NCBI GenBank assembly: GCA_009664345.1
Contig: CP043547.1
Location: 3,810,709 to 3,874,708, forward strand
DNA from: Planctomycetales bacterium 10988
GTDB lineage: Bacteria > Planctomycetota > Planctomycetia > Pirellulales > Pb10988
DNA: 64,000 nt
Direction of reading: 5' to 3'
This document shows, piece by piece, positions 1 to 64,000 of the stretch. Position 1 is the stretch's first letter. Each line of letters begins with the position of its first letter. A program made the translations under genes and the position numbers. The notes beneath the pieces are model-generated. The model was not told where the DNA came from, did no database searches, and worked only from the letters and a program-made list of their open reading frames with translations.

Positions 1-1035
1 GACAACGGCTTCAAGCCCCATCAATTCGTAGGTCTCAGCAAAGTCAATCACGCCGGTGTTGAGCCATCGTTGGTTCGAACGGGCTTCCGGACGAGTACGA
101 AACTCAGCGGTAGACTCATGTTGTCCCGTTCCCGTTCGTCCGGTTCCTTCCATCGAGGCAGGATCCGCGAACGCACCGGAAATCGCCCAGTGAGCATATC
201 CTCGGCCATCGGAGCATTCATCGTACCAGATGGTATGCGCGAAACGACCGCAGATTTCTCCTTGCCAAGGGTCACCGATGGGACCAGCGTCCGATTGAGC
301 GATTTCACCCATGTAGGCACCGTATCGCCAGTTGAATTCTTGGTTATCCGAGACCCCGTAGGAACAAACCCCAATCCGTCGAGCATCTTGATTGAAGGCT
401 TCAATAATATAAGGACGTTCCATGAAGACGTTGTAACGACTTGAATTCAAGTGATCTAAGCCATAAGTACGCTTTTGGTTCCCGATCAATACGGTTTGCA
501 GGACGGGAAGTTCCTCCCAGCCAAAAAAGCAGTCACGATATTGGCTATCGTTCCCGCCGGCCAGTTCCATTTCGAATTTATAGAGCATGTTTGCCGGCAG
601 ATCGCCTTTGACCCCGACACGCATCCGGCGGAAAGCGACCCGATCTTCAGGGCTTTCATCAATGCTTCCGCGTTCGATCTGATTGACAAGCGGCGAATCC
701 CCAGGGAATCCCCAGACATCAAGGTGAATTCGACCGAAGAAGGAAATCGTTGGCTTGCCCGCTGCCTTTTTCTTTTCTTCTTCCTTGGCTTCTTTCGCTT
801 CCTTGAAAGCCGTTTCTAATTCTTCGACGCGTTTGGAGAGCGAATCATCCTCAGACGTAGAAGCTGCGGCGGCTTCCGCAAAACTCGTTTGGTAGGGCTG
901 AGGAGGGGCCGGAGGAAAATATTGCGATTCCACGTGCTGCGCGGAAGCAAGGTTCGTGGCTCCTAAGAGGACAACACCCCAAATGCCCCATTTGAGGCGG
1001 GGTATCATCCTCGTTGTAAATCCATTTACTTTCAT
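1..1035 (-). CDS. Porin, OprP/OprO-like (3' end outside window)
   Basis: The frame is open for 345 codons from the ATG at 1035 to base 1, so the C-terminus is missing. A GGAG eight bases upstream supports this start. Residues 1 to about 33 form a signal peptide ending near ASA. They are followed by a proline-rich linker and a short charged coiled coil (SKRVEELETAFKEAKEA). A beta-rich domain then starts with SFFGRIHLDVWGF and includes RRMRVGVKGDL and YKFEMELAGGN, the pattern of phosphate-selective porins O and P. In planctomycetes these proteins are large outer-membrane beta-barrels with an N-terminal coiled coil. The substrate cannot be read from the sequence. No neighbour on the same strand lies within the window. 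Confidence 0.75.
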   Translation of the reverse strand, partial: MKVNGFTTRMIPRLKWGIWGVVLLGATNLASAQHVESQYFPPAPPQPYQTSFAEAAAASTSEDDSLSKRVEELETAFKEAKEAKEEEKKKAAGKPTISFFGRIHLDVWGFPGDSPLVNQIERGSIDESPEDRVAFRRMRVGVKGDLPANMLYKFEMELAGGNDSQYRDCFFGWEELPVLQTVLIGNQKRTYGLDHLNSSRYNVFMERPYIIEAFNQDARRIGVCSYGVSDNQEFNWRYGAYMGEIAQSDAGPIGDPWQGEICGRFAHTIWYDECSDGRGYAHWAISGAFADPASMEGTGRTGTGQHESTAEFRTRPEARSNQRWLNTGVIDFAETYELMGLEAVV

Positions 1036-2224
1036 CAGATAGACTCCATTGGGTAAGGTTACGTTGACGTGTAGTATCGCTTTGATAGAAAACATCCAAT
1101 GCTTTCACCTGATTACCTTTTCGACCCAGGAAGTCCAAAGAAATTATGAAGATTGTTTGTATCTGTAGTGCTTAGAACAACAGAATCTTACAGAATCGTC
1201 AAAACCCCTCTCATTCACCCATTCACTTCATTTCCCTATCTAAAAAACTACCCAAAAAGCTTTGATTCCCTATTGAAGAAAGCCGATAACCTCTTCATAT
1301 TTATCGAGTTTTCATTGATATTTCATCTTACTTCCAAGTGATGAAGCCCATCGCACCGACAGTGGCATCCAAGGCGCCTGCCTCAGGTAAAATGTTCAAG
1401 TTACACAACTTATGCGGGGTCAATCTTGAGAGGAAACAGCAGCCAAGCCTCACGAATACGACAGAAAATGAGAAAATGATCCGAGCGTTCAAGCATTGAG
1501 GCACCAGGATTGGTATCAAGCAAGGACACCTTCCTCGGCCATCGTGGACCATGTTGACAGTCTCAGAGGCAACGCGTAGGCTATATCGTGGAAATGGCAC
1601 TCCCGGCAAGGGACAATCTTTCCTACATAACAACGATTAGCGATGCGGTTTTTGATTGTGTTTCATACTCGATAATCTTCCCATCCATAACTTACTATAT
1701 GAGTATTCCCGGAAGCATCCCTCGTTGCGACTTCTCCCACCTTCAGACCCTCTTGCTGCGCGCACTTACGCCAGTACTCGTCATCGCTATTTCTCTGGTT
1801 TCTCCCAACCCCATGCTCTTCGGTCTCATGGAAATCGAGGCCCCCTTCCAAGAGTGTGAGTTTGCCGGGGAACGCACGGTCAACGTTTCTTCGCGTGGAA
1901 AAAGAGAGAAAGCTCGTCCGAATTTTTCATCTCGAATGACGATGCAGCAACCGTTTCTGAGCTTCAGCAATCGGGTTCGCTTCACCTACGCTGAACATCG
2001 CCCTCTTGGGCATCGACTCCCCAACTCTCCACATCTTGCGCCGCTGCTTTGCTAAAGAAGCTACCATTCTTCCTTTGCGGCGGTCTCTTCTAGCGCAATC
2101 CTTTAGCCAAGACACAAAGTGCTTGAAGTCTGCGCGGAGCGAAGACCCATCTCTTTTTTCTTAGCCGTAAGAATCCCTTAGGGCTGAATTTCACGGTTTC
2201 ATCGTACATTCAAGGAACGCTCCG
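1036..2224. other. Long spacer, no convincing gene
   Basis: Nearly 1.2 kb lie between the divergent porin and carbonic anhydrase genes. Open frames are short, overlap on both strands and lack ribosome sites. The most protein-like stretch is on the minus strand at 1663-1926. It reads about 87 codons without a stop, includes GKLTLLEGGLDFHETEEHG, and ends WEDYRV before a stop, but it has no ATG. Neighbouring minus-strand frames at 1743-1985 and 1927-2115 could be earlier parts of the same decayed gene. I could not assign a family. The bases next to 2225 should hold the carbonic anhydrase promoter. Confidence 0.4.
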
Positions 2225-2887
2225 ATGCAAAAGCTGGTTCAAGGCATCCATCATTTTCAAAACGATATCTTCAGTACGAAGCAAGAACTCTTCGAAAAAC
2301 TCGCAGGTGGCCAACAACCCTTGGTCTTGTTCATCACTTGCTCCGACTCACGGATCGATCCTGCTCTCCTGATGCAAAGCGATCCGGGCGAGCTCTTTAT
2401 CTTGAGAAATGCGGGGAATATCGTTCCTCCTTACGGAGCGGTCAACGGAGGCGAAGCCGCCACGATCGAGTACGCCGTCAGCGTGCTGGGGATCACGGAT
2501 ATCGTCATTTGTGGACATTCGCATTGCGGAGCCATGAGCGGATTACTCGCTCCCGAAAGTCTCGAAACTTTGCCTTCAGTCCGTAGTTGGCTTACCTATG
2601 CCGATTCAACCGGGCGGATCATTCAAGAGAATTATCAACATCTAACCGACCCGTCGGCACGCTTGACGGCAACGGTGGAAGAGAATGTGCTGATCCAGCT
2701 CAAGAACCTGCAAACCCATCCTTCGGTTGCCTCGGCCTTGTCGAGCAAGAAGCTGAACCTTCACGGTTGGGTTTATAAGTTCGAAACCGGGCAAGTGTTT
2801 ACCTACTCCCCACAGCCCGGTCAGTTTTTAGCGCTGGATCAAGCTTCCCCACTCCAGGCTTCGGACACAAACTCCTCCATCGCGTAA
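2225..2887 (+). CDS. Beta-class carbonic anhydrase
   Basis: This 220-residue protein is of normal length for a bacterial beta-carbonic anhydrase, which interconverts CO2 and bicarbonate in the cytoplasm. The zinc site is complete: Cys39 in CSDSRID, with the Asp41/Arg43 dyad, then His98 and Cys101 in GHSHCGAM. The [11 protein letters not shown] segment that follows the first motif is also typical. The next gene in the same direction, about 770 bases downstream, is a SulP transporter fused to a carbonic-anhydrase-like domain, so the two probably serve inorganic-carbon uptake or pH control. The long spacer with repeats and a possible terminator argues against a shared transcript. Confidence 0.93.
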
Positions 2888-3176
2888 TCACGACCGACCC
2901 TCCCAGCACGCACACAAGCCAGCGAACCAACATTTGCCTCAAGTAGAAGAAACCTAGGAAGCGGAGAAGTTCAGTACGAGTTGGCAACGTTGATCCAACG
3001 AGTTCTGACAAGTCTCTTCCAAGGGGAGGAGCCTTTGCCCCTTCTTCGTTTTCTTGTTTCTGCTCGAGGTTAAATGGACAGGGAGATCGTGGCTCCTTCT
3101 CTTTTTTCAGAGGGATCAGAGCCGACAAGATTCCCATTAGATAGACCGCTTGAACCTAGAGCCGAAATGCTTGGAA

Positions 3177-3200
3177 GCTCCGACAAAACGGATTCTTTTT
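3177..3200 (-). repeat. Fragment of inverted-repeat family 2
   Basis: GCTCCGACAAAACGGATTC matches the outer end of the full copies at 3523 and 20396 (the latter read in reverse). The opposite terminus is not recognisable, so this is a truncated or strongly diverged copy. Confidence 0.45.
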
Positions 3201-3322
3201 AAATGCATGCACCGCTCGGATTCACAAGGGCTGCACTGCGTTACTTCAATGATCCACGGCACACAAGAAAAGCTTGGGAGAACGATCATCCACTCATTCC
3301 AATAATTCATCCATGACGCACC

Positions 3323-3401
3323 AGCCGTTTGCTCCAGGCGTAGCCTGCATGCCCTGCCGCAATGCAGCGGTTTCGCAATCACTCGGGAAACGGCTTTTTT
3401 C
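3323..3401 (+). terminator. Possible rho-independent terminator
   Basis: AGCCGTTT (3323-3330) pairs with AAACGGCT (3388-3395), which runs into six T's. The loop is long but contains a nested hairpin of TGCAT and ATGCA around 3344-3365. It lies about 430 bases after the carbonic anhydrase stop, which is far for a terminator of that gene. Confidence 0.35.
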
Positions 3402-3437
3402 CGCTACGAATACCCTGTTTGAAGAACTACTTTTTTA

Positions 3438-3517
3438 AGAGTTTACGGTCAAAAGTAAATTGATAGGCACCTTTTTCAGGTGTTTTCCGTTTCTGAAACG
3501 TTTTGACCACTGGCTCT
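3438..3517. repeat. Inverted-repeat family 1, copy 1
   Basis: This 80-bp element has termini AGAGTTTACGGTCAAAA and TTTTGACCACTGGCTCT, which are imperfect inverted repeats of each other. The second copy at 15827-15908 has the same ends and size but a diverged centre. Small size, terminal inverted repeats and no coding capacity suggest a MITE-like element. It sits five bases from a copy of family 2. Confidence 0.65.
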
Positions 3518-3522
3518 AAGAA

Positions 3523-3605
3523 ACTCTGACAAAACTGATTTGAAGCCGTTAAAAACACTTCAACGCGAGCGATGTTGCTCTAAAATCAGGAGGTTTTGTC
3601 CGAGC
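3523..3605. repeat. Inverted-repeat family 2, copy 1
   Basis: This 83-bp element has ends ACTCTGACAAAAC and GTTTTGTCCGAGC. Its interior holds AACACTTCAACGCGAGCGAT, which recurs with few changes in the copy at 20396 (opposite orientation) and more diverged at 8999 and 49212. An open frame that appears to start at 3540 is translated from this repeat, so it is not the true start of the SulP gene. Confidence 0.7.
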
Positions 3606-3656
3606 CACGAAGAGTGTCTAGAATTAAAAAGAGACTTGCATAGGAGAAAGAGACGA

Positions 3657-5942
3657 ATGGAACGTGCTGAGACGATGTCCTCTCAGACAATCGCGAAAGA
3701 CTTGCTTGCAGGTTTGATTGTCTTCCTTGTCGCATTACCGCTCTGTCTAGGGATCGCCCTAGCCTCGGGAGCTCCCCTTTTTTCGGGCCTTGTCGCAGGG
3801 ATCGTTGGGGGAATTATCGTTGGTTCGATTAGTGGCTCCCATACCAGTGTCAGTGGGCCTGCCGCGGGGTTGACGGCGATCGTCGCCGCGCAAATCGCAA
3901 CGTTAGGGTCCTTTGAAGCCTTTCTGCTGGCGGTCGTGATCGGGGGGGTTCTTCAGATCGGCTTAGGGATTGTCAAAGCCGGATCGCTTTCCGCCTTTTT
4001 CCCTTCGAGTGTCATCAAAGGGCTACTCGCAGCGATCGGGGTAATCCTCATCTTGAAGCAAATCCCTCACCTGCTCGGACATGACTCCGATCCAGAGGGC
4101 GAGATGTCCTTTCAACAGCCCGATCATGAAACAACGTTCTCCGAGTTAGGGTTCCTCTTTAACTTGGACGAATTGCACCTCGGGGCGGCCGTGATCGGTT
4201 TGATCTCCATGGCAGTGCTCATTTTCTGGGAAAGAATCAAAGTTCTGAAACAATCGTTCTTTCCTCCCCCCCTGTTGGTCGTCGTTCTCGGCGTCGCTCT
4301 GAACTTGCTGTTTCGGCAGTTCGGTGGGAACTGGCTCATCGAAGAAAGCCATCTCGTTCAGGTTCCTGTAGCCGAGAGTATTCCCGAATTTTTGGGCTTC
4401 TTGCAGCTTCCTGATTTCTCTCAAATCCTCAATCCCGCCGTGTATGTCGGGGGATTGACCATCGCCATCGTGGCTTCGTTGGAAACGCTGCTGAACCTGG
4501 AAGCCGTCGACAAGATGGATAAGAAACAACGTCGCTCTCCTGCAAGTCGCGAGCTACTCGCCCAAGGATTCGGCAATGTCACAGCAGGGATGTTGGGCGG
4601 ACTTCCGGTTACCTCGGTGATCATTCGCGGTACCGTTAATATTAACTCCGGTGCCCAAACGAAACTCTCCGCCATCTTTCACGGAATCCTGTTGCTGTTC
4701 TGTGTGATGTTACTCCCTTCTTATCTCAATACCATTCCACTTTCCTGCCTGGCGGCCATCCTCCTGATGACCGGTTTCAAGCTGGCGAGTCCCAAGCTGT
4801 TCAAGCAGATGTGGAGTGAAGGGCGTTATCAATTCCTGCCCTTTATTGTCACCTTGGTCTCGATCGTCTTGACGGACCTTTTGATTGGGATTGTGATCGG
4901 TTTGACCGTCAGCCTTGTCTTCATCTTGATCAGCAACCTTCGCCGCCCGATTCGCCAAGTCTTTGAGAAGCATATCGGGGGCGATGTGGTTCGGATCGAG
5001 CTTGCCAATCAAGTCAGCTTCCTCAATCGAGCCGCTCTTGAAAGGACGCTCCGAGATGCTCCACGCGGTTCCCATGTTCTGCTGGACGCACGGCATACGG
5101 ACTACATCGATCCGGATATCCTCAGCCTCATTCGCGAGTTCAAAGAGGTGACGGCCCCGGTGTATGATATTCAAGTCAGCCTCCGCGGCTTTAAAAAGAA
5201 GTACCGATTGCACGATGACATTCAGTTTGTCGACTACGCGACCCGCGAACTACAAGAACAACTGACGCCTTCCCAAGTCCTGCAACTGCTCCAGGAAGGG
5301 AACAAGCGGTTCGTTTCGGGCAATCCCTTGGATCGCAACCTAGGGCGTACGCCCGATTCAACGCTCGAAAAATCACACCCCATGGCGGTGATCTTCAGTG
5401 GAATCGATTCGCGTTCCCCTGCCGAGATGATCTTCGATCTGGGACTTGGCGATGTTTTCACCATTCGGATCGGGGGAAATGTCATTGGCCCCAAAGTGCT
5501 GGGCAGTATGGAATATGCTTCGCTGGTAGGGGGGGCAAGGTTGATCGTCGTGATGGGGCATACAGGTAGTAGTATCGTATCCGCCACGATCGACCATGCG
5601 ACTTCCCCGCAAAATGCCGAGCAGTTGACGGGTTGTCACCATTTGGAACCGATTCTGTTGGACATCCAGGAATCCTTGGACGAAGCCGGGATGTCGTCGA
5701 TTCCCACGGATGAAGTGGAAAAAGCAAAGTTTGTCGATGAGATTGCCCGCAAGCACGTTCTCCGCTCCGTTCAACAGGTGGTGGAACGAAGCCGGACGAT
5801 CCAAGGGCTAATCAAGCAAGGGAAAGTCGCCGTCGTCGGGGCCATGTACAACATGAGCAGTGGGGAAGTCGATTTCCTCCTGGACGATGCCATTGATCCC
5901 AGGGATTCCATCATCGCCTTGCAAACGACCCCTCAATCCTAG
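3657..5942 (+). CDS. SulP anion transporter with STAS and degenerate carbonic-anhydrase domain
   Basis: From the ATG at 3657 (AGGAG ten bases upstream) the protein has 761 residues. The first ~440 form the hydrophobic SulP transporter core, with DLLAGLIVFLVALPLCLGIA near the start and an SHTSVSGPAAGLT segment. A STAS domain follows (about 455-545, with HVLLDARHTDYIDPDIL). The last ~200 residues resemble beta-carbonic anhydrase. SulP proteins fused to carbonic anhydrase are known and are thought to move bicarbonate. Here the zinc site is broken: the CSDSR position reads GIDSR (Cys to Gly582), and GHTxCG reads GHTGSS (Cys to Ser638), leaving only His635. The fused domain is therefore probably not a zinc enzyme and may bind or regulate instead. 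A longer frame from 3540 is repeat-derived. Confidence 0.9.
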   Translation: MERAETMSSQTIAKDLLAGLIVFLVALPLCLGIALASGAPLFSGLVAGIVGGIIVGSISGSHTSVSGPAAGLTAIVAAQIATLGSFEAFLLAVVIGGVLQIGLGIVKAGSLSAFFPSSVIKGLLAAIGVILILKQIPHLLGHDSDPEGEMSFQQPDHETTFSELGFLFNLDELHLGAAVIGLISMAVLIFWERIKVLKQSFFPPPLLVVVLGVALNLLFRQFGGNWLIEESHLVQVPVAESIPEFLGFLQLPDFSQILNPAVYVGGLTIAIVASLETLLNLEAVDKMDKKQRRSPASRELLAQGFGNVTAGMLGGLPVTSVIIRGTVNINSGAQTKLSAIFHGILLLFCVMLLPSYLNTIPLSCLAAILLMTGFKLASPKLFKQMWSEGRYQFLPFIVTLVSIVLTDLLIGIVIGLTVSLVFILISNLRRPIRQVFEKHIGGDVVRIELANQVSFLNRAALERTLRDAPRGSHVLLDARHTDYIDPDILSLIREFKEVTAPVYDIQVSLRGFKKKYRLHDDIQFVDYATRELQEQLTPSQVLQLLQEGNKRFVSGNPLDRNLGRTPDSTLEKSHPMAVIFSGIDSRSPAEMIFDLGLGDVFTIRIGGNVIGPKVLGSMEYASLVGGARLIVVMGHTGSSIVSATIDHATSPQNAEQLTGCHHLEPILLDIQESLDEAGMSSIPTDEVEKAKFVDEIARKHVLRSVQQVVERSRTIQGLIKQGKVAVVGAMYNMSSGEVDFLLDDAIDPRDSIIALQTTPQS

Positions 5943-5980
5943 CAAGACGCGTCTTTCAATAAGCACGACTCCGATTGATC

Positions 5981-6045
5981 AGTAGGGAACAGGGCTTGGC
6001 CTCACCTTCTTAAGCAAAGGGAGGGTCAGCCCTGTTCCCTCTACT
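5981..6045. repeat. Long imperfect hairpin after the SulP gene
   Basis: AGTAGGGAACAGGGCT (5981-5996) pairs with AGCCCTGTTCCCTCTACT (6028-6045), and inner CCTC/CCTT segments can pair with AAGG/GAGGG, giving a stem of about 25 pairs with bulges. No T-run follows, so it is not a classic terminator. It could be a bidirectional terminator, an mRNA end stabiliser or a small inverted-repeat element. Confidence 0.5.
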
Positions 6046-6176
6046 TGACCGTCTCCATCTCATTGTTGTTCAGGAAAAGTCGGCGAGACTTCACTCCACC
6101 TGACAGATTTCTTTAGTTAAAATAAAGGAGGTATCCTACTCCAAAACATCTGCTATTCCCTCGGAGCCAAGCCCCC

Positions 6177-6749
6177 ATGAATCCCCGTTTGATTCTTTTC
6201 TTTGTCATGAGCTTCTTGCCGGCTTCCACATTCAGCCTTGTTCAAAGGGAGGAAATTCCAAAAGAGAGCAATCTCACCGTTCAAGAAAAAAGATCGATGG
6301 AGGAAGTGAACGATTCTCCGGCAATGTCCCGCGGATTTTTTACCTTGAATCAGATTGTGGGCTTCCTTGGGTTGATGGGTACGATCTGCATGTCAGTGCT
6401 AATGGTATTTGCAACATGGATGTGTATTCTAAATCGTTTTCACGAGAACCAAACTGCTTTACAAACAGAGAACTCAGAGCAATCAGGCAGCCAGAATAAC
6501 GAACAGAATAGCCATCCACTATACAACCTCTGTCTTACCATTGGGATATCAATTATCCCTGTTATCTATGGCTCCTGGTTTGCGCATTGCTTTATCATAT
6601 GTCTTATTCTTATCTTCGAGAATGAGTCCAATTCATTTGGAAACGCTCTGAGCTTCACTGAAAAGCTATTTTGGTATTCATTTATAGGCGGAATGATTCT
6701 AATCACCTTCAGTTCGATGATCTTGAGTAGATACGATCAAAAGGAATAG
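6177..6749 (+). CDS. Small membrane protein, unknown function
   Basis: I do not recognise this 190-residue protein. It begins with a signal-peptide-like stretch (LILFFVMSFLPASTFS) and continues with a polar segment to about residue 50. Three hydrophobic segments follow, roughly at 55-85 (with a Gln/Asn/Ser-rich loop after it), 120-148 and 164-182. The ATG at 6177 is preceded by GGAG at a spacing of ten bases. It has no close neighbour on its strand: the SulP gene ends 234 bases before and the CpaE-like gene begins 384 bases after. Codon use is less GC-rich than in neighbouring genes, which could mean recent acquisition or simply low expression. Confidence 0.6.
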   Translation: MNPRLILFFVMSFLPASTFSLVQREEIPKESNLTVQEKRSMEEVNDSPAMSRGFFTLNQIVGFLGLMGTICMSVLMVFATWMCILNRFHENQTALQTENSEQSGSQNNEQNSHPLYNLCLTIGISIIPVIYGSWFAHCFIICLILIFENESNSFGNALSFTEKLFWYSFIGGMILITFSSMILSRYDQKE

Positions 6750-7133
6750 AAAGAACTCCTGAAAACTTTCTCGGCCTCTTTCATTTAGAAACCCATTCAA
6801 ACCACAAAATCGGGCGAAAGGGGGAATGCCCTTTGGACTCGGAAGGAAAACTTGGCTAGCTTGGGGCAATTTTCTGGAAGAGACTTGGAGAAGCGAGTTT
6901 GCGATGCTAAGCTATTTGAAGATAACAGAATATAGAATCCCATGCTGAAGTGATGCGGAACAAACGACCTTTTTCCGCAAACCATCTGGCTGGGAGTTGC
7001 GTAGAGAGAAGACTTGCTTCCAGTAGGAAAAGGTCAGGATTTCCGCCTTCTTTTGCCGGAAGAGGATGATCCGTTTCCATTTCTCGATTCAACGCGGTTG
7101 CCGCTGCTAAAGCCGGGTCAGTAGGATTGAACA
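6750..7133. other. Spacer, nothing recognised
   Basis: These 384 bases between two plus-strand genes hold only short overlapping frames without ribosome sites. The last bases carry AGGA seven bases before the ATG at 7134. I see no terminator or RNA structure. Confidence 0.5.
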
Positions 7134-8252
7134 ATGCAAATCTTTGTGGTCAGCGACGATGAAAGCCTAGCTGAACAAATCCGTGGCGAAGTCGAAAATT
7201 TAGGGATGGATTGCCCGGAAGAAAACTTGGTTCCTCTCGCCCAAGGCTCCGCGGTTGTCCCGAATGCCAATGTCATTTTAGTGGTCATGTCTCCGGCTCC
7301 GGATCGTGCCCTCACGGTGATTCGCGACATTTCAGCCGCCATCAAAAAAGACCCCAAACACAAAGAATCTCCCAAGCACCTCATCTCGGTCGGCCCGGCA
7401 GACGCCAATCTGATTTTGGCGACAATTAAAGAGAATAGCAAATACATCAACGAAGCGGATATCGCCTCGGGGATCGATAGCGAGCTGAGCAAGCTTACGA
7501 CCGAGACGGTTCTTTCCGCTCCCGGTAAGCTCATCTCGTTCCTTGCTCCGAGCGGCGGCAGCGGTGCGAGCATGATTGCTGCGAATCTTGCAACCGTTCT
7601 CGCCCGGGAATATGAACCTAGCTGCTTGATTGACTTGAAGTTAGGGGCAGGCGTCCTCGATGCCCTGCTCAATGTCAAACCGACGAGAACCCTGGCGGAA
7701 CTTTGCCAAAACCCCGGAGCCATGGAACCGGAAAACTTCCAGAAAATCCTCGAACGGCACTCTAGCGGGGCTCGCCTCTTGGCCGCTCCGACCTCGTTTA
7801 CCGATATTGGCTACGTCACCTCCGAAGGAGTTCGTCAAGCTGTCCATACCGCCCGGATGCTCTATCCTTATGTCCTGGCGGATGTCGACCGAACTTTCAA
7901 CGAGGAACAAGTGCAAATTCTCGCCGATGCCGACTTGGTCATCATGGTGGTCCGTCTCGACTTCACCTCACTGCGGAATGCCCGCCAAGCCTTGGAACAT
8001 TTGGAAAACCTCGGCATTGATCGAAAACGCTGCCGATTGGTCTTCAATCGCCTGGGACAACCTCGCGAAGTCCGTCAAGGCCAAGCCGAGGAAGTCCTTG
8101 GCATGAAAGCCTTTAAGGCGATTCCAGATGACCCCAAAACCGTCAACCGAGCCATTAACATCGGCGTCCCGGTTGTCTTGGACGCCCCGCGTTCCTCCGT
8201 GACGAAAGCCCTTGTGGACCTTGCCAAACTCATCGTTCAAGAACTTAGCTAA
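7134..8252 (+). CDS. CpaE/TadZ-like MinD-family ATPase
   Basis: The 372-residue protein has an N-terminal receiver-like region (about 1-115, starting IFVVSDDESLAEQI) and a C-terminal ParA/MinD-type ATPase domain from about 130. This layout is that of CpaE/TadZ, which positions type IV (Tad) pilus machinery at the cell pole. The deviant Walker A loop is altered: it reads APSGGSGASMIA around residues 138-148, so both lysines of the KGGxGK(S/T) consensus are absent. Some TadZ/CpaE proteins also carry atypical loops, so a structural rather than hydrolytic role is plausible. AGGA seven bases upstream supports the ATG. No other Tad genes are visible nearby; the next gene encodes an FHA protein. Confidence 0.75.
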   Translation: MQIFVVSDDESLAEQIRGEVENLGMDCPEENLVPLAQGSAVVPNANVILVVMSPAPDRALTVIRDISAAIKKDPKHKESPKHLISVGPADANLILATIKENSKYINEADIASGIDSELSKLTTETVLSAPGKLISFLAPSGGSGASMIAANLATVLAREYEPSCLIDLKLGAGVLDALLNVKPTRTLAELCQNPGAMEPENFQKILERHSSGARLLAAPTSFTDIGYVTSEGVRQAVHTARMLYPYVLADVDRTFNEEQVQILADADLVIMVVRLDFTSLRNARQALEHLENLGIDRKRCRLVFNRLGQPREVRQGQAEEVLGMKAFKAIPDDPKTVNRAINIGVPVVLDAPRSSVTKALVDLAKLIVQELS

Positions 8253-8416
8253 TTCTTTCCGGAAGACTCCTTGAGACCTCGACGGCTAATTGCTACAATT
8301 AGTATATTCATATTCATTTAATAGCGTCCTTCTGACGAAATAGTTGATTTTCGACGCTCTATTCCTTACAATCAACTCTCAAGTCTGTCTTATCCTTTCT
8401 TCTATGAGGTTTTTCG

Positions 8417-8875
8417 ATGAAGGTATCCCTCACCGTTTTAGGCGGGAAAAATGATCGGCGAGTCGTCGACCTTCAAACGACCGAAACACTTTTTGGCCGT
8501 GAAGATAAATGCCATGTTCAGGTGAAAAGCGACGAAGTCAGTCGCGAGCACTGCTTGCTGATCTTGGATGAGAAGCATGTCATTCTTCGCGATTTGCAAA
8601 GTAGTAACGGCACATTCGTCAATCAACGGAAAATGCGTGGGGAAATCGAACTTGAAGATGGCGATACCATTCAAGTCGGCCCACAGCTTTTCTCTGTCGG
8701 TATCGAACGCGACGAAGACGACCACCCAGATACAGACATTCTTTCTGATTTGAACGAGAAGGAAGAAGCTCCGGCGAACGACAAAACCGCTGTCGGCAAA
8801 TTGCGAGCCATCGATCCCGGTGAGCTGGAAGACCTCGAAGCGGATCGTTTGCAAGAACGGCTCAATCGCCTCTAA
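8417..8875 (+). CDS. FHA-domain protein
   Basis: This 152-residue cytoplasmic protein is a single forkhead-associated domain, which binds phosphothreonine peptides. The conserved residues are present: GR in TLFGRED, SREHC, and SSNGTFVNQ. After about residue 95 comes an acidic, probably disordered tail. GAGG seven bases before the ATG supports the start. It follows the CpaE-like gene by 164 bases. A pairing of an FHA protein with a CpaE/TadZ ATPase fits phosphorylation-dependent control of a surface machine, but that link is inference from position. No Ser/Thr kinase gene is seen in the window. Confidence 0.85.
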   Translation: MKVSLTVLGGKNDRRVVDLQTTETLFGREDKCHVQVKSDEVSREHCLLILDEKHVILRDLQSSNGTFVNQRKMRGEIELEDGDTIQVGPQLFSVGIERDEDDHPDTDILSDLNEKEEAPANDKTAVGKLRAIDPGELEDLEADRLQERLNRL

Positions 8876-8998
8876 TCGGCCCTTTCGCACCCCTCCATTC
8901 CGACCCATTCCGCAAGAGAGTTTTGCCGGATTCTTTGAATTTCGACGAACTCTCTTCGCAAAACTGCCATAGACTTTTGTCGGCATTTTTTCTAAAAC

Positions 8999-9078
8999 GC
9001 TCGAACCATTCGGATTAGAGCTTTCCGGAAACACTCCTACACGAGCGTGGTTGTCTCAACGAGGAGGGTTGTCCGAGC
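8999..9078. repeat. Inverted-repeat family 2, copy 2
   Basis: This 80-bp diverged copy starts GCTCGAACCATTCGGATT and ends GGGTTGTCCGAGC. The interior AACACTCCTACACGAGCGTGG aligns with AACACTTCAACGCGAGCGAT of the copy at 3523. It lies in the spacer before the deacetylase gene. Confidence 0.55.
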
Positions 9079-9154
9079 GTCTCACAGAAGTGTTGCATGA
9101 TGCAACCTTGGACACGTTCCGAGTGCCCCCCGCTTCTGGCTGGAAAGGATGCCG

Positions 9155-10243
9155 ATGCCCTGCCTTCGTCACTTGAAGTTGCTCGCCCTTTGGTTACTCC
9201 GCGCGATCGGTCTCTTCCGCCTAGGTCGTTGGCTGACTCGCGATGGCTTGATGATTCTCGGTTGGCATGGCGTCAGCCAAGAAGATGAACACACCCGCTT
9301 TTCCAGTCTTTATATTTCCCCCGAGACGTTTCAGCGACGGCTGGCGTACTTGCAGAAACATTTTCAGATCATCGACTTGGATGAAGCGCTCAAGCAATCC
9401 CGCGATGGCAAATTCAAACCACATCAACTAGTCCTAACTTTTGATGATGGGTATTTCAATTTCTATTCGCATGCTGCGCCGATCTTGAAACAATACCAAA
9501 TGCCCGCGACCGTTTATCTGGTCTCAGGACACATGGAGAACCAGCAACCGTTCTATCCACTCTTTGTGCGTGATGTGGTCGCGTTAAGTTCTGTGGAAAC
9601 GTGCCCGCTCTTTTTTCAAGACGATCAAGCGGAAGCTTCCCTGACAACGAAAACTTCCAAAAAGCAGTTTTTGCGAAAAACCCTCGACCATGTAGAAAGC
9701 CTTCCTTGGGAGGGAGACTCCAAACTTCAATTCTGCCAAGAGTTGGCCAAAGTGCTGAAAGTCGATGGAGACGAACTTCTCGAAAAGCGGTTTTGGCATT
9801 CGATGAATCGTGAAGAAGCGAAGGAGTTGGCCGAGCAAGGTTTTTTGCTGCAAGTCCATACCCATCGACATCGCAATGTCGTTGATCATGCCGAGGAGGT
9901 CGAAGAGGAAGCGAAGACCTGCCGCGAACTTTTGGAAGCGGCCACGGGAAAGCCAGCTCGCCATTTTTGTTACCCCACTGGAAAGTGGCAGCAATCCGCT
10001 TGGACAGACTTGCGACGTGCCGGAATGCAAACCGCCGTAACGACGATGCTCGGTCCCAACTTTCCGCAGACTTCTCCGCTGTGTTGGCGAAGACAACTTG
10101 ATGGCGAAGACCGCACCCAACTTGAATTTGAGTTTGAACTCAGCAACTTACGCTGGCTTTTCCATGCTCTCTTGCATCCAAGCCGATGGTATCAACCAAG
10201 TGAAAAGCTAACCACTTATAAGCTTCAACCGCTCAAATATTGA
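9155..10243 (+). CDS. Polysaccharide deacetylase (NodB-type)
   Basis: The protein has about 362 residues and a NodB-homology carbohydrate esterase 4 fold, which removes acetyl groups from polysaccharide amino sugars. The first catalytic motif is LTFDDGYFNFYSH, near residue 97. The metal-site motif is HTHRHRNV, near 235, followed by FCYPTGKW. The first 25 residues are hydrophobic and basic (LKLLALWLLRAIGLFRLGRWL) and may anchor the protein in the membrane. GGAAAGG ends directly before the ATG at 9149, so the second ATG at 9155, six bases from it, is the better start. A sulfotransferase follows in the same direction, so the pair may modify a surface glycan. Confidence 0.85.
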   Translation: MPCLRHLKLLALWLLRAIGLFRLGRWLTRDGLMILGWHGVSQEDEHTRFSSLYISPETFQRRLAYLQKHFQIIDLDEALKQSRDGKFKPHQLVLTFDDGYFNFYSHAAPILKQYQMPATVYLVSGHMENQQPFYPLFVRDVVALSSVETCPLFFQDDQAEASLTTKTSKKQFLRKTLDHVESLPWEGDSKLQFCQELAKVLKVDGDELLEKRFWHSMNREEAKELAEQGFLLQVHTHRHRNVVDHAEEVEEEAKTCRELLEAATGKPARHFCYPTGKWQQSAWTDLRRAGMQTAVTTMLGPNFPQTSPLCWRRQLDGEDRTQLEFEFELSNLRWLFHALLHPSRWYQPSEKLTTYKLQPLKY

Positions 10244-10305
10244 CCTCAACCCAAAAACTATTTTTGACTTTTTTAGCAAAAACCACTTTTTATAATGATC
10301 CTGCC

Positions 10306-11163
10306 ATGAATGAATTGCTGAATACCACTTGGAAGCGGGCCCATCAATGGCAATGGCGTACACGCCGCCGACTGTATCAACAGCGTCATCCTCAGACAAC
10401 GACGCCGGTATTCGTGGTTGGGGCCCAGCGATCGGGCACCTCGATGATGCTCCGGGTGTTCGATTTATCTTGGCATGCCCAAGTCGCCCACACCGGCGAC
10501 AAGCGGATTTATCAAAACGGACTCTTGCGTAGTCACGATATTCTGCACAGTTTTCTTTATCAGTCGAAGGCCCGCCTCACGGTCTTCAAGCCGATGAATC
10601 AATTGCAGTGGAGCCAGGATTATTTAAAGCTTTACCCCGAGCTCAAAATCATTTGGATGGTCCGCTCGATGCCGGATGTCGTCAATTCTTGTGTGCGAAA
10701 ATGGAATTCGATGCGGGAAGTCTTGCTCAATATTCTTAAGGATTCGGGAACCGCCGGTTGGCAAGCAGAGAACCTTTTCCCTTCGCAGCTTGATCTGTTG
10801 AAGCAAACCGTTCATGAGGGGATGACCCTCGAAGAAGCGTATGCCGTCTTTTGGTGTGTGAGGAATCTTTTCTATTTCGAACTTGGCCTCAATGAGCATC
10901 CGCAGGTGAAACTCGTTCCCTACGAAGAGATTGTGCGGCGTCCGATCGAAACAACGCAAGCGATTTTCGAATTTGCCGATTGCCCCTTCGATCCTCAGGT
11001 AACGCGGGAGATCTTCACCTCTTCCGTTGGCAAAAATCCTCAACCGCAACTTTCTTCTGAGATTCAGCAAGCTTGCGATCTTCTCACCGAACGACTGCAA
11101 ACACAGGTGAATCAGCAGAAACGCTGTCGGAAGTTCCAGCCTCGCAGTACTGTCCTTGCCTAA
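10306..11163 (+). CDS. Sulfotransferase family protein
   Basis: The 285-residue protein carries the sulfotransferase P-loop VVGAQRSGTSMMLRVF, which binds the 5'-phosphosulfate of PAPS, near residues 38-53. The region WMVRSMPDVVNS matches the conserved (R)-P-D-V-S segment that binds the 3'-phosphate. Such enzymes sulfate carbohydrates or proteins. An open frame extends upstream to a TTG at 10240 overlapping the deacetylase stop, but the ATG at 10306 is the more natural start; no strong ribosome site is visible for either. It probably shares a transcript with the deacetylase gene. Its presence together with sulfatases later in the window fits the sulfated-glycan biology of planctomycetes. Confidence 0.8.
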   Translation: MNELLNTTWKRAHQWQWRTRRRLYQQRHPQTTTPVFVVGAQRSGTSMMLRVFDLSWHAQVAHTGDKRIYQNGLLRSHDILHSFLYQSKARLTVFKPMNQLQWSQDYLKLYPELKIIWMVRSMPDVVNSCVRKWNSMREVLLNILKDSGTAGWQAENLFPSQLDLLKQTVHEGMTLEEAYAVFWCVRNLFYFELGLNEHPQVKLVPYEEIVRRPIETTQAIFEFADCPFDPQVTREIFTSSVGKNPQPQLSSEIQQACDLLTERLQTQVNQQKRCRKFQPRSTVLA

Positions 11164-11187
11164 ACGGCAAAAAGCACTTTTTAGATT

Positions 11188-12408
11188 CTAAGCAAATTCG
11201 TTTGCATCTTCGCGGGCGGCTTGGCGGAGTTGATGCGGGAAGTGCGGAAAGGCGGTAATGACTCGGGTCCAGTTGGAAATCGCCTCGCCCCCGGCGGGGT
11301 CTTTGCGGAAGGTTTCCCCGGCGGTCATGACTTGGGCGGCGAAGCCTTCCACGGCTTGCTCTTCACTATGGCGGCTAAAGGTCAGGCCATTCATCACGGC
11401 ATCGGCATGATATTGCCGGATCGCGTCTTGAGCCGTTCGCAGATAGGCCGAACGCAAAGAAAGGAAGTGTGCTTCGCTCAAAACTTTCCCACGACTGGCG
11501 AGTGTGCGGAAGATCGTCGTCAGGATATCATTGGCCATTTTCATCAGCCCCCGCGTGGAATCTTCCAGCGAAAGCTCTTGATGTTTATGCTCGTAACTCT
11601 CGCAGAGATCGACCTGACAAACCCGTTTCAACGAAGTGTTGCGGAAGACTTCCGCCAGCGTTCCGACTTCCAAGCCCCAGTCGCTCGGAATACGATTCGA
11701 ACGGGCCAAGTTCGCCGTGACGGCAAACTCACCTGAGAGCGGATAGCGAAAGCTGTCTAGATAATCGAGAAATGAATCGTGCCCCAGCACTGCAATCAGC
11801 GCCCTTAATAAAGGCGAGACGAGCAAACGAACCACGCGGCCATGCAGCCGATCCGTCCGTCGGGCATAGTAGGCCTTGCAAAATTCAAAATCGAACCCGG
11901 CATGGGCCATCGGCAAGCAGAGCCGCGCCAGCATCTCCCGGCGATAATTGACGATATCGCAATCGTGCAAGGCGAAGCAATGCAAGTTCTGATCGGCCAA
12001 GAGATACCCAAAGGCCGTCCACACCGAACGCCCTTTCCCCGGCACCGAGAGCCGAAAACCCGCCTCGTTGAGCTGTTCATACATGGCTTGAATGCGTGGG
12101 CCATCGGTCCAGAGAACTTGTGCCCGATCGCCAAGTTCCGCGACAATCTCTTTGGTTTCGCGATATTGTTCCGCATCGGGAGCCACCCCGAGGACCACGC
12201 AGATGGTGTCGATAAATTCGTTTCCCTTGAGGGCTTTGACGATTTCCCGAAACGGAGCGGCTTGCATATCCGAAGCGGTCACCGGCAGAACGAGGCCGAC
12301 CTTGCGGGTTTGCGTGGCTTCCAGCAGCAGGTCTTCCAACCGATCCCCTTGAATGGTCCCCAGGTCGTGTAAGGTCGTGATGAGTCCATTTTGAAAAAAG
12401 TCGGGCAT
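11188..12408 (-). CDS. GT81-type glycosyltransferase, glucosyl-3-phosphoglycerate synthase-like
   Basis: The 406-residue protein resembles family GT81 enzymes (GpgS, MpgS), which transfer a sugar from a nucleotide donor to 3-phosphoglycerate. Visible marks are the N-terminal GLVLPVTASDM, the donor-binding segment VPGKGRSVWTAFGYLL, and a DxD-type HDCDIVNYRREM. LSGEFAVTANLAR then precedes the acceptor region WGLEVGTLAEVF. AGAGGAAA just upstream supports the ATG at 12408. It lies 63 bases after a glucosylglycerate-phosphorylase-like gene on the same strand, which strengthens a role in glucosylglycerate synthesis. Whether the donor is a glucose or mannose nucleotide cannot be told. No matching phosphatase (GpgP) is seen nearby. 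Confidence 0.75.
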   Translation of the reverse strand: MPDFFQNGLITTLHDLGTIQGDRLEDLLLEATQTRKVGLVLPVTASDMQAAPFREIVKALKGNEFIDTICVVLGVAPDAEQYRETKEIVAELGDRAQVLWTDGPRIQAMYEQLNEAGFRLSVPGKGRSVWTAFGYLLADQNLHCFALHDCDIVNYRREMLARLCLPMAHAGFDFEFCKAYYARRTDRLHGRVVRLLVSPLLRALIAVLGHDSFLDYLDSFRYPLSGEFAVTANLARSNRIPSDWGLEVGTLAEVFRNTSLKRVCQVDLCESYEHKHQELSLEDSTRGLMKMANDILTTIFRTLASRGKVLSEAHFLSLRSAYLRTAQDAIRQYHADAVMNGLTFSRHSEEQAVEGFAAQVMTAGETFRKDPAGGEAISNWTRVITAFPHFPHQLRQAAREDANEFA

Positions 12409-12471
12409 CGGTCGTTTCCTCTAACAACAAACGGTCAAGATTGTACGCTGGTGAAGTTCACCGAGGGGCAG

Positions 12472-14205
12472 CTATTCCTGAATGGCTTCGATCCAAGCCA
12501 CTTGGAAAGGTTCTAGTTCAAAACGTTGGTCGGGATCGATCGGCGTATCGGTCAACAGATCGCGGCTGAAAGGCAAGGCCGTATGCTCGCCGATGCGGAC
12601 GCCTTTGGTTTTCGAAGTCGCATTGATCAAGACCAAGATGAAATGTTTCTCGTCGGTAGCTCGTCGCAAGACACCGATCAGGCCGGCGGGTAAATCCTCC
12701 CAAATCGATTGCGAGGCCGAGGGATCGAAGGCCGGTTGCGACTGGCGAATCTTGAGCAGATTTTGATATCCTGCGAAGATCAGCCCCGAGGAGGTCTGCT
12801 CTGCATCGACCTGATCCTTGAGTTCGTCGTAGTTGAACTTGTGGCGATTGATGCGGCGATTGATGCCACTTGCCTCCACGCCAGCATAATCATTCGGCGT
12901 CCCGACAAGGCTATGGAAGTAGATGCCGGGGATTCCTTGCAGGCCGAGCATCAAACCTTGGCTCGCCAAAAAGCGGCGGGCGTGCAGGTCCGACGACATC
13001 GGATTCTCTTCGGTTCCGCCGAGGGCATCGACATAGGTAATGTTCATTTCATAAGGCGAATCGGTGCCGTCGGGATTTCGCTTGGTATTGATCTTGCCGC
13101 CACGATCGCGAACGGCTTCGACCAGGGTCTTGAAGCGTTCATCGGGAACAAGGCCTTCCAGCGGACGGACGCCGACGCCATCGTGCGAAGCGGTAAAGTT
13201 GAAGTAGGTCATCCCTTCGCCGGGTGGACTCAAGCCGCTGAGCCATTTGATTAAATATTGCGGGTCTTCGGAAAGGAAGGCATCAAGCAAGAGCGGCGGC
13301 AAGCTGAACTGATAAACCATGTGGGCTTCATCGCCATCGCCGAAATAGCTGACATTTTCCCGGTGCGGGACATTCGTTTCGGTCAGCAACAACACCTGAG
13401 GAGCGACGGCATCGACCAAATCGCGGAAGAGTTTGACCATCTCATGCGTCTTCGGATGGTGAATGCAGGTGGTGCCGACTTCTTTCCACAAGTAAGCGAT
13501 CGCATCCATCCGCACGATGCGGGCCCCTTCAGCAATATAAAGGAGCAAAACATCGAGCATCTCCAGGAGAACGCCGGGGTCTTCATAATTCAGATCGACT
13601 TGATCCGCACTGAAGGTCGTCCAAACATGGACCTCGCCTCGGTCTTGGGTTTCGAATTTCGTCAAGAGCGGCAAGCTGCGGGGTCGCGTGACTTGGGATA
13701 AGTCAACCGAGGGGTCCATCTCGATATAGAACTTTTGAAAGCCTGCCTCGCCCTTCAGGAAACCTTGGAACCACAGGCACTCTTGCGAACTGTGATTGAG
13801 AACCAAGTCGTACATCAAGTGGACTTGCTCGCTTAGCTTTTCGGTATCTTCCCACGTTCCCAGGTCTGGATCGATTTGGCGGAAGTCGATGACCGAAAAA
13901 CCATCATCCGAAGAATACGGAAAGCACGGCAAAAGGTGAACCGTGTTGATAATCGAGTCGAGATCGTACTCTCGAAGGAATCGGCCCAGGGTGGCGAGCG
14001 GGGCCTCTTCGGGTTGGCGCACTTGATCGCCATAGGTAATCAGCACGACATCCCGTTGATCCCAACCAGCGGGACTCGCTTGAATGCGATCCTTGTAACT
14101 TTCGATCAATTTTTCGATGTCGGGATAAATCTCCGCCCCACGTTCCCCATAGATTGTTTGCAAACGCGTTTGCATGCGTTGGGCGATCGCTGGTTCCATG
14201 GCCAT
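12472..14205 (-). CDS. GH13 sucrose-phosphorylase-family enzyme, likely glucosylglycerate phosphorylase
   Basis: This alpha-amylase-superfamily enzyme of about 577 residues belongs to the sucrose phosphorylase subgroup (GH13_18). It has HLLPCFPYSSDDGFSVIDF, the catalytic region RMDAIAYLWKE with the nucleophile Asp, the acid/base Glu in LLTETNVPH, and FTASHDGVGVRPL. It resembles E. coli YcjM, as I remember that sequence, over its full length. YcjM-type enzymes phosphorolyse glucosylglycerate rather than sucrose. The neighbouring GT81 gene makes that substrate likely. A TTG at 14247 opens the frame, but GAGGG lies four bases before the ATG at 14205 and ten before the ATG at 14199, so one of those two is the start. 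Confidence 0.85.
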   Translation of the reverse strand: MAMEPAIAQRMQTRLQTIYGERGAEIYPDIEKLIESYKDRIQASPAGWDQRDVVLITYGDQVRQPEEAPLATLGRFLREYDLDSIINTVHLLPCFPYSSDDGFSVIDFRQIDPDLGTWEDTEKLSEQVHLMYDLVLNHSSQECLWFQGFLKGEAGFQKFYIEMDPSVDLSQVTRPRSLPLLTKFETQDRGEVHVWTTFSADQVDLNYEDPGVLLEMLDVLLLYIAEGARIVRMDAIAYLWKEVGTTCIHHPKTHEMVKLFRDLVDAVAPQVLLLTETNVPHRENVSYFGDGDEAHMVYQFSLPPLLLDAFLSEDPQYLIKWLSGLSPPGEGMTYFNFTASHDGVGVRPLEGLVPDERFKTLVEAVRDRGGKINTKRNPDGTDSPYEMNITYVDALGGTEENPMSSDLHARRFLASQGLMLGLQGIPGIYFHSLVGTPNDYAGVEASGINRRINRHKFNYDELKDQVDAEQTSSGLIFAGYQNLLKIRQSQPAFDPSASQSIWEDLPAGLIGVLRRATDEKHFILVLINATSKTKGVRIGEHTALPFSRDLLTDTPIDPDQRFELEPFQVAWIEAIQE

Positions 14206-14455
14206 GGTCCCTCGTCGTTGGTTTGAGGCATCGAGTAAAGTTGACAAAGCCGAGAGCGAACCAAATCCAAGCGGGACGGAACGCCTACGGCTAGTGTCCT
14301 TTGATCCAAGAAGGGCGGGGGAACCCTGGGGATTTCACGCCGGCCGCCGCCTGAGATCCTTGGCGGTCAACGTTAGCTATCATTTATAGTATAGCATCGA
14401 AAGTGGTCCAAGTCTTGGAAGTGACGGACCATTCTCGGTTCAGATTTTGCCAGGA

Positions 14456-15736
14456 CTAGAGATTATCCGCCCCGGTGAAGTTGGTAATGATCGCCCTGAG
14501 CTTCCGCCGCAAGACCGAATAGCTGAAGAAGGCCTTGCCGACTTCGTAGTTGTGATCGACCATTTCTTCCCGATAGCGTTCGTCTTGGATCGCTTTTTGC
14601 ACTTGCGAAACGACTTCGCTGGTGAGAATGCCATCCATCGGAATGACCTTAGCCCCTTTCGGCTCGATATCGGTAATATAGATCGAGTAGCGGTTGACCA
14701 AGACCGGCTTGCGGAAGTAAAAGGCCTCCAACAGGGCGTTCCCAAATCCTTCGTACAAACTGGGATAGGTGATAAAGTCGGCCTGTGAATAGGCATCGGC
14801 CAAGGTGTAAATCTTTTCCCCTTTGGCATTCAGGGTGCGAATTTCACCAACGCGATCCCCGATGAATCGTAGATCGACGCCACGGTGTTCGGCCATTTCT
14901 CGCAAAGCCTGACGGTAAGTATCGCCCTCATCGCCGGAAGCGTGCGAGACAATCAACTTGCAACGCGGATCACGCAAGGCGGCCACCAAGGAGATCGAAT
15001 GTTCAATCCCTTTTCGCGGAACCACCCGCGTTGGCTGCAAGAAGATCACATCATCGTCGGAAAGGCCCAAATCTCCGCGTAAGCATTGCGAATAATCATC
15101 CGGCTCCGGTGGGGGATTTTCGAAGTTGAGGACATTCGGCACTAGGATCGAACTGACCCCTTTTCGCCAAGAAAGGTCTTGTTGAGCGGCGGAATTGATC
15201 GTCACATGCTGAATCGATGGGAGTCGTGGCGGGAAAGCCATTTCCAACATATCCCCAGCGGCATTCACCGAGAAGCGATCGCGTTCCCAATAGAAATCGT
15301 GATGATGAGCAATGGTCGGAAAACCCGTCTCCGCGATAAAGTTCGTCAACGCAATCCCGAGCGGAATATTCATCGGAATCGTCAACGCATTTTGAACGCA
15401 AAGGATTTCGATATCGAACTTTCGGGTGAAGTCGTAGAGCGTCCGTTTGAGGTGTTCGCTTAACGCATAAATAATACGTGTCACTTCCGGAGCACGGGTG
15501 CGGGGGCCGAAGATTCGCTCGTTGATCCATTCATTGTCCGGCGTATTGAAGTACGCGTGAGTCACCAACATGCTGGTTTCTGGATCGCGGTCGAGTTGCC
15601 CGGCGTACCAAAAACTCTGATGTCGATGATCCCAGAGGACCTGCGCCCATTTGGCACTTTCTAAAGAAACCCCATCTGTTCCGGCAAATCGAGTGGAGAC
15701 AAACCCGATCCGATGACCCAGCCGTTGCGCTTTCAT
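14456..15736 (-). CDS. GT4 glycosyltransferase, possible mannosylglucosylglycerate synthase
   Basis: The 426-residue protein has a GT-B fold. The N-terminal Rossmann half begins [20 protein letters not shown], and the donor half contains [15 protein letters not shown] and the EX7E-type segment [18 protein letters not shown]. Planctomycetes such as Rhodopirellula are known to make mannosylglucosylglycerate using a GT4 enzyme, and this N-terminus resembles that type. The neighbouring GT81 and GH13 genes fit the same pathway. The frame stays open back to 15922, but that part is translated from an 82-bp repeat, so the ATG at 15736 is preferred. A 250-base gap separates it from the next gene, which may have its own promoter. 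Confidence 0.75.
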
Positions 15737-16201
15737 GCAAAATGCCTTAACGAGCAAAAGGTTCAAGCAGCGTTCTGGTCGCGCTTGCTTGGTTCTGATT
15801 CTGATGAAAAGGAAAGCTACGTAGTTAGAGCTTGTGGTCAAAAGTCCATCGAGAGCCACTTTTCCAAATACCCAACGGTTTCCTGTCAGATTTTGACCAC
15901 CGGCTCTTAGGAAAACTTTCACGATCTTTGGGGGAAGTTCGCCATTTCCGGTTTTCCTACTCTCCAGGTTCTAAAGTCATTTGCTCTCTTTTCCTAGTAG
16001 GCCCCGGTTTCTTTTTCTTGGATTCCTCGATTCTTTTGGAAAATTCTGGCCGGATTCTCGGGAGAAATCCTCATTATTGGGTCCTTGAGCCAATAGGAGT
16101 CCAATGGTAAAATTTTGGCTTTTCCCGAAGCAACTTTTGCATTGAAAAGTGAAAATGCACCAGGTTGCCCCTTGTTTCACCCTGCCTAGGCGATCCTGCC
16201 C
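15737..16201. other. Divergent spacer with one repeat copy
   Basis: These 465 bases lie between the divergently oriented GT4 and leuB genes and must hold both promoters. The only structure seen is repeat family 1, copy 2 (15827-15908). The stretch 15909-16201 holds no convincing open frame. Confidence 0.5.
15827..15908. repeat. Inverted-repeat family 1, copy 2
   Basis: This 82-bp element has ends AGAGCTTGTGGTCAAAA and TTTTGACCACCGGCTCT. Reversing the second gives AGAGCCGGTGGTCAAAA, so 14 of 17 terminal bases match. The same ends bound the copy at 3438. Confidence 0.65.
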
Positions 16202-17272
16202 ATGTCTGATGCTCCTATGAAAATTGCGGTCCTAGCCGGCGATGGTACTGGCCCGGAAGTCGTGGCCGAAGGCCTCAAAGTTTTGAAGGCCGTTTCCGAA
16301 AAAGAATCGTTCACTTATGAACTGACGGATTTTGACTTCGGCGGCGAGCGCTATCTCCGCACTGGCGAGGTCCTCCCCGATGGAGCCGTGGATGAACTCC
16401 GGAAGTTTGATTCCATCTACCTGGGAGCGGTTGGCCACCCACAAGTTGCCCCTGGGATTCTGGAAAAGGGTCTCTTGTTGCAATTGCGTTTCGAACTTGA
16501 TCAATACATCAATCTTCGCCCAGTGAAGCTCTACCCCGGTGTTGAAACGCCTCTGGCCGGCAAAACCCCGGAAGATATCGATTTCGTCGTCGTGCGGGAG
16601 AATACCGAAGGCCTGTACTGCGGCAATGGCGGCTATCTCAAAAAGCATACTCCCGATGAAGTCGCCACCCAAATGGCCATCTATACCCGCAAAGGCTGCG
16701 AACGCTGCATCCGTTATGCTTTTGAATACACCCGAAAACGCAACAGTCCCAAGAAAATGCTGACGCTCGTCGCCAAGACGAATGTGCTCACCTATGGGCA
16801 TGACCTTTGGATGCGAACTTTCGAGGAAGTTGCCAAGGACTATCCCGATGTCAAAACGGATTACAACCACGTCGATGCCTGCTGCATGTGGATGGTCAAA
16901 AGCCCGGAATATTACGATGTGATTGTCACTCCGAATATGTTCGGCGATATCATCACCGACCTCGGGGCGATGCTTCAAGGCGGCCTCGGCGTCGCTGCCG
17001 GCGGGAATATCAATCCCGATGAAGGCGGAACGAGCATGTTCGAACCGATGGGTGGGTCTGCTCCGAAATACACGGGCCAAAACGTGATCAACCCGATTGC
17101 CGCCATCGCCGCGGTCGGCATGTTACTTGAACAAAGTGGCCAATCCGCTGCCGCCAAACGGATCGAAACCGCCATTCAATCCGTCACCGGAACCAAGATG
17201 AAAAGCCAATCCGCCGGCAAGATGGGTTACGGCACCAAAGAAGTCGGCGACCTCGTCGTCGAAGCCCTCTAG
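16202..17272 (+). CDS. leuB: 3-isopropylmalate dehydrogenase
   Basis: The 356-residue protein has the length and motifs of the isocitrate/isopropylmalate dehydrogenase family. It starts KIAVLAGDGTGPEVV and contains QLRFELDQYINLRPVKLYPG, VVRENTEGLYCG and KTNVLTYGHDLW. The metal and cofactor region follows (NMFGDIITDLGAMLQGGLG), then EPMGGSAPKYTGQNVINP. LeuB oxidatively decarboxylates 3-isopropylmalate in leucine biosynthesis using NAD. No leuA, leuC or leuD is adjacent, so a related substrate (isocitrate, homoisocitrate or tartrate) cannot be excluded. A strong hairpin terminator follows at 17437. Confidence 0.8.
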   Translation: MSDAPMKIAVLAGDGTGPEVVAEGLKVLKAVSEKESFTYELTDFDFGGERYLRTGEVLPDGAVDELRKFDSIYLGAVGHPQVAPGILEKGLLLQLRFELDQYINLRPVKLYPGVETPLAGKTPEDIDFVVVRENTEGLYCGNGGYLKKHTPDEVATQMAIYTRKGCERCIRYAFEYTRKRNSPKKMLTLVAKTNVLTYGHDLWMRTFEEVAKDYPDVKTDYNHVDACCMWMVKSPEYYDVIVTPNMFGDIITDLGAMLQGGLGVAAGGNINPDEGGTSMFEPMGGSAPKYTGQNVINPIAAIAAVGMLLEQSGQSAAAKRIETAIQSVTGTKMKSQSAGKMGYGTKEVGDLVVEAL

Positions 17273-17436
17273 AACAAGCTTTTTCTGGGGAAACACAGAG
17301 AAGAAGTGCGGAAATCGAGAGTTTGCACGAACGATGAAGTCCACTCATAAACCCTTGTTCTATGGGGCATGAATCATGGGCTTCTATCAAAAATTCTCTT
17401 AGTTTTTTAACTGAAAAACATCGACATTTCCGATAA

Positions 17437-17485
17437 AAGCCATAGGCAAAAGATTTTTACGCTTTTGCCTATGGCTTATTTTAAT
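17437..17485 (+). terminator. Rho-independent terminator after leuB
   Basis: AAGCCATAGGCAAAAG (17437-17452) and CTTTTGCCTATGGCTT (17462-17477) form a perfect 16-bp stem with a nine-base loop, followed by ATTTTAATT. It lies 164 bases after the leuB stop and insulates it from the repeat-protein array. Confidence 0.8.
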
Positions 17486-17582
17486 TACAATTAAAACATT
17501 CGTTTAAAGCTACCCATTCCCCCGTAGTCGATCGCTGTGTTCTGCAGTCGACTCCTTCACCCAGCGATAGGCGATCCCGCGC

Positions 17583-20153
17583 ATGATGCCCGACCTCTTC
17601 CGTAACGCTACCCAAAAACACCACCATGATACCCCCCTCCACCTAGAACAGCTGGAATCTCGACAACTCCTCACTGTTACTCCGACACTTCTAAGTATCA
17701 ATCCCTCAGGGGATGCATCGCCCGCTCAACTGACAGAGGTGAGCGGGACAACTTACTTTGCTGCAAACGATGGTACTCATGGCGTGGAACTTTGGAAATC
17801 CGACGGCACGTCCACTGGTACGCAACTCGTCAAAGACCTTCGTAGTGGCAATCTAAGTTCAAGTCCAAAGTACCTGACCAACCTGAATGGCACCCTGTAC
17901 TTTTCGGCCAATGGAGATAATGGAAGCCTTTCCCTGTGGAAAAGTGATGGGACTTCAATAGGTACCGAACTCATCCAAGAAACCAAGGCTCGCAGCATCA
18001 CCAATATCGACGGCACGCTCTTTTTCTCCGCACCTGCTCCCAATCCAGGGCTTCCGAATTTGATGCTCAAGCAGCTTTGGATGAGCGATGGAACCGAGGA
18101 AGGTACCGTCCCCATTGAATCAATCGGTGGAGATTCTGGCTATTATCCTATCTACCTGACCAACGTAAATGGAGTTCTGTTCTATCAGGGTGCTTACACC
18201 GGAGGGCTTTGGAAGAGCGATGGGACTTCGGCGGGCAGTTATATGGTGAAAGACCCTTATCCCTATGTAGGTTCAGGCGACTTTGGCACCCATGTGGAGG
18301 ACTTGAGAAACGTCGATGGCACGGTGTTCTTTACGGCTGATGATGGCACCTACGGTCGGGAATTATGGAAGAGCGATGGGACCTCGACAGGAACCGTGAT
18401 GGTCAAGGAGATTCGCCCTGGCCCTTATTCACCACCGATCTATTTTACCCCTCCTGCTCGCTATCAAGAACGCGAAAATGCGAACGTGAACGGAGTCCTC
18501 TTCTTCCGCTTTAACGATGGTTCCTATGGAATGGAACTGTGGAAAAGTGATGGGACGTCTGCCGGGACCGTGATGATCAAAGACATCAATCCCAGTGGGG
18601 ACTCGGTGGGCCCCTTCATGGCAAATATCAATGGTACTCTATTTTTCACTGCCAATGATGGAAGTACCGGCGTTGAACTGTGGATGAGCGATGGGACTTC
18701 CAGCGGTACAAGGCTGGTCAAGGATGTTCATACAGGAGGAAGCGATGCTGAGATTTCTTGGATACGAAACGTCAATGGAACGGTATTCTTCAATGCCAAT
18801 GATGGAACCCATGGCTCTGAACTTTGGATGACGGACGGGACTTCCAGCGGTACAGGGCTGGTCAAGGACCTCAATCCGACAGGAGACGCCTCTCCTCACC
18901 AACTTACCAATATCAATGGAACGCTTTTCTTTGCCGCAAACGATGGGAGTAACGGCATGGAACTCTGGCGACTTTCCCATTTTCAAGAAGTTCCCCTGAT
19001 CATCACCAGCACCGACGCCGGGGAAGCGGGAACGGTACGAATTCATGACTCTCAAGGAAACGAGTTGTCGAACTTCTATCCTTATACTTCGTCATTCACC
19101 GGAGGGGTGCGGATTGCGACGGGTGATATTAATGGCGATGGCTCCATGGATATCGTCACGGCGGCTGGACCGAGCGGTGGGCCACACATTCAGGTCTTTG
19201 ACAGCCGGACCGGAGAGCTGATCGATGGGGCTTTGAATAATTTCTACGCCTACCATCCTTCGATTACCGTTGGGGTCTATGTTGCAGTCGGCGATATGAA
19301 CAACGATGGGTTTGATGATATCATTACCTCCCCGGATGCCGGGGGTGGACCACATGTGAAGGTCTTTAGCGGGCAAGATGGTTCGGTGATCACTGAGTTT
19401 TATGCCTATACGCCAAGCTTCACGGGGGGCGTTCGGATCGCCTCTGGGGATGTCAATGGGGACGACAATGCGGAGATCATTACGGCTCCAGGTGCTGGTG
19501 GCGGACCGCATATCTTGGTCTTCAGTGGAACGACAGGTTCCGCGCTTTCGGTACCGGCAACGAATTTTTATGCCTATGACCCAAGCTTTTTGGGTGGGGT
19601 TTACATTGCCTCCGGGGATATTGATAACGACGGACTTGATGACATCATCACCGCACCGGGATCGGGACTTGAACCTCGCGTGAAGGTCTTTAGTTCGGAT
19701 GACGCATCTCTCTTGCAAAACTTTTATGCGTATGATCCATCGTTTACCGGCTCCGTTCGAGTCGGTTCCGCCGATATCAATCGCGACGGGTATGACGATA
19801 TCTTGACTGTTCCAGGTGCTCCTGGCGGTCCGCATACGCGAGCGTTTAGTGGTACGAACCTGGCCGATCTGGCGAACTTTTACTCCGGTTCTCCGACGAA
19901 CTATAGCGGATTGTTTGTTGCCGGCGGGGTAAACCTAGAGACGATCGACTTGGCAAGCGCCATGTCGGCTCCACTTTCTCACTCTTTGGCAGCGAAGGAA
20001 GCCTTCTTCGCAGACGACTCTGCCGAAGTTGCGTCGGAAGAAAGCAGCATTGAATATCTTCTTAAGGAGAAGAAATCGTGGTGGGAGGAGGCCGATGAAT
20101 TTTATCAACAAGCTGAAGAGATCGATGAACTGTTCAGCGGCTTAGGAATTTAG
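17583..20153 (+). CDS. Secreted ELWxxDGT/FG-GAP repeat protein, paralogue 1
   Basis: This 856-residue protein is the first of four tandem paralogues. Residues 1-34 lack a classic signal peptide but contain PLHLEQLESRQLL, the LExLExRxLL block recurrent at the start of planctomycete extracellular proteins. Eight full ELWKSDGTSxGT repeats and a final partial one (ELWRLSH) follow to about 465; such repeats are expected to build a beta-propeller. Five FG-GAP/VCBS-like repeats (GDINGDGSMDIVTAAG and similar) with Asp-rich calcium-type loops span about 480-770. A charged tail ends in AEEIDELFSGLGI. The likely site is the cell surface or outside; ligand and function are unknown. A terminator follows at 20219, so transcription is probably separate. 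Confidence 0.85.
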   Translation: MMPDLFRNATQKHHHDTPLHLEQLESRQLLTVTPTLLSINPSGDASPAQLTEVSGTTYFAANDGTHGVELWKSDGTSTGTQLVKDLRSGNLSSSPKYLTNLNGTLYFSANGDNGSLSLWKSDGTSIGTELIQETKARSITNIDGTLFFSAPAPNPGLPNLMLKQLWMSDGTEEGTVPIESIGGDSGYYPIYLTNVNGVLFYQGAYTGGLWKSDGTSAGSYMVKDPYPYVGSGDFGTHVEDLRNVDGTVFFTADDGTYGRELWKSDGTSTGTVMVKEIRPGPYSPPIYFTPPARYQERENANVNGVLFFRFNDGSYGMELWKSDGTSAGTVMIKDINPSGDSVGPFMANINGTLFFTANDGSTGVELWMSDGTSSGTRLVKDVHTGGSDAEISWIRNVNGTVFFNANDGTHGSELWMTDGTSSGTGLVKDLNPTGDASPHQLTNINGTLFFAANDGSNGMELWRLSHFQEVPLIITSTDAGEAGTVRIHDSQGNELSNFYPYTSSFTGGVRIATGDINGDGSMDIVTAAGPSGGPHIQVFDSRTGELIDGALNNFYAYHPSITVGVYVAVGDMNNDGFDDIITSPDAGGGPHVKVFSGQDGSVITEFYAYTPSFTGGVRIASGDVNGDDNAEIITAPGAGGGPHILVFSGTTGSALSVPATNFYAYDPSFLGGVYIASGDIDNDGLDDIITAPGSGLEPRVKVFSSDDASLLQNFYAYDPSFTGSVRVGSADINRDGYDDILTVPGAPGGPHTRAFSGTNLADLANFYSGSPTNYSGLFVAGGVNLETIDLASAMSAPLSHSLAAKEAFFADDSAEVASEESSIEYLLKEKKSWWEEADEFYQQAEEIDELFSGLGI

Positions 20154-20218
20154 AAATTCACTCCCTGAAACAGTGTGGCTTATAGTTCGCAAGCCCTATT
20201 ATTACTGAAAACTCTTTT

Positions 20219-20256
20219 AAAAGGCCGTGTTGGGAAAACACGGCCTTTTTTTATTT
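20219..20256 (+). terminator. Rho-independent terminator of paralogue 1
   Basis: AAAAGGCCGTGTT (20219-20231) pairs with AACACGGCCTTTT (20237-20249), and the T-run continues to TTTTTTTATTTTT. It begins 66 bases after the stop codon. Confidence 0.9.
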
Positions 20257-20395
20257 TTCTTTAATCCATTTGATGAGTTGCTCCGTTCTCGATTCCTACT
20301 AAGCAATTTAAAATCGCCCTGATTGAGTAAGAAGATGGCACCTCCAAACCGGACCATTAACCTTACCAAAAGCAGAAGAACCTATTCTCTAAGCA

Positions 20396-20477
20396 GCTTG
20401 GACAAAACTTTCCGAAGTAAAGTAAAATCGCTTGCGTTTGAGTGTTTTAGGAAGACTTCAATCCGTTTTGTCAGAGC
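20396..20477. repeat. Inverted-repeat family 2, copy 3
   Basis: This 82-bp element has ends GCTTGGACAAAAC and GTTTTGTCAGAGC. Read in reverse, it carries the same interior (AACACTCAAACGCAAGCGAT) as the copy at 3523. Confidence 0.7.
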
Positions 20478-20694
20478 TTCGAAATTCTATTTTCTATAAA
20501 ACCCTTCAATAAATAAATGTGCGAAGTGTCAGATTAAACAACTTGTTTTTACCAATCTTCCATTCTACATCTTTTTTTTCTATTTAACTTCGCGATTCAA
20601 ATCTCTCTTTTATTGATAAAGAATCTCTTTTCACGATGGCTAACGAGACAGCTAGCCACACTCTTCCTTGCACGTTTTCGGAGAACTTCTGTCC

Positions 20695-23241
20695 ATGAAT
20701 TGGTTTTCTTCCTTTCAAAACTCACATCGGCGTGAGCAACAAAAAGATACCCCTCTTCAAATTGAACAACTTGAAACACGGGCCTTGATGGCGGGCGATC
20801 CGGTGCTCCTCGATATTCATGATGGAGCCGGGTCCTCAAATCCGCAACGCTTTGAGGAGATGAATGGGTTTGTTTACTTTGCGGCCAACGATGGAATTTA
20901 CAATGTTGAATTATGGAAAAGTGATGGAACCTCTGCGGGAACGGAGCGGGTTCGAAATATCAATCCCGCCGGCAGTGGCAATCCCAGCAATTTAACCAAC
21001 GTCAGCGGGACCCTCTTTTTTCGGGCGAACGATGGCAATGGTTACGAGCTTTGGAAAAGTGACGGAACCTTCGGGGGGACCGAGTTGGTCAAAGACCTTG
21101 ATGGCTCCCCTGGCAACTCTTCGCTCGGTCGATTTACCAATGTAAATGGAACGTTGTTTTTTACGGCGAATGATGGGGTTCACGGCTCGGAACTATGGAT
21201 GAGCGACGGAACTTCCGAAGGGACGGTGCTCGTCAAAGACATCCGCCCTGGGGCAGTCAACAGTCTGGTTTCGGACCTGATAAATGTCAATGGAACGCTC
21301 TTTTTTGCCGCAGATGATGGGAATTCAGGGAAAGAACTTTGGAAAACGGATGGGACTTCCGGGGGGACCGTGCTGGTCAAGGATATTGATCCTGGGGCAT
21401 CGGGCTCTTCGCCGCTTTACTTAACGGAAATGAATGGCACACTCTTCTTTCAAGCGAACGACGGCGTCACCGGCTATGAATTATGGACCAGTGATGGAAC
21501 CTCCGGCGGAACGCAGCTTGTCAAAGATTTTAATGATGGAGGTGACTTCTCCCCGTTCAACTTCTCCAATGTGAATGGCACGATGTTCTTTTCAGCCAAT
21601 GGGGGAACGGCCGGATTTGAATTGTGGCGTAGCGATGGAACCTCGTCAGGGACCGTCATGATCAAGGATATCAATGTCGGGGCACCTTATTCCAGCCCTC
21701 TTTATATCACGAATGTCAATGGGACGGCCTTTTTCCAAGCGGACGACGGTCTGCATGATTTCGAGTTGTGGATGTCGGATGGGACTTCGTTAGGAACACA
21801 ACTTGTGAAGGATATCTTTGCTGGTGCCGGAGATAGTAGCCCCCAACAGTTAATGAATGTCAATGGAACGCTTTTCTTTTCAGCGACCGATAACAATGGC
21901 GATACGGAACTCTGGATGTCGGATGGAAGCTCCGCCGGGACCGAGCGTGTGGCCGATCTTCGAGAGGGAGATGACGGTTCTACTCCCTCAAATTTATTCA
22001 ATGCAAATGGGACGCTCTTCTTCTCGGCGAGTGACGGGGTCAATGGCAGGGAGTTGTTCGCCCTCGATTTAGCGGTCGAGACCGGGCTTGTCGTGACGGG
22101 TGCGGATGCGGGAACGCCGGGGATCGTGCGGGTTTTCGATGCTCCAGGGAATGAAGTCCTTAACTTTTTCCCGTATACGCAAGCCTTCACGGGGGGCGTT
22201 CGCGTAGCCACCGGGGATATCAACGGCGATGGCGTGCTTGATATCGTCACCGCTGCCGGGCCGGGCGGAGGGCCGCACATCCAGGTCTTTGATACCAGTA
22301 CCGGCCAACTGATCACCGGGGGAGTCAATAACTTTTACGCGTATGCTCCGCATGTTACGAGCGGAGTCTTCGTGGCAGTCGGCGACGTAAATGACGATGG
22401 CTTCGACGACATCATCACCGCGCCCGATGCTGGTGGCGGGCCGCATGTAAAGGTTTTCAGCGGAAAAGACGGCAGCCTCATCAATGAGTTCTACGCCTAT
22501 GCCCCGCATGTCACCACCGGGGTCCGCGTAGCAGCGGGAGATGTGACCGGCGATCACCGGGCCGAAATCATCACGGCTCCCGGAGCGGGCGGCGGACCGC
22601 ATGTTCGGGTCTTCGATGGAGCCAGCTCCGTGGGAATTCCGATCGCCGGCCCTGCGACGGACTTCTATGCCTATGCCCCGAATGTGTTGACCGGTCTCTA
22701 CCTCGATGTCGGTGATGTCAATGGCGACGGGCTGGGGGATATCATCACGGCCCCTGGAGCGGGTGGCGGGCCGCACGTGAAGGTCTTCAGTTCCGCGGAT
22801 GCCTCACTCTTGCATGACTTTTATGCGTATGATCCTGGCTTCACCGGAGGCGTTCGCGTCGCGCTGGCGGATTTAACACTCGACGGATTTGCCGATCTGA
22901 TCACCTCCCCGGGTCCTGGGGGCGGCCCGCATGTGAAAGGTTTCAACGGGCTTGATCTTTCCTCTTTAGGGGATTTCTATTCCGGCGATCCAGGCAACAC
23001 CAGCGGCCTCTTCATTGCCGGCGGAGTAAGTTTATTTCCAGACGATATCGAACAACCCATGTTGTTTTCTTTGCCCTTTGAAAATGAACAGAAGTCAGCA
23101 GAATTTTCTATCGAAGAAACAAACGAGCTTGAGCTTGTACCAAGTTTCTTTAAAAAGAAATCCTGGCTCGATGATGCCGATGAATTTTATTCACAAGCAG
23201 AAGAAATCGACAAACTCTTCAGCGGTCTGGGGATTGAATAG
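20695..23241 (+). CDS. Secreted ELWxxDGT/FG-GAP repeat protein, paralogue 2
   Basis: From the ATG at 20695 (a TTG at 20668 is less likely) the product has 848 residues. The N-terminus starts MNWFSSF and carries DTPLQIEQLETRALMAG, the family variant of LExLExRxLL. Eight full ELWxxDGT repeats plus the partial ELFALD follow. Five FG-GAP-like repeats come next, rich in AGPGGGPHxxVF and FYAYAPHVTxGV units. The C-terminus ends KKKSWLDDADEFY, then AEEIDKLFSGLGIE. Blocks of the nucleotide sequence closely match paralogues 3 and 4, which suggests repeated duplication or gene conversion. Function is unknown; the architecture suggests a calcium-stabilised extracellular double propeller. Confidence 0.85.
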   Translation: MNWFSSFQNSHRREQQKDTPLQIEQLETRALMAGDPVLLDIHDGAGSSNPQRFEEMNGFVYFAANDGIYNVELWKSDGTSAGTERVRNINPAGSGNPSNLTNVSGTLFFRANDGNGYELWKSDGTFGGTELVKDLDGSPGNSSLGRFTNVNGTLFFTANDGVHGSELWMSDGTSEGTVLVKDIRPGAVNSLVSDLINVNGTLFFAADDGNSGKELWKTDGTSGGTVLVKDIDPGASGSSPLYLTEMNGTLFFQANDGVTGYELWTSDGTSGGTQLVKDFNDGGDFSPFNFSNVNGTMFFSANGGTAGFELWRSDGTSSGTVMIKDINVGAPYSSPLYITNVNGTAFFQADDGLHDFELWMSDGTSLGTQLVKDIFAGAGDSSPQQLMNVNGTLFFSATDNNGDTELWMSDGSSAGTERVADLREGDDGSTPSNLFNANGTLFFSASDGVNGRELFALDLAVETGLVVTGADAGTPGIVRVFDAPGNEVLNFFPYTQAFTGGVRVATGDINGDGVLDIVTAAGPGGGPHIQVFDTSTGQLITGGVNNFYAYAPHVTSGVFVAVGDVNDDGFDDIITAPDAGGGPHVKVFSGKDGSLINEFYAYAPHVTTGVRVAAGDVTGDHRAEIITAPGAGGGPHVRVFDGASSVGIPIAGPATDFYAYAPNVLTGLYLDVGDVNGDGLGDIITAPGAGGGPHVKVFSSADASLLHDFYAYDPGFTGGVRVALADLTLDGFADLITSPGPGGGPHVKGFNGLDLSSLGDFYSGDPGNTSGLFIAGGVSLFPDDIEQPMLFSLPFENEQKSAEFSIEETNELELVPSFFKKKSWLDDADEFYSQAEEIDKLFSGLGIE

Positions 23242-23286
23242 ATCACAAAAACAAGTAAATAAAAGTATTTAAAAGTTTATATTATT

Positions 23287-23332
23287 AGCCAGGGAGTACA
23301 AATCGATTGTATTCTCTGGCTTTTTCTTTTTT
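23287..23332 (+). terminator. Rho-independent terminator of paralogue 2
   Basis: AGCCAGGGAGTACAA (23287-23301) pairs with TTGTATTCTCTGGCT (23307-23321), leading into TTTTTCTTTTTT. It starts 45 bases after the stop. Its sequence is unrelated to the terminators of the other paralogues. Confidence 0.85.
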
Positions 23333-23472
23333 AAAGGTAGGTATTTTACTTAAATAGAAAGTTTAACCACTACTTAATATGGAAAAGCGTGATTTCTCTA
23401 CATATAGCTTTATAGTGGAGACGGTTCCTTTACTTTCGATGAGCCTCCAATCATAGCTAGAAGGATTTATTC

Positions 23473-25875
23473 ATGCAGTGGAAATCACTTTTTCAAAAGC
23501 CCTTCCATTCACATCAACGACTTCAAGAAACACCTCTTCAATTAGAATCTTTAGAAAAACGCCAACTTTTGGCAGCCGACGGTTTAGTAATTGATATCAA
23601 TGCCGGGGCACCAAGTTCCAATCCTGATGCGATCGCCGAACTCAATGGGACCGCATTTTTTTCCGCGTCTGATGGTTCCTTCGGCTTTGAACTCTGGATG
23701 AGCGACGGAACCTCCGCAGGGACGCAGTTGGTAAAAGATATCCGGCCAGGATCACAAAACTCCGATGTCGATCTCCTAACGAATGTAAACGGAACCCTCT
23801 TTTTCAAGGCAAATGATGGGTCCAATGGCGCTGAACTCTGGAAAACCGATGGGACTTCTGCCGGCACCGAACTGGTAAAAAATATCCGTCCCGGTAGCTC
23901 AGGTTCGAATTCACTATCGATGGTGAATTTTAACGGCACGCTTTTTTTCCATGCAAACGATGGCTGCTACGGATATGAGTTATGGAAGAGTGACGGAACT
24001 TCCAGTGGAACGGAATTGGTCACCGATATCATTCCCGGCATCACGGGCAGTGATCCCCGATATCTTACCAATGTCAATGGAACACTCTTTTTTGGGGCTG
24101 ATGACCCAACGAATGGGGAAGAACTCTGGAAGAGCGACGGAACCTCCGCCGGGACGATGCTCGTGTCCGATATCAATCCTGGTACGGCAGATGCGTATCC
24201 GCTGGGGCTCACCAACTTCAACGGAACACTCTTCTTCCGGGCGAATGACGGAAGCCTTGGCCGAGAACTTTGGAAAAGTGATGGAACCTCCTTGGGAACC
24301 GTCCTGGTGAAGGACATTAACCCCGCTGGTGAATCGATCCCTGTCGATTTGACGGAAATGAACGGTACCCTCTTCTTTGCTGCGACCGATGGTTCCTTCG
24401 GCTTTGAGCTCTGGAAGACCGATGGAACTTCTGCCGGCACGGAACGAATCACCGATATTCAACCTGGCCCCGACTCTGGAGTTTCGGGCTCCGGCTTCGA
24501 TCCGGGCATGGTCAATGTCAATGGAACTTTGTATTTCCGAGGGAATGATGGAAGTACGGGAATCGAATTATGGCAGAGCGATGGCACCTCTGCCGGGACG
24601 ATGCTGCTCGATGACATCAACCCAGGCGCGGGCGGTTCTTATCCTATCCTCTTAACGAATGTGAACGATACCCTCTTTTTCCGAGCGAACGACGGAATCA
24701 ATGGTACGGAACTCTTTGTGCTTGGGGAAGCAGACGTCCCCTTCTTTGTCACGGGCAGCGATGACGGTTCCGGTCGAGTGCTGGTCCTTGACGAAAACGG
24801 GGCCGATCAATATTTCCTCTTCCCGTACTCGCAAGCCTTCACCGGAGGGGTCCGGGTTGCCACCGGGGATCTCAACGGAGATGGAAATACGCAGATCGTC
24901 ACGGCTGCCGGACCGAGCGGCGGGCCGAGGATTCGGGTCTTCGACTTAGAAACGGGCAGCCTTTCCAGTGGGGCATTGATCGACTTTTATGCCTATGATC
25001 CCAACTTCACCGGCGGCGTCTTCATCGCCGTGGCCGATGTGAACGACGATGGCTTCGACGATATCATCACCGGAGCCGATGCCGGCGGCGGACCGCATGT
25101 GAAGATTTTCAGTGGCCAAGACGGTTCGCTCATCAATGAGTTCTATGCTTACGCTCCCACCTTCACCGGAGGCGTTCGCGTAGCGGCGGGCGATGTCAAT
25201 AATGATGGCATGGCCGAAGTGATCACCGCGGCGGGCACCGGCGGAGGACCGCATATCCGCGTCTTCGACGGCAACAATACGATCGGCTTCCCGCTTGTCG
25301 GACCGGCGACGGACTTTTATGCCTATGATCCCAACTTCACCGGCGGCGTCTTCGTCGCTTCCGGCGATGTCGATAACGATGGTTTCGATGACATCATTAC
25401 CGGAGCAGGGGAAACCGGCGGGCCGCATGTGCGGGCCTTCAGTTCCGATGACGGTAGCATGTTGCATGACTTCTATGCCTATGATCCTAGCTTCACCGGC
25501 GGGGTGCGGGTTGCTTCCTTCGATTATAATGACGATGGTTACGACGATATCATCACCGGGCCGGGGCCTGTCTCTGGGCCGGCCGTGCGGGTCTTTAGTG
25601 GGATCGACAGTTCGCTGCTGACGAGCTTCTTCGCCGGCGATTCGCAGATTGAATTCGGCATCTTCGTCGCTGGCGGAATGGGAACCTTGCCGGAAGTTCC
25701 CTTCCCCACCTCGGCACCTTTTTCGAGTTCCTTTGTCAGTGAAGATTCCGATCCGCCAGAAGATGTGAACGTCGAAAGCCCGACCGCGAAGAAATCGTGG
25801 GTCGACGACGCCGAAGCCTTCTTTCAATCCGCCGAAGAAATCGACAAACTTTTCAGCGGCCTAGGAATTGAATAG
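23473..25875 (+). CDS. Secreted ELWxxDGT/FG-GAP repeat protein, paralogue 3
   Basis: This is an 800-residue paralogue. The N-terminus starts MQWKSLF and holds ETPLQLESLEKRQLLAADG. Seven full ELWxxDGT repeats and a terminal partial copy (ELFVLGEAD) are followed by five FG-GAP-like repeats with GDLNGDGNTQIVTAAG, DVNDDGFDDIITGAD and similar units. The C-terminal tail reads KKSWVDDAEAFFQS, then AEEIDKLFSGLGIE. It is one repeat shorter than paralogues 1 and 2, as expected from unequal exchange between repeats. AAGGA precedes the ATG at 23473. A terminator at 25921 closes the unit. Confidence 0.85.
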   Translation: MQWKSLFQKPFHSHQRLQETPLQLESLEKRQLLAADGLVIDINAGAPSSNPDAIAELNGTAFFSASDGSFGFELWMSDGTSAGTQLVKDIRPGSQNSDVDLLTNVNGTLFFKANDGSNGAELWKTDGTSAGTELVKNIRPGSSGSNSLSMVNFNGTLFFHANDGCYGYELWKSDGTSSGTELVTDIIPGITGSDPRYLTNVNGTLFFGADDPTNGEELWKSDGTSAGTMLVSDINPGTADAYPLGLTNFNGTLFFRANDGSLGRELWKSDGTSLGTVLVKDINPAGESIPVDLTEMNGTLFFAATDGSFGFELWKTDGTSAGTERITDIQPGPDSGVSGSGFDPGMVNVNGTLYFRGNDGSTGIELWQSDGTSAGTMLLDDINPGAGGSYPILLTNVNDTLFFRANDGINGTELFVLGEADVPFFVTGSDDGSGRVLVLDENGADQYFLFPYSQAFTGGVRVATGDLNGDGNTQIVTAAGPSGGPRIRVFDLETGSLSSGALIDFYAYDPNFTGGVFIAVADVNDDGFDDIITGADAGGGPHVKIFSGQDGSLINEFYAYAPTFTGGVRVAAGDVNNDGMAEVITAAGTGGGPHIRVFDGNNTIGFPLVGPATDFYAYDPNFTGGVFVASGDVDNDGFDDIITGAGETGGPHVRAFSSDDGSMLHDFYAYDPSFTGGVRVASFDYNDDGYDDIITGPGPVSGPAVRVFSGIDSSLLTSFFAGDSQIEFGIFVAGGMGTLPEVPFPTSAPFSSSFVSEDSDPPEDVNVESPTAKKSWVDDAEAFFQSAEEIDKLFSGLGIE

Positions 25876-25920
25876 GTCGAGAATCGAGTTGAACTGACTT
25901 TTTGCAACATCGCAGGATAT

Positions 25921-25953
25921 CGGGCAGGCTTCAAAAGGAGTCTGCCCGTTTTT
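25921..25953 (+). terminator. Rho-independent terminator of paralogue 3
   Basis: CGGGCAG (25921-25927) pairs with CTGCCCG (25942-25948), followed by TTTTT. It lies 46 bases after the stop codon. Confidence 0.8.
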
Positions 25954-26076
25954 CATGGGGAAGCGATGCCTGATCGCTTTTGATTCTGCATGGCTTCTAG
26001 TCAAGAGAAGGGAAATAGATATAGTGAACAACAGATTTCAATCGTGCCCTAAAAATAGAAATAGAGGATCGAAGGT

Positions 26077-28749
26077 ATGCCGTGGAACTTTTTGGAAGAC
26101 CGTTCCGTCCGATCGGCCGAGGACACCATCCTGCAACTCGAACAGCTGGAAGACCGTCAGCTACTCGATGCAGAGGCGTACCTGATCGACATCAATCCTA
26201 ACGGCAATTCCTCGCCGAATCACTTCGCGGAGCTGAACGGAACAGCCTTCTTTGCGGCAAACTTTGGGAGCCTGGGGACGGAGCTGTGGATGAGCGATGG
26301 GACTTCCGCCGGGACGCAACTCGTCAAAGACCTTCGTTCCGGAACCGCGAGTTCCACGCCGAAGTACCTCGTCAACTTCGAAGGGACCCTCTTCTTCCAA
26401 GCCAACGGCGGCAGTGAAGGAACCGAACTATGGAAGAGTGACGGGACTTCCGCAGGGACGCAACTTGTGAAAGATATCTTCGCCGGCGCTTCCAGCTCCT
26501 CGCCAAAGGCTTTTGCCGAACTGAACGGCACGCTCTTCTTTGAAGCCAACGATGGCTGCAACGGACGGGAATTGTGGAAAACCGATGGAACTTCCCTGGG
26601 TACTTCGCTGGTCGCGGATATCAATGCGGGCAGCGGGTCCGGGATCCCGAATGGGTTATTCAACTTCGACGGGACGCTTTTCTTCAGCGCCAACAATGGC
26701 TCCAATGGCACCGGGTTCGAACTCTGGACAAGTAACGGAACTTCCGGCGGAACGCAACTTTTTGCGGACCTTTGGCCCGGTTCGATCGGGGCCGCACCAG
26801 GGGAATTCACGAATGTCGACGGCACGATGTTCTTTGATGCTTACGCCGGCTCCCTCGGTCGAGAGTTATGGATCAGCGACGGGACGACTACGGGAACGCA
26901 ACTCATAGCCGACATCGTTCCCGGTGCCTATGGTTCGTATCCCGGCGAATTGACCGAAGTCAACGGGACGCTCTTCTTCGTCGTCAATGCCAACGATGCC
27001 AGCAATGGAACCGAACTTTGGAAGAGCGATGGCACTTCCACCGGAACGCAAATCGTGAAAGACCTTCAGGCCGGGTCGGCGAGTTCTTATGCCTCGAACC
27101 TGGTGAATTTGAATGGGACGCTCTTCTTCACGGCCAACGGAGGCAGCAACGGTTATGAACTTTGGCAGACCGATGGGACCTCCGCAGGCACGATGCTGGC
27201 CGATGATCTCATCCCCGGATCGCCCAGTTCCAGCCCTCGTTCGCTAGCCAATATTAATGGCACACTCTTCTTCCAAGCCAATAGTGGAAGCCAAGGGATC
27301 GAACTTTGGGTCCTTGAAGTAACCCCACCGACCCTGGAGATCACCCCCGATGGAGGATCAACGAGTGCGGACCCGATCCTCTTTACCTTTGAATTTTCCG
27401 AAGACGTGACGGGCTTCGAAGCCGGGGACATCTTCGTCACGAATGGAACTGCGGGGACCTTCACGACCGTCGATGCAAATACTTACACGCTGGAAGTCAT
27501 GCCGACCGCCGATGGCGATGTGACCGTGACGGTCGCGGATGGGGTCGCCGAAGACCTCGCGGGCAATGAGAATCTCGGCGACAGCGCTACCATCGAATCG
27601 GACCGCTTCGACGAACTCCCCCGCATCGTCACCGGGTCGGACGCCGGTTCGGGAATCGTGCGGCTCTTTGACGAGAGTGGCAACGAAGTGATGAGCTTCT
27701 TCCCTTATACCGCGGCGTTCACGGGCGGCGTTCGCGTGGCCGCCGGGGATATTAATGGGGATGGCATCCTCGACATCGTCACCGCAGCCGGGCCGGGCGG
27801 CGGCCCGCGTGTGCAGGTCTTCAGCAGCGATACCAGCCCGACGCTCAGCGGACCGCTGATGGATTTTTATGCCTATACTCCTTCGATCACTGTTGGTCTG
27901 TTCGTCGCTGTTGGCGATGTGAATGACGATGGCTTCGACGATATCATCACCGCACCCGACCTCGGCGGCGGGCCGCATGTCAAGGTCTTCAGCGGACAAG
28001 ATGGTTCGCTACTGAGCGAGTTTTATGCCTATAATCCAACGTTCACCGGAGGCGTGCGCATCGCGGCTGGGGATATCGACGGCAACGGCACTGCTGAAAT
28101 CATCACGGCGGCCGGACCCGGTGGCGGGCCGCACATTCGCGCCTTTGAGGGAACAAGCGGCATGCAAATGCCCGGAGCGGCAACAAACTTTTATGCCTAT
28201 GCGGCCAATGTCACCACCGGGGTTTTCGTCGCTGCCGGTGATGTGAACGACGATGGCCTCGACGATATCATCACGGCTCCCGATGCAGGCGGCGGCCCGC
28301 ATGTGAAGGTTTTCAGTTCCGACGATGGCTCGCTCTTACAGAACTTTTATGCTTACGACCCAAGCTTCGTCGGCGGCGTGCGCGTCGGGGCGACGGACCT
28401 CAACTTCGATGGCTTCGCGGATATTCTCACCGTCCCCGGCCCCAGCGGTGGTCCCCATGCCAGAGCCTTCAGCGGCGTGGACTTAGCCGACTTGGCCAAC
28501 TTTTATTCCGGCTTGCCGACGAATAGCGACGGCCTTTTCATCACCGGAGGCCTCAGTGTCGAACCGTTGGCGAAACCGGCCTCAGCGCCGTTCTTCGCCT
28601 CGACGCCTGAAACCGGAAGCAGCCCCCCGGAATCTTTGCTTTCTCAATGGCTGCAACCCAAGAAAGCTTGGACTGAAGACCTCGATGAACTTTATTCCAA
28701 AGCGGAAAAGATCGACCAGCTCTTCAGTGGTCTAGGCATCCAAGAGTAA
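26077..28749 (+). CDS. Secreted ELWxxDGT/FG-GAP repeat protein with Ig-like insert, paralogue 4
   Basis: This 890-residue paralogue is the longest of the four. The N-terminus starts MPWNFLED and contains ILQLEQLEDRQLLDAEA. Seven full ELWxxDGT repeats and a partial copy run to about residue 415. Residues from about 417 to 510 are unique to this copy and resemble a bacterial Ig-like domain (LEITPDGGSTSADPI, FTFEFSEDVTGFEAGDIFV, VTVADGVAEDLAGN). Five FG-GAP-like repeats follow, and the tail is AEKIDQLFSGLGIQE. The extra domain sits exactly at the join between the two repeat regions, as a module insertion would. The next gene is convergent, and I see no hairpin terminator in the 37-base gap. Confidence 0.85.
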   Translation: MPWNFLEDRSVRSAEDTILQLEQLEDRQLLDAEAYLIDINPNGNSSPNHFAELNGTAFFAANFGSLGTELWMSDGTSAGTQLVKDLRSGTASSTPKYLVNFEGTLFFQANGGSEGTELWKSDGTSAGTQLVKDIFAGASSSSPKAFAELNGTLFFEANDGCNGRELWKTDGTSLGTSLVADINAGSGSGIPNGLFNFDGTLFFSANNGSNGTGFELWTSNGTSGGTQLFADLWPGSIGAAPGEFTNVDGTMFFDAYAGSLGRELWISDGTTTGTQLIADIVPGAYGSYPGELTEVNGTLFFVVNANDASNGTELWKSDGTSTGTQIVKDLQAGSASSYASNLVNLNGTLFFTANGGSNGYELWQTDGTSAGTMLADDLIPGSPSSSPRSLANINGTLFFQANSGSQGIELWVLEVTPPTLEITPDGGSTSADPILFTFEFSEDVTGFEAGDIFVTNGTAGTFTTVDANTYTLEVMPTADGDVTVTVADGVAEDLAGNENLGDSATIESDRFDELPRIVTGSDAGSGIVRLFDESGNEVMSFFPYTAAFTGGVRVAAGDINGDGILDIVTAAGPGGGPRVQVFSSDTSPTLSGPLMDFYAYTPSITVGLFVAVGDVNDDGFDDIITAPDLGGGPHVKVFSGQDGSLLSEFYAYNPTFTGGVRIAAGDIDGNGTAEIITAAGPGGGPHIRAFEGTSGMQMPGAATNFYAYAANVTTGVFVAAGDVNDDGLDDIITAPDAGGGPHVKVFSSDDGSLLQNFYAYDPSFVGGVRVGATDLNFDGFADILTVPGPSGGPHARAFSGVDLADLANFYSGLPTNSDGLFITGGLSVEPLAKPASAPFFASTPETGSSPPESLLSQWLQPKKAWTEDLDELYSKAEKIDQLFSGLGIQE

Positions 28750-28786
28750 TCTTCCCAAAACCACTTTTTAAGTTTGAAGAAACAAC

Positions 28787-31108
28787 TTAGTAAGCGGGAT
28801 AAGTCGCCGGCATCTCCGGAATGGCCCCCGGAGTTGTATACGGAGCGGGATTCATCGGATAGCCATGGGGCATCATGGGATTGGGTGGCATCTGGGTTGG
28901 ATAGGTTCCCGGCACCATTGTGCTCCCATAAGGCACCGGCGTGCCATACGGGGGGACTCCCATCATAGGGCCTTGCGGAGCCATCATCGGATAGGGCGTT
29001 CCTTGCGGGAAAGGCATCCCTGGTGGCGGATAACCGGGAGAAACTTGAGGATTCCAGCCTGATTTCGCAGCCTCGGGAATCGGCGAGCCATCCGGCCAAG
29101 GCGGGCTCATCGCAGGCGGCATCCCCGGCGTAGCTGGCATCGTAGGCATTTGCATTACTGGCGGCATCCCGCTAGCCACAAGTTCCTGCGGCACGCGCCC
29201 CATCTCTTTCAGATGAATCAACAGGATGCGACGTACTTCCAAAATCGCCAACGGATGACGATGCACCCGCTCATGAAAGGCCGGCACGACCAGTTCAGAA
29301 ACGGCTTCGTCCATGTGAGCACTTTGGTAATTCACTACGCCGTCGGTATTTTCCGCCAAACTGAGTGTGCCATCGGTGATGCCGACAATATTATGGAGCG
29401 GCACATGCGGCGGCAGCGGACTTTGCAACATCGCCGTCAAGATAGGCGAGTCCGGTGCCAGCGAATCGACACTCGTGCTGATATCAAGCCCACAGTCCGC
29501 CAAGCTTTGATTGCGTTCTTGTCCAACCAAATGCTCCAGCATCGTCGTCGTCTTTCCCGGCAGGCTAATCAAATTCCGCCCAAGCCATCGGGTGAAATTA
29601 TTCGCAAACTCACTCCCTCGATGCGGCGTCGCCACGGTGACCACGCGACCGATCGAGCGTTCTCCTTCAAAGAAAAACAGTTGTCGCAATTGTTCTTCTT
29701 TCTCGGGGGTGAGGGTTAAATCCTCCAGCGGATGCGAACTGACAAGATTCCAAAAGCGATCCCCGCCATCGAGTGCCAGCAACCGCGAGATCAGCCCGCC
29801 CATGCTATGCCCGACCAAGACCATATGATCGAGCGAATGATCCTTCCGCATCGGATCGAAGACCTGCCGCATCTCTTGCAAATCCCCCCGCAACTGCGAG
29901 GCAGAGACCCAAAACGGTTGGCCGGTCGGATAGAGATAGAACCAGAATTGAAAGTTCTCGCGGATAATCGGTTCGCTTTGCAAGTCGTTGAATGCCTCCA
30001 TCCAGGTCATCGGACTGGACCAGAGGCCATGGACCATCAGCACCGGGATTTTGTGCGGTTGATACGGTTGCAACATATAAAGCCCGGCGAAACTCTGGGC
30101 CTGATCCGGTCGCAACAGTCCAAACGTTGCCGCGCGATCGAGTCGCACGTCTTGCAGAAAATAGGCAAGCGGCGTCGAGAGGTCGGTCTCCAGCGGCACC
30201 TGCGTTTGATGAATGACAATATCGGTTTGTTCGAGCGGATCGAAAAGTTCCAACTCCGCCCCGGTGACATCCCCTTCCGGACTATGATGCAATCGCAAAA
30301 AGGCCGTGACGGGGAAACTGAAGTGCGGCGGAAAGTAGCGTTCTTGCGGCACCTGGGTATTGCGGCAATTTCGCTTCGCCACCAGCGGAACGCCGAGGCC
30401 ATGCGTTTGATAACGATTTTCCAAGCCTTGCAAGTCATAATCCGAAACAAATTCGAACTCGTCAAAGTCTTCAGCTTGCCAGTTAAATCCTCGCGGCACG
30501 ATCTTGATCGTGATCTCACCTTGCGGCGTTTGACAAGCCAACTTCACGCCCGGCCGAAAGAGATCGCGTTTTTCCGCCTCCCGCAAAACTTCCTCCAAGG
30601 CCCCGTTGTAAACATCGCATGCCTCGCGAAACTGCGGGTCATACGGATTGCGGACCTGCTGGAATTGCGGAGAAAACAGATAAGTATAGCTATAGAGAAC
30701 GGCATTCCAATACAAATGCATCGCCCGTTCCGGCTCGCGTGGCTGGAGCCGTTTGCCCTCAACATAACTCAATTCCGCCAAAGCATAATACAGCTCATGG
30801 CAAGGGTCCGAATTACAATAATGCGAAAGCTGCCGAAGCAAAGCCTCGGGGTCATCGGCACTGGTGATCTCGTAGCGACGCAAGACTTGATCGGTTCGCT
30901 CACTCGGTCGTGGGCCGCCTTTTGCCGTCAGCATCAGCTTTTCGGAAAGGGGATTATGCGGTTGAGACCGCAGCCGCACCAGCGATTCACTCACACAACC
31001 CGGCAGCCAAAGCAAGAGCATCACCACGCTGACGATCAAGCAAATCCGCACCGGGAGCCACTCCCAAGCAATTCGCTGGACACGCATTTGCCTTGTTTGA
31101 ATGGACAT
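28787..31108 (-). CDS. Alpha/beta-hydrolase lipoprotein (lipase-like) with Pro/Met-rich tail
   Basis: From the ATG at 31108 (GAGG nine bases upstream) the protein has 773 residues. A hydrophobic stretch ending in LLWLPGC is a lipobox, so it is probably lipid-anchored. The central domain is an alpha/beta hydrolase: IPVLMVHGLWSSPMTWME supplies the oxyanion region, and VLVGHSMGGLISRL near residue 430 supplies the nucleophile Ser. ATPHRGSEFANNF is typical of PGAP1/lipase-like enzymes. The last ~125 residues are dominated by Pro, Met, Gly and Tyr (PPGMPFPQGTPYPMMAPQ), a low-complexity tail that is probably disordered. The substrate is unknown. An upstream ATG at 31132 lacks a ribosome site. It is divergent from the LptE-like gene. 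Confidence 0.8.
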   Translation of the reverse strand: MSIQTRQMRVQRIAWEWLPVRICLIVSVVMLLLWLPGCVSESLVRLRSQPHNPLSEKLMLTAKGGPRPSERTDQVLRRYEITSADDPEALLRQLSHYCNSDPCHELYYALAELSYVEGKRLQPREPERAMHLYWNAVLYSYTYLFSPQFQQVRNPYDPQFREACDVYNGALEEVLREAEKRDLFRPGVKLACQTPQGEITIKIVPRGFNWQAEDFDEFEFVSDYDLQGLENRYQTHGLGVPLVAKRNCRNTQVPQERYFPPHFSFPVTAFLRLHHSPEGDVTGAELELFDPLEQTDIVIHQTQVPLETDLSTPLAYFLQDVRLDRAATFGLLRPDQAQSFAGLYMLQPYQPHKIPVLMVHGLWSSPMTWMEAFNDLQSEPIIRENFQFWFYLYPTGQPFWVSASQLRGDLQEMRQVFDPMRKDHSLDHMVLVGHSMGGLISRLLALDGGDRFWNLVSSHPLEDLTLTPEKEEQLRQLFFFEGERSIGRVVTVATPHRGSEFANNFTRWLGRNLISLPGKTTTMLEHLVGQERNQSLADCGLDISTSVDSLAPDSPILTAMLQSPLPPHVPLHNIVGITDGTLSLAENTDGVVNYQSAHMDEAVSELVVPAFHERVHRHPLAILEVRRILLIHLKEMGRVPQELVASGMPPVMQMPTMPATPGMPPAMSPPWPDGSPIPEAAKSGWNPQVSPGYPPPGMPFPQGTPYPMMAPQGPMMGVPPYGTPVPYGSTMVPGTYPTQMPPNPMMPHGYPMNPAPYTTPGAIPEMPATYPAY

Positions 31109-31416
31109 GCTTCCCTCAACTCGACGTTGCATAAAACAGGATCATGCGAGAAATGCTGATGGCTGAAATGTTGACGGACCTCTTTCTTGCCGAACGGCAA
31201 ACACCGAGGCCCTTCTGATCGAGAGGGTTTTACGAACTTTTCGCCATCAAAGTCAATCCGAATTTCGGGCTGAGAGGCTAGGGAAGCCCTCGCGCTTCTC
31301 GAATAAAATCTGGCTTGCGGTGATGTCACGGAAGTGGTAAGGTCTCCCGAACGACAACACTTCTTCTCATCACTTCTTCTATAAATAGGGCAAATTTGCC
31401 CGGCGAAGGACTCGGC
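31109..31416. other. Divergent promoter spacer
   Basis: These 308 bases separate the divergent lipase-like and LptE-like genes and should contain both promoters. No other gene, repeat or hairpin stands out. Confidence 0.45.
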
Positions 31417-31965
31417 ATGGTCGAGGGAAATCGACTTCCATCATGCGCCGCGCGGTGGCTTCTGCTCGCTCTCTGCTTGGGAGTCTTGGCAGGATGCGCC
31501 CGGTATCGGATTGGCAATCAATCCCTCTATCGCTCTGATTTGCGGACGATCTACGTGCCGATGTTTCAATCGGACAGCTACCGCAAGTACCTTTCCGAGC
31601 GGCTTTACGAGGCGGTTTTGAAAGAAATCGAGTTAAAAACCCCTTATAAAGTGGTGAATAGCCCGTTAGCGGACAGCACGCTGGAAGTGCGATTGATCAA
31701 CGACGTAAAGCGAGTGACGATCTTTAGCCCGACCGATGAAGCCCGCGAGCTAGAGATTCAATTCTCCGTCGAAGCCGTCTGGACCGACCGTTGCGGGATC
31801 ACGTTGCAAGAATCAGGGCCGTTGCCCTTTGTCCCGGCTCGGGCACTCAAAGCGGAATCGACCAAGTTCCGGCCTGAAGCGGGACAGTCTATGGCGACCG
31901 CTCAACAAGAAACAATTGACCGACTTGCCCAACAGATTGTGGCGTTGCTCGAAGCTCCATGGTAA
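31417..31965 (+). CDS. LptE-family LPS-assembly lipoprotein
   Basis: The 182-residue product (ATG at 31417; a TTG at 31396 opens the frame earlier) has a signal peptide with the lipobox LGVLAGC. The mature part starts ARYRIGNQSLYRSDLRTIYVPMF, followed by SYRKYLSERLYEAVLKEIEL. That is the pattern of LptE-type proteins, the plug of the LptD translocon that puts lipopolysaccharide into the outer leaflet. The remainder is beta-strand-rich with alternating polar residues. FolP begins nine bases after its stop, so the two are probably co-transcribed. LptE family sequences diverge strongly, so the assignment rests on the N-terminal pattern and length. Confidence 0.65.
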   Translation: MVEGNRLPSCAARWLLLALCLGVLAGCARYRIGNQSLYRSDLRTIYVPMFQSDSYRKYLSERLYEAVLKEIELKTPYKVVNSPLADSTLEVRLINDVKRVTIFSPTDEARELEIQFSVEAVWTDRCGITLQESGPLPFVPARALKAESTKFRPEAGQSMATAQQETIDRLAQQIVALLEAPW

Positions 31966-31974
31966 ACTGCTAGC

Positions 31975-32892
31975 ATGGAACTTCAGCCCCCCTCTGCCGA
32001 CACCTTTTTTGAGTCGCTGCCGCGAGTTACACGCTGGCAGACGCGAAATCGTCTCTTGGAATTTGGCCGCCGGCCGCTGTTGATGGGAATCCTCAACTGC
32101 ACGCCGGACAGCTTTTCCGATGGTGGAAAGTATTTCGATCCCGAAGAGGCCATCGATCACGGCCTGGAAATGGTTGCCGAAGGGGCCGACCTGCTCGATA
32201 TCGGGGGAGAAAGTACGCGACCTTACAGCGAACCTGTTTCCGCTGAAGAAGAACGAAAACGCGTTGTTCCCGTAATTGAAGAGCTTGCCAAGCAGGTGCA
32301 AGTTCCCATCTCGATCGACACCTCCAAGGCGGAAGTCGCCGAAGCCTGCCTCGCCGCCGGGGCGGAAATCATCAACGATGTCACCGGGCTGGAAGGCGAT
32401 CCGCGGATGCTGGAAGTCGCCAAAGTATCAAAAGCCGGGGTTTGCGTGATGCACATGCAAGGCACTCCCCAAACCATGCAAGACCATCCGACCTATCAAG
32501 ATGTGGTGGCGGAAATCGAACAATACCTCCTCGACCGCCGCGAATTACTTCTTGAAAAAGGCTTGGAATTAGAGAGAATTTGTCTCGATCCAGGCATCGG
32601 CTTCGGAAAGACACACCAACACAACTTAACTCTTCTTGCTCATGTTTCTCGCTTTCACCGGCTCGGTTGTCCTCTGCTTGTAGGCCATTCCCGCAAGGGA
32701 TTTATCGGAAAAGTCCTCAACGATAAGCAGGCCGACCGCACCTGGGGCACTGTCGCGACGAGCCTCGCCCTTGCTCGCCAAGGGGTGCAAATTCTCCGCG
32801 TTCACGACATTCAACCGCACCGCGAAGCCCTCCTCCTCTTCGAAGCCGCTGGCGGAATCGACGGCCAAACCATCCAAGTAGAAACGTATTAA
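31975..32892 (+). CDS. folP: Dihydropteroate synthase
   Basis: FolP condenses p-aminobenzoate with hydroxymethyl-dihydropterin diphosphate in folate synthesis. The 305-residue TIM-barrel protein shows both signature regions: LLMGILNCTPDSFSDGG (about 36-52) and DLLDIGGESTRPYSEPVS (about 70-88). It also has ISIDTSKAEVA, AEIINDVTGLE and the C-terminal PLLVGHSRKGFIGKVL. The N-terminal ~30 residues are an extension compared with the shortest family members. It follows the LptE-like gene by nine bases. The folK gene, encoding the preceding enzyme in the pathway, lies about 6 kb downstream in the same direction. Confidence 0.95.
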   Translation: MELQPPSADTFFESLPRVTRWQTRNRLLEFGRRPLLMGILNCTPDSFSDGGKYFDPEEAIDHGLEMVAEGADLLDIGGESTRPYSEPVSAEEERKRVVPVIEELAKQVQVPISIDTSKAEVAEACLAAGAEIINDVTGLEGDPRMLEVAKVSKAGVCVMHMQGTPQTMQDHPTYQDVVAEIEQYLLDRRELLLEKGLELERICLDPGIGFGKTHQHNLTLLAHVSRFHRLGCPLLVGHSRKGFIGKVLNDKQADRTWGTVATSLALARQGVQILRVHDIQPHREALLLFEAAGGIDGQTIQVETY

Positions 32893-32919
32893 GGGAAAAA
32901 CATTTAAAAAATGTTTTTC

Positions 32920-33083
32920 GGGTTCAGGGTTCAGGGTTCAGGGTTCAGGGTTCAGGGTTCAGGGTTCAGGGTTCAGGGTTCAGGGTTCAGGGTTCAGGGT
33001 TCAGGGTTCAGGGTTCAGGGTTCAGGGTTCAGGGTTCAGGGTTCAGGGTTCAGGGTTCAGGGTTCAGGGTTCAGGGTTCAGGG
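32920..33083. repeat. Tandem array of 23 GGGTTCA heptamers
   Basis: Perfect 7-bp units GGGTTCA run from 32920 to 33080, 23 copies, and end in GGG. The unit occurs singly, mixed with GGGTTTC, in the palindromic elements at 38110 and 51574, so this looks like a replication-slippage expansion of one arm of such an element. It lies between the convergent folP and YhaN-like genes. Confidence 0.95.
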
Positions 33084-33186
33084 AAAAAAGCCTAAAACCT
33101 AAAAGTGCCTTTTATAAGAAATCCGATTCTTTAACTGCCGAAAAATACTTTTTAATTTAGGGTCCATCAAAAATGTTCCAATAGTG

Positions 33187-33242
33187 CCCGAAACCTGAAC
33201 ACTGAAACCCGAAACCTATCCATTTCCCTGGTCTTCGTGAAA
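33187..33242. repeat. Right arm of the GGGTTTC palindromic element, copy 1
   Basis: CCCGAAACCTGAACACTG and the following ACCTATCCATTTCCCTGG are the reverse complement of the left-arm pattern. The same arm, ending in ATTTCCCTGGT or ATTCCCTGGT, closes the elements at 38110-38318 and 51574-51745. Confidence 0.65.
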
Positions 33243-33268
33243 CCCCGCTAAAGCGGGCTTCCCTGCCT

Positions 33269-36200
33269 TCAAACCGTCACTTCCGAAAACTGCTTTTCGA
33301 GAAGAATGGGATTGAGGTCTTCGCAAAGAGATTGGCCGAGTTCGAGCGTACGGCGATGGCAAGTGAGAAAGAGGATTTGCAAGTCTTGCGACAAATCAAA
33401 AAGCACTTTTAGGGTTGCCGCTGCCCGTCGTTCATCGAAGTTGACTAAGACATCATCCATCACGACAGGAAGTGGTTCGCGATTGCGGCAATAGTGCTGC
33501 ATATAAGCTAGGCGAATGGCTAAATAAAGTTGTTCTCGGGTGCCGGTGCTGAGTTGTGCTGGCTCCTTAGTATTTCCCTGGGCATCGACGACCAGCGGCG
33601 TTCCCTGCTCGTCGAGCTTGCGGCGAATCCCCAGATAGCGGCCTTCGGTCATTGCCCGCAGAAAATCCCCGGCTTCTTGCAACATCTCGGGTTGATGATC
33701 CCGCTCGAAGCGATCAAGAGCCTGCTGCATTAAATGACAGGCCAGGACCTTCGGAGCCCAACGATCGATCAGCCCGGCGAGCTTCGCCCTTTCGTTTTCC
33801 AACTCGGCAGATAGCTGGGTGACCGGCGTTTGGCCTTCGGCTCGCCGTTTGATATCGGCTCGCTTTTCGCCCAGGAGTTCGCTGGCGGCTTGATACTTCG
33901 CTTCGGCTTGGTGCTGGCTAGCCGACAATTCCTCATGGCTCACCTTGAGGGCACTCGGATCGGCCTGGGCCAAGGCCTCGTAAAAATCCTCGCGGGCTTC
34001 TTTTCCCCGTAAAATATCAAGCCTTTCCTGAATTTCACGGAGTCGCTCCTTCAAGCGATCCACCTCGCGAGCTTGGGCGGCCCACCGCAAAAAGGTCTCT
34101 GGCGAATCGGCCCCGGTTTGAGCAAGCCGCTCCTCGACTCGCTGCCGACAACTGCTCAACGTTGCCGAAAGCGTTTGCTCTTCAGCTTGAAGTGCCTCGC
34201 GTTGCTCCAAGAGATCAGTCTGTTTTTGATAGGCCCGTTGCGTTCGCTGCAATCGCTCATACAGCACTGCGACGGCATTTTCCGGGAGTTGCGAAATGAG
34301 GTCAGGTGCCACCTCCGCCGCAAGTTCCTGGACTTCTTTCGCAAAATCCTTCAGACCTTGCTGCATGTCGGAGATGCGAATTCCCAACGATTGCGACTCT
34401 CGGAGTTGCAACCGGATCGACTCCAGTTCAACCACCACTTGCTTGACGGTCTTCGGCGGCCAATCGCGAGGAAATTGAAGTTGCTCTAGGAACGCCTTCC
34501 AATCCTGCTCCCACTTCGAAAAATCCGTGGCATGCTGTTTCTCTTGAGCTTCGAGCTTTCGCAGGCTTTCGAAGTTGCGTTGAGATTGCCTTTCTAAAAA
34601 GCCCCGTCGCGAACGAGCATCGCGTGCTTGTTCGACCGTTTGCTCTACTTTCAAAAGCCGCTCGTCGGCGGTCGCTGCTTCGTCGGGAAAAGCCTCGGCA
34701 AGCTGAACCTCGAAGTCTTCGATTTCGCCAAGGAGTTGCTCCTTTTGTTCCTTTTGTTTGCGAAAGCTTTTCGCCGCTGAATCCAAGGCATGAAAGGTTT
34801 CCGTCCACACCTGCATCGACGCCCAATCGAGGGGCACTAACTCGCACGGTTCCCAAAAGGCCCGCCATTCGGTTTGCCAAGCCGCTTCTTCCTCGGTGGC
34901 TTCGGTCAAGCGTTGACGTGCCTGATCGAGGGAGGATTGCAAGCGGCTCAGCTGTCGTTCGACTTGCTTCAATTCCGCAACATGCTTGCTATGGGCGAAA
35001 AGTTCGTCGGCCAATTGGTCGGCGTTTTGAATTTCGGTTTCGAACTGTTCGATCAAGCGGGCATCGGCCTCGGGGAGCCAGGCTTGAATCTCTTCGCGAA
35101 TATCCTCGCCATCAATGTACCGACGCTGGATCAAATCCCAACCTGCATCCCGTCGCTTGCGTGTTGACTTCAGCTTTTCCTGGCTAGGGATTTGGTGATC
35201 AATTTGCAATTGTTCAAGCGTTTGCTGTTGCTCGCTGGCTTCTTTTTCACGGCGTTTGACTTCATCCTCGGCCCGCTGTCGGCGTTGTTGGATCGCATAG
35301 AGCCGCGACTTCCATTCCGCCAAGGCAGCCACCGGCGGCACGGGCAAGTCCAGCAAATCCAAAGTCGACTCGGCACAAGGAGGGTCGAGCCGTTTCAACA
35401 GCGTCTCGATTTCGATTTGCTGTTCGGCCAGTTGTTGATTCGCTTCGCGGAGGTTGCGGCGTTGTTGCTCATAAGTGGAAGACTGACGGAGCAAGGCTTC
35501 AAGTCGCGACGATTCCACGGTCGGGAGGTCATCAAGCTGCTGATGATAATCGGAAAGCTCGGACTCCAGTCGCTCCCTTTGTTCGTGATGAGTTTGTTGC
35601 TGATGGCGAAGTCGTTCTTCCGACTCGACTAACTCTTGTAAAAAGTGCTTTTGGGAAACATTGAGTTGAAAGTCTTCGACAAACGCCACCGTCCATTCTT
35701 CGTGTAAGCGATTGATTTCGTGGCGAGCCTCTTCGACGATAGCCGCGGCTTCGCGCTCTCGAGTGGGCAGGTCACGGCGAAAGCCCGCGATTTCCGAAGT
35801 CTTTTGATACAGTCGTTCGATACGGTTTTGATCGGCCAGGAGTTTCGGCAGGACTTCAATGCGATCGAGGGTTTCGTTAATATGTTTGCAATTCGCACGA
35901 ACGACTTCGAGCCCCTGACGGAGTTGCGATTCGTCTTGCCAATCTTTTTCGAAAGGCTCGACGAACTCCCGGGGAATCGCGGCCGCTTCGTGCAGTTCTT
36001 CCAACTGCTCTTGTAACGTCTGCAATGTGCGAAACGGTTCCATCCCTTGGATCAAACGATCGACGCGACTGCTCTCTTGCAGAATGGCCTGCAGTTCCTC
36101 TTTCGCACGGGTGGCCGACTGCTCCGCTTCTTTGACGGACTGTTCGAGTTGATGATATTCGGTCGGCTTGAGCATAGCCGCTTGCAGTTGCCGCTCGCGA

Positions 36201-36793
36201 TCGGTGAGGAGGCGAATTTGCTCATTGATTACCTTCTTCGCCCGAACGTTCGGCAGGAACAGCTCTTCGTGATCTTGCGTGAGCTGTTGCAGGACTCGCT
36301 GAAAATTGGAAAGCCCGCCCATGCCGCTACCGTAGAGGGCATCGCGGAGGCTCCCTTGTTCCAAAAGCTGTTGGCCTTGCGAAAGTTCTTCCAGCGAAAA
36401 CCCGAAGACATGGCGGTAAAGGGTCTCGTTGGCATGGCCCAAGAGTTGATCGAGGGCGGCTTCGTCAATCGGCTCATTGTTGTCCGTGAAGGACCCGGTG
36501 ACGATCTTTTTGTTTCCCTTGCGGCGGCGATATTCGGCTTCGCGAGGCTGCGGACGATCGAAGAGGACCGTCGCGGTCGCGGCCATTTCTCCTTGCTCGA
36601 TGGCAAAGACAAAGGGCGACAGCCGGGGAAAACCGAACAGCATCCCCCGCATTAAATGTAACAGCGTGCTCTTGCCGGCCTCGTTGGGTCCGTAGATCAG
36701 TTGCAAACCCGGGGAGAATTCAAACTGATGTTGCTTCGGCCCGGCCTGAGTAAAGTGACCGAAGTTTTCGATTTCCAGCTTTAAAAACTTCAA
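33269..36793 (-). CDS. YhaN/SbcC-like AAA ATPase
   Basis: This SMC/Rad50-like ATPase of about 1174 residues is a probable partner of the nuclease encoded just upstream. The N-terminus has LEIENFGHF and the Walker A segment GPNEAGKSTLLHLM near residue 37. A very long Glu/Gln/Leu-rich coiled coil follows. The C-terminus has the signature-like STGTREQLYLAIRLAY and the Walker B segment PVVMDDVLVNFDERR. I see no CxxC zinc hook, as expected for the YhaN type rather than true SbcC. The likely start is a TTG at 36793 that overlaps the preceding gene's TGA as TTGA, with GGAGG eight bases upstream. This is translational coupling and supports a two-protein complex. Confidence 0.85.
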   Translation of the reverse strand: MKFLKLEIENFGHFTQAGPKQHQFEFSPGLQLIYGPNEAGKSTLLHLMRGMLFGFPRLSPFVFAIEQGEMAATATVLFDRPQPREAEYRRRKGNKKIVTGSFTDNNEPIDEAALDQLLGHANETLYRHVFGFSLEELSQGQQLLEQGSLRDALYGSGMGGLSNFQRVLQQLTQDHEELFLPNVRAKKVINEQIRLLTDRERQLQAAMLKPTEYHQLEQSVKEAEQSATRAKEELQAILQESSRVDRLIQGMEPFRTLQTLQEQLEELHEAAAIPREFVEPFEKDWQDESQLRQGLEVVRANCKHINETLDRIEVLPKLLADQNRIERLYQKTSEIAGFRRDLPTREREAAAIVEEARHEINRLHEEWTVAFVEDFQLNVSQKHFLQELVESEERLRHQQQTHHEQRERLESELSDYHQQLDDLPTVESSRLEALLRQSSTYEQQRRNLREANQQLAEQQIEIETLLKRLDPPCAESTLDLLDLPVPPVAALAEWKSRLYAIQQRRQRAEDEVKRREKEASEQQQTLEQLQIDHQIPSQEKLKSTRKRRDAGWDLIQRRYIDGEDIREEIQAWLPEADARLIEQFETEIQNADQLADELFAHSKHVAELKQVERQLSRLQSSLDQARQRLTEATEEEAAWQTEWRAFWEPCELVPLDWASMQVWTETFHALDSAAKSFRKQKEQKEQLLGEIEDFEVQLAEAFPDEAATADERLLKVEQTVEQARDARSRRGFLERQSQRNFESLRKLEAQEKQHATDFSKWEQDWKAFLEQLQFPRDWPPKTVKQVVVELESIRLQLRESQSLGIRISDMQQGLKDFAKEVQELAAEVAPDLISQLPENAVAVLYERLQRTQRAYQKQTDLLEQREALQAEEQTLSATLSSCRQRVEERLAQTGADSPETFLRWAAQAREVDRLKERLREIQERLDILRGKEAREDFYEALAQADPSALKVSHEELSASQHQAEAKYQAASELLGEKRADIKRRAEGQTPVTQLSAELENERAKLAGLIDRWAPKVLACHLMQQALDRFERDHQPEMLQEAGDFLRAMTEGRYLGIRRKLDEQGTPLVVDAQGNTKEPAQLSTGTREQLYLAIRLAYMQHYCRNREPLPVVMDDVLVNFDERRAAATLKVLFDLSQDLQILFLTCHRRTLELGQSLCEDLNPILLEKQFSEVTV

Positions 36794-38085
36794 GCGTCTT
36801 CCTCCACAAGGTGGGCGATCAAGAGGCTTTCGACCTGGGCGAGCCAAGCTCGCAGTTGCTGCGGGTCTTCCAAATCAACACCTGCTCGGCGGAGTTCGGT
36901 GCGGGCATCGCGATAGTTGAGCAACCCGGCGAGTGCCTCACTAAGATCGAGCTTGGCATCGCCCTCGGATGCGGAATGCGGGGCCTTGCCTTGAGCGAGA
37001 TCAAGCGACCGCAGCAAGTCGCCGAAGAGGTCTTCGCCTTGGCGGAGTCGCTGCAAGTCGATCGGTGGACGTGTTTCAAAAAGTACTTTTTCGATCCAAA
37101 TACAATCGGGGTACTCATTACCCAAGTTTCGTAACTCGGCCACGGCTTCCTCTTCACGGTGTTCGCGGAAGAGGGTTTCGTGGGCCTTGCAGGCTCCGCA
37201 GACAATGACACGCAACACCAAAAGCCGATCGGAATGTTCTTCGAGCAAGAGACTCAATTCACGGCGAAAACGTTCGTAAAGGTCCGTCAGGTCGTCCTCT
37301 TCTTGCAACTCCAGCCGCAAGACCTCCCAGCGGGCGACATCGGTTTCCAAGAAGATCGGCTCGCTCGCTTCCCGGTCATTGACTTCGATCAGGTAACATC
37401 CCTTCGCCCCGGTTTCGCGAATGTGTCGGCCTTGAGTGTTGCCGGCATAGACGATCCAGGCCCCATCCTTCTCCGCCGTGGCATGAACCTCGCGCTGGTG
37501 AATATGCCCGAGCGCCCAATAGTCGTATCCTTTATTTAAGAGGTCTTGCACACTTGCCGGGGCATAGGTGTTATGGTCGGGGTGGCCGCCGAGGCTAGTA
37601 TGCAACAGCCCAAGATTGAAGAAACCCGGCCTCGGTTCCGGATACCGCTCGACCAAATTATCGCGGACATCCCGCGTGGCGAAGCCTTGCCCATGCAGCG
37701 ACACGCCGAGTTCATCAAGTGTGAAAGACTCCGGCTGCCGCGTGGAAAACTCATAAACATTCTCCGGCCATCGCAACCGCCGGGTGACTTCACTGGCTGC
37801 GTCGTGATTCCCGCGAATGAGGAAGACCGGAATCTTGGCTTGTTGCAAAATACGAAACTGTTGGGCCACCCACAGCCCGGTGTTCATCTCCCGCCAATCT
37901 CCATCGAAAAGATCACCGGCCAGCACAACGAAATCAACGCGTTCCTCACAGGCGAGTTCGACCATCCGTGCAAACGCCTGCCGGGTCGCCTGCCGCAACC
38001 GCTCGACGGGAGCCGCTTCATAAGCTTCCAACCCTCGCAAAGGGCTATCGATATGAATGTCTGCACAGTGGATGAATTTAAACAT
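36790..38085 (-). CDS. YhaO/SbcD-like metallophosphoesterase (DNA repair exonuclease)
   Basis: The 431-residue protein has the calcineurin-like phosphoesterase motifs in order: CADIHIDSPL (about 5-14), VLAGDLFDGDW (about 55), LIRGNHDAAS (about 94), and the paired-histidine ALGHIHQREVH (about 193). Together they bind two metal ions for DNA-end nuclease activity. The C-terminal third is the partner-binding region. Its stop overlaps the TTG start of the YhaN-like gene, so the two are coupled. It begins an operon reading away from the palindromic repeat at 38110. Confidence 0.88.
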   Translation of the reverse strand: MFKFIHCADIHIDSPLRGLEAYEAAPVERLRQATRQAFARMVELACEERVDFVVLAGDLFDGDWREMNTGLWVAQQFRILQQAKIPVFLIRGNHDAASEVTRRLRWPENVYEFSTRQPESFTLDELGVSLHGQGFATRDVRDNLVERYPEPRPGFFNLGLLHTSLGGHPDHNTYAPASVQDLLNKGYDYWALGHIHQREVHATAEKDGAWIVYAGNTQGRHIRETGAKGCYLIEVNDREASEPIFLETDVARWEVLRLELQEEDDLTDLYERFRRELSLLLEEHSDRLLVLRVIVCGACKAHETLFREHREEEAVAELRNLGNEYPDCIWIEKVLFETRPPIDLQRLRQGEDLFGDLLRSLDLAQGKAPHSASEGDAKLDLSEALAGLLNYRDARTELRRAGVDLEDPQQLRAWLAQVESLLIAHLVEEDA

Positions 38086-38109
38086 GATGTTTGGAGGTAA
38101 TAGGAAAGG

Positions 38110-38318
38110 ACGGGGTTTCGTGAACTCCAGGAAAACGGGGAGGTTTCGGGCTTCAGGGTTCGGGTTTCGGGGATTCCTTTGGAAATCAAAAAGTAGATTT
38201 TGGTTTTAAGGCTGAGTCCGATCTAGTCACAGGCGGTTCACCCGCCATTGTGGTTTCCAATCAATCCTGAACACCGAAACCCGAACCCTGAAACCGATTC
38301 ATTTCCCTGGTGCCCGTG
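38110..38318. repeat. GGGTTTC/GGGTTCA palindromic element, copy 2
   Basis: The left arm (from about 38110, with CCAGGAAAACGGGGAGG at 38127 and then TTTCGGGCTTCAGGG) pairs with the right arm 38267-38312 (CCTGAACACCGAAACCCG, then CCCTGAAACCGATTCATT and TCCCTGGT). The unpaired centre is about 90 bases and includes a small GGCGG/CCGCC hairpin. The arms share long segments with those at 33187 and 51701. Confidence 0.7.
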
Positions 38319-38780
38319 TTGGTCCGGCAAGGAACGTCTTCTCATACCCTAATTATGCACAAAATTTCACTATCCGCCTATCTCGATTTTTAACAAAAAG
38401 CGTGAGAGGTCAATGAAATAGGGAGCAGGAACGCTAGCACTGCATAGTACGATTGTAGCCGAATAGACAAGTTTTTCTATTATTCTGATTATTTCTTTGC
38501 TTTTTAGCCAACGTTTTTTCTCTTAAGAGAACCTATCGAGTGACCCGACAGAGGAGGCCTGTCGGGAATGAAATGCTTCAAAATCCTTTTAATTCCTGGA
38601 GATTTTTGAACGGCGTGGCTGCTCGATACCAATGGTCCCCAAAATTGTGGGAGCGGCGACGCAAAGATTTGCAAAGTCGGCGGCTTCGGGTCGTGGCATG
38701 GAAGTCCTCCCACCCTTATGCTAGGAAGAGTGACGTATTCGTTGCATATGGCAAACTCCTAGCAGAAATGAAGGCCGAAC
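38319..38780. other. Spacer before folK with a perfect hairpin
   Basis: After the palindromic repeat, these 462 bases hold an AT-rich stretch (about 38340-38530) and a perfect hairpin of CCCGACAG (38544-38551) and CTGTCGGG (38559-38566) with a seven-base loop. No T-run follows the hairpin, so it may act at the RNA level in the folK leader. An overlapping open frame at 38540-38878 looks spurious because it runs into folK in another frame. Confidence 0.4.
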
Positions 38781-39791
38781 GTGACGACCTGTCTATTGGG
38801 AATTGGGGCAAACTTGGGCGATCCGCGTCAGCAAGTGGATTATGCCATTGGACGCTTACAGCAACATCCTCAGATTGAGCAGTTGGTTGCAAGCTCATTA
38901 CTTGAAACGGCCCCGATCGGAGGACCGGCTGGTCAGGGAATTTTTCTGAATGGAGCCCTTCGCATCGAAACCATGCTCGCCGCGGAGTCGTTGCGGCAAG
39001 TCCTCAATCAAATCGAAGCCGAAGCAGGTCGCGAGCGGAATATAAGGTGGGACGCCCGGAAGCTGGACTTGGACCTTTTATTCTATGGCGACGAAATCAT
39101 CGCGACGGAAACCTTGAGCGTTCCGCATCCTCGGATGATCACTCGGCGTTTTGTGCTGGAACCTGCCGCGGATATTGCCGGGGATTTGGTTCATCCGGTT
39201 CTTGGTTGGACAATTGGCGAACTCTTTGAGCATCTAAATCAAGCCAAAAATTATCTGACCATCGAAGAAGCCCCGGAAGTCAGTTGTCCGAAAACATCTT
39301 CGTTGCCGTTGGATGATCCCCTCGTATATCAACTTACGATGGAAGGTCGCGGGGATTGCTTGGCGGGGGTGACGGAATGGAAACGAACTTGGGATTCGAT
39401 CAAGCGTCGCGAAAAGGATTCCGAGACGAAATGCGATGCCTTGGAAGCCCATCTCGCCGAACTTGTCCCCCTCGTCAGGGCGGGCACTTGGCCACTCACG
39501 AATCGTTGGATTGTCACTTCCGGTTGGCTGGGGAGTTTTTTAGAAGAAATTTCAGCGGAAGATACCTCAAGCAGTTCGGAACTCTTTCAGAAATGGCAAC
39601 CGGAATTCGCCACGACGCAACTCCCGAAGTTGATTGTCCGACTCATTTCGGAAACCGATTCGCCTCCCCTCGCTGACTTGCCGCACCTTTGGAATCCGTC
39701 GGGAAAAGCCTATGCCCCGGTCCTCTGCCTCCGGCGAGATCAAGAAAATCTCTACGATGAAATCTCCGCGGCGATGCTGGCGATGATCTAA
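38781..39791 (+). CDS. folK: HPPK (folate pyrophosphokinase) with C-terminal extension
   Basis: The GTG at 38781, with AAGG eight bases upstream, starts a 336-residue protein. Residues 1 to about 155 are 6-hydroxymethyl-7,8-dihydropterin pyrophosphokinase: GIGANLGDPRQQ, LLETAPIGGPAGQGIFLNGA, RWDARKLDLDLLFYGD and SVPHPRMITRRFVLEP. It makes the substrate of FolP. HPPK alone is about 160 residues, so about 175 extra residues are unexplained. Parts of the extension (TQLPKLIVRLI and a final APVLCLRRDQENLYDEI) faintly resemble the end of a deoxynucleoside kinase, a known HPPK fusion partner, but there is no P-loop. That comparison is an inference. Confidence 0.88.
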   Translation: MTTCLLGIGANLGDPRQQVDYAIGRLQQHPQIEQLVASSLLETAPIGGPAGQGIFLNGALRIETMLAAESLRQVLNQIEAEAGRERNIRWDARKLDLDLLFYGDEIIATETLSVPHPRMITRRFVLEPAADIAGDLVHPVLGWTIGELFEHLNQAKNYLTIEEAPEVSCPKTSSLPLDDPLVYQLTMEGRGDCLAGVTEWKRTWDSIKRREKDSETKCDALEAHLAELVPLVRAGTWPLTNRWIVTSGWLGSFLEEISAEDTSSSSELFQKWQPEFATTQLPKLIVRLISETDSPPLADLPHLWNPSGKAYAPVLCLRRDQENLYDEISAAMLAMI

Positions 39792-40073
39792 AAAAGGGCC
39801 TCTTCTTTGCCAAAGCGATGCGGAACAGTCCAGCCGATCTTTTTTATCTTTTCCCCATAAACCATTTCACTTCAACAACTTATGAAAAGACAATATTTTT
39901 CCCGCTTTTCTCTTGAAAGCTTGCAGCTTAGGAAAGGATATGCGAAAATGCAGATCGCACATCGTCAGTGGGAAGCCCTTGCCTCGGTTGGGGGATAGCG
40001 GAATCGCCCTGATGGATGCTACCTTTTTCTTTTTCTACCAACCTATCTACTTTTAGAAGTTTTTTGGAAGTCT

Positions 40074-41090
40074 ATGGGAGAGGCAACCGTCTCTACAATT
40101 AATTCTCGTTCGTTGTTGACCTTGTTCGGGGCCCGAGATGAACATCTCAAACAAATCCGCGATCAACTTGGGGTCCAAGTACGTACAGGACGAGATACGA
40201 TTTATATCGAAGGCGATCAGGAAGCCGTTGCGAAGGCGACCGAGGTCTTAGAACACATGAAGCAAATTGTCGATCGGCAAGGTGCTTTGGAAAAGACTCA
40301 AGTCACTCAACTGCTCGCCGGAGTTGCGGGCGATTCCATCCGCAATATTCCTCCGATCGATATCTATAATCTCAACAAGTCCATTCGGCCCAAAACCGCT
40401 GGCCAGAAACGACTTGTGCAAGCCATTGATGAAAATGATATCGTTTTCTGCGTCGGACCAGCCGGTACGGGAAAGACCTTCCTCAGCGTGGCCATGGCGG
40501 TTTCCGCTTTGAAACGGGAGCAAATCCGCAAACTCGTCCTGGTTCGCCCTGCCGTGGAAGCTGGCGAAAGTTTGGGATTTTTGCCAGGTGACTTACAGGC
40601 GAAAATTAATCCGTATCTGCGGCCTTTGCTTGATGCGCTGGCCGAGATGATGGACTTTGAGCAGATCAAACGGTATACCGAACAAGATATTATCGAAATG
40701 ATCCCCTTGGCCTATATGCGAGGCCGGACCCTCAACGAAGCCTTTATTATTCTGGATGAAGCCCAAAACACCACCGCGGCTCAAATGAAAATGTTTTTGA
40801 CACGGATGGGAATGGGGTCCAAAATCGTGATTGCCGGGGATGCCACTCAAACCGATCTGCCGGCCCATAAACGAAGTGGCTTGGCGGATGCCTTGGCCCG
40901 CTTGCGTGGAATTCGCGGCGTCAGCCAAGTGCAAATGCATAAATCCGATGTGGTACGCCACCGGCTTGTGCAAGAGATTGTGCGTGCGTATGAAGAAGGA
41001 TCGCAACCTCCCTCCGAAGGAACTTCCCCAACGACTTCTTCGCCTCCTGACTCGAATACCCCTCTGGAACCCAAGACAGAGTCGTCTTGA
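40074..41090 (+). CDS. phoH: PhoH family ATPase
   Basis: The 338-residue protein starts with a KH-like RNA-binding region (about 10-80, LTLFGARDEHLKQIRDQLGV). The PhoH ATPase follows: Walker A VGPAGTGKTFLSVAMAV (about 127-143), LVRPAVEAGESLGFLPGD, Walker B AFIILDEAQNTTAAQMKMFL, and GDATQTDLPAHKRSGL. The C-terminus after about 310 is a Ser/Pro/Thr-rich tail. PhoH proteins are thought to act in RNA metabolism. It opens a conserved series with the PgpH-like, ybeY, CorC-like and recO genes, all on the plus strand, a common bacterial arrangement linked to rRNA maturation. Confidence 0.93.
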   Translation: MGEATVSTINSRSLLTLFGARDEHLKQIRDQLGVQVRTGRDTIYIEGDQEAVAKATEVLEHMKQIVDRQGALEKTQVTQLLAGVAGDSIRNIPPIDIYNLNKSIRPKTAGQKRLVQAIDENDIVFCVGPAGTGKTFLSVAMAVSALKREQIRKLVLVRPAVEAGESLGFLPGDLQAKINPYLRPLLDALAEMMDFEQIKRYTEQDIIEMIPLAYMRGRTLNEAFIILDEAQNTTAAQMKMFLTRMGMGSKIVIAGDATQTDLPAHKRSGLADALARLRGIRGVSQVQMHKSDVVRHRLVQEIVRAYEEGSQPPSEGTSPTTSSPPDSNTPLEPKTESS

Positions 41091-41260
41091 AAGCATGAGT
41101 TTTCTCCTCGTTGAGCAAGGTATGGAACGGATACATCATTACATGCCGACGATTGGGTGCGATGGAAAAGCCTTGGCTGCTGTTGCACACAAAGAAAATG
41201 ATCTTGCTAGGTCCTGGTGGTTCTCGAAGTTCGCCTCCGTGGCGAGGGTGATTAGGTAAC

Positions 41261-43645
41261 ATGTCACTGAACATGCCCAAACGGAAACGCCCAAAACGGG
41301 TGAATACGCTGGAGATGCCTCCAGGTTTTTGGGCGAAATTTTGGACACAACTCCGTCGGCAAGATGTACAGGTTCGACTTCTGTTGATCATTTTTGCCGC
41401 GGTTCTGATGTGGGCTTGCATTCAACCGTGGAATCCTCCTTTCTCGTATCGCCCGGGGTACGCGCCTCCGCGAGATATCGTTGCGACGGTTCCCTTCCGT
41501 CACATTGATACGATTGCCACCTTGCAAGCTCAGGACCTTTCCGCGCAAGACGTGAATTATGTCTTCGCATTGGACGCCACTCGGCTGTTGCGATTGCGGG
41601 AAGAACTGCACAATATTCTGGTACAACTCGTCAGTAGTGATCGACCGCCGGCAATTTGGAAGGAGTTCTTGCCTTCAGAAAAGCAGGAACCCAAGCAAAA
41701 CCAAGAAGCAGACGCCGCCGAGCCAACCGACCCGGAAACCCTGGCCAAAGCCCGCGCTGCCCGACAAGAGGAATTTCAACAATTCCGCGAAGCCCTCAAT
41801 AAAGAAGGAGCCCTCGCCAAGCTCGATCGAGCCTTGGAAGAAGCGCTGGCTCCTTATGAACGTCATGGGATTTTGAAACGCCCACCGACGGAGGAAGAAT
41901 TAGGCCAAGGCCGCCCTGATCAAATCTTGATCTATCGCGAAGGAGGCGAGGAAGGTCCCGAAGATGGCGAAATCGTGCCGGTCGAAGACTTGCTCTTGGG
42001 GGAAGGATATCGACTGCAAGACCGCCTCAGTGGGGCCATCGATTCGGTCGATGTCGCGGACCATATCTATCATTGGTTGATGAGCCGCTTGAATACGATG
42101 CCCAGCTTGCTGCGTTTCGATTCGGATGCCACCGAAAAGGCCCGCCAAGCCGCCCGCGCCCGTGTTCAGCCGGTCAAGAAACGCTATGCCCCTGGGCAAA
42201 CCTTGGCCCAAGCGAATCACCCTCTGACCGAAAAAGAACTGCAAGTTTTACGGGAGGAATATCAAGAAAAGCTTTCGTTGCCGGAAGCCATTCCGCGAAA
42301 GTATTTGCGTGGCACCGCCGGATTTGTGCTGATTTTGTCCCTCTTTTCCCTTTGTGGATATTTCATTTATCGCAAGGAACTCCGCATCGTCGATAGCTTG
42401 CGACGGATTACGACCTTGCTGCTGTTGGCAATCCTTACTGTATTACTAAGCCGGTGGCTTTCGCTTGATTCCTGGCGAGCCGAGTTGATTCCTTTGCTTT
42501 TCTTCGCCATGACGATCGCCATTGCTTATGGACAAGAGATCGCTTTGGTCCTGTCGTGTGCCTTGGCCATTATGATCAGCTATGCGGTCGGGCCGAATTT
42601 GGAACTTTCCATCATTCTCGGCGGAACGGTTGCAGCCGCCGCCTTTATGCTGGGCCGAGTTCGCAGCCGCGGGAAGCTGATCAAAGTCGGGTTCTTGTCC
42701 GGGTTGGTCGCTTTCGGTCTGACGATGGGACTGGGAATTCTCGATGGACAACCGTTGTTGTCGCTGTTCTACGATGGGCTGCACAACTTCGGTTGGGCAA
42801 TTGTGACGGGCTTTTTGGTCTCCGGTTCGTTGCCGCTGTTGGAACGTTACCTCGAAGTCGTCACCGATATCAGCCTCTTGGAACTTGGCGATGTGGCTCA
42901 TCCTTTGTTGCAAGAGCTCGTCCGGCGTGCGCCGGGAACTTACAATCATTCGATTAATGTTGCCGCTTTGGCGGATGCCGCCGCGGAGAGCATCGGGGCG
43001 AATGGGCTGCTAGTCCGAGTGGCCGCCTACTTCCATGACATCGGGAAGATGCTCAAGCCGAGCTACTTCATCGAAAATCAAGGCCAAGATGAAAACCGGC
43101 ACGATTCGTTGTTGCCGACGATGAGTACCTTGATCATCATCGCCCATGTAAAAGATGGGGCCGATCTTGCTCGCCAGCGACATTTGCCACAACCGATTAT
43201 CGATATCATCGAACAACATCACGGCACGACCTTGGTACAATATTTTTATGAACGAGCCAATCGCCAAGCGGAAGACAACCCCGACCGTAGCCCGCTTGAT
43301 GAAGATGCTTTCCGCTATCCTGGTCCGAAGCCGCAAAGTAAGGAAGCCGCCGTCTTGATGCTTTCCGATTCGGTTGAAAGTGCCAGCCGAACCTTGGCGG
43401 AGCCGACCCCGACCCGCATTCGGCATCTGGTGGAAAAAATCGCCATGGCCCGGCTGTTGGATGGTCAATTCGATGAATGCGGTCTCAACTTGCAAGAACT
43501 CAAAACGATCCAAGAACGACTCGTGAAATCCCTGATCGCCGTCTATCATGGTCGAGTGAAATATCCGGACTCCAAGCCCGAGCCGAAGCCGGAGGCCAGC
43601 CGTTCGGTTCCCTCCTCGCAAGGGACGGATGTCGCGGTCGGTTAA
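41261..43645 (+). CDS. 7TMR-HD membrane phosphohydrolase (PgpH-like)
   Basis: The 794-residue protein has one N-terminal membrane segment (about 40-57), an extracytoplasmic region to about 340, a multi-pass membrane bundle (about 345-540) and a cytoplasmic HD domain. The HD motifs are visible: YNHSINVAALADAAA, YFHDIGKMLKPSYFIENQ near residue 590, and IIEQHHGTTLVQYFY. In characterised members (PgpH) this domain hydrolyses cyclic di-AMP; here that is inferred from family. The periplasmic part contains a low-complexity Glu/Gln/Ala-rich insert (about 145-200), and the extreme C-terminus is rich in Pro, Glu and Ser. It sits between phoH and ybeY as in many bacteria. Confidence 0.9.
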   Translation: MSLNMPKRKRPKRVNTLEMPPGFWAKFWTQLRRQDVQVRLLLIIFAAVLMWACIQPWNPPFSYRPGYAPPRDIVATVPFRHIDTIATLQAQDLSAQDVNYVFALDATRLLRLREELHNILVQLVSSDRPPAIWKEFLPSEKQEPKQNQEADAAEPTDPETLAKARAARQEEFQQFREALNKEGALAKLDRALEEALAPYERHGILKRPPTEEELGQGRPDQILIYREGGEEGPEDGEIVPVEDLLLGEGYRLQDRLSGAIDSVDVADHIYHWLMSRLNTMPSLLRFDSDATEKARQAARARVQPVKKRYAPGQTLAQANHPLTEKELQVLREEYQEKLSLPEAIPRKYLRGTAGFVLILSLFSLCGYFIYRKELRIVDSLRRITTLLLLAILTVLLSRWLSLDSWRAELIPLLFFAMTIAIAYGQEIALVLSCALAIMISYAVGPNLELSIILGGTVAAAAFMLGRVRSRGKLIKVGFLSGLVAFGLTMGLGILDGQPLLSLFYDGLHNFGWAIVTGFLVSGSLPLLERYLEVVTDISLLELGDVAHPLLQELVRRAPGTYNHSINVAALADAAAESIGANGLLVRVAAYFHDIGKMLKPSYFIENQGQDENRHDSLLPTMSTLIIIAHVKDGADLARQRHLPQPIIDIIEQHHGTTLVQYFYERANRQAEDNPDRSPLDEDAFRYPGPKPQSKEAAVLMLSDSVESASRTLAEPTPTRIRHLVEKIAMARLLDGQFDECGLNLQELKTIQERLVKSLIAVYHGRVKYPDSKPEPKPEASRSVPSSQGTDVAVG

Positions 43646-43914
43646 GCATTTATTCACATGGAACCGGTTGAAAAAGTTCTGTCGCTTCGACAAATTGGAT
43701 CATTGCGAAACCGAGCGGTCTGGACTACATTGGATGATCTCGCTCAATTTGATTTTTCCTCAAAGGGTTGCTTGCTTGACATTTGCCACACTTTTCTATC
43801 CAGGCTTTCTCCCAGCCAAACGAATCCAAATAATCGGGGCCACCTGCTCTTCAGGTCCCTTGGCAAAGGTCGTAGGTACCCACTTCCTCCGAGGACTGAA
43901 TTGGAAGCGATTCG

Positions 43915-44451
43915 GTGTCTGATCTAGAAACTCCTCATCGTGCCATTGAAATCCACAATGATCAGGATTTCGTGCGGATCGATACGGATTCGCTCACCCA
44001 GGCTGTTTCTCAAGTCTTTGAGGAAGAACAGGTTCGGTGTGCTCACCTAAGTATCGCCATCTTGGATGATCCGCAGATTCACGTCCTCAATCGTCAATTT
44101 TTGGCCCACGATTATCCGACCGATGTTCTCAGTTTTCTTCTGGAAGAATCCCCGAAGGGGATCGAAGGGGAAGTCATTGTCAGTGCGGAGACCGCCTTGC
44201 GGGAATCCGAAAAGTGGGGCTGGTCGCCTGAGGAAGAACTTTTACTTTATTTGATTCATGGCACCTTGCATTTGGTGGGCTATGATGATCTAGAGGTAGA
44301 AGCCGCCCAAATCATGCGAGCGCGTGAACGTCATTTTCTCAATCGGTGTGGCATTTCCGTGCCGACGGCACCCCCTTCGCGATTCGCGGCTTCCCTTGCC
44401 GGGACCGAACGCGAATCCCCTGTTCCCTATCAAGACCCCAAAAGGAGGTAA
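43915..44451 (+). CDS. ybeY: Endoribonuclease YbeY
   Basis: YbeY is a metal-dependent RNase that matures the 3' end of 16S rRNA and takes part in ribosome quality control. The 178-residue protein, starting at a GTG, shows the family regions HLSIAILDDPQIHVLNRQFL, DYPTDVLSFLLEE and the metal-site segment HGTLHLVGYDD. The usual signature ends in YDH, giving three histidine ligands. Here the third is Asp125 after His115 and His119, a conservative metal-ligand change. The last ~20 residues are a variable tail. The CorC-like gene starts six bases after the stop, so the two are co-transcribed and probably coupled. Confidence 0.9.
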   Translation: MSDLETPHRAIEIHNDQDFVRIDTDSLTQAVSQVFEEEQVRCAHLSIAILDDPQIHVLNRQFLAHDYPTDVLSFLLEESPKGIEGEVIVSAETALRESEKWGWSPEEELLLYLIHGTLHLVGYDDLEVEAAQIMRARERHFLNRCGISVPTAPPSRFAASLAGTERESPVPYQDPKRR

Positions 44452-44457
44452 AGTTCG

Positions 44458-45762
44458 GTGGACGCTGCCACCTTTGCCTGGCTAGCCGCAGGTAGTTGTT
44501 TGATCACGCTTTTTGCGGCGATCGGTGTTCGTTCTCTGCGAGATTTCTCCCGAAGCGAACTCAAAGATATTTGCACGCAACATCAGAAGCCGGAGCGATT
44601 GGGAAGAATTCTTCTCACCCATGATCGGGTCGCCCTGGCGGTGGAAAGCTTGCAAATCATTGCCACGGCAATCTTTGTTTGGTCTGCGACGCAATGGATT
44701 CTCCTCACTTCTGCTCCAGAGAGTGCTTGGTATATCCTGCCGAGCGAAGCCGCCCTTCTTTGCCTGATTTTATTGGCCGTCGAAAGCTGGTTGCCTTGGT
44801 CCGTCGTCAGCATGTGGGCTGCACGTATCTTGTTTCATACGTGGCCTTTATGGGTTTTTGTCAGTTATCTTGTTGCCCCGATTTCTTGGACGGCCCGCTT
44901 TCTGGATACTGTTCTTCACCGCTTGGCGGGACGCGAACGGGCGATTCCTTCCGAAGAAACCTTTGAAGAAGAAATCCGCACGGTGGTCGATGAAGGGCAC
45001 CGCGAAGGGCTGTTGAAAGAAGAAGCCCGCGAGATGATCGAAGGAATCATCGAACTGAGCGAACGCGATGTCAGCGAAGTCATGACGCCGCGGACGGATA
45101 TGGTTTACATGCCGCTCCATGAATCGCTGGACGAAGCCGCCCAGTTTATCGCCGGCAGCCGGCACACGCGGATTCCCGTTTATCAACAAAATCGGGATAA
45201 CATTGTCGGGATTCTCCACGCCAAAGACCTCCTCGCGGCGTTGGCCCGTTTGACTTGCGAACAGGAACAAAGTGGCGAAATCCCTTCGCTTCGCTCGATT
45301 CTCCGCGAACCGTACTTCATTCCGCAAACGAAAAATGTCAATGAACTCTTGCGGGAGTTTCAGCAAACCCGCACGCAAATGGCCATCGTTCTCGATGAAT
45401 ACGGCGGCGTTTCCGGCTTGATCACGATTGAAGATGTCCTCGAAGAGATCGTCGGGGAAATCGTGGACGAATACGATGCCGATTTGGTCGAGAGCATCAA
45501 ACTCACGCGAGAAAACACCGCCGAGGTCCTGGCCAGGGTGCATATAGATGAAATCAACGATGCCCTCAATCTGGAACTGCCCGACGATGATGACTTCGAT
45601 ACCATCGGAGGGTTCGTCTTTAGCCAACTTGGGCATGTTCCCAAAAAGGGCGAAGAAGTCACCCACGGCGATGTCCGCATCACGGTCCTTTCGGCCACCG
45701 CCCGGCGGATCGAAAAACTTCGTGTGGAAAAACTCGATCCTTCGTGGGAGAAAACTGCCTAA
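44458..45762 (+). CDS. CorC/HlyC-type transporter with CNNM and CBS domains
   Basis: The 434-residue protein has an N-terminal membrane region (DUF21/CNNM type, four hydrophobic segments up to about 145). A tandem CBS pair follows (about 190-330, including VMTPRTDMVYMPLHESL, RHTRIPVYQQNRDNIVGIL and AIVLDEYGGVSGLITIEDVLEEIVGEIVDEYD), then the small CorC_HlyC domain (GGFVFSQLGHVPKKGEEV). Proteins of this class act in magnesium or cobalt efflux and homeostasis. It starts with a GTG six bases after ybeY. The gene order phoH, PgpH, ybeY, CorC-like, recO is widely conserved. Confidence 0.92.
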   Translation: MDAATFAWLAAGSCLITLFAAIGVRSLRDFSRSELKDICTQHQKPERLGRILLTHDRVALAVESLQIIATAIFVWSATQWILLTSAPESAWYILPSEAALLCLILLAVESWLPWSVVSMWAARILFHTWPLWVFVSYLVAPISWTARFLDTVLHRLAGRERAIPSEETFEEEIRTVVDEGHREGLLKEEAREMIEGIIELSERDVSEVMTPRTDMVYMPLHESLDEAAQFIAGSRHTRIPVYQQNRDNIVGILHAKDLLAALARLTCEQEQSGEIPSLRSILREPYFIPQTKNVNELLREFQQTRTQMAIVLDEYGGVSGLITIEDVLEEIVGEIVDEYDADLVESIKLTRENTAEVLARVHIDEINDALNLELPDDDDFDTIGGFVFSQLGHVPKKGEEVTHGDVRITVLSATARRIEKLRVEKLDPSWEKTA

Positions 45763-45891
45763 AGTTGGCATTCCTGGAAATCAATTCTCGCTTGGGCAAG
45801 ACGCACTCCGAGCTTCCCTATTTTCTCTATTCCGACGAAACCACAGGAAATCGCGGTAAAATCGGAAAATGCTAGACAAACAGCCCAAAAG

Positions 45892-46650
45892 ATGCCGAGT
45901 GAAAAATCTGCGGCGATCGTGATTCGCGTGATCGACTGGAGCGAAAGTAGCAACGTGGTGACCCTGTTTACCCGCGACTTTGGCAAGATTACCGCGCTTG
46001 CCAAAGGGGGGCGTCGTCCGAAGGGTCCGTTCGAAAGTGCTCTTGACCTACTCGCTGGATGTCGTATTGTGTTTCTGCACAAATCGACGGAAGCACTCGA
46101 TCTGCTGACCGAAGCCAAACTGATGCGACGATTCCGCGGAGCCGAACAAGGCTTGGCCCCGCTGTATGCCGGATATTATCTGGCGGAGTTGTTGCGAGAG
46201 TTGACCGAGGAAGGCGATCCACATCCAGAGTTATTCGACGCTTCCGAAGAGATCATTCAGGTCTTGAGTTCGACGAAGGCCCCCGTGGCCCGGTTGGTAC
46301 TCCAGTTTGAGATCATCGCTTTACGACTGTTGGGGCATTTGCCGAGACTGACGCATTGTGTCGAGACCGGGGTTCCGGTCACCGCCAGCGGAACGGTTGC
46401 CTTTGGCATCCTCTCCGGAGGCGTTCTCAGTCCGGAAGTCGCCCAACAACGTTCGCGAGTCACCCGAGTCCGCAACTCAAGCTTGAAGATCATCGAACAA
46501 TTTGCCCAAGATGTGAATGCCTGGAAAACGATCACCCTGGATTCGCAATCGCTGGGCGAGTTACGCAACTTATTCAACCAATACATTCAACATTTACTCG
46601 GTAAAAAACCCAGAATGCACGATCACCTTCGCTTATTGTCTCAGCAATAA
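45892..46650 (+). CDS. recO: DNA repair protein RecO
   Basis: RecO helps load RecA at gaps covered with single-strand-binding protein. The 252-residue protein begins with the OB-fold region (AAIVIRVIDWSESSNVVTLF, TRDFGKITALAKGGRRPKG). An alpha-helical domain follows with YYLAELLRELTEEGDPHPELF, ILQFEI-like helices and HLPRLTHCVETG. Length and domain order match the family. The start at 45892 has only a weak AAAAG upstream. It ends the conserved phoH-to-recO series; 129 bases separate it from the CorC-like gene. Confidence 0.9.
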   Translation: MPSEKSAAIVIRVIDWSESSNVVTLFTRDFGKITALAKGGRRPKGPFESALDLLAGCRIVFLHKSTEALDLLTEAKLMRRFRGAEQGLAPLYAGYYLAELLRELTEEGDPHPELFDASEEIIQVLSSTKAPVARLVLQFEIIALRLLGHLPRLTHCVETGVPVTASGTVAFGILSGGVLSPEVAQQRSRVTRVRNSSLKIIEQFAQDVNAWKTITLDSQSLGELRNLFNQYIQHLLGKKPRMHDHLRLLSQQ

Positions 46651-46806
46651 TTCGAAATGATTTTGGATTTTTTTGCCGAACAAACGAACCATCACCCAAG
46701 ACAGCACGTAGCCGAATTGAATGCATTGCTAGGAAAGCATGTTCGTATTCATTCGGATTATCGCCAGCTTTTGGATGCCTTAGGCTCCCAGACAAGGACG
46801 TTTTGC

Positions 46807-47931
46807 ATGCCTGGTCGAACTCAGAATCTCATCAATTGTGGCTGCCTCTTGCTCTTGGTCAGTAGCCTGACGCTTGGTTGTCAGTCCGCTTTCTTGCGAT
46901 CCCCTTCCCCGAGTGGTGAAACTTCCGAGCAAGAAATCCAAGATGCCTTGGAAGGAACTTCGAGTTGGCAACGCGCTTATCGCAACGCCACGAATCAATT
47001 GCCTAATCAAGAGGTTGCCCGCGAAGCCCTTGAGGAAGGGAACGCTTACTTCGAGGCAAAAGAATACAATAAAGCGATCAGCCCCTATAAAACGGCTGCC
47101 CTCCGCTGGCCCAATTCCGGGATTGAAGAAGATGCCCTCTTCAAACTGGGCGAATGTTATTTCTTCACGGATCGCTATTCCAAAGCGATTCCACAATACA
47201 ATATTCTGCTGAAGCGTTATGAAAACTCCCGCTATCTCGATCAAGTCGGGCAGCGGTTGTTCTTGATCGGGCAGTACTGGGAGAAATCGGACAAGAAGCA
47301 CAATCACTGGTCGCTCGTGCCGAACTTTCTTGATAAAACCCGCCCGCTATTCGATACGCGGGGAGAATCGGTTCGGACCTATGAAGCCATCCGTCTTCAT
47401 GATCCGACCGGGCCGCTGGCCGATGACAGCGTGATGGCGACCGCGACAAGCTATTACGAACAAGGTCGGTATCGCGATGCGGCATTCTATTATGAGCAGC
47501 TTCGTAAAGATTATCCCCGCAGCGAACATCAGCCCAAGGCTCATGAATTGGCGGTTGCTTCGCAGTTGAGTAGCTATCAAGGCCCGTATTATGACGGGAA
47601 GGATTTATCCTCGGCCAAAAAGTTGATTCAGAGCAGCATTACGCAATTCCCGGTGGAACTCGGAGATTCGAAGCAAGGTCTTCTGCAAGATCAAGAGCGA
47701 GTCCGCCAAGCCTTGGCCCGCCGTGATTTCCAGCAAGCGGAGTATTATTTCGGTCGCGGCGATTATCAATCCGCCCGTTTCTACTGGTCGGAAGTCCTCA
47801 AAAATCACCCCGATACCGAGGCCGCCGTCGAAGCCCGAGCCCGACTCGATCAAACCAAGGGCTATCCCGCCCAAGCCAACGAACCGCTCAAGTGGGTCGC
47901 CAAGCCGTTTGAATTTTTAGAGAAGAAGTAA
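46807..47931 (+). CDS. BamD-like TPR outer-membrane lipoprotein
   Basis: The preferred ATG at 46807 (AAGGA nine bases upstream) gives 374 residues. The N-terminus is a lipoprotein signal, NCGCLLLLVSSLTLGC, with Cys as the probable lipidated residue. Tetratricopeptide-type repeats follow: GNAYFEAKEYNKAISPYKTA, LGECYFFTDRYSKAIPQYN, SYYEQGRYRDAAFYYEQL and YFGRGDYQSARFYWSEVL. This is the layout of BamD/YfiO, which helps the Bam complex insert outer-membrane proteins. A longer frame back to 46657 lacks support. BamD is usually about 250 residues, so this longer protein may be a planctomycete variant or a different TPR lipoprotein. Confidence 0.75.
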   Translation: MPGRTQNLINCGCLLLLVSSLTLGCQSAFLRSPSPSGETSEQEIQDALEGTSSWQRAYRNATNQLPNQEVAREALEEGNAYFEAKEYNKAISPYKTAALRWPNSGIEEDALFKLGECYFFTDRYSKAIPQYNILLKRYENSRYLDQVGQRLFLIGQYWEKSDKKHNHWSLVPNFLDKTRPLFDTRGESVRTYEAIRLHDPTGPLADDSVMATATSYYEQGRYRDAAFYYEQLRKDYPRSEHQPKAHELAVASQLSSYQGPYYDGKDLSSAKKLIQSSITQFPVELGDSKQGLLQDQERVRQALARRDFQQAEYYFGRGDYQSARFYWSEVLKNHPDTEAAVEARARLDQTKGYPAQANEPLKWVAKPFEFLEKK

Positions 47932-47958
47932 GCGGCGAAGCGGATAACTTCGGGGCTT

Positions 47959-49014
47959 TTAAAAAATGATGCGTTCGCCCGACTGGTGGCTTCTCTCCGC
48001 CTCTTGTACTAAGGCAATCGCCCGGCGTGCATCTTCGGCGGGTTTGCCCAAGCGAACGAGGCTCATCACCGAGCGATAATACCACAGCAATAGCCGCTCG
48101 CCGACGGGGCGTTCATCATCGAGCGATTCGATATGCCGACCGGCTTGATCAAACCAAGTGATGCGGGCGGGCAGATCAACAAAGGCAATCCCGCGTTCGC
48201 AAACCACTTGCAAGGCCGATGGCGAATTAAACGAAACGGCCTCGACCCATTCTTGGGGAACATATCGCCCACAACTAATTTGGGCCACCGGGCCGCTGCC
48301 GAACTTGCCAGCTTGGACGTCTTCCGGCTCGGAAAAATCCAAGCTGATCATACGGTAATCTTCCAAGCTTTCCCCTGCCTGAGGCTTTTTCGCTTCTAAG
48401 CCACCTTGATGGGCCACGCTCACCAAACTCGTCGGTTCTTTCCCAACCACGTACCGGCACCAATCCACCAGCTGCATCAATTCGACTTGGGAAGAATTCC
48501 GCAAATGATGGTTCGTCCAAGGCAATTTTCGGCGATTGGGTTTATCGAGATGTTGCCGCAAATGGCAGAAAAGTAGCTTCGGTTGCCCAAGTCGGGTGGC
48601 GATCAATTCCTTTAATCGCAGCGTTGCTGGGGCATAACGGCGAGGAAGTTCCGAAACAAACGCGATCCCTGACTGTTCGGTATGCCGCTGAATCTGGTCG
48701 ATTTCTTCGAGGCTAATTTCCAAAGGATCGCCGCAGTAGACCGATTTGCCCGCTTCGCTGGCGGCGAGAATCGGCAAAATGCCTGTCCACTGCAACGAGA
48801 GAACCATCACCCCGTCGATATCCTCCCGGCGGCAGACCGCGCGGAATCCATCGGAAGGAACCGCTTCGAACTCTCTGGCGACCTGGGCCGCCTTGTGCCC
48901 GACTTGATCGTAAACCGCACGAATCTCAAAGCGATCGCTCAAGGCACGCAAGGCGGGTCGATAACGTTGATCCCAATCCGTGCCTAATCCAACCAAGGCG
49001 ATACGCAGCTTCAT
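47959..49014 (-). CDS. Gfo/Idh/MocA-family protein
   Basis: The 351-residue protein begins with a dinucleotide-binding fold, MKLRIALVGLGTDWDQRYRPAL, and then has RAVYDQVGHKAAQVARE. It resembles the Gfo/Idh/MocA oxidoreductases, which act on sugars and cyclitols using NAD(P). The usual EKP motif with its catalytic lysine is replaced by CGDP in KSVYCGDPLEISLEEI, so it may have lost oxidoreductase activity or use another residue. AGGAAG upstream supports the ATG at 49014. It is convergent with the BamD-like gene and has no obvious partner. Confidence 0.8.
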   Translation of the reverse strand: MKLRIALVGLGTDWDQRYRPALRALSDRFEIRAVYDQVGHKAAQVAREFEAVPSDGFRAVCRREDIDGVMVLSLQWTGILPILAASEAGKSVYCGDPLEISLEEIDQIQRHTEQSGIAFVSELPRRYAPATLRLKELIATRLGQPKLLFCHLRQHLDKPNRRKLPWTNHHLRNSSQVELMQLVDWCRYVVGKEPTSLVSVAHQGGLEAKKPQAGESLEDYRMISLDFSEPEDVQAGKFGSGPVAQISCGRYVPQEWVEAVSFNSPSALQVVCERGIAFVDLPARITWFDQAGRHIESLDDERPVGERLLLWYYRSVMSLVRLGKPAEDARRAIALVQEAERSHQSGERIIF

Positions 49015-49211
49015 GCAGTTCTTCTTCCTGAAAGTTTTGGGAGGAGCCTTCGATCCGCAGCCCCCACTTCCCGCCAGGTGAGGCCCTGCAATTGCGAAGT
49101 ATTATAGAGAAGTGAGGCTAGTAAAACCAATCGATTTGCCAACTTAGCGCATTTTTTCTCAGAATGGAAGTAGCGGAAGGAAGGGGTTGAAAGGAATAGA
49201 ATTTTTTTGTA

Positions 49212-49293
49212 GCTAGGCTAAAACCTCATTCTTGAGATTAAAAGCTCTCACGTTTGAGTGTTATAGATAATTTTCAATCCGTTTTATCTGAGC
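49212..49293. repeat. Inverted-repeat family 2, copy 4
   Basis: This 82-bp diverged copy has ends GCTAGGCTAAAAC and GTTTTATCTGAGC. Its interior ACGTTTGAGTGTTATAG and TTTCAATCCGTTTTATC match GCGTTTGAGTGTTTTAG and TTCAATCCGTTTTGTC of copy 3. It ends three bases before the stop codon of the minus-strand lipoprotein gene. Confidence 0.65.
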
Positions 49294-49296
49294 TTT

Positions 49297-49896
49297 TTAG
49301 AGCAAGGACTTTTCCGCAGGATGGGCCTCCAGCCACTCTCGCATTTCTTCCTTTTTTCGTAGGAAAGGGGCCGCTTCGTCTGACTCTTGGGGAGAAGCGA
49401 ACGAATCCGCCTGAACTTGATAGAGTTCCATCAAGGTTGACGCGGCCGCTCGGCGGAACATAAGTCGTTCTTCTTCATCGGCTTGGACATTTTCGATCTT
49501 GGCCGTGGTGGACACTGCCTGCTTACCCAAAGCCCCTAGGATTTGGAAAGCCAGCACCCGGCCATCATCGTCGCTTTCATCTGAAGTCACCGTATAAAGA
49601 AGGCGCTCGATCGTATAATCTCCGAGAGTGCGAAGCTCTTCCAGCGGAGCCTCCGCCTGCTCCAAAGATTCGGTTTCCCAGGCAAGTTGCAACTTCACGA
49701 CAGCCAGATTAAATCGGGCTTGCTCCGTTTCAGGAACCGGCGGAAGTGGTTTCACTTCAATAGGTTGCGACTCAACACATCCTAACGAAGCCAACAGCAC
49801 CCAACCACAAAGAATCAGGCAAAAGCCCCGTTTCGCGTTTGCCCGCTCTCGATCATCCGCCCAAGCACCGAACCCCGAACACTGAAAACCGAACAC
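49297..49896 (-). CDS. Small lipoprotein, unknown function
   Basis: I do not recognise the family. The proposed GTG at 49896 (GGAG nine bases upstream) gives 199 residues. A hydrophobic segment (GFCLILCGWVLLASLGC) ends in a lipobox, followed by a Pro-rich linker (PIEVKPLPPVPETEQA). The rest is a helical domain with paired-helix repeats that looks HEAT-like (YTIERLLYTV, GRVLAFQILGALGKQAV, FRRAAASTLMELYQ). The open frame extends further upstream, but that part only mirrors the antisense of dcd. The first ~12 codons lie in a GGGTTC-type repeat, so the start region may have been supplied by the repeat. It follows dcd by 20 bases. Confidence 0.6.
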   Translation of the reverse strand: MFGFQCSGFGAWADDRERANAKRGFCLILCGWVLLASLGCVESQPIEVKPLPPVPETEQARFNLAVVKLQLAWETESLEQAEAPLEELRTLGDYTIERLLYTVTSDESDDDGRVLAFQILGALGKQAVSTTAKIENVQADEEERLMFRRAAASTLMELYQVQADSFASPQESDEAAPFLRKKEEMREWLEAHPAEKSLL

Positions 49897-49897
49897 C
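49865..49897. repeat. Partial GGGTTTC-type arm within a gene start
   Basis: GCACCGAACCCCGAACACTG and the next bases match the right arm of the palindromic repeat family (compare 33187 and 38267). No opposite arm is visible, so it is a half element. It overlaps the N-terminal codons of the lipoprotein gene. Confidence 0.45.
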
Positions 49898-49916
49898 AAA
49901 AAAAACTCCGTTTTTT

Positions 49917-50507
49917 TTACCGATGCGAATATTCCATCCCAAAGTTCAGCTTGAGTTGCTGATCCTCGGTGGGAATTTGTTCTTGCTGAGGGCAAAGTTC
50001 CTTGAAGAGGAGACTTGGTTGAATATCGCGGTTGTTCTGATATTTTCCGTTGCGATATTCTTGGATGGGGCCTTCGACTTGGTGATAGAAAATTTGGCAG
50101 ATTTGAATGCCAGGATAGATCCGAACGGGGTGAACGGCGAACATTTCAAGCGTCCAATAGCCACAAAACCCAACATCGCCGAATCCAGCCGTGACATGCA
50201 CAAACAGCCCAAGTCGGCCAATCGAAGAACGTCCTTCGATCATCGGCACCAGGTTGTGCGTTTGGGTGCGTTCCTTTGTTCGGGCGAGATAAAGGGTGTT
50301 CGGTTGCAGGACAAATCCATCTTCAGGAATCTCATGACGCCGAACGCGGTTCGGTTTTCGCATATCGAGCACGACTTCTTCATAAGTCATTAACTCGTTA
50401 TGCAGCGTCAAGTTATAGCTATTGGGATTGAGTTGATCCGGGTTGAAGGGATCAATGAAAATGTCCTGATTCATGCGGCGGCGAATCTCAGGGCCGGTGA
50501 GTATCAT
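49917..50507 (-). CDS. dcd: dCTP deaminase
   Basis: Dcd converts dCTP to dUTP for thymidylate synthesis. The 196-residue protein has MILTGPEIRRRM at the start, NPNSYNLTLHNEL, and the signature region IEGRSSIGRLGLFVHVTAGF, with the catalytic Glu further on in GYWTLEMF. Length matches the trimeric dCTP deaminase family. GAGG ten bases upstream supports the ATG. It lies downstream of nth on the same strand with 181 bases between. I cannot tell from sequence whether it is mono- or bifunctional (with dUTPase activity). Confidence 0.93.
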   Translation of the reverse strand: MILTGPEIRRRMNQDIFIDPFNPDQLNPNSYNLTLHNELMTYEEVVLDMRKPNRVRRHEIPEDGFVLQPNTLYLARTKERTQTHNLVPMIEGRSSIGRLGLFVHVTAGFGDVGFCGYWTLEMFAVHPVRIYPGIQICQIFYHQVEGPIQEYRNGKYQNNRDIQPSLLFKELCPQQEQIPTEDQQLKLNFGMEYSHR

Positions 50508-50688
50508 CTGGGGGGATCCTCAAGAAAAGTGCCATTCGATATGCCGACTCAAAGGCAATTTCGGGCAGAATTCGGGGGAGCAATCACTCCTGGATAGGCA
50601 AAAACCGTTCTTGATGTGCATCGGTTCCCGTCAAGAATGGCTTGACAATATCAGTCGAAGTGCCGATTGTGGCGGACAACCGCAGCTT

Positions 50689-51375
50689 CTACTTGACGCC
50701 GACTTGAGGGCAGAGATCCAAGAGAACACAGGCGTCGCACTTGGGTTTCCTCGCCCCACAAATCTTTCGACCGTGGTCGATCAGCCGGTGACTGAAGTCA
50801 ATCCATTCCTTTTTGGGAAGGATTTCGATTAAGTCTCGCTCGATCTTGACGGCATCCTGCTGAGAAGTTAGCCCAAGCCGACGACTTAATCGACCGACGT
50901 GTGTATCAACCACAACCCCCGAAGGAATGCCAAAGGCAACCCCGAGGACAACATTGGCGGTTTTCCGACCGATCCCAGGAAGAACAACCAGTTTCTCCAG
51001 CGATTTCGGAACCTCACCTTGATAGTGTTCTACTAATTGTTGACAACAAGCCTTGATATTTTTCGCTTTATTTCGATAGAAGCCGGTGGTCTTCACAGCC
51101 TCTTCTAAATCCGTAAGTTCTGCCTCTGCAAAGGCTTCCGCTGTCGAATACCGTTGAAAAAGCGAAGGCGTGACGATATTGACTCGTTTATCCGTACACT
51201 GGGCCGACAGAATCGTTGCGACTAACAATTGCAATGGATTGTCGTGCAGCAACGCACATTCCGGCGCTGGATATTCTTTTTTCAAGCGACGAAGTAATTT
51301 TCGAACGCGTGACTTTTCCGCTTTGGCTACCTCTTCCGGGGTAGAGGAAGTAGCTATCGTTCGTTTTCGACCCAT
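50689..51375 (-). CDS. nth: Endonuclease III
   Basis: Nth is a DNA glycosylase/AP lyase that removes oxidised pyrimidines. The 228-residue protein has LLVATILSAQCTDKRVN, the helix-hairpin-helix VVLPGIGRKTANVVLG with the catalytic Lys, and VVVDTHVGRLSRRLGL with the conserved Asp. Its C-terminal [4Fe-4S] cluster motif is CGARKPKCDACVLLDLC (C-x6-C-x2-C-x5-C). About 20 extra basic residues precede the usual N-terminus. GGAAGC directly before the ATG at 51375 supports the start. Confidence 0.96.
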   Translation of the reverse strand: MGRKRTIATSSTPEEVAKAEKSRVRKLLRRLKKEYPAPECALLHDNPLQLLVATILSAQCTDKRVNIVTPSLFQRYSTAEAFAEAELTDLEEAVKTTGFYRNKAKNIKACCQQLVEHYQGEVPKSLEKLVVLPGIGRKTANVVLGVAFGIPSGVVVDTHVGRLSRRLGLTSQQDAVKIERDLIEILPKKEWIDFSHRLIDHGRKICGARKPKCDACVLLDLCPQVGVK

Positions 51376-51868
51376 TTTGCTTCCATCGGGGGTGAAGGAT
51401 TTGCTCTATCCTCTCATTGTACCACAGGATAGGAAATTGGGGCCGATCAAGCCCAATCGTAGTCGGGCAAAGAGCCCCTTGCAACGGGGCAAATCCTTTC
51501 TTTCGCCTCTTTCTCGAAAAAACTTCACCTTTCATTCATTAAAAATAAATTGAAGGGGAAACCTTTTTGGCGAGGTTTCGGGTTTCAGGGTTCAGGTTTC
51601 GGGATTTGAGCTGAGAGTCTTCAAAGAATCCACATCTCCAGACTCACCAACGTCGGATGGCCATTTCATTTTCACCTGTCCTGGAGATTCACCCCCAAGT
51701 CCCGAAACCTGAATCCCGAACCCTGAAACCTAATCTATTCCCTGGTTTTCGGGCTGAGCTACCAAATACCTTCTCCCCAGTGCAAATTTCTTCTCCTTAG
51801 TGCGCCATTCTGCCGATAAGAGTTTCAACGTCTATTCTTGAGACTCATCTCTTAGCGAAGTGGTTGGT
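51376..51868. other. Divergent spacer with palindromic repeat
   Basis: These 493 bases separate the divergent nth gene from a small acidic-tailed protein gene. They hold the third palindromic GGGTTTC element (51574-51745) and must contain both promoters. No gene is seen. Confidence 0.5.
51574..51745. repeat. GGGTTTC palindromic element, copy 3
   Basis: The left arm 51574-51603 (GGTTTCGGGTTTCAGGG, then TTCAGGTTTCGGG) pairs with the right arm 51701-51745 (CCCGAAACCTGAATCCCG, then AACCCTGAAACC). The right arm continues into ATTCCCTGGT, as in copies 1 and 2. The loop is about 100 bases. Confidence 0.7.
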
Positions 51869-52087
51869 ATGGCAACGGAAGAACAAACGGAATCGCTTGT
51901 GTCTGATTTAGAACGTCGCCAAGAGGAAGTGATCCAGCAATTGGACCTTCTCGAACAACGGATCGATGCCGTCTTGGTCGAGTTCTCCCCGAAGCGAAAA
52001 CCCAAAGCAGAGGATGCCGATTCGAGTCCCGAGTCGAAAGCGGACTCCTCCTCAGAGACTGAAGAGATCGAACAAGAAGCCGCTTAA
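51869..52087 (+). CDS. Small coiled-coil protein with acidic tail, unknown
   Basis: This 72-residue product runs from the ATG at 51869 (a GTG at 51860 is also in frame). The first half (SDLERRQEEVIQQLDLLEQR) should form a coiled coil; the second half is a Lys-rich patch followed by a Ser/Glu/Asp-rich tail. I do not recognise a family. The composition is that of a soluble, partly disordered protein. The cardiolipin synthase gene follows after 221 bases. Confidence 0.5.
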   Translation: MATEEQTESLVSDLERRQEEVIQQLDLLEQRIDAVLVEFSPKRKPKAEDADSSPESKADSSSETEEIEQEAA

Positions 52088-52308
52088 TTCATCGGGCGAT
52101 GCTCTCAACGCCCCTTTCTTTGCAAGATTCTCCGTCTTGCAATTTTCTTCCCGATGGCCAACACTCTCATACCTACCTATGGTAAACGAATAAGAGTGGC
52201 TCTTGGCTTAACGCTGCTGAATCTGTTTTTCAGTGCCTGTCTCGAAAGGAACTCGTTTCCTGAAGTTCCGTCAGAGTCACCGCAAGCGTGTTTGAAGATC
52301 GGGTATTC

Positions 52309-53838
52309 ATGTTTGATGAATTTTTGACGGTTTGGTTTACACTCGTCACCGTGGTCAGTTTTTGCCTGAGCGTGTCCGCAAGCTGCCATGTCATTCTGAC
52401 CAAACGCGACACCGCAACGACCTTGGGTTGGGTAGGAATCATCTGGCTCGTCCCGGTCGTCGGCTTGATCCTTTATCTGCTCTTTGGCATCAACCGCATC
52501 AAACGCCGGGCTTCTCTGTTAAGAGCGAATCAACCGAACGTCGAAATTCCCGTTGCGAAAGCGATTGCGACCTCGGACCGCTTGCTCGATACCGTGGGCG
52601 ATGACTGTACGCACCTCAATTCTCTCGCCCAGTTGACGGGCGATCTGACCGAACGGCCGCTTCTTTTCGGCAACTCCGTGACTCCGCTCTTCAATGGCGA
52701 TCAAGCCTATCCGGAGATGTTAAAGGCCATTGATGAAGCGAAGAAGTCGATCACCCTCGGCGTTTATATCTTTGATAATGACCCCTCCGGCCGAGCGTTC
52801 TTGGCGGCTCTGCGTCGGGCAAAAGATCGTGGGGTTGAAATCCGCGTGCTGATTGATGACATCGGTTCGCGTTACACATGGCCCCCGATTCCAGGGCTGT
52901 TGAGAGAAGCCGGCATTACCGTTGAGACCTTCCTTCCACCGCGAGTTTGGTGGCGTTTTCCTTTCTCAAACTTGCGGAATCACCGGAAGATTCTCGTGGT
53001 CGATGGCTATTTGGGATTCACCGGGGGTTTGAATATTCGCATTGGGAACTACTTGCAAACCGATTGGCAGAACCTGCCCGATGGCGGCGTTCCGGCCTAT
53101 CTGAATGAGAAAAAGGCCAAGTCGCTGATCCCTCGCAAAATCAACTATCACCCGATTCGCGATATCCATTTCAAACTTGAAGGCCCTGTCGTGACGCAAA
53201 TGCAAGAGGTCTTCGCACAAGACTGGGCTTTCAGCACCGGGGAGCGGCTGATAGGCGAGCCTTGGTTTCTTTCGCACGAAGCCGATGGTCCTTCGCTGGC
53301 TCGGGGGATTGCCGACGGGCCGGACGAGGATTTCGAAAAGCTCCGCATGACGATTCTCGGTGGACTTGCTTGTGCTCAAAAGTCGATTCTGATTTGCACT
53401 CCTTATTTCTTGCCCGACACCACGTTGGCGACCGCCCTGAACATCGCCGCTCTTCGCGGGGTCGAAGTCGATGTGATTTTGCCTTCGGAGAACAATATCT
53501 CCGTCGTCGGCTGGGCAACGATGAGTAAATTGTGGGAGCTGCTGGAGCATGGTTGCCGCATCTGGTTCCAACCGCCCCCTTTCGACCACACGAAGCTGAT
53601 GATCGTCGACGAGGCATGGACGCTTTTTGGCAGTGGCAACTGGGACCCTCGCAGCTTGCGGTTGAACTTTGAATTCAATGTCGAATGTTATGACGAAAAG
53701 CTCGCCACCCAGCTCGCGGCCCATCTTCAAGATAAAATCTCTCGCTGTCATCTCGTCACTCTCCCGGAAGTCGAAGCCCGCCCCTTACGGCTAAAACTCC
53801 GCGACGGCATCGCCGGGCTGTTCTCACCTTATTTATAG
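52309..53838 (+). CDS. cls: Cardiolipin synthase
   Basis: Cls joins phosphatidyl groups to make cardiolipin in the inner membrane. From the ATG at 52309 the protein has 509 residues. Two N-terminal membrane helices (TVWFTLVTVVSFCLSVSASC and GWVGIIWLVPVVGLILYLLF) form the PLDNc region. Two phospholipase-D HKD motifs follow: HRKILVVDGYLGFTGGLNI near residue 225 and HTKLMIVDEAWTLFGSGNWD near residue 428. This order and length match bacterial cardiolipin synthases. A GTG start at 52288 is possible. Confidence 0.92.
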   Translation: MFDEFLTVWFTLVTVVSFCLSVSASCHVILTKRDTATTLGWVGIIWLVPVVGLILYLLFGINRIKRRASLLRANQPNVEIPVAKAIATSDRLLDTVGDDCTHLNSLAQLTGDLTERPLLFGNSVTPLFNGDQAYPEMLKAIDEAKKSITLGVYIFDNDPSGRAFLAALRRAKDRGVEIRVLIDDIGSRYTWPPIPGLLREAGITVETFLPPRVWWRFPFSNLRNHRKILVVDGYLGFTGGLNIRIGNYLQTDWQNLPDGGVPAYLNEKKAKSLIPRKINYHPIRDIHFKLEGPVVTQMQEVFAQDWAFSTGERLIGEPWFLSHEADGPSLARGIADGPDEDFEKLRMTILGGLACAQKSILICTPYFLPDTTLATALNIAALRGVEVDVILPSENNISVVGWATMSKLWELLEHGCRIWFQPPPFDHTKLMIVDEAWTLFGSGNWDPRSLRLNFEFNVECYDEKLATQLAAHLQDKISRCHLVTLPEVEARPLRLKLRDGIAGLFSPYL

Positions 53839-54481
53839 AGGCTATTCGTCGTTACTATCTAAGATAAAGGTTTCTCCGGTAAAGGGATTTCTTATTTTAC
53901 TCTCCTGTTGGTCATCGCAATTCGAAGCCTGGCGAAGCGTCCCAGCGAGCCAACGTTCTAGATAGTCGTTGAAGTGTCAGCTCTACTTTCTGAAGCTTCA
54001 ACGACTCACAGTGGTAAACCGGATATTCTGAATGGAGACTATCGACACAGCTATAAACTGTGCATCCCCATTCACAAAAAGGAAGCATGCCCACCGGCCA
54101 CTCTTGCTTCAAGAATTCCCCATCCCTTTGAAGGGCTTGGTAACTCTCTACTAAATTTCCCAAGTCCGATCTGTACCCTCCCTCAAGCCTAATGACCCCA
54201 AGTCCTGGACCAAACCCACCATTGGCAACTTCCAAATAATACTTTTTGAGAAGTACCGGAAGCGAAAAACCCAACAACTTTTCTGCCTGCTTGATAACTC
54301 CTAAATCAACAGCCGGAAAGCGGATAGAAGCTTGTTGAGCGGAAGGGGAAATCGTCTTCCCTGAAAAAGTCTTAAAAATTCAATTTTTCCTGGGTATGAT
54401 AGCTTTAACACCGGCGAAGGGTAGGGTAAACTTTGCCAGGATTTTCGGCCTTGACCTTGCAAACCTTGCAAACGGAGAACG

Positions 54482-54985
54482 GTGATGAAGCCGCCTTTGA
54501 ACCCAGAGTCGAACCAGCAGGACCTGTTTCGGGCGTCGTTCGAGCAGATTCTCAACCCCGAGCATCCGCTTGTTCGTCTCGCCGAGCGGATCGATTGGCG
54601 GCGGTTTGAGGCGGCGTTCGAGGGCTGTTATGCCGCCGACTTCGGGGCTCCGGCGAAGGCCACCCGGCTGATGGTCGGGCTGCATTATCTCAAGCACGCC
54701 TTCGGCGAGTCGGACGAATCGCTGCTGGATCGTTGGGTGGAAAACCCGTACTGGCAGTGCTTTTGCGGCTTCACGACGATGCAACATGTGCCGCCGATTC
54801 ATCCCACCGCGCTCATCAAATGGCGGCAACGCGTCGGGGCCGAACGGCTGCAACAGCTGCTGGAAGAGACCCTCGCTCTGGCCGTTCGTAGCAAGCAAGT
54901 CCGGCCTCAAGAGCTGCGGCAGGTCACCGTCGACACGACCGTGCAGGAGAAAAATATCACGCCGCCGACTCGAAGTTGCTGCTGA
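54482..54985 (+). CDS. IS5-family transposase, N-terminal part
   Basis: This 167-residue frame has the IS5-type N-terminal region: DLFRASFEQILNPEHPLVRL, TRLMVGLHYLKHAFGESDES, WVENPYWQCFCGF, IKWRQRVGAERLQ. It reaches the first catalytic Asp in VTVDTTVQEK. Shortly after that motif the frame ends (PPTRSCC), while the rest of the transposase continues in the -1 frame. The join lies between about 54945 and 54970, close to a run of five A's (GAGAAAAATATC). It may be a one-base loss that kills the gene, or a programmed -1 frameshift site. Confidence 0.85.
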   Translation: MMKPPLNPESNQQDLFRASFEQILNPEHPLVRLAERIDWRRFEAAFEGCYAADFGAPAKATRLMVGLHYLKHAFGESDESLLDRWVENPYWQCFCGFTTMQHVPPIHPTALIKWRQRVGAERLQQLLEETLALAVRSKQVRPQELRQVTVDTTVQEKNITPPTRSCC

Positions 54986-55854
54986 AGGCGATCCACAAAC
55001 TCGGCAAGGCGGCCAAAACGCGGGGCATTCGCCTGCGGCAATCGTATGTCAACGTCGCCAAGCAGGCCGCCCTGCAAGCGAGTCGTTATGCCCACGCCAA
55101 GCAGTTCAAGCGGATGCGACGCCGCCTCAAAAAGCTCCGCACTTGCCTCGGTCGGGTGATCCGCGACGTCCGCCGCAAGCAGCCGAAGCCCGATTTTTCC
55201 CTGGAAAAACTGCTGTTCTTGTGCGAACGCGTCCACCGGCAGCAGCCGCATGATAAGCAAAAACTCTACAGCCTCCACGAGCCGGAGGTGGTTTGCATCA
55301 GCAAAGGCAAGGCCCACCGGCGGTACGAATTCGGGCAAAAGATCGCCCTCGCGACGAGCAATCGCGGCAATTGGGTCGTCGGCGTGCGGCTGTGCGAGGG
55401 CAATCCGTACGACGGCCACACCCTCGCCGCGACGCTGCAAACGGTCGAGTCGACGACCGGCCAAGCGGTGAGCGACGCCTTCGTTGACAAGGGATATCGC
55501 GGCCATGATTACCGTGGTCCAGCGAGGGTTCACTTGGCCGGCAGCAGCACGCGAGGCCTGAGTCGGACCCAGAAAAAACGCCGCCGACGCCGCAACGCGA
55601 TCGAGCCAAAGATCGGCCACCTCAAGTCGGACCACCTTCTGGGACGTTGCTTTCTCAAGGGCTTGGCCGGTGACGCGATCAACGCGGTCTTGGCTGGAGC
55701 GGCGGCGAACATCCGAAAACTACTTTTGGCTTTCGGGCCTGCGCGGATTGGTTGGCCGTGGCAACAGCTCGCCCTGCTCCTCAAGCTCCTCAAAGAAGCG
55801 TTTACCTGCCCAGCAATGGCTCCCCCCCGAACCCGCACTCCCCTCCTCGCTTGA
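54976..55854 (+). CDS. IS5-family transposase, C-terminal part
   Basis: This frame, open upstream to the overlap with the N-terminal part, carries the remaining catalytic core: RQSYVNVAKQAALQASRYAH, an Arg/Lys-rich segment, and YEFGQKIALATSNRGNWVVG. The second Asp is in AFVDKGYRGHDY, and the Glu is in RNAIEPKIGHLKSDHLLGRC. Together with the first half, all three DDE residues exist but in two frames. On its own it would not be an active transposase. The last ~60 residues are a helical tail (WQQLALLLKLLKEAF). Confidence 0.85.
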   Translation: MLLKAIHKLGKAAKTRGIRLRQSYVNVAKQAALQASRYAHAKQFKRMRRRLKKLRTCLGRVIRDVRRKQPKPDFSLEKLLFLCERVHRQQPHDKQKLYSLHEPEVVCISKGKAHRRYEFGQKIALATSNRGNWVVGVRLCEGNPYDGHTLAATLQTVESTTGQAVSDAFVDKGYRGHDYRGPARVHLAGSSTRGLSRTQKKRRRRRNAIEPKIGHLKSDHLLGRCFLKGLAGDAINAVLAGAAANIRKLLLAFGPARIGWPWQQLALLLKLLKEAFTCPAMAPPRTRTPLLA

Positions 55855-56043
55855 TAAAAGCGAGAAAAAAAAGACCTTTTTTCAGGGACGACGAATTCGC
55901 AATTCGTTGAAGGATCTCATTCACAATAAACCCACACATTCGTTCCGAAAGGTCTGAAGCGGCTTCGGGTTGACGCTACGATTCGCACCAATCACAATTG
56001 ATCAATTCTTCGCATCAACCATATTACATACGAGGCAGCCTCC

Positions 56044-57531
56044 ATGAAAAGGTACTTTTTAATTCCTCACTTACCATTCAACCCCTTATCCATAACGCTA
56101 ACCGCCCTCTTTCTATTAGCTATCTTGAGCTTACGAGGTGAAGTTTCTCTTGCCGCGGATGCCCCGAAGCCGCCGAATGTCGTGGTCATTTTGACCGATG
56201 ATCAGGGCACGCTCGATGCTGGGTGCTATGGCTCGAAGGACTTGCAAACGCCAGCCATTGATGAGCTGGCGAAGCGAGGGGTTCTCTTCACCCAAGCCTA
56301 TGCCCACACGGTTTGCTGTCCGGCCCGTGCGATGTTGCTGACCGGGCGACATCCGCAACGCAGCAGTATTAACTCTTGGACGCAGCGGCCTTACACTCCG
56401 GAGCCGACCGGGCGGAATATGTTTCTTTCCGAAGTGACGCTCGCCGAGGCCCTCAAGGATGCCGGCTATCAAACAGCGCTTTTTGGGAAATGGCATCTCG
56501 GCTCGGCGGGAACGCACGGTCCGACCAAGCAAGGATTCGATGAGTTCTTCGGGATTCGCGGCGGTTTCATCGACAACTATCTGCACTATCACCTCCACGA
56601 AGCCGGCCTGCACGACCTTTATGAAAAGACCGAGGAGCAATTCAAAGAAGGCCAGTACTTCCCCGAGATGGTCCTCAATCGCAGCACGCAATTCATTGAG
56701 GCCAATCGCGACCGCCCCTTTTTCCTCTATTTTGCGTTGAATATCCCGCACTATCCCGAACAGGCCCTCGCCCAGCACACCGAGGAGTTCGCCAACCTGG
56801 AGATGCCACGTTGCTCCTATGCCGCAGTGATGGCGACGACGGATTACTACATCGGCCAACTGATGAACAAGCTCGAAGAACTCCATCTCCGCGAAGACAC
56901 AATCGTTGTTTATACCAGTGATAATGGATACTCCCGCGAGCAATACACCATTAGCGTCCCCGATCATGCCAGCGGTTTGCCGATGGGAACGAACTACGGA
57001 GCCAACGGCGGTGGTGGAAATACCGGGCCGTTCCGCGGATCGAAGGGAAGTTTTTTCGAAGGGGGCGTCCGCGTCCCGGCGATCGTCAGCTATCCGCGAT
57101 CGCTTCCACAAGGCGAAGTCCGCCATCAGGCCGTAACCGCGATGGATTGGTATCCGACGATTCTCGAACTCGCCGGCATCAAAAGCTCAAAGAAGGTCAA
57201 ATTCGATGGGCATTCCGCTGTGGACATCATGAAGAAAAACGCCGCTACGCAATATAAAACGATGCACTGGCAGTGGGGCGATGCTTGGGCCGTCCGTGAT
57301 GGCGAATGGAAACTCATTGTCAATGGGCGTCTTGGATCGAATGGCCGTGGCCCCGATCGCTTTAACAACAAAATGCCAAAAGTGTTTTTAGGAAGACTGA
57401 ACGACAAAGAGCCGGAAGCGAAAAACTACGCCGACTCGCATCCCGAAATTGTCGCTCGCCTGACTAAGCTCCACGAAGCCTGGCTGGAGGAAGTCACTCC
57501 CAAGAATGATCCCTGGGCGCATCTCTATTAA
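56044..57531 (+). CDS. Secreted sulfatase 1
   Basis: This 495-residue type I sulfatase removes sulfate esters, usually from polysaccharides. A signal peptide (about 1-38, ending SLAADA) precedes NVVVILTDDQG, whose Asp pair binds calcium. The formylglycine site is VCCPARAMLLTGRHP, a C-x-P-x-R motif in which the first Cys is the modified residue. FGKWHLGSAG, IVVYTSDNG and GSKGSFFEGGVRVP complete the active site. It needs a formylglycine-generating enzyme, not seen here. It is followed at once by a second sulfatase in the same direction and then by a convergent giant dehydrogenase. Confidence 0.93.
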   Translation: MKRYFLIPHLPFNPLSITLTALFLLAILSLRGEVSLAADAPKPPNVVVILTDDQGTLDAGCYGSKDLQTPAIDELAKRGVLFTQAYAHTVCCPARAMLLTGRHPQRSSINSWTQRPYTPEPTGRNMFLSEVTLAEALKDAGYQTALFGKWHLGSAGTHGPTKQGFDEFFGIRGGFIDNYLHYHLHEAGLHDLYEKTEEQFKEGQYFPEMVLNRSTQFIEANRDRPFFLYFALNIPHYPEQALAQHTEEFANLEMPRCSYAAVMATTDYYIGQLMNKLEELHLREDTIVVYTSDNGYSREQYTISVPDHASGLPMGTNYGANGGGGNTGPFRGSKGSFFEGGVRVPAIVSYPRSLPQGEVRHQAVTAMDWYPTILELAGIKSSKKVKFDGHSAVDIMKKNAATQYKTMHWQWGDAWAVRDGEWKLIVNGRLGSNGRGPDRFNNKMPKVFLGRLNDKEPEAKNYADSHPEIVARLTKLHEAWLEEVTPKNDPWAHLY

Positions 57532-57588
57532 AAAAACGAAAAAACAAAAAACACTTTTTAATTCAACACGATCTCACGCTTGGAGAAA

Positions 57589-59016
57589 ATGATGTTCTCT
57601 CGATTTGGAATCTTTCTAGGAATCCTCCTCACTTTTGGCAGTACGCTGGCCTTAGCGGACGAGCAACCCAATATTATTCTGCTTTTGGCCGATGATCTTG
57701 GCTATCAAGATTTATCTTCTTTCGACAGCACCGCGGTGGAAACGCCAAACATCGACCAACTTGCCACCGAAGGGATGAAGCTCACACAGTTCTATGCGGC
57801 CTCGGCGGTTTGCACGCCGACGCGGGCATCGATCCTGACGGGGAAGTATCCGCTCCGATTTGATATTCGCCGACATTTCCCGGATGACGAATCCCATCTG
57901 CCCGCTGGCACAGTGACTCTGCCGAAGTTGCTGAAAGAGGCCGGCTACCAAACAGCCCACGTCGGCAAGTGGCACCTCGGCGGCCTTCATCTGAAGCATC
58001 TCAACAATCGCGACCAATCAATCCCCGGCCCGCATCAACATGGCTTCGATCATTATCTTTGCCAGAATGAAGAGCAGCCCTTGCGTTCGGTGATGGGCAG
58101 AGAGCGGCGACTCTTCCGCGATGGCGGGACGTGTTTGATTCGCGATGAAGTCCCGGTGCCCGAGAGCGACCCGTATTTCGATCAGCATTTTACCGATATC
58201 AATGGCGATGAAACGGTCCGCTTGATCAAAGAGTTTGCCAAGTCGGATCGGCCTTTCTTCCTCAATCTTTGGTGGCTCGTGCCGCATAAGCCGTATGAAC
58301 CTGCCCCCGAACCGCATTGGAAGAACACCGAGGCAGACGACATTTCCGATGATCAGCACCGTTTCCGCTCGATGATCACCCACATGGATGCCAAGGTCGG
58401 GCAGATCATGGCCACGCTGGAAGAGCTTGGCATTCGCGAAAATACCTTGGTTGTTTTCACCTCGGATAACGGGGCGGCTTTCGAAGGGCAGATCGGTAAT
58501 CTTAAAGGAGGCAAGACCGACCTGCATGAAGGCGGCATTCGCGTTCCGATGATTGCCTCATGGCCGAAGCAAATTCCTGCCGCGCAAGTTTCTCGCATGC
58601 TCGGCCATACAACCGACCTGTTGCCGACCTTCTGTGCAGCCGCTGGTGTCGAACTCCCTGCCGATGCTGCTTTCGATGGAATGAATATCCTGCCGTATCT
58701 GAAGTCGGGCGAACTCATCTCGGAAGAAGACCGCGGCGTCCTGCACTGGCAACTTGACCTTTATCCCCGGATTCAACGGCATTATCCTAAGCCGAAGCCT
58801 TATTCCACCGAGGTCGTCCGCTTCGGCCCTTGGAAAATGTTGAGTCGAGAAGGCGAGCCGCAAGAACTCTTCCATGTGGATATCGACCCGGAAGAGAAAA
58901 ACAATCTTCTTTCGGCCAAGCCGGAAATCGTCGAGCAACTCACCCAAGAAGTTCAACAATTCTTGGCCGCCCCTCGGCATAGCTGGAAGCAAGATACCGA
59001 GCGATCCGCTAACTAG
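57589..59016 (+). CDS. Secreted sulfatase 2
   Basis: This type I sulfatase of about 475 residues has the signal peptide GIFLGILLTFGSTLALADE. Family motifs are NIILLLADDLGYQD, the formylglycine site AVCTPTRASILTGKYP (C-x-P-x-R), VGKWHLGGLH, VVFTSDNGAAFEG and LHEGGIRVPM. It is clearly a different subfamily from sulfatase 1 (CTPTR against CCPAR). GGAG lies three bases before the ATG at 57589 and six before the ATG at 57592, so either could start the protein; the TTG at 57580 is less likely. The gap to sulfatase 1 is short (57 bases), which suggests one operon for degrading a sulfated glycan. Confidence 0.93.
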   Translation: MMFSRFGIFLGILLTFGSTLALADEQPNIILLLADDLGYQDLSSFDSTAVETPNIDQLATEGMKLTQFYAASAVCTPTRASILTGKYPLRFDIRRHFPDDESHLPAGTVTLPKLLKEAGYQTAHVGKWHLGGLHLKHLNNRDQSIPGPHQHGFDHYLCQNEEQPLRSVMGRERRLFRDGGTCLIRDEVPVPESDPYFDQHFTDINGDETVRLIKEFAKSDRPFFLNLWWLVPHKPYEPAPEPHWKNTEADDISDDQHRFRSMITHMDAKVGQIMATLEELGIRENTLVVFTSDNGAAFEGQIGNLKGGKTDLHEGGIRVPMIASWPKQIPAAQVSRMLGHTTDLLPTFCAAAGVELPADAAFDGMNILPYLKSGELISEEDRGVLHWQLDLYPRIQRHYPKPKPYSTEVVRFGPWKMLSREGEPQELFHVDIDPEEKNNLLSAKPEIVEQLTQEVQQFLAAPRHSWKQDTERSAN

Positions 59017-59052
59017 TAAAAAGTATTTTTAGCGACAACCTATAAAAAGCAC

Positions 59053-62000
59053 TTATTGGGATTCCTTCGCTTCCGCCTGTTGGGTTGCCTCAGGCGGGAG
59101 CGGAACTTGCCGCTTACTACCGAGGTAGGCGATAAGTGCCAGGACCTCTTTCTCGGTCATTTTCTCGAACATCCCCACCGGCATGATCGATTGATTGGAA
59201 AGCATCCGTTCTTCAATTTGATCTTGATTGATCGTCAGTTCCGTGCCGCCCGGCAAGACAAGCTGGATGGCGTTTTCATCTTCTTGCCGAATCAACCCGC
59301 CGAGCACGCGACCGTCATCAAGCATGAAGAGGCTCATTTGATACGCCTTGCCGATTACCGCATTCGGGGCAAGGATATTTTCCAGCAAGTAATCGACATT
59401 CGCCCGATTCGACCCGGTCAGGTCCGGCCCGATGGTAGGGCCTTCTCCGAAGAGCCGGTGGCAGGTACCGCAACTCTTTTGAAAGAGGAAACGCCCTTGC
59501 TTGCGGTCGGCACGCGATAGACGAAGCGGGGTCAGCACGCGTTTCCAGCGGTTTTTTTGTTGATCGAGATTCTCCGGCGTTTCGTTGAGCGTTCCCCAAA
59601 TCGATTGGATCGAAGCCTGGATCGATTCGTCGGGAAGCTGGATCATTTGCCGCACGAGGACCGGGGAGAGCAACGACGACTCCACGCGTTTCTCTTCGAT
59701 CGCTTGCAAAAGCTGGCGTGCCGAAGGCGTGCGGGTGACCAGCAAATTGACCGCATCGTTGCGGAGGTCAAGCGGCAAGTTCGGCAATTGTTCGATCAGG
59801 GCCTCGGTCGCCTGTTCATCAACATTGCCCGGCAAAACCTTCAACGCAACCTGTTGAAATTGCGTCTCACTGAGAAGTTTCGTCGCGATTTGCCCGAGCA
59901 TCGGATCGCGGCCTAGATTCAAAAGTTCCAGGGCATCGCGTCGTTTTTGCGGAGGGTTTTTCTTATTCTCCACGATCGCTCGCCAATGCGGGAACGTCTC
60001 GGCATCTCCCAAGCGTGCCCCGATCCGCAGTACTAACTCTTCCGCCTGCTTGGAGGCACTCGCCGCTTGGGCTTGGCGAACCTTTGCCCAATTCTCCGGC
60101 ATTTGCACACGGCCTTGCGATTCGATGGCGGCCAGAAACTCCCGGCCTTTCGCCACAAAATCCTCTGACGATTCGGCGTTCACCAGACGATTCAAAAGGG
60201 CTTCTCGACCAACCGGCATCACTGCCGCCCGGCGATGCGTGAAGTTCACTACTTGCGGCCACTGGACGGATTCGACCAAGGCCACCGCTTCCTGGGGATG
60301 CTTGGCCACGAAAGGTTCCAGGCCAAACCAAGTGAGAAGCGGCAAGTTGCGATCGGTCTTCGCTTGTGAATCTTGCACGAATGCGGCCACCAATTCGCGA
60401 CGATCCTCAATGGGAAGCCGTTGCAAGGCAGAAGTCAGATAACGTCGCACAATCAGGGAATCTTCCGCTTGGGCCATTTCCAAAAAGCGATTTTTGGTTC
60501 TTTGTGTGATTGTTTCCGGTTGCTCCGCCAAAAACTGAACCGCCCAGCTGCGAACGTATTGATTGTCGTCTTTCGTCCTCTCTAAGTAATCCGATTCTTG
60601 CAACAAGCCACAAACATGCTGCGTCCAAAAGGCCCGAAGGCGAATCGTTTGCGGTTGTGAAGGATGGACCAAGTGCTCTAAGAGCGGAACGACTGCCGAA
60701 GTATTAAGTGTTCCCTGAGCAGCACGCTCTTGCAAAATGCGTTGTGATTGGCGAACATAAAAAGCGTTTTTATGTTTTAGATACGAGATCAAGACCTCAT
60801 CGCTCTCGACCCACAGATTCATGGCCGGCGTCCTCTTTTCGTCACCATATCGTACACGATAGATCCGCCCATTCGTTCGGTTCCAGATATTCACATCGCG
60901 GTGATGACACGTCTGCAAGTCATGCCAATCCGAAAGGTACAACGCCCCATCCGGCCCGAGCATCACGCCGACACCGACGTAGGCATTATCTTGAGCAAAG
61001 GCAAAATCCGGACGATGTCGGCCGACGAACCCGGAGCCATCTCGCTCAACCGCCTCACGGACGATGCGGTGCCCGTGCAGGTTATTAAAGAAGAGATCGC
61101 CGTAATATTCCGGGGGGTATTGATCGCCGAGATAGATCGCGAGGCCGCAATGCGCGTGCCCTCCGCCGACATCGGAAGTCTGATCCGCGGTCCGCGAAAC
61201 CAAGCCGCGATCGACTCGACCCAAGGCCCCCATCGAGGCAAACGTCCCATCGCCATAATGCAGGTGATCGGCGATCGTGGGGATGTCTTCGTATATATAA
61301 GGGCTGAAGTGAGGACCGGCTTGGCGGTGGTAGCGTGCCCCTTGCACGACATGAAACAAATGAGGAATCACGCAACAGGTCAGGAAGAAATCGCCTTCGT
61401 CGTTGAAGTCGACGCCCCAAGGATTGCTGGTTCCCCAGGCAAAAACCTCAAAGGTATGGCGAGTGGGATGGTAACGCCAGATGCCTGCGTTGAGGGGCAC
61501 ACGTTCGGCATCCGGCGTGCCAGGCTTTCCGACTCGCGAATGCGTGAACACTCCATGACAACCATAGAGCCAACCGTCCGGCCCCCAGGTAAAACTATTC
61601 AACGTCTCGTGGGTGTCTTCATAACCCCAGCCATCGAGCAAGACCACCGGGTCGGAGTCGGGCACGTCGTCTTGATTTTCATCGGGAACAAAGAGCAAAT
61701 AAGGAGCCGCCCCGACCCACACGCCGCCGAAGCCGACCTCGATGCCGCTAACTAAATTCAATTGATCGAGAAAAACTTTTCGCGTTTCGAACGTGCCGTC
61801 GTGGTCGGTATCTTCGAAGATCAAAATGCGGTCTTTGCCGGCACCATCCTCGACGCGTTGCGGATACGTATTGCCTTCCACCACCCAAATGCGACCGCGA
61901 GCGTCAAAGCACATCGCAATCGGCTGCACCACATCCGGCTCAGAGGCAATCAAATCAACGTGAAACCCTGGCAGCACCTGCATGCGGGCGATCGCGTCTT

Positions 62001-63342
62001 CCGGTTCAAGCCCATTCGCGTACGAATCCAAATTCTGCTTTTCGAGAGGTTGCCAACGCTGCGGGGGATCAACAACGGCGGTCTCGGCATGGGGTCGCTG
62101 TTGAAAATGGATCGCGGTGCCCTTTTTATTGGAACTAACCACATCCAAAAGATCGTCGCCATTCAGGTCGGCCACGAGCACCCCGACGCCGATGCCGGAA
62201 TCCTCATCGATCAGATGCGGAACGAATTCCACTTCCCCGTCTCGCTCCGTGGCTTCGAACCAGTACACAACGGCAGGTTGATGCGAGCCAGGGTCTTTGC
62301 CGTTGTGGGCCTTCCACCGTTTTCCGGTGATTAGATCAAGCTTGCCATCACCATTCAGGTCAGCACTCGCAAGGCCATGCAACTGACTGAAGACGACCCC
62401 ATAAGGATTAAGCACCGAAGAATTTCCCATGATCCGATGGACCAGAAATCCCCGGCGGTCTTTGCCTCGCTTCACTTGCCGATGCCAGGCGAAGCCATAT
62501 CCGTGGGCATCGCGAGAAGTGATGAGATCATTGAGGCCATCACCATCGACATCTTGCACCAAGATCTGTGCCCCTCCACGGCCGGACTTGGATTCGTTCC
62601 AAAGATGCTTTTTCCAAACGCGATCGTTTTGATCATCGGCGGGATGTTCCCACCAGTGATAACGTTCGATCACATCCAAGCGGCCATCGCCATTGATATC
62701 CCCAACACCCAAGCCGTGACCGAAGCGTTTGACCGTCACGCCGGTTTCTGAAATCGCGTGCCACTGCCAAGGCTTGGTCGCATCGTCCCCAGCCTGAAAA
62801 TAGCCGTACGCTTGATCGCGAGAGCAGACGATTTCGGGAAAACCTCCGGAGATCAAATCGACCAAGCTCGGGGATTCATTACTGACTTGATCGGCGATCA
62901 TATGAACCGACCATTCGGAATGCTCGGACTCTAGATTCTCGCCAGGGTTGAGATAAAGACGGGCCTCTCGGCCCGGAAAGCCAAGGACCAAAATATCTTG
63001 CCGCTCGTCCTGATTGAAATCCATGACATAGGTAAAGAAATGATCCGAATAGCCATTGATATCGAAAGCACGCGGAGGATAATATGAAAACTTCTCTTCA
63101 AACGCCGGGCCTTTCCACCAAAAAGGACCGCTGACCAGATCGGTCTGCCCATCGCCATTGATATCGCCAGCCGCTGCCCCTTCCGCATAAAAGAGGGAAT
63201 CAAGCTTCTTTGTCTCCCAAGTAAGATTCGTTTGCGGCTCCTCCGCTTGGCCCAATCCTACAAGAATCGAAAATAAACAACTGACGAAAATCCCACTGAT
63301 TACCGAAGTAGGCGAAGTTAACAAGGTGTAAAACTGGCTCAT
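59053..63342 (-). CDS. PVC-type haem-binding CxxCH dehydrogenase with FG-GAP domain
   Basis: From the ATG at 63342 (GAGGGA seven bases upstream; a TTG at 63357 opens the frame) the product has 1429 residues. A signal peptide (ISGIFVSCLFSILVGLGQAEE) leads into an FG-GAP propeller (about 50-420: AAGDINGDGQTDLVSGPFWW, GVGDINGDGRLDVIERYHWW). A planctomycete-specific sorbosone/glucose-dehydrogenase-like propeller follows (about 450-850: LPGFHVDLIASEPDVVQPIA, FDARGRIWVVEGNTYPQR). Next come HEAT-like helices, and then a c-type cytochrome domain near residue 1290 with SCGTCHRLFGEGPTIGPDLT. Such proteins are thought to oxidise sugars outside the cytoplasm and pass electrons to haem. It converges on the sulfatase pair, so the three may act on related glycans. 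Confidence 0.9.
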   Translation of the reverse strand: MSQFYTLLTSPTSVISGIFVSCLFSILVGLGQAEEPQTNLTWETKKLDSLFYAEGAAAGDINGDGQTDLVSGPFWWKGPAFEEKFSYYPPRAFDINGYSDHFFTYVMDFNQDERQDILVLGFPGREARLYLNPGENLESEHSEWSVHMIADQVSNESPSLVDLISGGFPEIVCSRDQAYGYFQAGDDATKPWQWHAISETGVTVKRFGHGLGVGDINGDGRLDVIERYHWWEHPADDQNDRVWKKHLWNESKSGRGGAQILVQDVDGDGLNDLITSRDAHGYGFAWHRQVKRGKDRRGFLVHRIMGNSSVLNPYGVVFSQLHGLASADLNGDGKLDLITGKRWKAHNGKDPGSHQPAVVYWFEATERDGEVEFVPHLIDEDSGIGVGVLVADLNGDDLLDVVSSNKKGTAIHFQQRPHAETAVVDPPQRWQPLEKQNLDSYANGLEPEDAIARMQVLPGFHVDLIASEPDVVQPIAMCFDARGRIWVVEGNTYPQRVEDGAGKDRILIFEDTDHDGTFETRKVFLDQLNLVSGIEVGFGGVWVGAAPYLLFVPDENQDDVPDSDPVVLLDGWGYEDTHETLNSFTWGPDGWLYGCHGVFTHSRVGKPGTPDAERVPLNAGIWRYHPTRHTFEVFAWGTSNPWGVDFNDEGDFFLTCCVIPHLFHVVQGARYHRQAGPHFSPYIYEDIPTIADHLHYGDGTFASMGALGRVDRGLVSRTADQTSDVGGGHAHCGLAIYLGDQYPPEYYGDLFFNNLHGHRIVREAVERDGSGFVGRHRPDFAFAQDNAYVGVGVMLGPDGALYLSDWHDLQTCHHRDVNIWNRTNGRIYRVRYGDEKRTPAMNLWVESDEVLISYLKHKNAFYVRQSQRILQERAAQGTLNTSAVVPLLEHLVHPSQPQTIRLRAFWTQHVCGLLQESDYLERTKDDNQYVRSWAVQFLAEQPETITQRTKNRFLEMAQAEDSLIVRRYLTSALQRLPIEDRRELVAAFVQDSQAKTDRNLPLLTWFGLEPFVAKHPQEAVALVESVQWPQVVNFTHRRAAVMPVGREALLNRLVNAESSEDFVAKGREFLAAIESQGRVQMPENWAKVRQAQAASASKQAEELVLRIGARLGDAETFPHWRAIVENKKNPPQKRRDALELLNLGRDPMLGQIATKLLSETQFQQVALKVLPGNVDEQATEALIEQLPNLPLDLRNDAVNLLVTRTPSARQLLQAIEEKRVESSLLSPVLVRQMIQLPDESIQASIQSIWGTLNETPENLDQQKNRWKRVLTPLRLSRADRKQGRFLFQKSCGTCHRLFGEGPTIGPDLTGSNRANVDYLLENILAPNAVIGKAYQMSLFMLDDGRVLGGLIRQEDENAIQLVLPGGTELTINQDQIEERMLSNQSIMPVGMFEKMTEKEVLALIAYLGSKRQVPLPPEATQQAEAKESQ

Positions 63343-63652
63343 CGTGTGTTCCCTCAAGCCACAATGGATGCTGGTTGCCTGTGAAAAGGATTGCGGAGAA
63401 AGGTCTCCGACTCGTCCCTTTGAGCTTTATTGTTTCACTCTTTAAATCAAACCGCTATGAGAAATTGCGAAAAAGTCCTGAGATATTTTACATCACCAAT
63501 TGAAAGGACCGAGTCTTTTTCACTTCGTTTGGATATTTAAATTTTTAAATAAATGCGAACTTTATAGTTTAATAGATGTCTCTCGATTTATATATTTAAA
63601 AGAATTAACGAACACATTATTTAATCAGAAACTTTGAAATAACTTTTATTGA
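63343..63652. other. AT-rich divergent spacer
   Basis: These 310 bases are strongly AT-rich from about 63480 onward. They separate the giant dehydrogenase gene from the divergent gene at the window end and should hold both promoters. No repeat family member or hairpin was recognised. Confidence 0.5.
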
Positions 63653-64000
63653 ATGACAAACTATCCTTTTATTTATCAACAAATGATTGAAGACCCTCGT
63701 TATTTAAAAAACGTGGAATGGGGCTTCCCCCGCGGTGGACATCCCGAAGGTGCGATTAAACATCACATTGCTGAGTTGGAAGCGAATTTAAGTCGATTTC
63801 AGGCAAAACTTTCTGAAGAAGAAATTTGGAAATTAAAGATTCTGATTCATGTGCATGACACTTTTAAAGGAGATGCACGAACAGGAGTTGCCATCTCGCA
63901 TCCATCCTCTCATGCTTCTTTAGCGGCCAATTTCCTCAGAGAATTCTGTCAGGAAGAAGATTTAATTCAAATGGTGCAGTGGCATGATGAACCGTACGCA
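63653..64000 (+). CDS. HD-domain-like protein (3' end outside window)
   Basis: The frame is open for 116 codons from the ATG at 63653 to the window edge. The residues His30, His68-Asp69 (HVHDTFKGDA), His87 and His111-Asp112 (WHDEPYA) are spaced like the metal ligands of an HD-domain phosphohydrolase. The last pair resembles the fourth HD motif. The gene is clearly AT-richer than its neighbours, with many TTA and AAA codons, which may mean transfer from elsewhere. No clear ribosome site is visible before the ATG. Substrate and full length are unknown. Confidence 0.55.
   Translation, partial: MTNYPFIYQQMIEDPRYLKNVEWGFPRGGHPEGAIKHHIAELEANLSRFQAKLSEEEIWKLKILIHVHDTFKGDARTGVAISHPSSHASLAANFLREFCQEEDLIQMVQWHDEPYA

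Follow-up and report, generated by a model that had tools for sequence, protein, structure and literature searches.

An N-terminal motif, Planc_extracel (PF07595), has been proposed as a novel export signal (Studholme 2004, as cited in PMC8567305). C-terminal sorting is represented by PEP-CTERM/exosortase, LPXTG/sortase and GlyGly-CTERM/rhombosortase, whose signals consist of a motif, a transmembrane helix and a basic cluster (PMC3237569). HlyA-type signals of type I secretion are contained in the final 50-60 residues, where an amphipathic helix is required (PMC8870123).

The large putative surface proteins described here have the Planc_extracel motif (the N-tag) at the start of all intact members and a near-invariant 30-residue tail at the end. 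The motif, at the N-terminus, is widespread in the order and also found outside it, whereas the tail occurs in one genome; no C-terminal partner of the motif is mentioned in the part of PMC8567305 drawn on here. As in the PEP-CTERM, LPXTG and GlyGly-CTERM systems, one C-terminal region recurs on differing, putatively exported proteins, but the tail is acidic and has no transmembrane helix, and its carriers are mostly without a classical signal peptide. With the type I signals (HlyA; PMC8870123) the tail has in common a predicted C-terminal amphipathic helix that lacks a membrane anchor and follows calcium-binding repeats; it differs in that its sequence hardly varies among 50 proteins and goes together with a tag at the N-terminus, in a genome where no type I HlyD passes the cut-off.

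The four-gene array

The window is the whole 64,000-nt stretch of DNA that was analysed, and the positions below refer to it. Four plus-strand genes in it share one order of parts.

17583..20153, +: gene 1 (856 aa), N-tag, ELWxxDGT propeller, FG-GAP propeller, linker and tail
17643..17672, +: gene 1 N-tag, LEQLESRQLL
18996..19940, +: gene 1 FG-GAP module (G000:3829704-3830648)
20061..20150, +: gene 1 C-terminal tail, KEKKSWWEEADEFYQQAEEIDELFSGLGI
20695..23241, +: gene 2 (848 aa from ATG 20695), part order as in gene 1
20761..20790, +: gene 2 N-tag, IEQLETRALM (Planc_extracel, PF07595)
22087..23040, +: gene 2 FG-GAP module
23146..23238, +: gene 2 C-terminal tail
23473..25875, +: gene 3 (800 aa), part order as in gene 1; the protein modelled with AlphaFold2
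23542..23571, +: gene 3 N-tag, LESLEKRQLL
24742..25692, +: gene 3 FG-GAP module, predicted six-bladed with a closing C-terminal strand
25693..25779, +: gene 3 variable linker, mostly predicted disordered (pLDDT <50)
25780..25872, +: gene 3 C-terminal tail, predicted helix at residues 776-796
26077..28749, +: gene 4 (890 aa), part order as in gene 1 plus a Big_12 Ig-like insert
26137..26166, +: gene 4 N-tag, LEQLEDRQLL
27625..28566, +: gene 4 FG-GAP module
28651..28743, +: gene 4 C-terminal tail, the most divergent of the four

For gene 2 the ATG at 20695 was used; the mechanical ORF begins at TTG 20668. The ELWxxDGT profile TIGR04534 (NCBIfam) matched all four genes at E 1e-125 to 1e-161, with 8-9 stretches each and scores of 408-523 bits against a curated cut-off of 65, and Pfam FG-GAP matched at E 1e-16 to 1e-18. 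The preliminary description had reported four plus-strand genes with an N-tag, ELWxxDGT repeats, FG-GAP repeats, a linker and a near-invariant tail, and this architecture is borne out by the ORFs, by the profiles and by 14 invariant columns within the last ~29 residues of the four tails. The order of the repeats stands, but their numbers changed: the 7-8 ELWxxDGT repeats are replaced by the 8-9 TIGR04534 stretches, and the five FG-GAP repeats by six predicted blades. The N-tag, given as LExLExRxLL, is present in all four genes, although that wording is approximate, as gene 2 shows.

Read directly from the sequence, the intergenic stretches after genes 1-3 contain hairpin-like repeats followed by T-runs, so the genes look like single-gene units. 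The neighbours of the array are a dehydrogenase-like gene, an alpha/beta hydrolase and folate-pathway enzymes (Pfam pterin binding and HPPK), with sugar and sulfate transfer enzymes farther upstream. No obvious secretion gene was found among the genes flanking the array. At window positions 9149-15922, polysaccharide deacetylase, sulfotransferase, alpha-amylase-family and glycosyltransferase-like genes form a possible sulfated glycan cluster.

A genome-wide tail family

A profile of the four tails gave 56 matches at E <= 2e-10 in the 6.65-Mb genome, and the next best match stood at E 0.01, a gap that makes the 56 more than chance. The four-gene family is thus real, but it is a small part of a 56-copy genome-wide one. 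With all matches read, the tail consensus is K-K-S-W-x-[DE]-[DE]-x-[DE]-E-F-[YF]-x-x-[AS]-E-[EK]-[IV]-D-x-L-F-[ST]-G-L-G-I. The F of LF and the L of GLG are invariant in 54 aligned tails, 5-8 residues follow the conserved LF in 48 of 55 tails, and the stop codon usually comes one residue after the consensus. At least three tails are visibly altered at the end: the one at 3069534 stops after FSG, and those at 3072878 and 2576726 continue into other sequence after LFS.

By pattern, the N-tag is present in all 50 tailed frames with an intact N-terminus; the six tailed frames without it are broken or truncated, and at least three of these have an upstream N-tag in another frame. PF07595 exceeds the Pfam cut-off at 16 places in the genome, including genes 2 and 3 of the window. 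The proposal that tail and N-tag are partners therefore holds from tail to N-tag (50/50) but fails in the other direction, since about 17 N-tag ORFs are without the tail and end in DUF4214, in a hydrophobic stretch with basic residues, or in other C-termini. The tail is thus confined to some of the N-tag proteins, and an ELWxxDGT body can occur with it or with another C-terminus. On the N-tag/ELWxxDGT proteins L077 and L120, also from this genome, the C-terminal module is instead DUF4214 (PF13946), a folded domain of ~70 residues, unrelated to the tail in sequence. Three very large N-tag ORFs, of 7658, 7563 and 5941 aa (L111, L116 and L112; G000:C1 650818-, 438834- and 721111-), have C-termini that resemble polymorphic-toxin tips, each different from the other two and from the tail class.

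Most carriers have bodies of ~8 or 14-17 ELWxxDGT repeats, numbers that agree with one or with two eight-bladed propellers; others have Big_12 Ig-like arrays or bodies without ELWxxDGT. An FG-GAP module stands directly before the linker and tail in every carrier, except for a 106-residue fragment that is too short to tell. The recurrence of one C-terminal region on varied bodies in a genome, a property of sorting signals, is thus seen in 56 copies, but always after FG-GAP, and the transmembrane helix and following basic cluster of such signals are not found in the tail. The preliminary description had held that a tail occurring only as part of the last FG-GAP blade in unrelated proteins would speak against a signal. 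The constant position after FG-GAP goes part of the way towards this, but a ~30-residue unconserved linker lies between blade and tail.

Selection and recombination

Mean pairwise identity is 0.21-0.26 in the linker, ~0.65 in FG-GAP and 0.81 in the last ten tail residues. Comparison of paralogues shows saturation at the synonymous sites of the tail, with pS at 0.79 and, over the final 12 codons, at 0.82; pN/pS is lowest in the tail core, at 0.12, against 0.30 for FG-GAP and 0.66 for the linker. The saturated synonymous sites together with the low pN/pS of the core indicate that the tail is preserved by selection and not by recent copying; the saturation also rules out that the tails are alike through recent gene conversion.

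Recombination was screened by exact nucleotide matches; blastn at 90% identity misses mosaic blocks. No exact 40-nt run is common to any two array genes. An exact 944-nt block joins the copies at 5075240 and 407502, and blocks of 535 and 217 nt join 407502 and 5086485, which makes 407502 a mosaic; the two genes that contribute to it lie 4.7 Mb off on the contig. The tail family is mosaic in places and the four-gene array is not visibly mosaic, so that the variation by recombination suggested for the family was seen in dispersed paralogues but not in the array. The exact-block loci (L080, 402000-409500, and L064, 5068500-5087500), at one of which frames are broken, are a case of recent ectopic recombination.

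Predicted structure

The gene 3 protein was modelled with AlphaFold2 using 26 paralogues (mean pLDDT 80). In the model, an eight-bladed ELWxxDGT propeller and a six-bladed FG-GAP propeller closed by its last strand (blades counted from the strand list) are followed by a disordered linker at residues 742-778 and a C-terminal helix at residues 776-796, the latter predicted with moderate confidence (pLDDT ~54). Foldseek on the model returned propeller proteins in general, and by sequence FG-GAP weakly matches integrin alpha-V. The predicted tail helix is amphipathic (moment z 2.7 versus shuffles), with a mean charge of -5.4 and with hydrophobic positions (W, V/A/T, F, A/S, I, F, L) spaced 3-4 residues apart. 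Transmembrane character is absent at the C-terminus: over the last 60 residues the 10-residue Kyte-Doolittle mean never exceeds 1.94, and the mean of the maxima is 1.1. Nothing like a Sec-type signal peptide was found before or in the N-tag of most tail proteins.

Distribution and a second private tail

By profile search the tail is absent from 57 other genomes of the same order and from 391 other genomes of the phylum, the matches at E 0.003-0.3 being at chance level, and GTDB, with one genome per species, gave chance matches only. Three Bacteroidetes matches from GTDB were considered as homologues and rejected, the two examined lying inside a hydrogenase-like iron-sulfur protein. The tail was not found in viral contigs, and plasmids gave only weak FG-GAP matches that stop short of it. 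The term private applies to the tail at the family level, the sample being without other genomes of the same family or genus. The N-tag is found in 52 of 58 genomes versus one for the exact tail. In relatives, an FG-GAP protein often has nothing after the closing strand, and in two genomes of the same order (G007 and G025) related FG-GAP proteins (L125 and L126) have PEP-CTERM at the tail's place. The N-terminus of L126 is a Sec-like signal peptide. Loss of exosortase as the reason for a new tail is ruled out, as this genome has one, like 53 of the 58 genomes. Dockerin was rejected as a C-terminal part, with no PF00404 in the genome.

Another genome of the same order, G039, has a tail family of its own, with 14 copies at E < 1e-6 by a G039-tail profile and a best match of 0.0039 in 78 other genomes. 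The carriers that went into that profile start with the N-tag and have EF-hand-like repeats, not FG-GAP, ahead of the linker, and three of the G039 carriers read further have ELWxxDGT bodies. Two lineages thus have two private tails that share the core D-x-[AL]-F-[AS]-x-L-G, and this pattern is enriched at held-out N-tag C-termini.

A short pattern, [DE]-x-[AVLIF]-[FLW]-[AS]-x-[LFWYI], was derived from 20 N-tag C-termini of five relatives, mainly of family f6. It is present in 11 of 57 held-out N-tag C-termini (1.1 expected from shuffles, with a maximum of 6 in 2000) and in 2 of 55 adjacent upstream stretches. A matrix trained only on sites from those 20 C-termini matched 12 of 57 at 8 bits, where shuffles gave 1.7 and the 84 control ORFs 6%; with it, IDxLFSGL is the best site in most of the genome's own tails. 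The 16 training sites were chosen by eye, and the shared core is short and degenerate. A pattern fixed in advance of a second held-out set was found in 6 of 19 sequences of that set versus 0.08, although five of those six are G039 paralogues. A C-terminal domain beginning like VDAVLAEWGSSHTYATRVANL is common to L324, L291, L319 and L321 (G037, G046, G001 and G017); it follows RTX-type repeats in L324 and L321, and its first helix resembles the tail core.

Alternative explanations

The tail could act in export of the type I kind: a C-terminal amphipathic helix that is not cleaved off and that, lying behind calcium-binding repeats, initiates translocation through a membrane-fusion/TolC conduit, with the N-tag serving another role. 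The lack of anything like a Sec signal peptide in most members, the calcium-type DxNxDG loops immediately upstream of the linker, the resemblance to the helix-dependent ends of HlyA-type proteins, and two GAF-HlyD/HlyD/M50-HlyD clusters in the genome, one with a TolC-like gene nearby, are all consistent with such export. It is nevertheless thought unlikely: in the HlyD search the best match of the type I family scored 44.8 against 208.65 bits, below the cut-off, and the M50-HlyD gene is present in 55 of 58 genomes, including some without a detected N-tag or tail. Being near-universal, the M50-HlyD cluster was set aside as a partner of N-tag or tail, its presence or absence being uninformative. 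The two clusters, of GAF-HlyD, HlyD and M50-peptidase-HlyD genes, lie at L189:6034-11431 and L190:3917-13066, and the M50-HlyD protein has an N-terminal region that by eye resembles PqqD.

Alternatively the tail would be no signal but a part of a single expanded gene family, its end being conserved because it packs against the FG-GAP propeller or aids folding. The disordered, unconserved linker between propeller and tail and the stronger constraint on the tail core than on the propeller both tell against this. So do the many FG-GAP propellers of relatives that end tail-less at the closing strand, and the analogous G039 tail after EF-hand-like repeats. A structural role of this kind would account for the same FG-GAP module before every tail in the genome and fits a family clearly expanded by duplication, and it is regarded as quite improbable. 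Self-association, in which the tails would bundle as coiled coils into a homo-oligomeric or mixed surface layer, draws on the 3-4 hydrophobic spacing and on the fact that one common tail on 50 proteins would allow mixing of all; the mean helix charge of -5.4 is unfavourable for bundling like with like, and this is held to be very improbable.

A proposed docking or sorting signal

The tail is read here, with slightly more belief than doubt, as a lineage-private C-terminal docking or sorting signal that is paired with the conserved N-tag and served by one shared reader. That the tail behaves like a signal, as the preliminary description had it, is upheld by the 56 dispersed copies with the N-tag on every intact carrier and a fixed place near the C-terminus, by a core that comes after a variable linker and is more tightly constrained than both of its neighbouring segments, and by the PEP-CTERM or different private tail that other genomes have in its place. 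Counting against a signal, the tail never occurs without FG-GAP in this genome and so may be inherited with it as one module. No tail partner was found, and the dedicated export or anchoring system proposed earlier was not identified.

Under the signal reading, the N-tag would bring the protein into the export route of many planctomycete surface proteins, and the disordered linker would hold the acidic amphipathic helix away from the propellers. One shared envelope partner may then read the tail helix and either complete secretion or keep the protein at the surface. If that partner drifts, all its clients would follow, and many cargos with one partner would yield tails that are near-identical within a genome and different between genomes. 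More tentatively, planctomycetes may possess a two-signal system in which the conserved N-tag is combined with a fast-evolving, genome-private docking helix on the core D-x-[AL]-F-[AS]-x-L-G, with a coevolving reader, as a lineage-specific lock and key. C-terminal sorting signals as a kind and the N-tag are already known; the open-access literature gives weak evidence that a non-membrane, genome-private tail paired with the N-tag is undescribed.

The export and attachment of very large surface proteins in planctomycetes is an unsolved problem, and for the N-tag, itself a proposed signal, no reader has been described. A private tail in more than 50 copies, with an independent version elsewhere, can serve as bait, and an envelope protein that binds it would identify the machinery. 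If the tails are lineage-specific keys, they would constitute a sorting code that evolves much faster than the sortase or exosortase codes.
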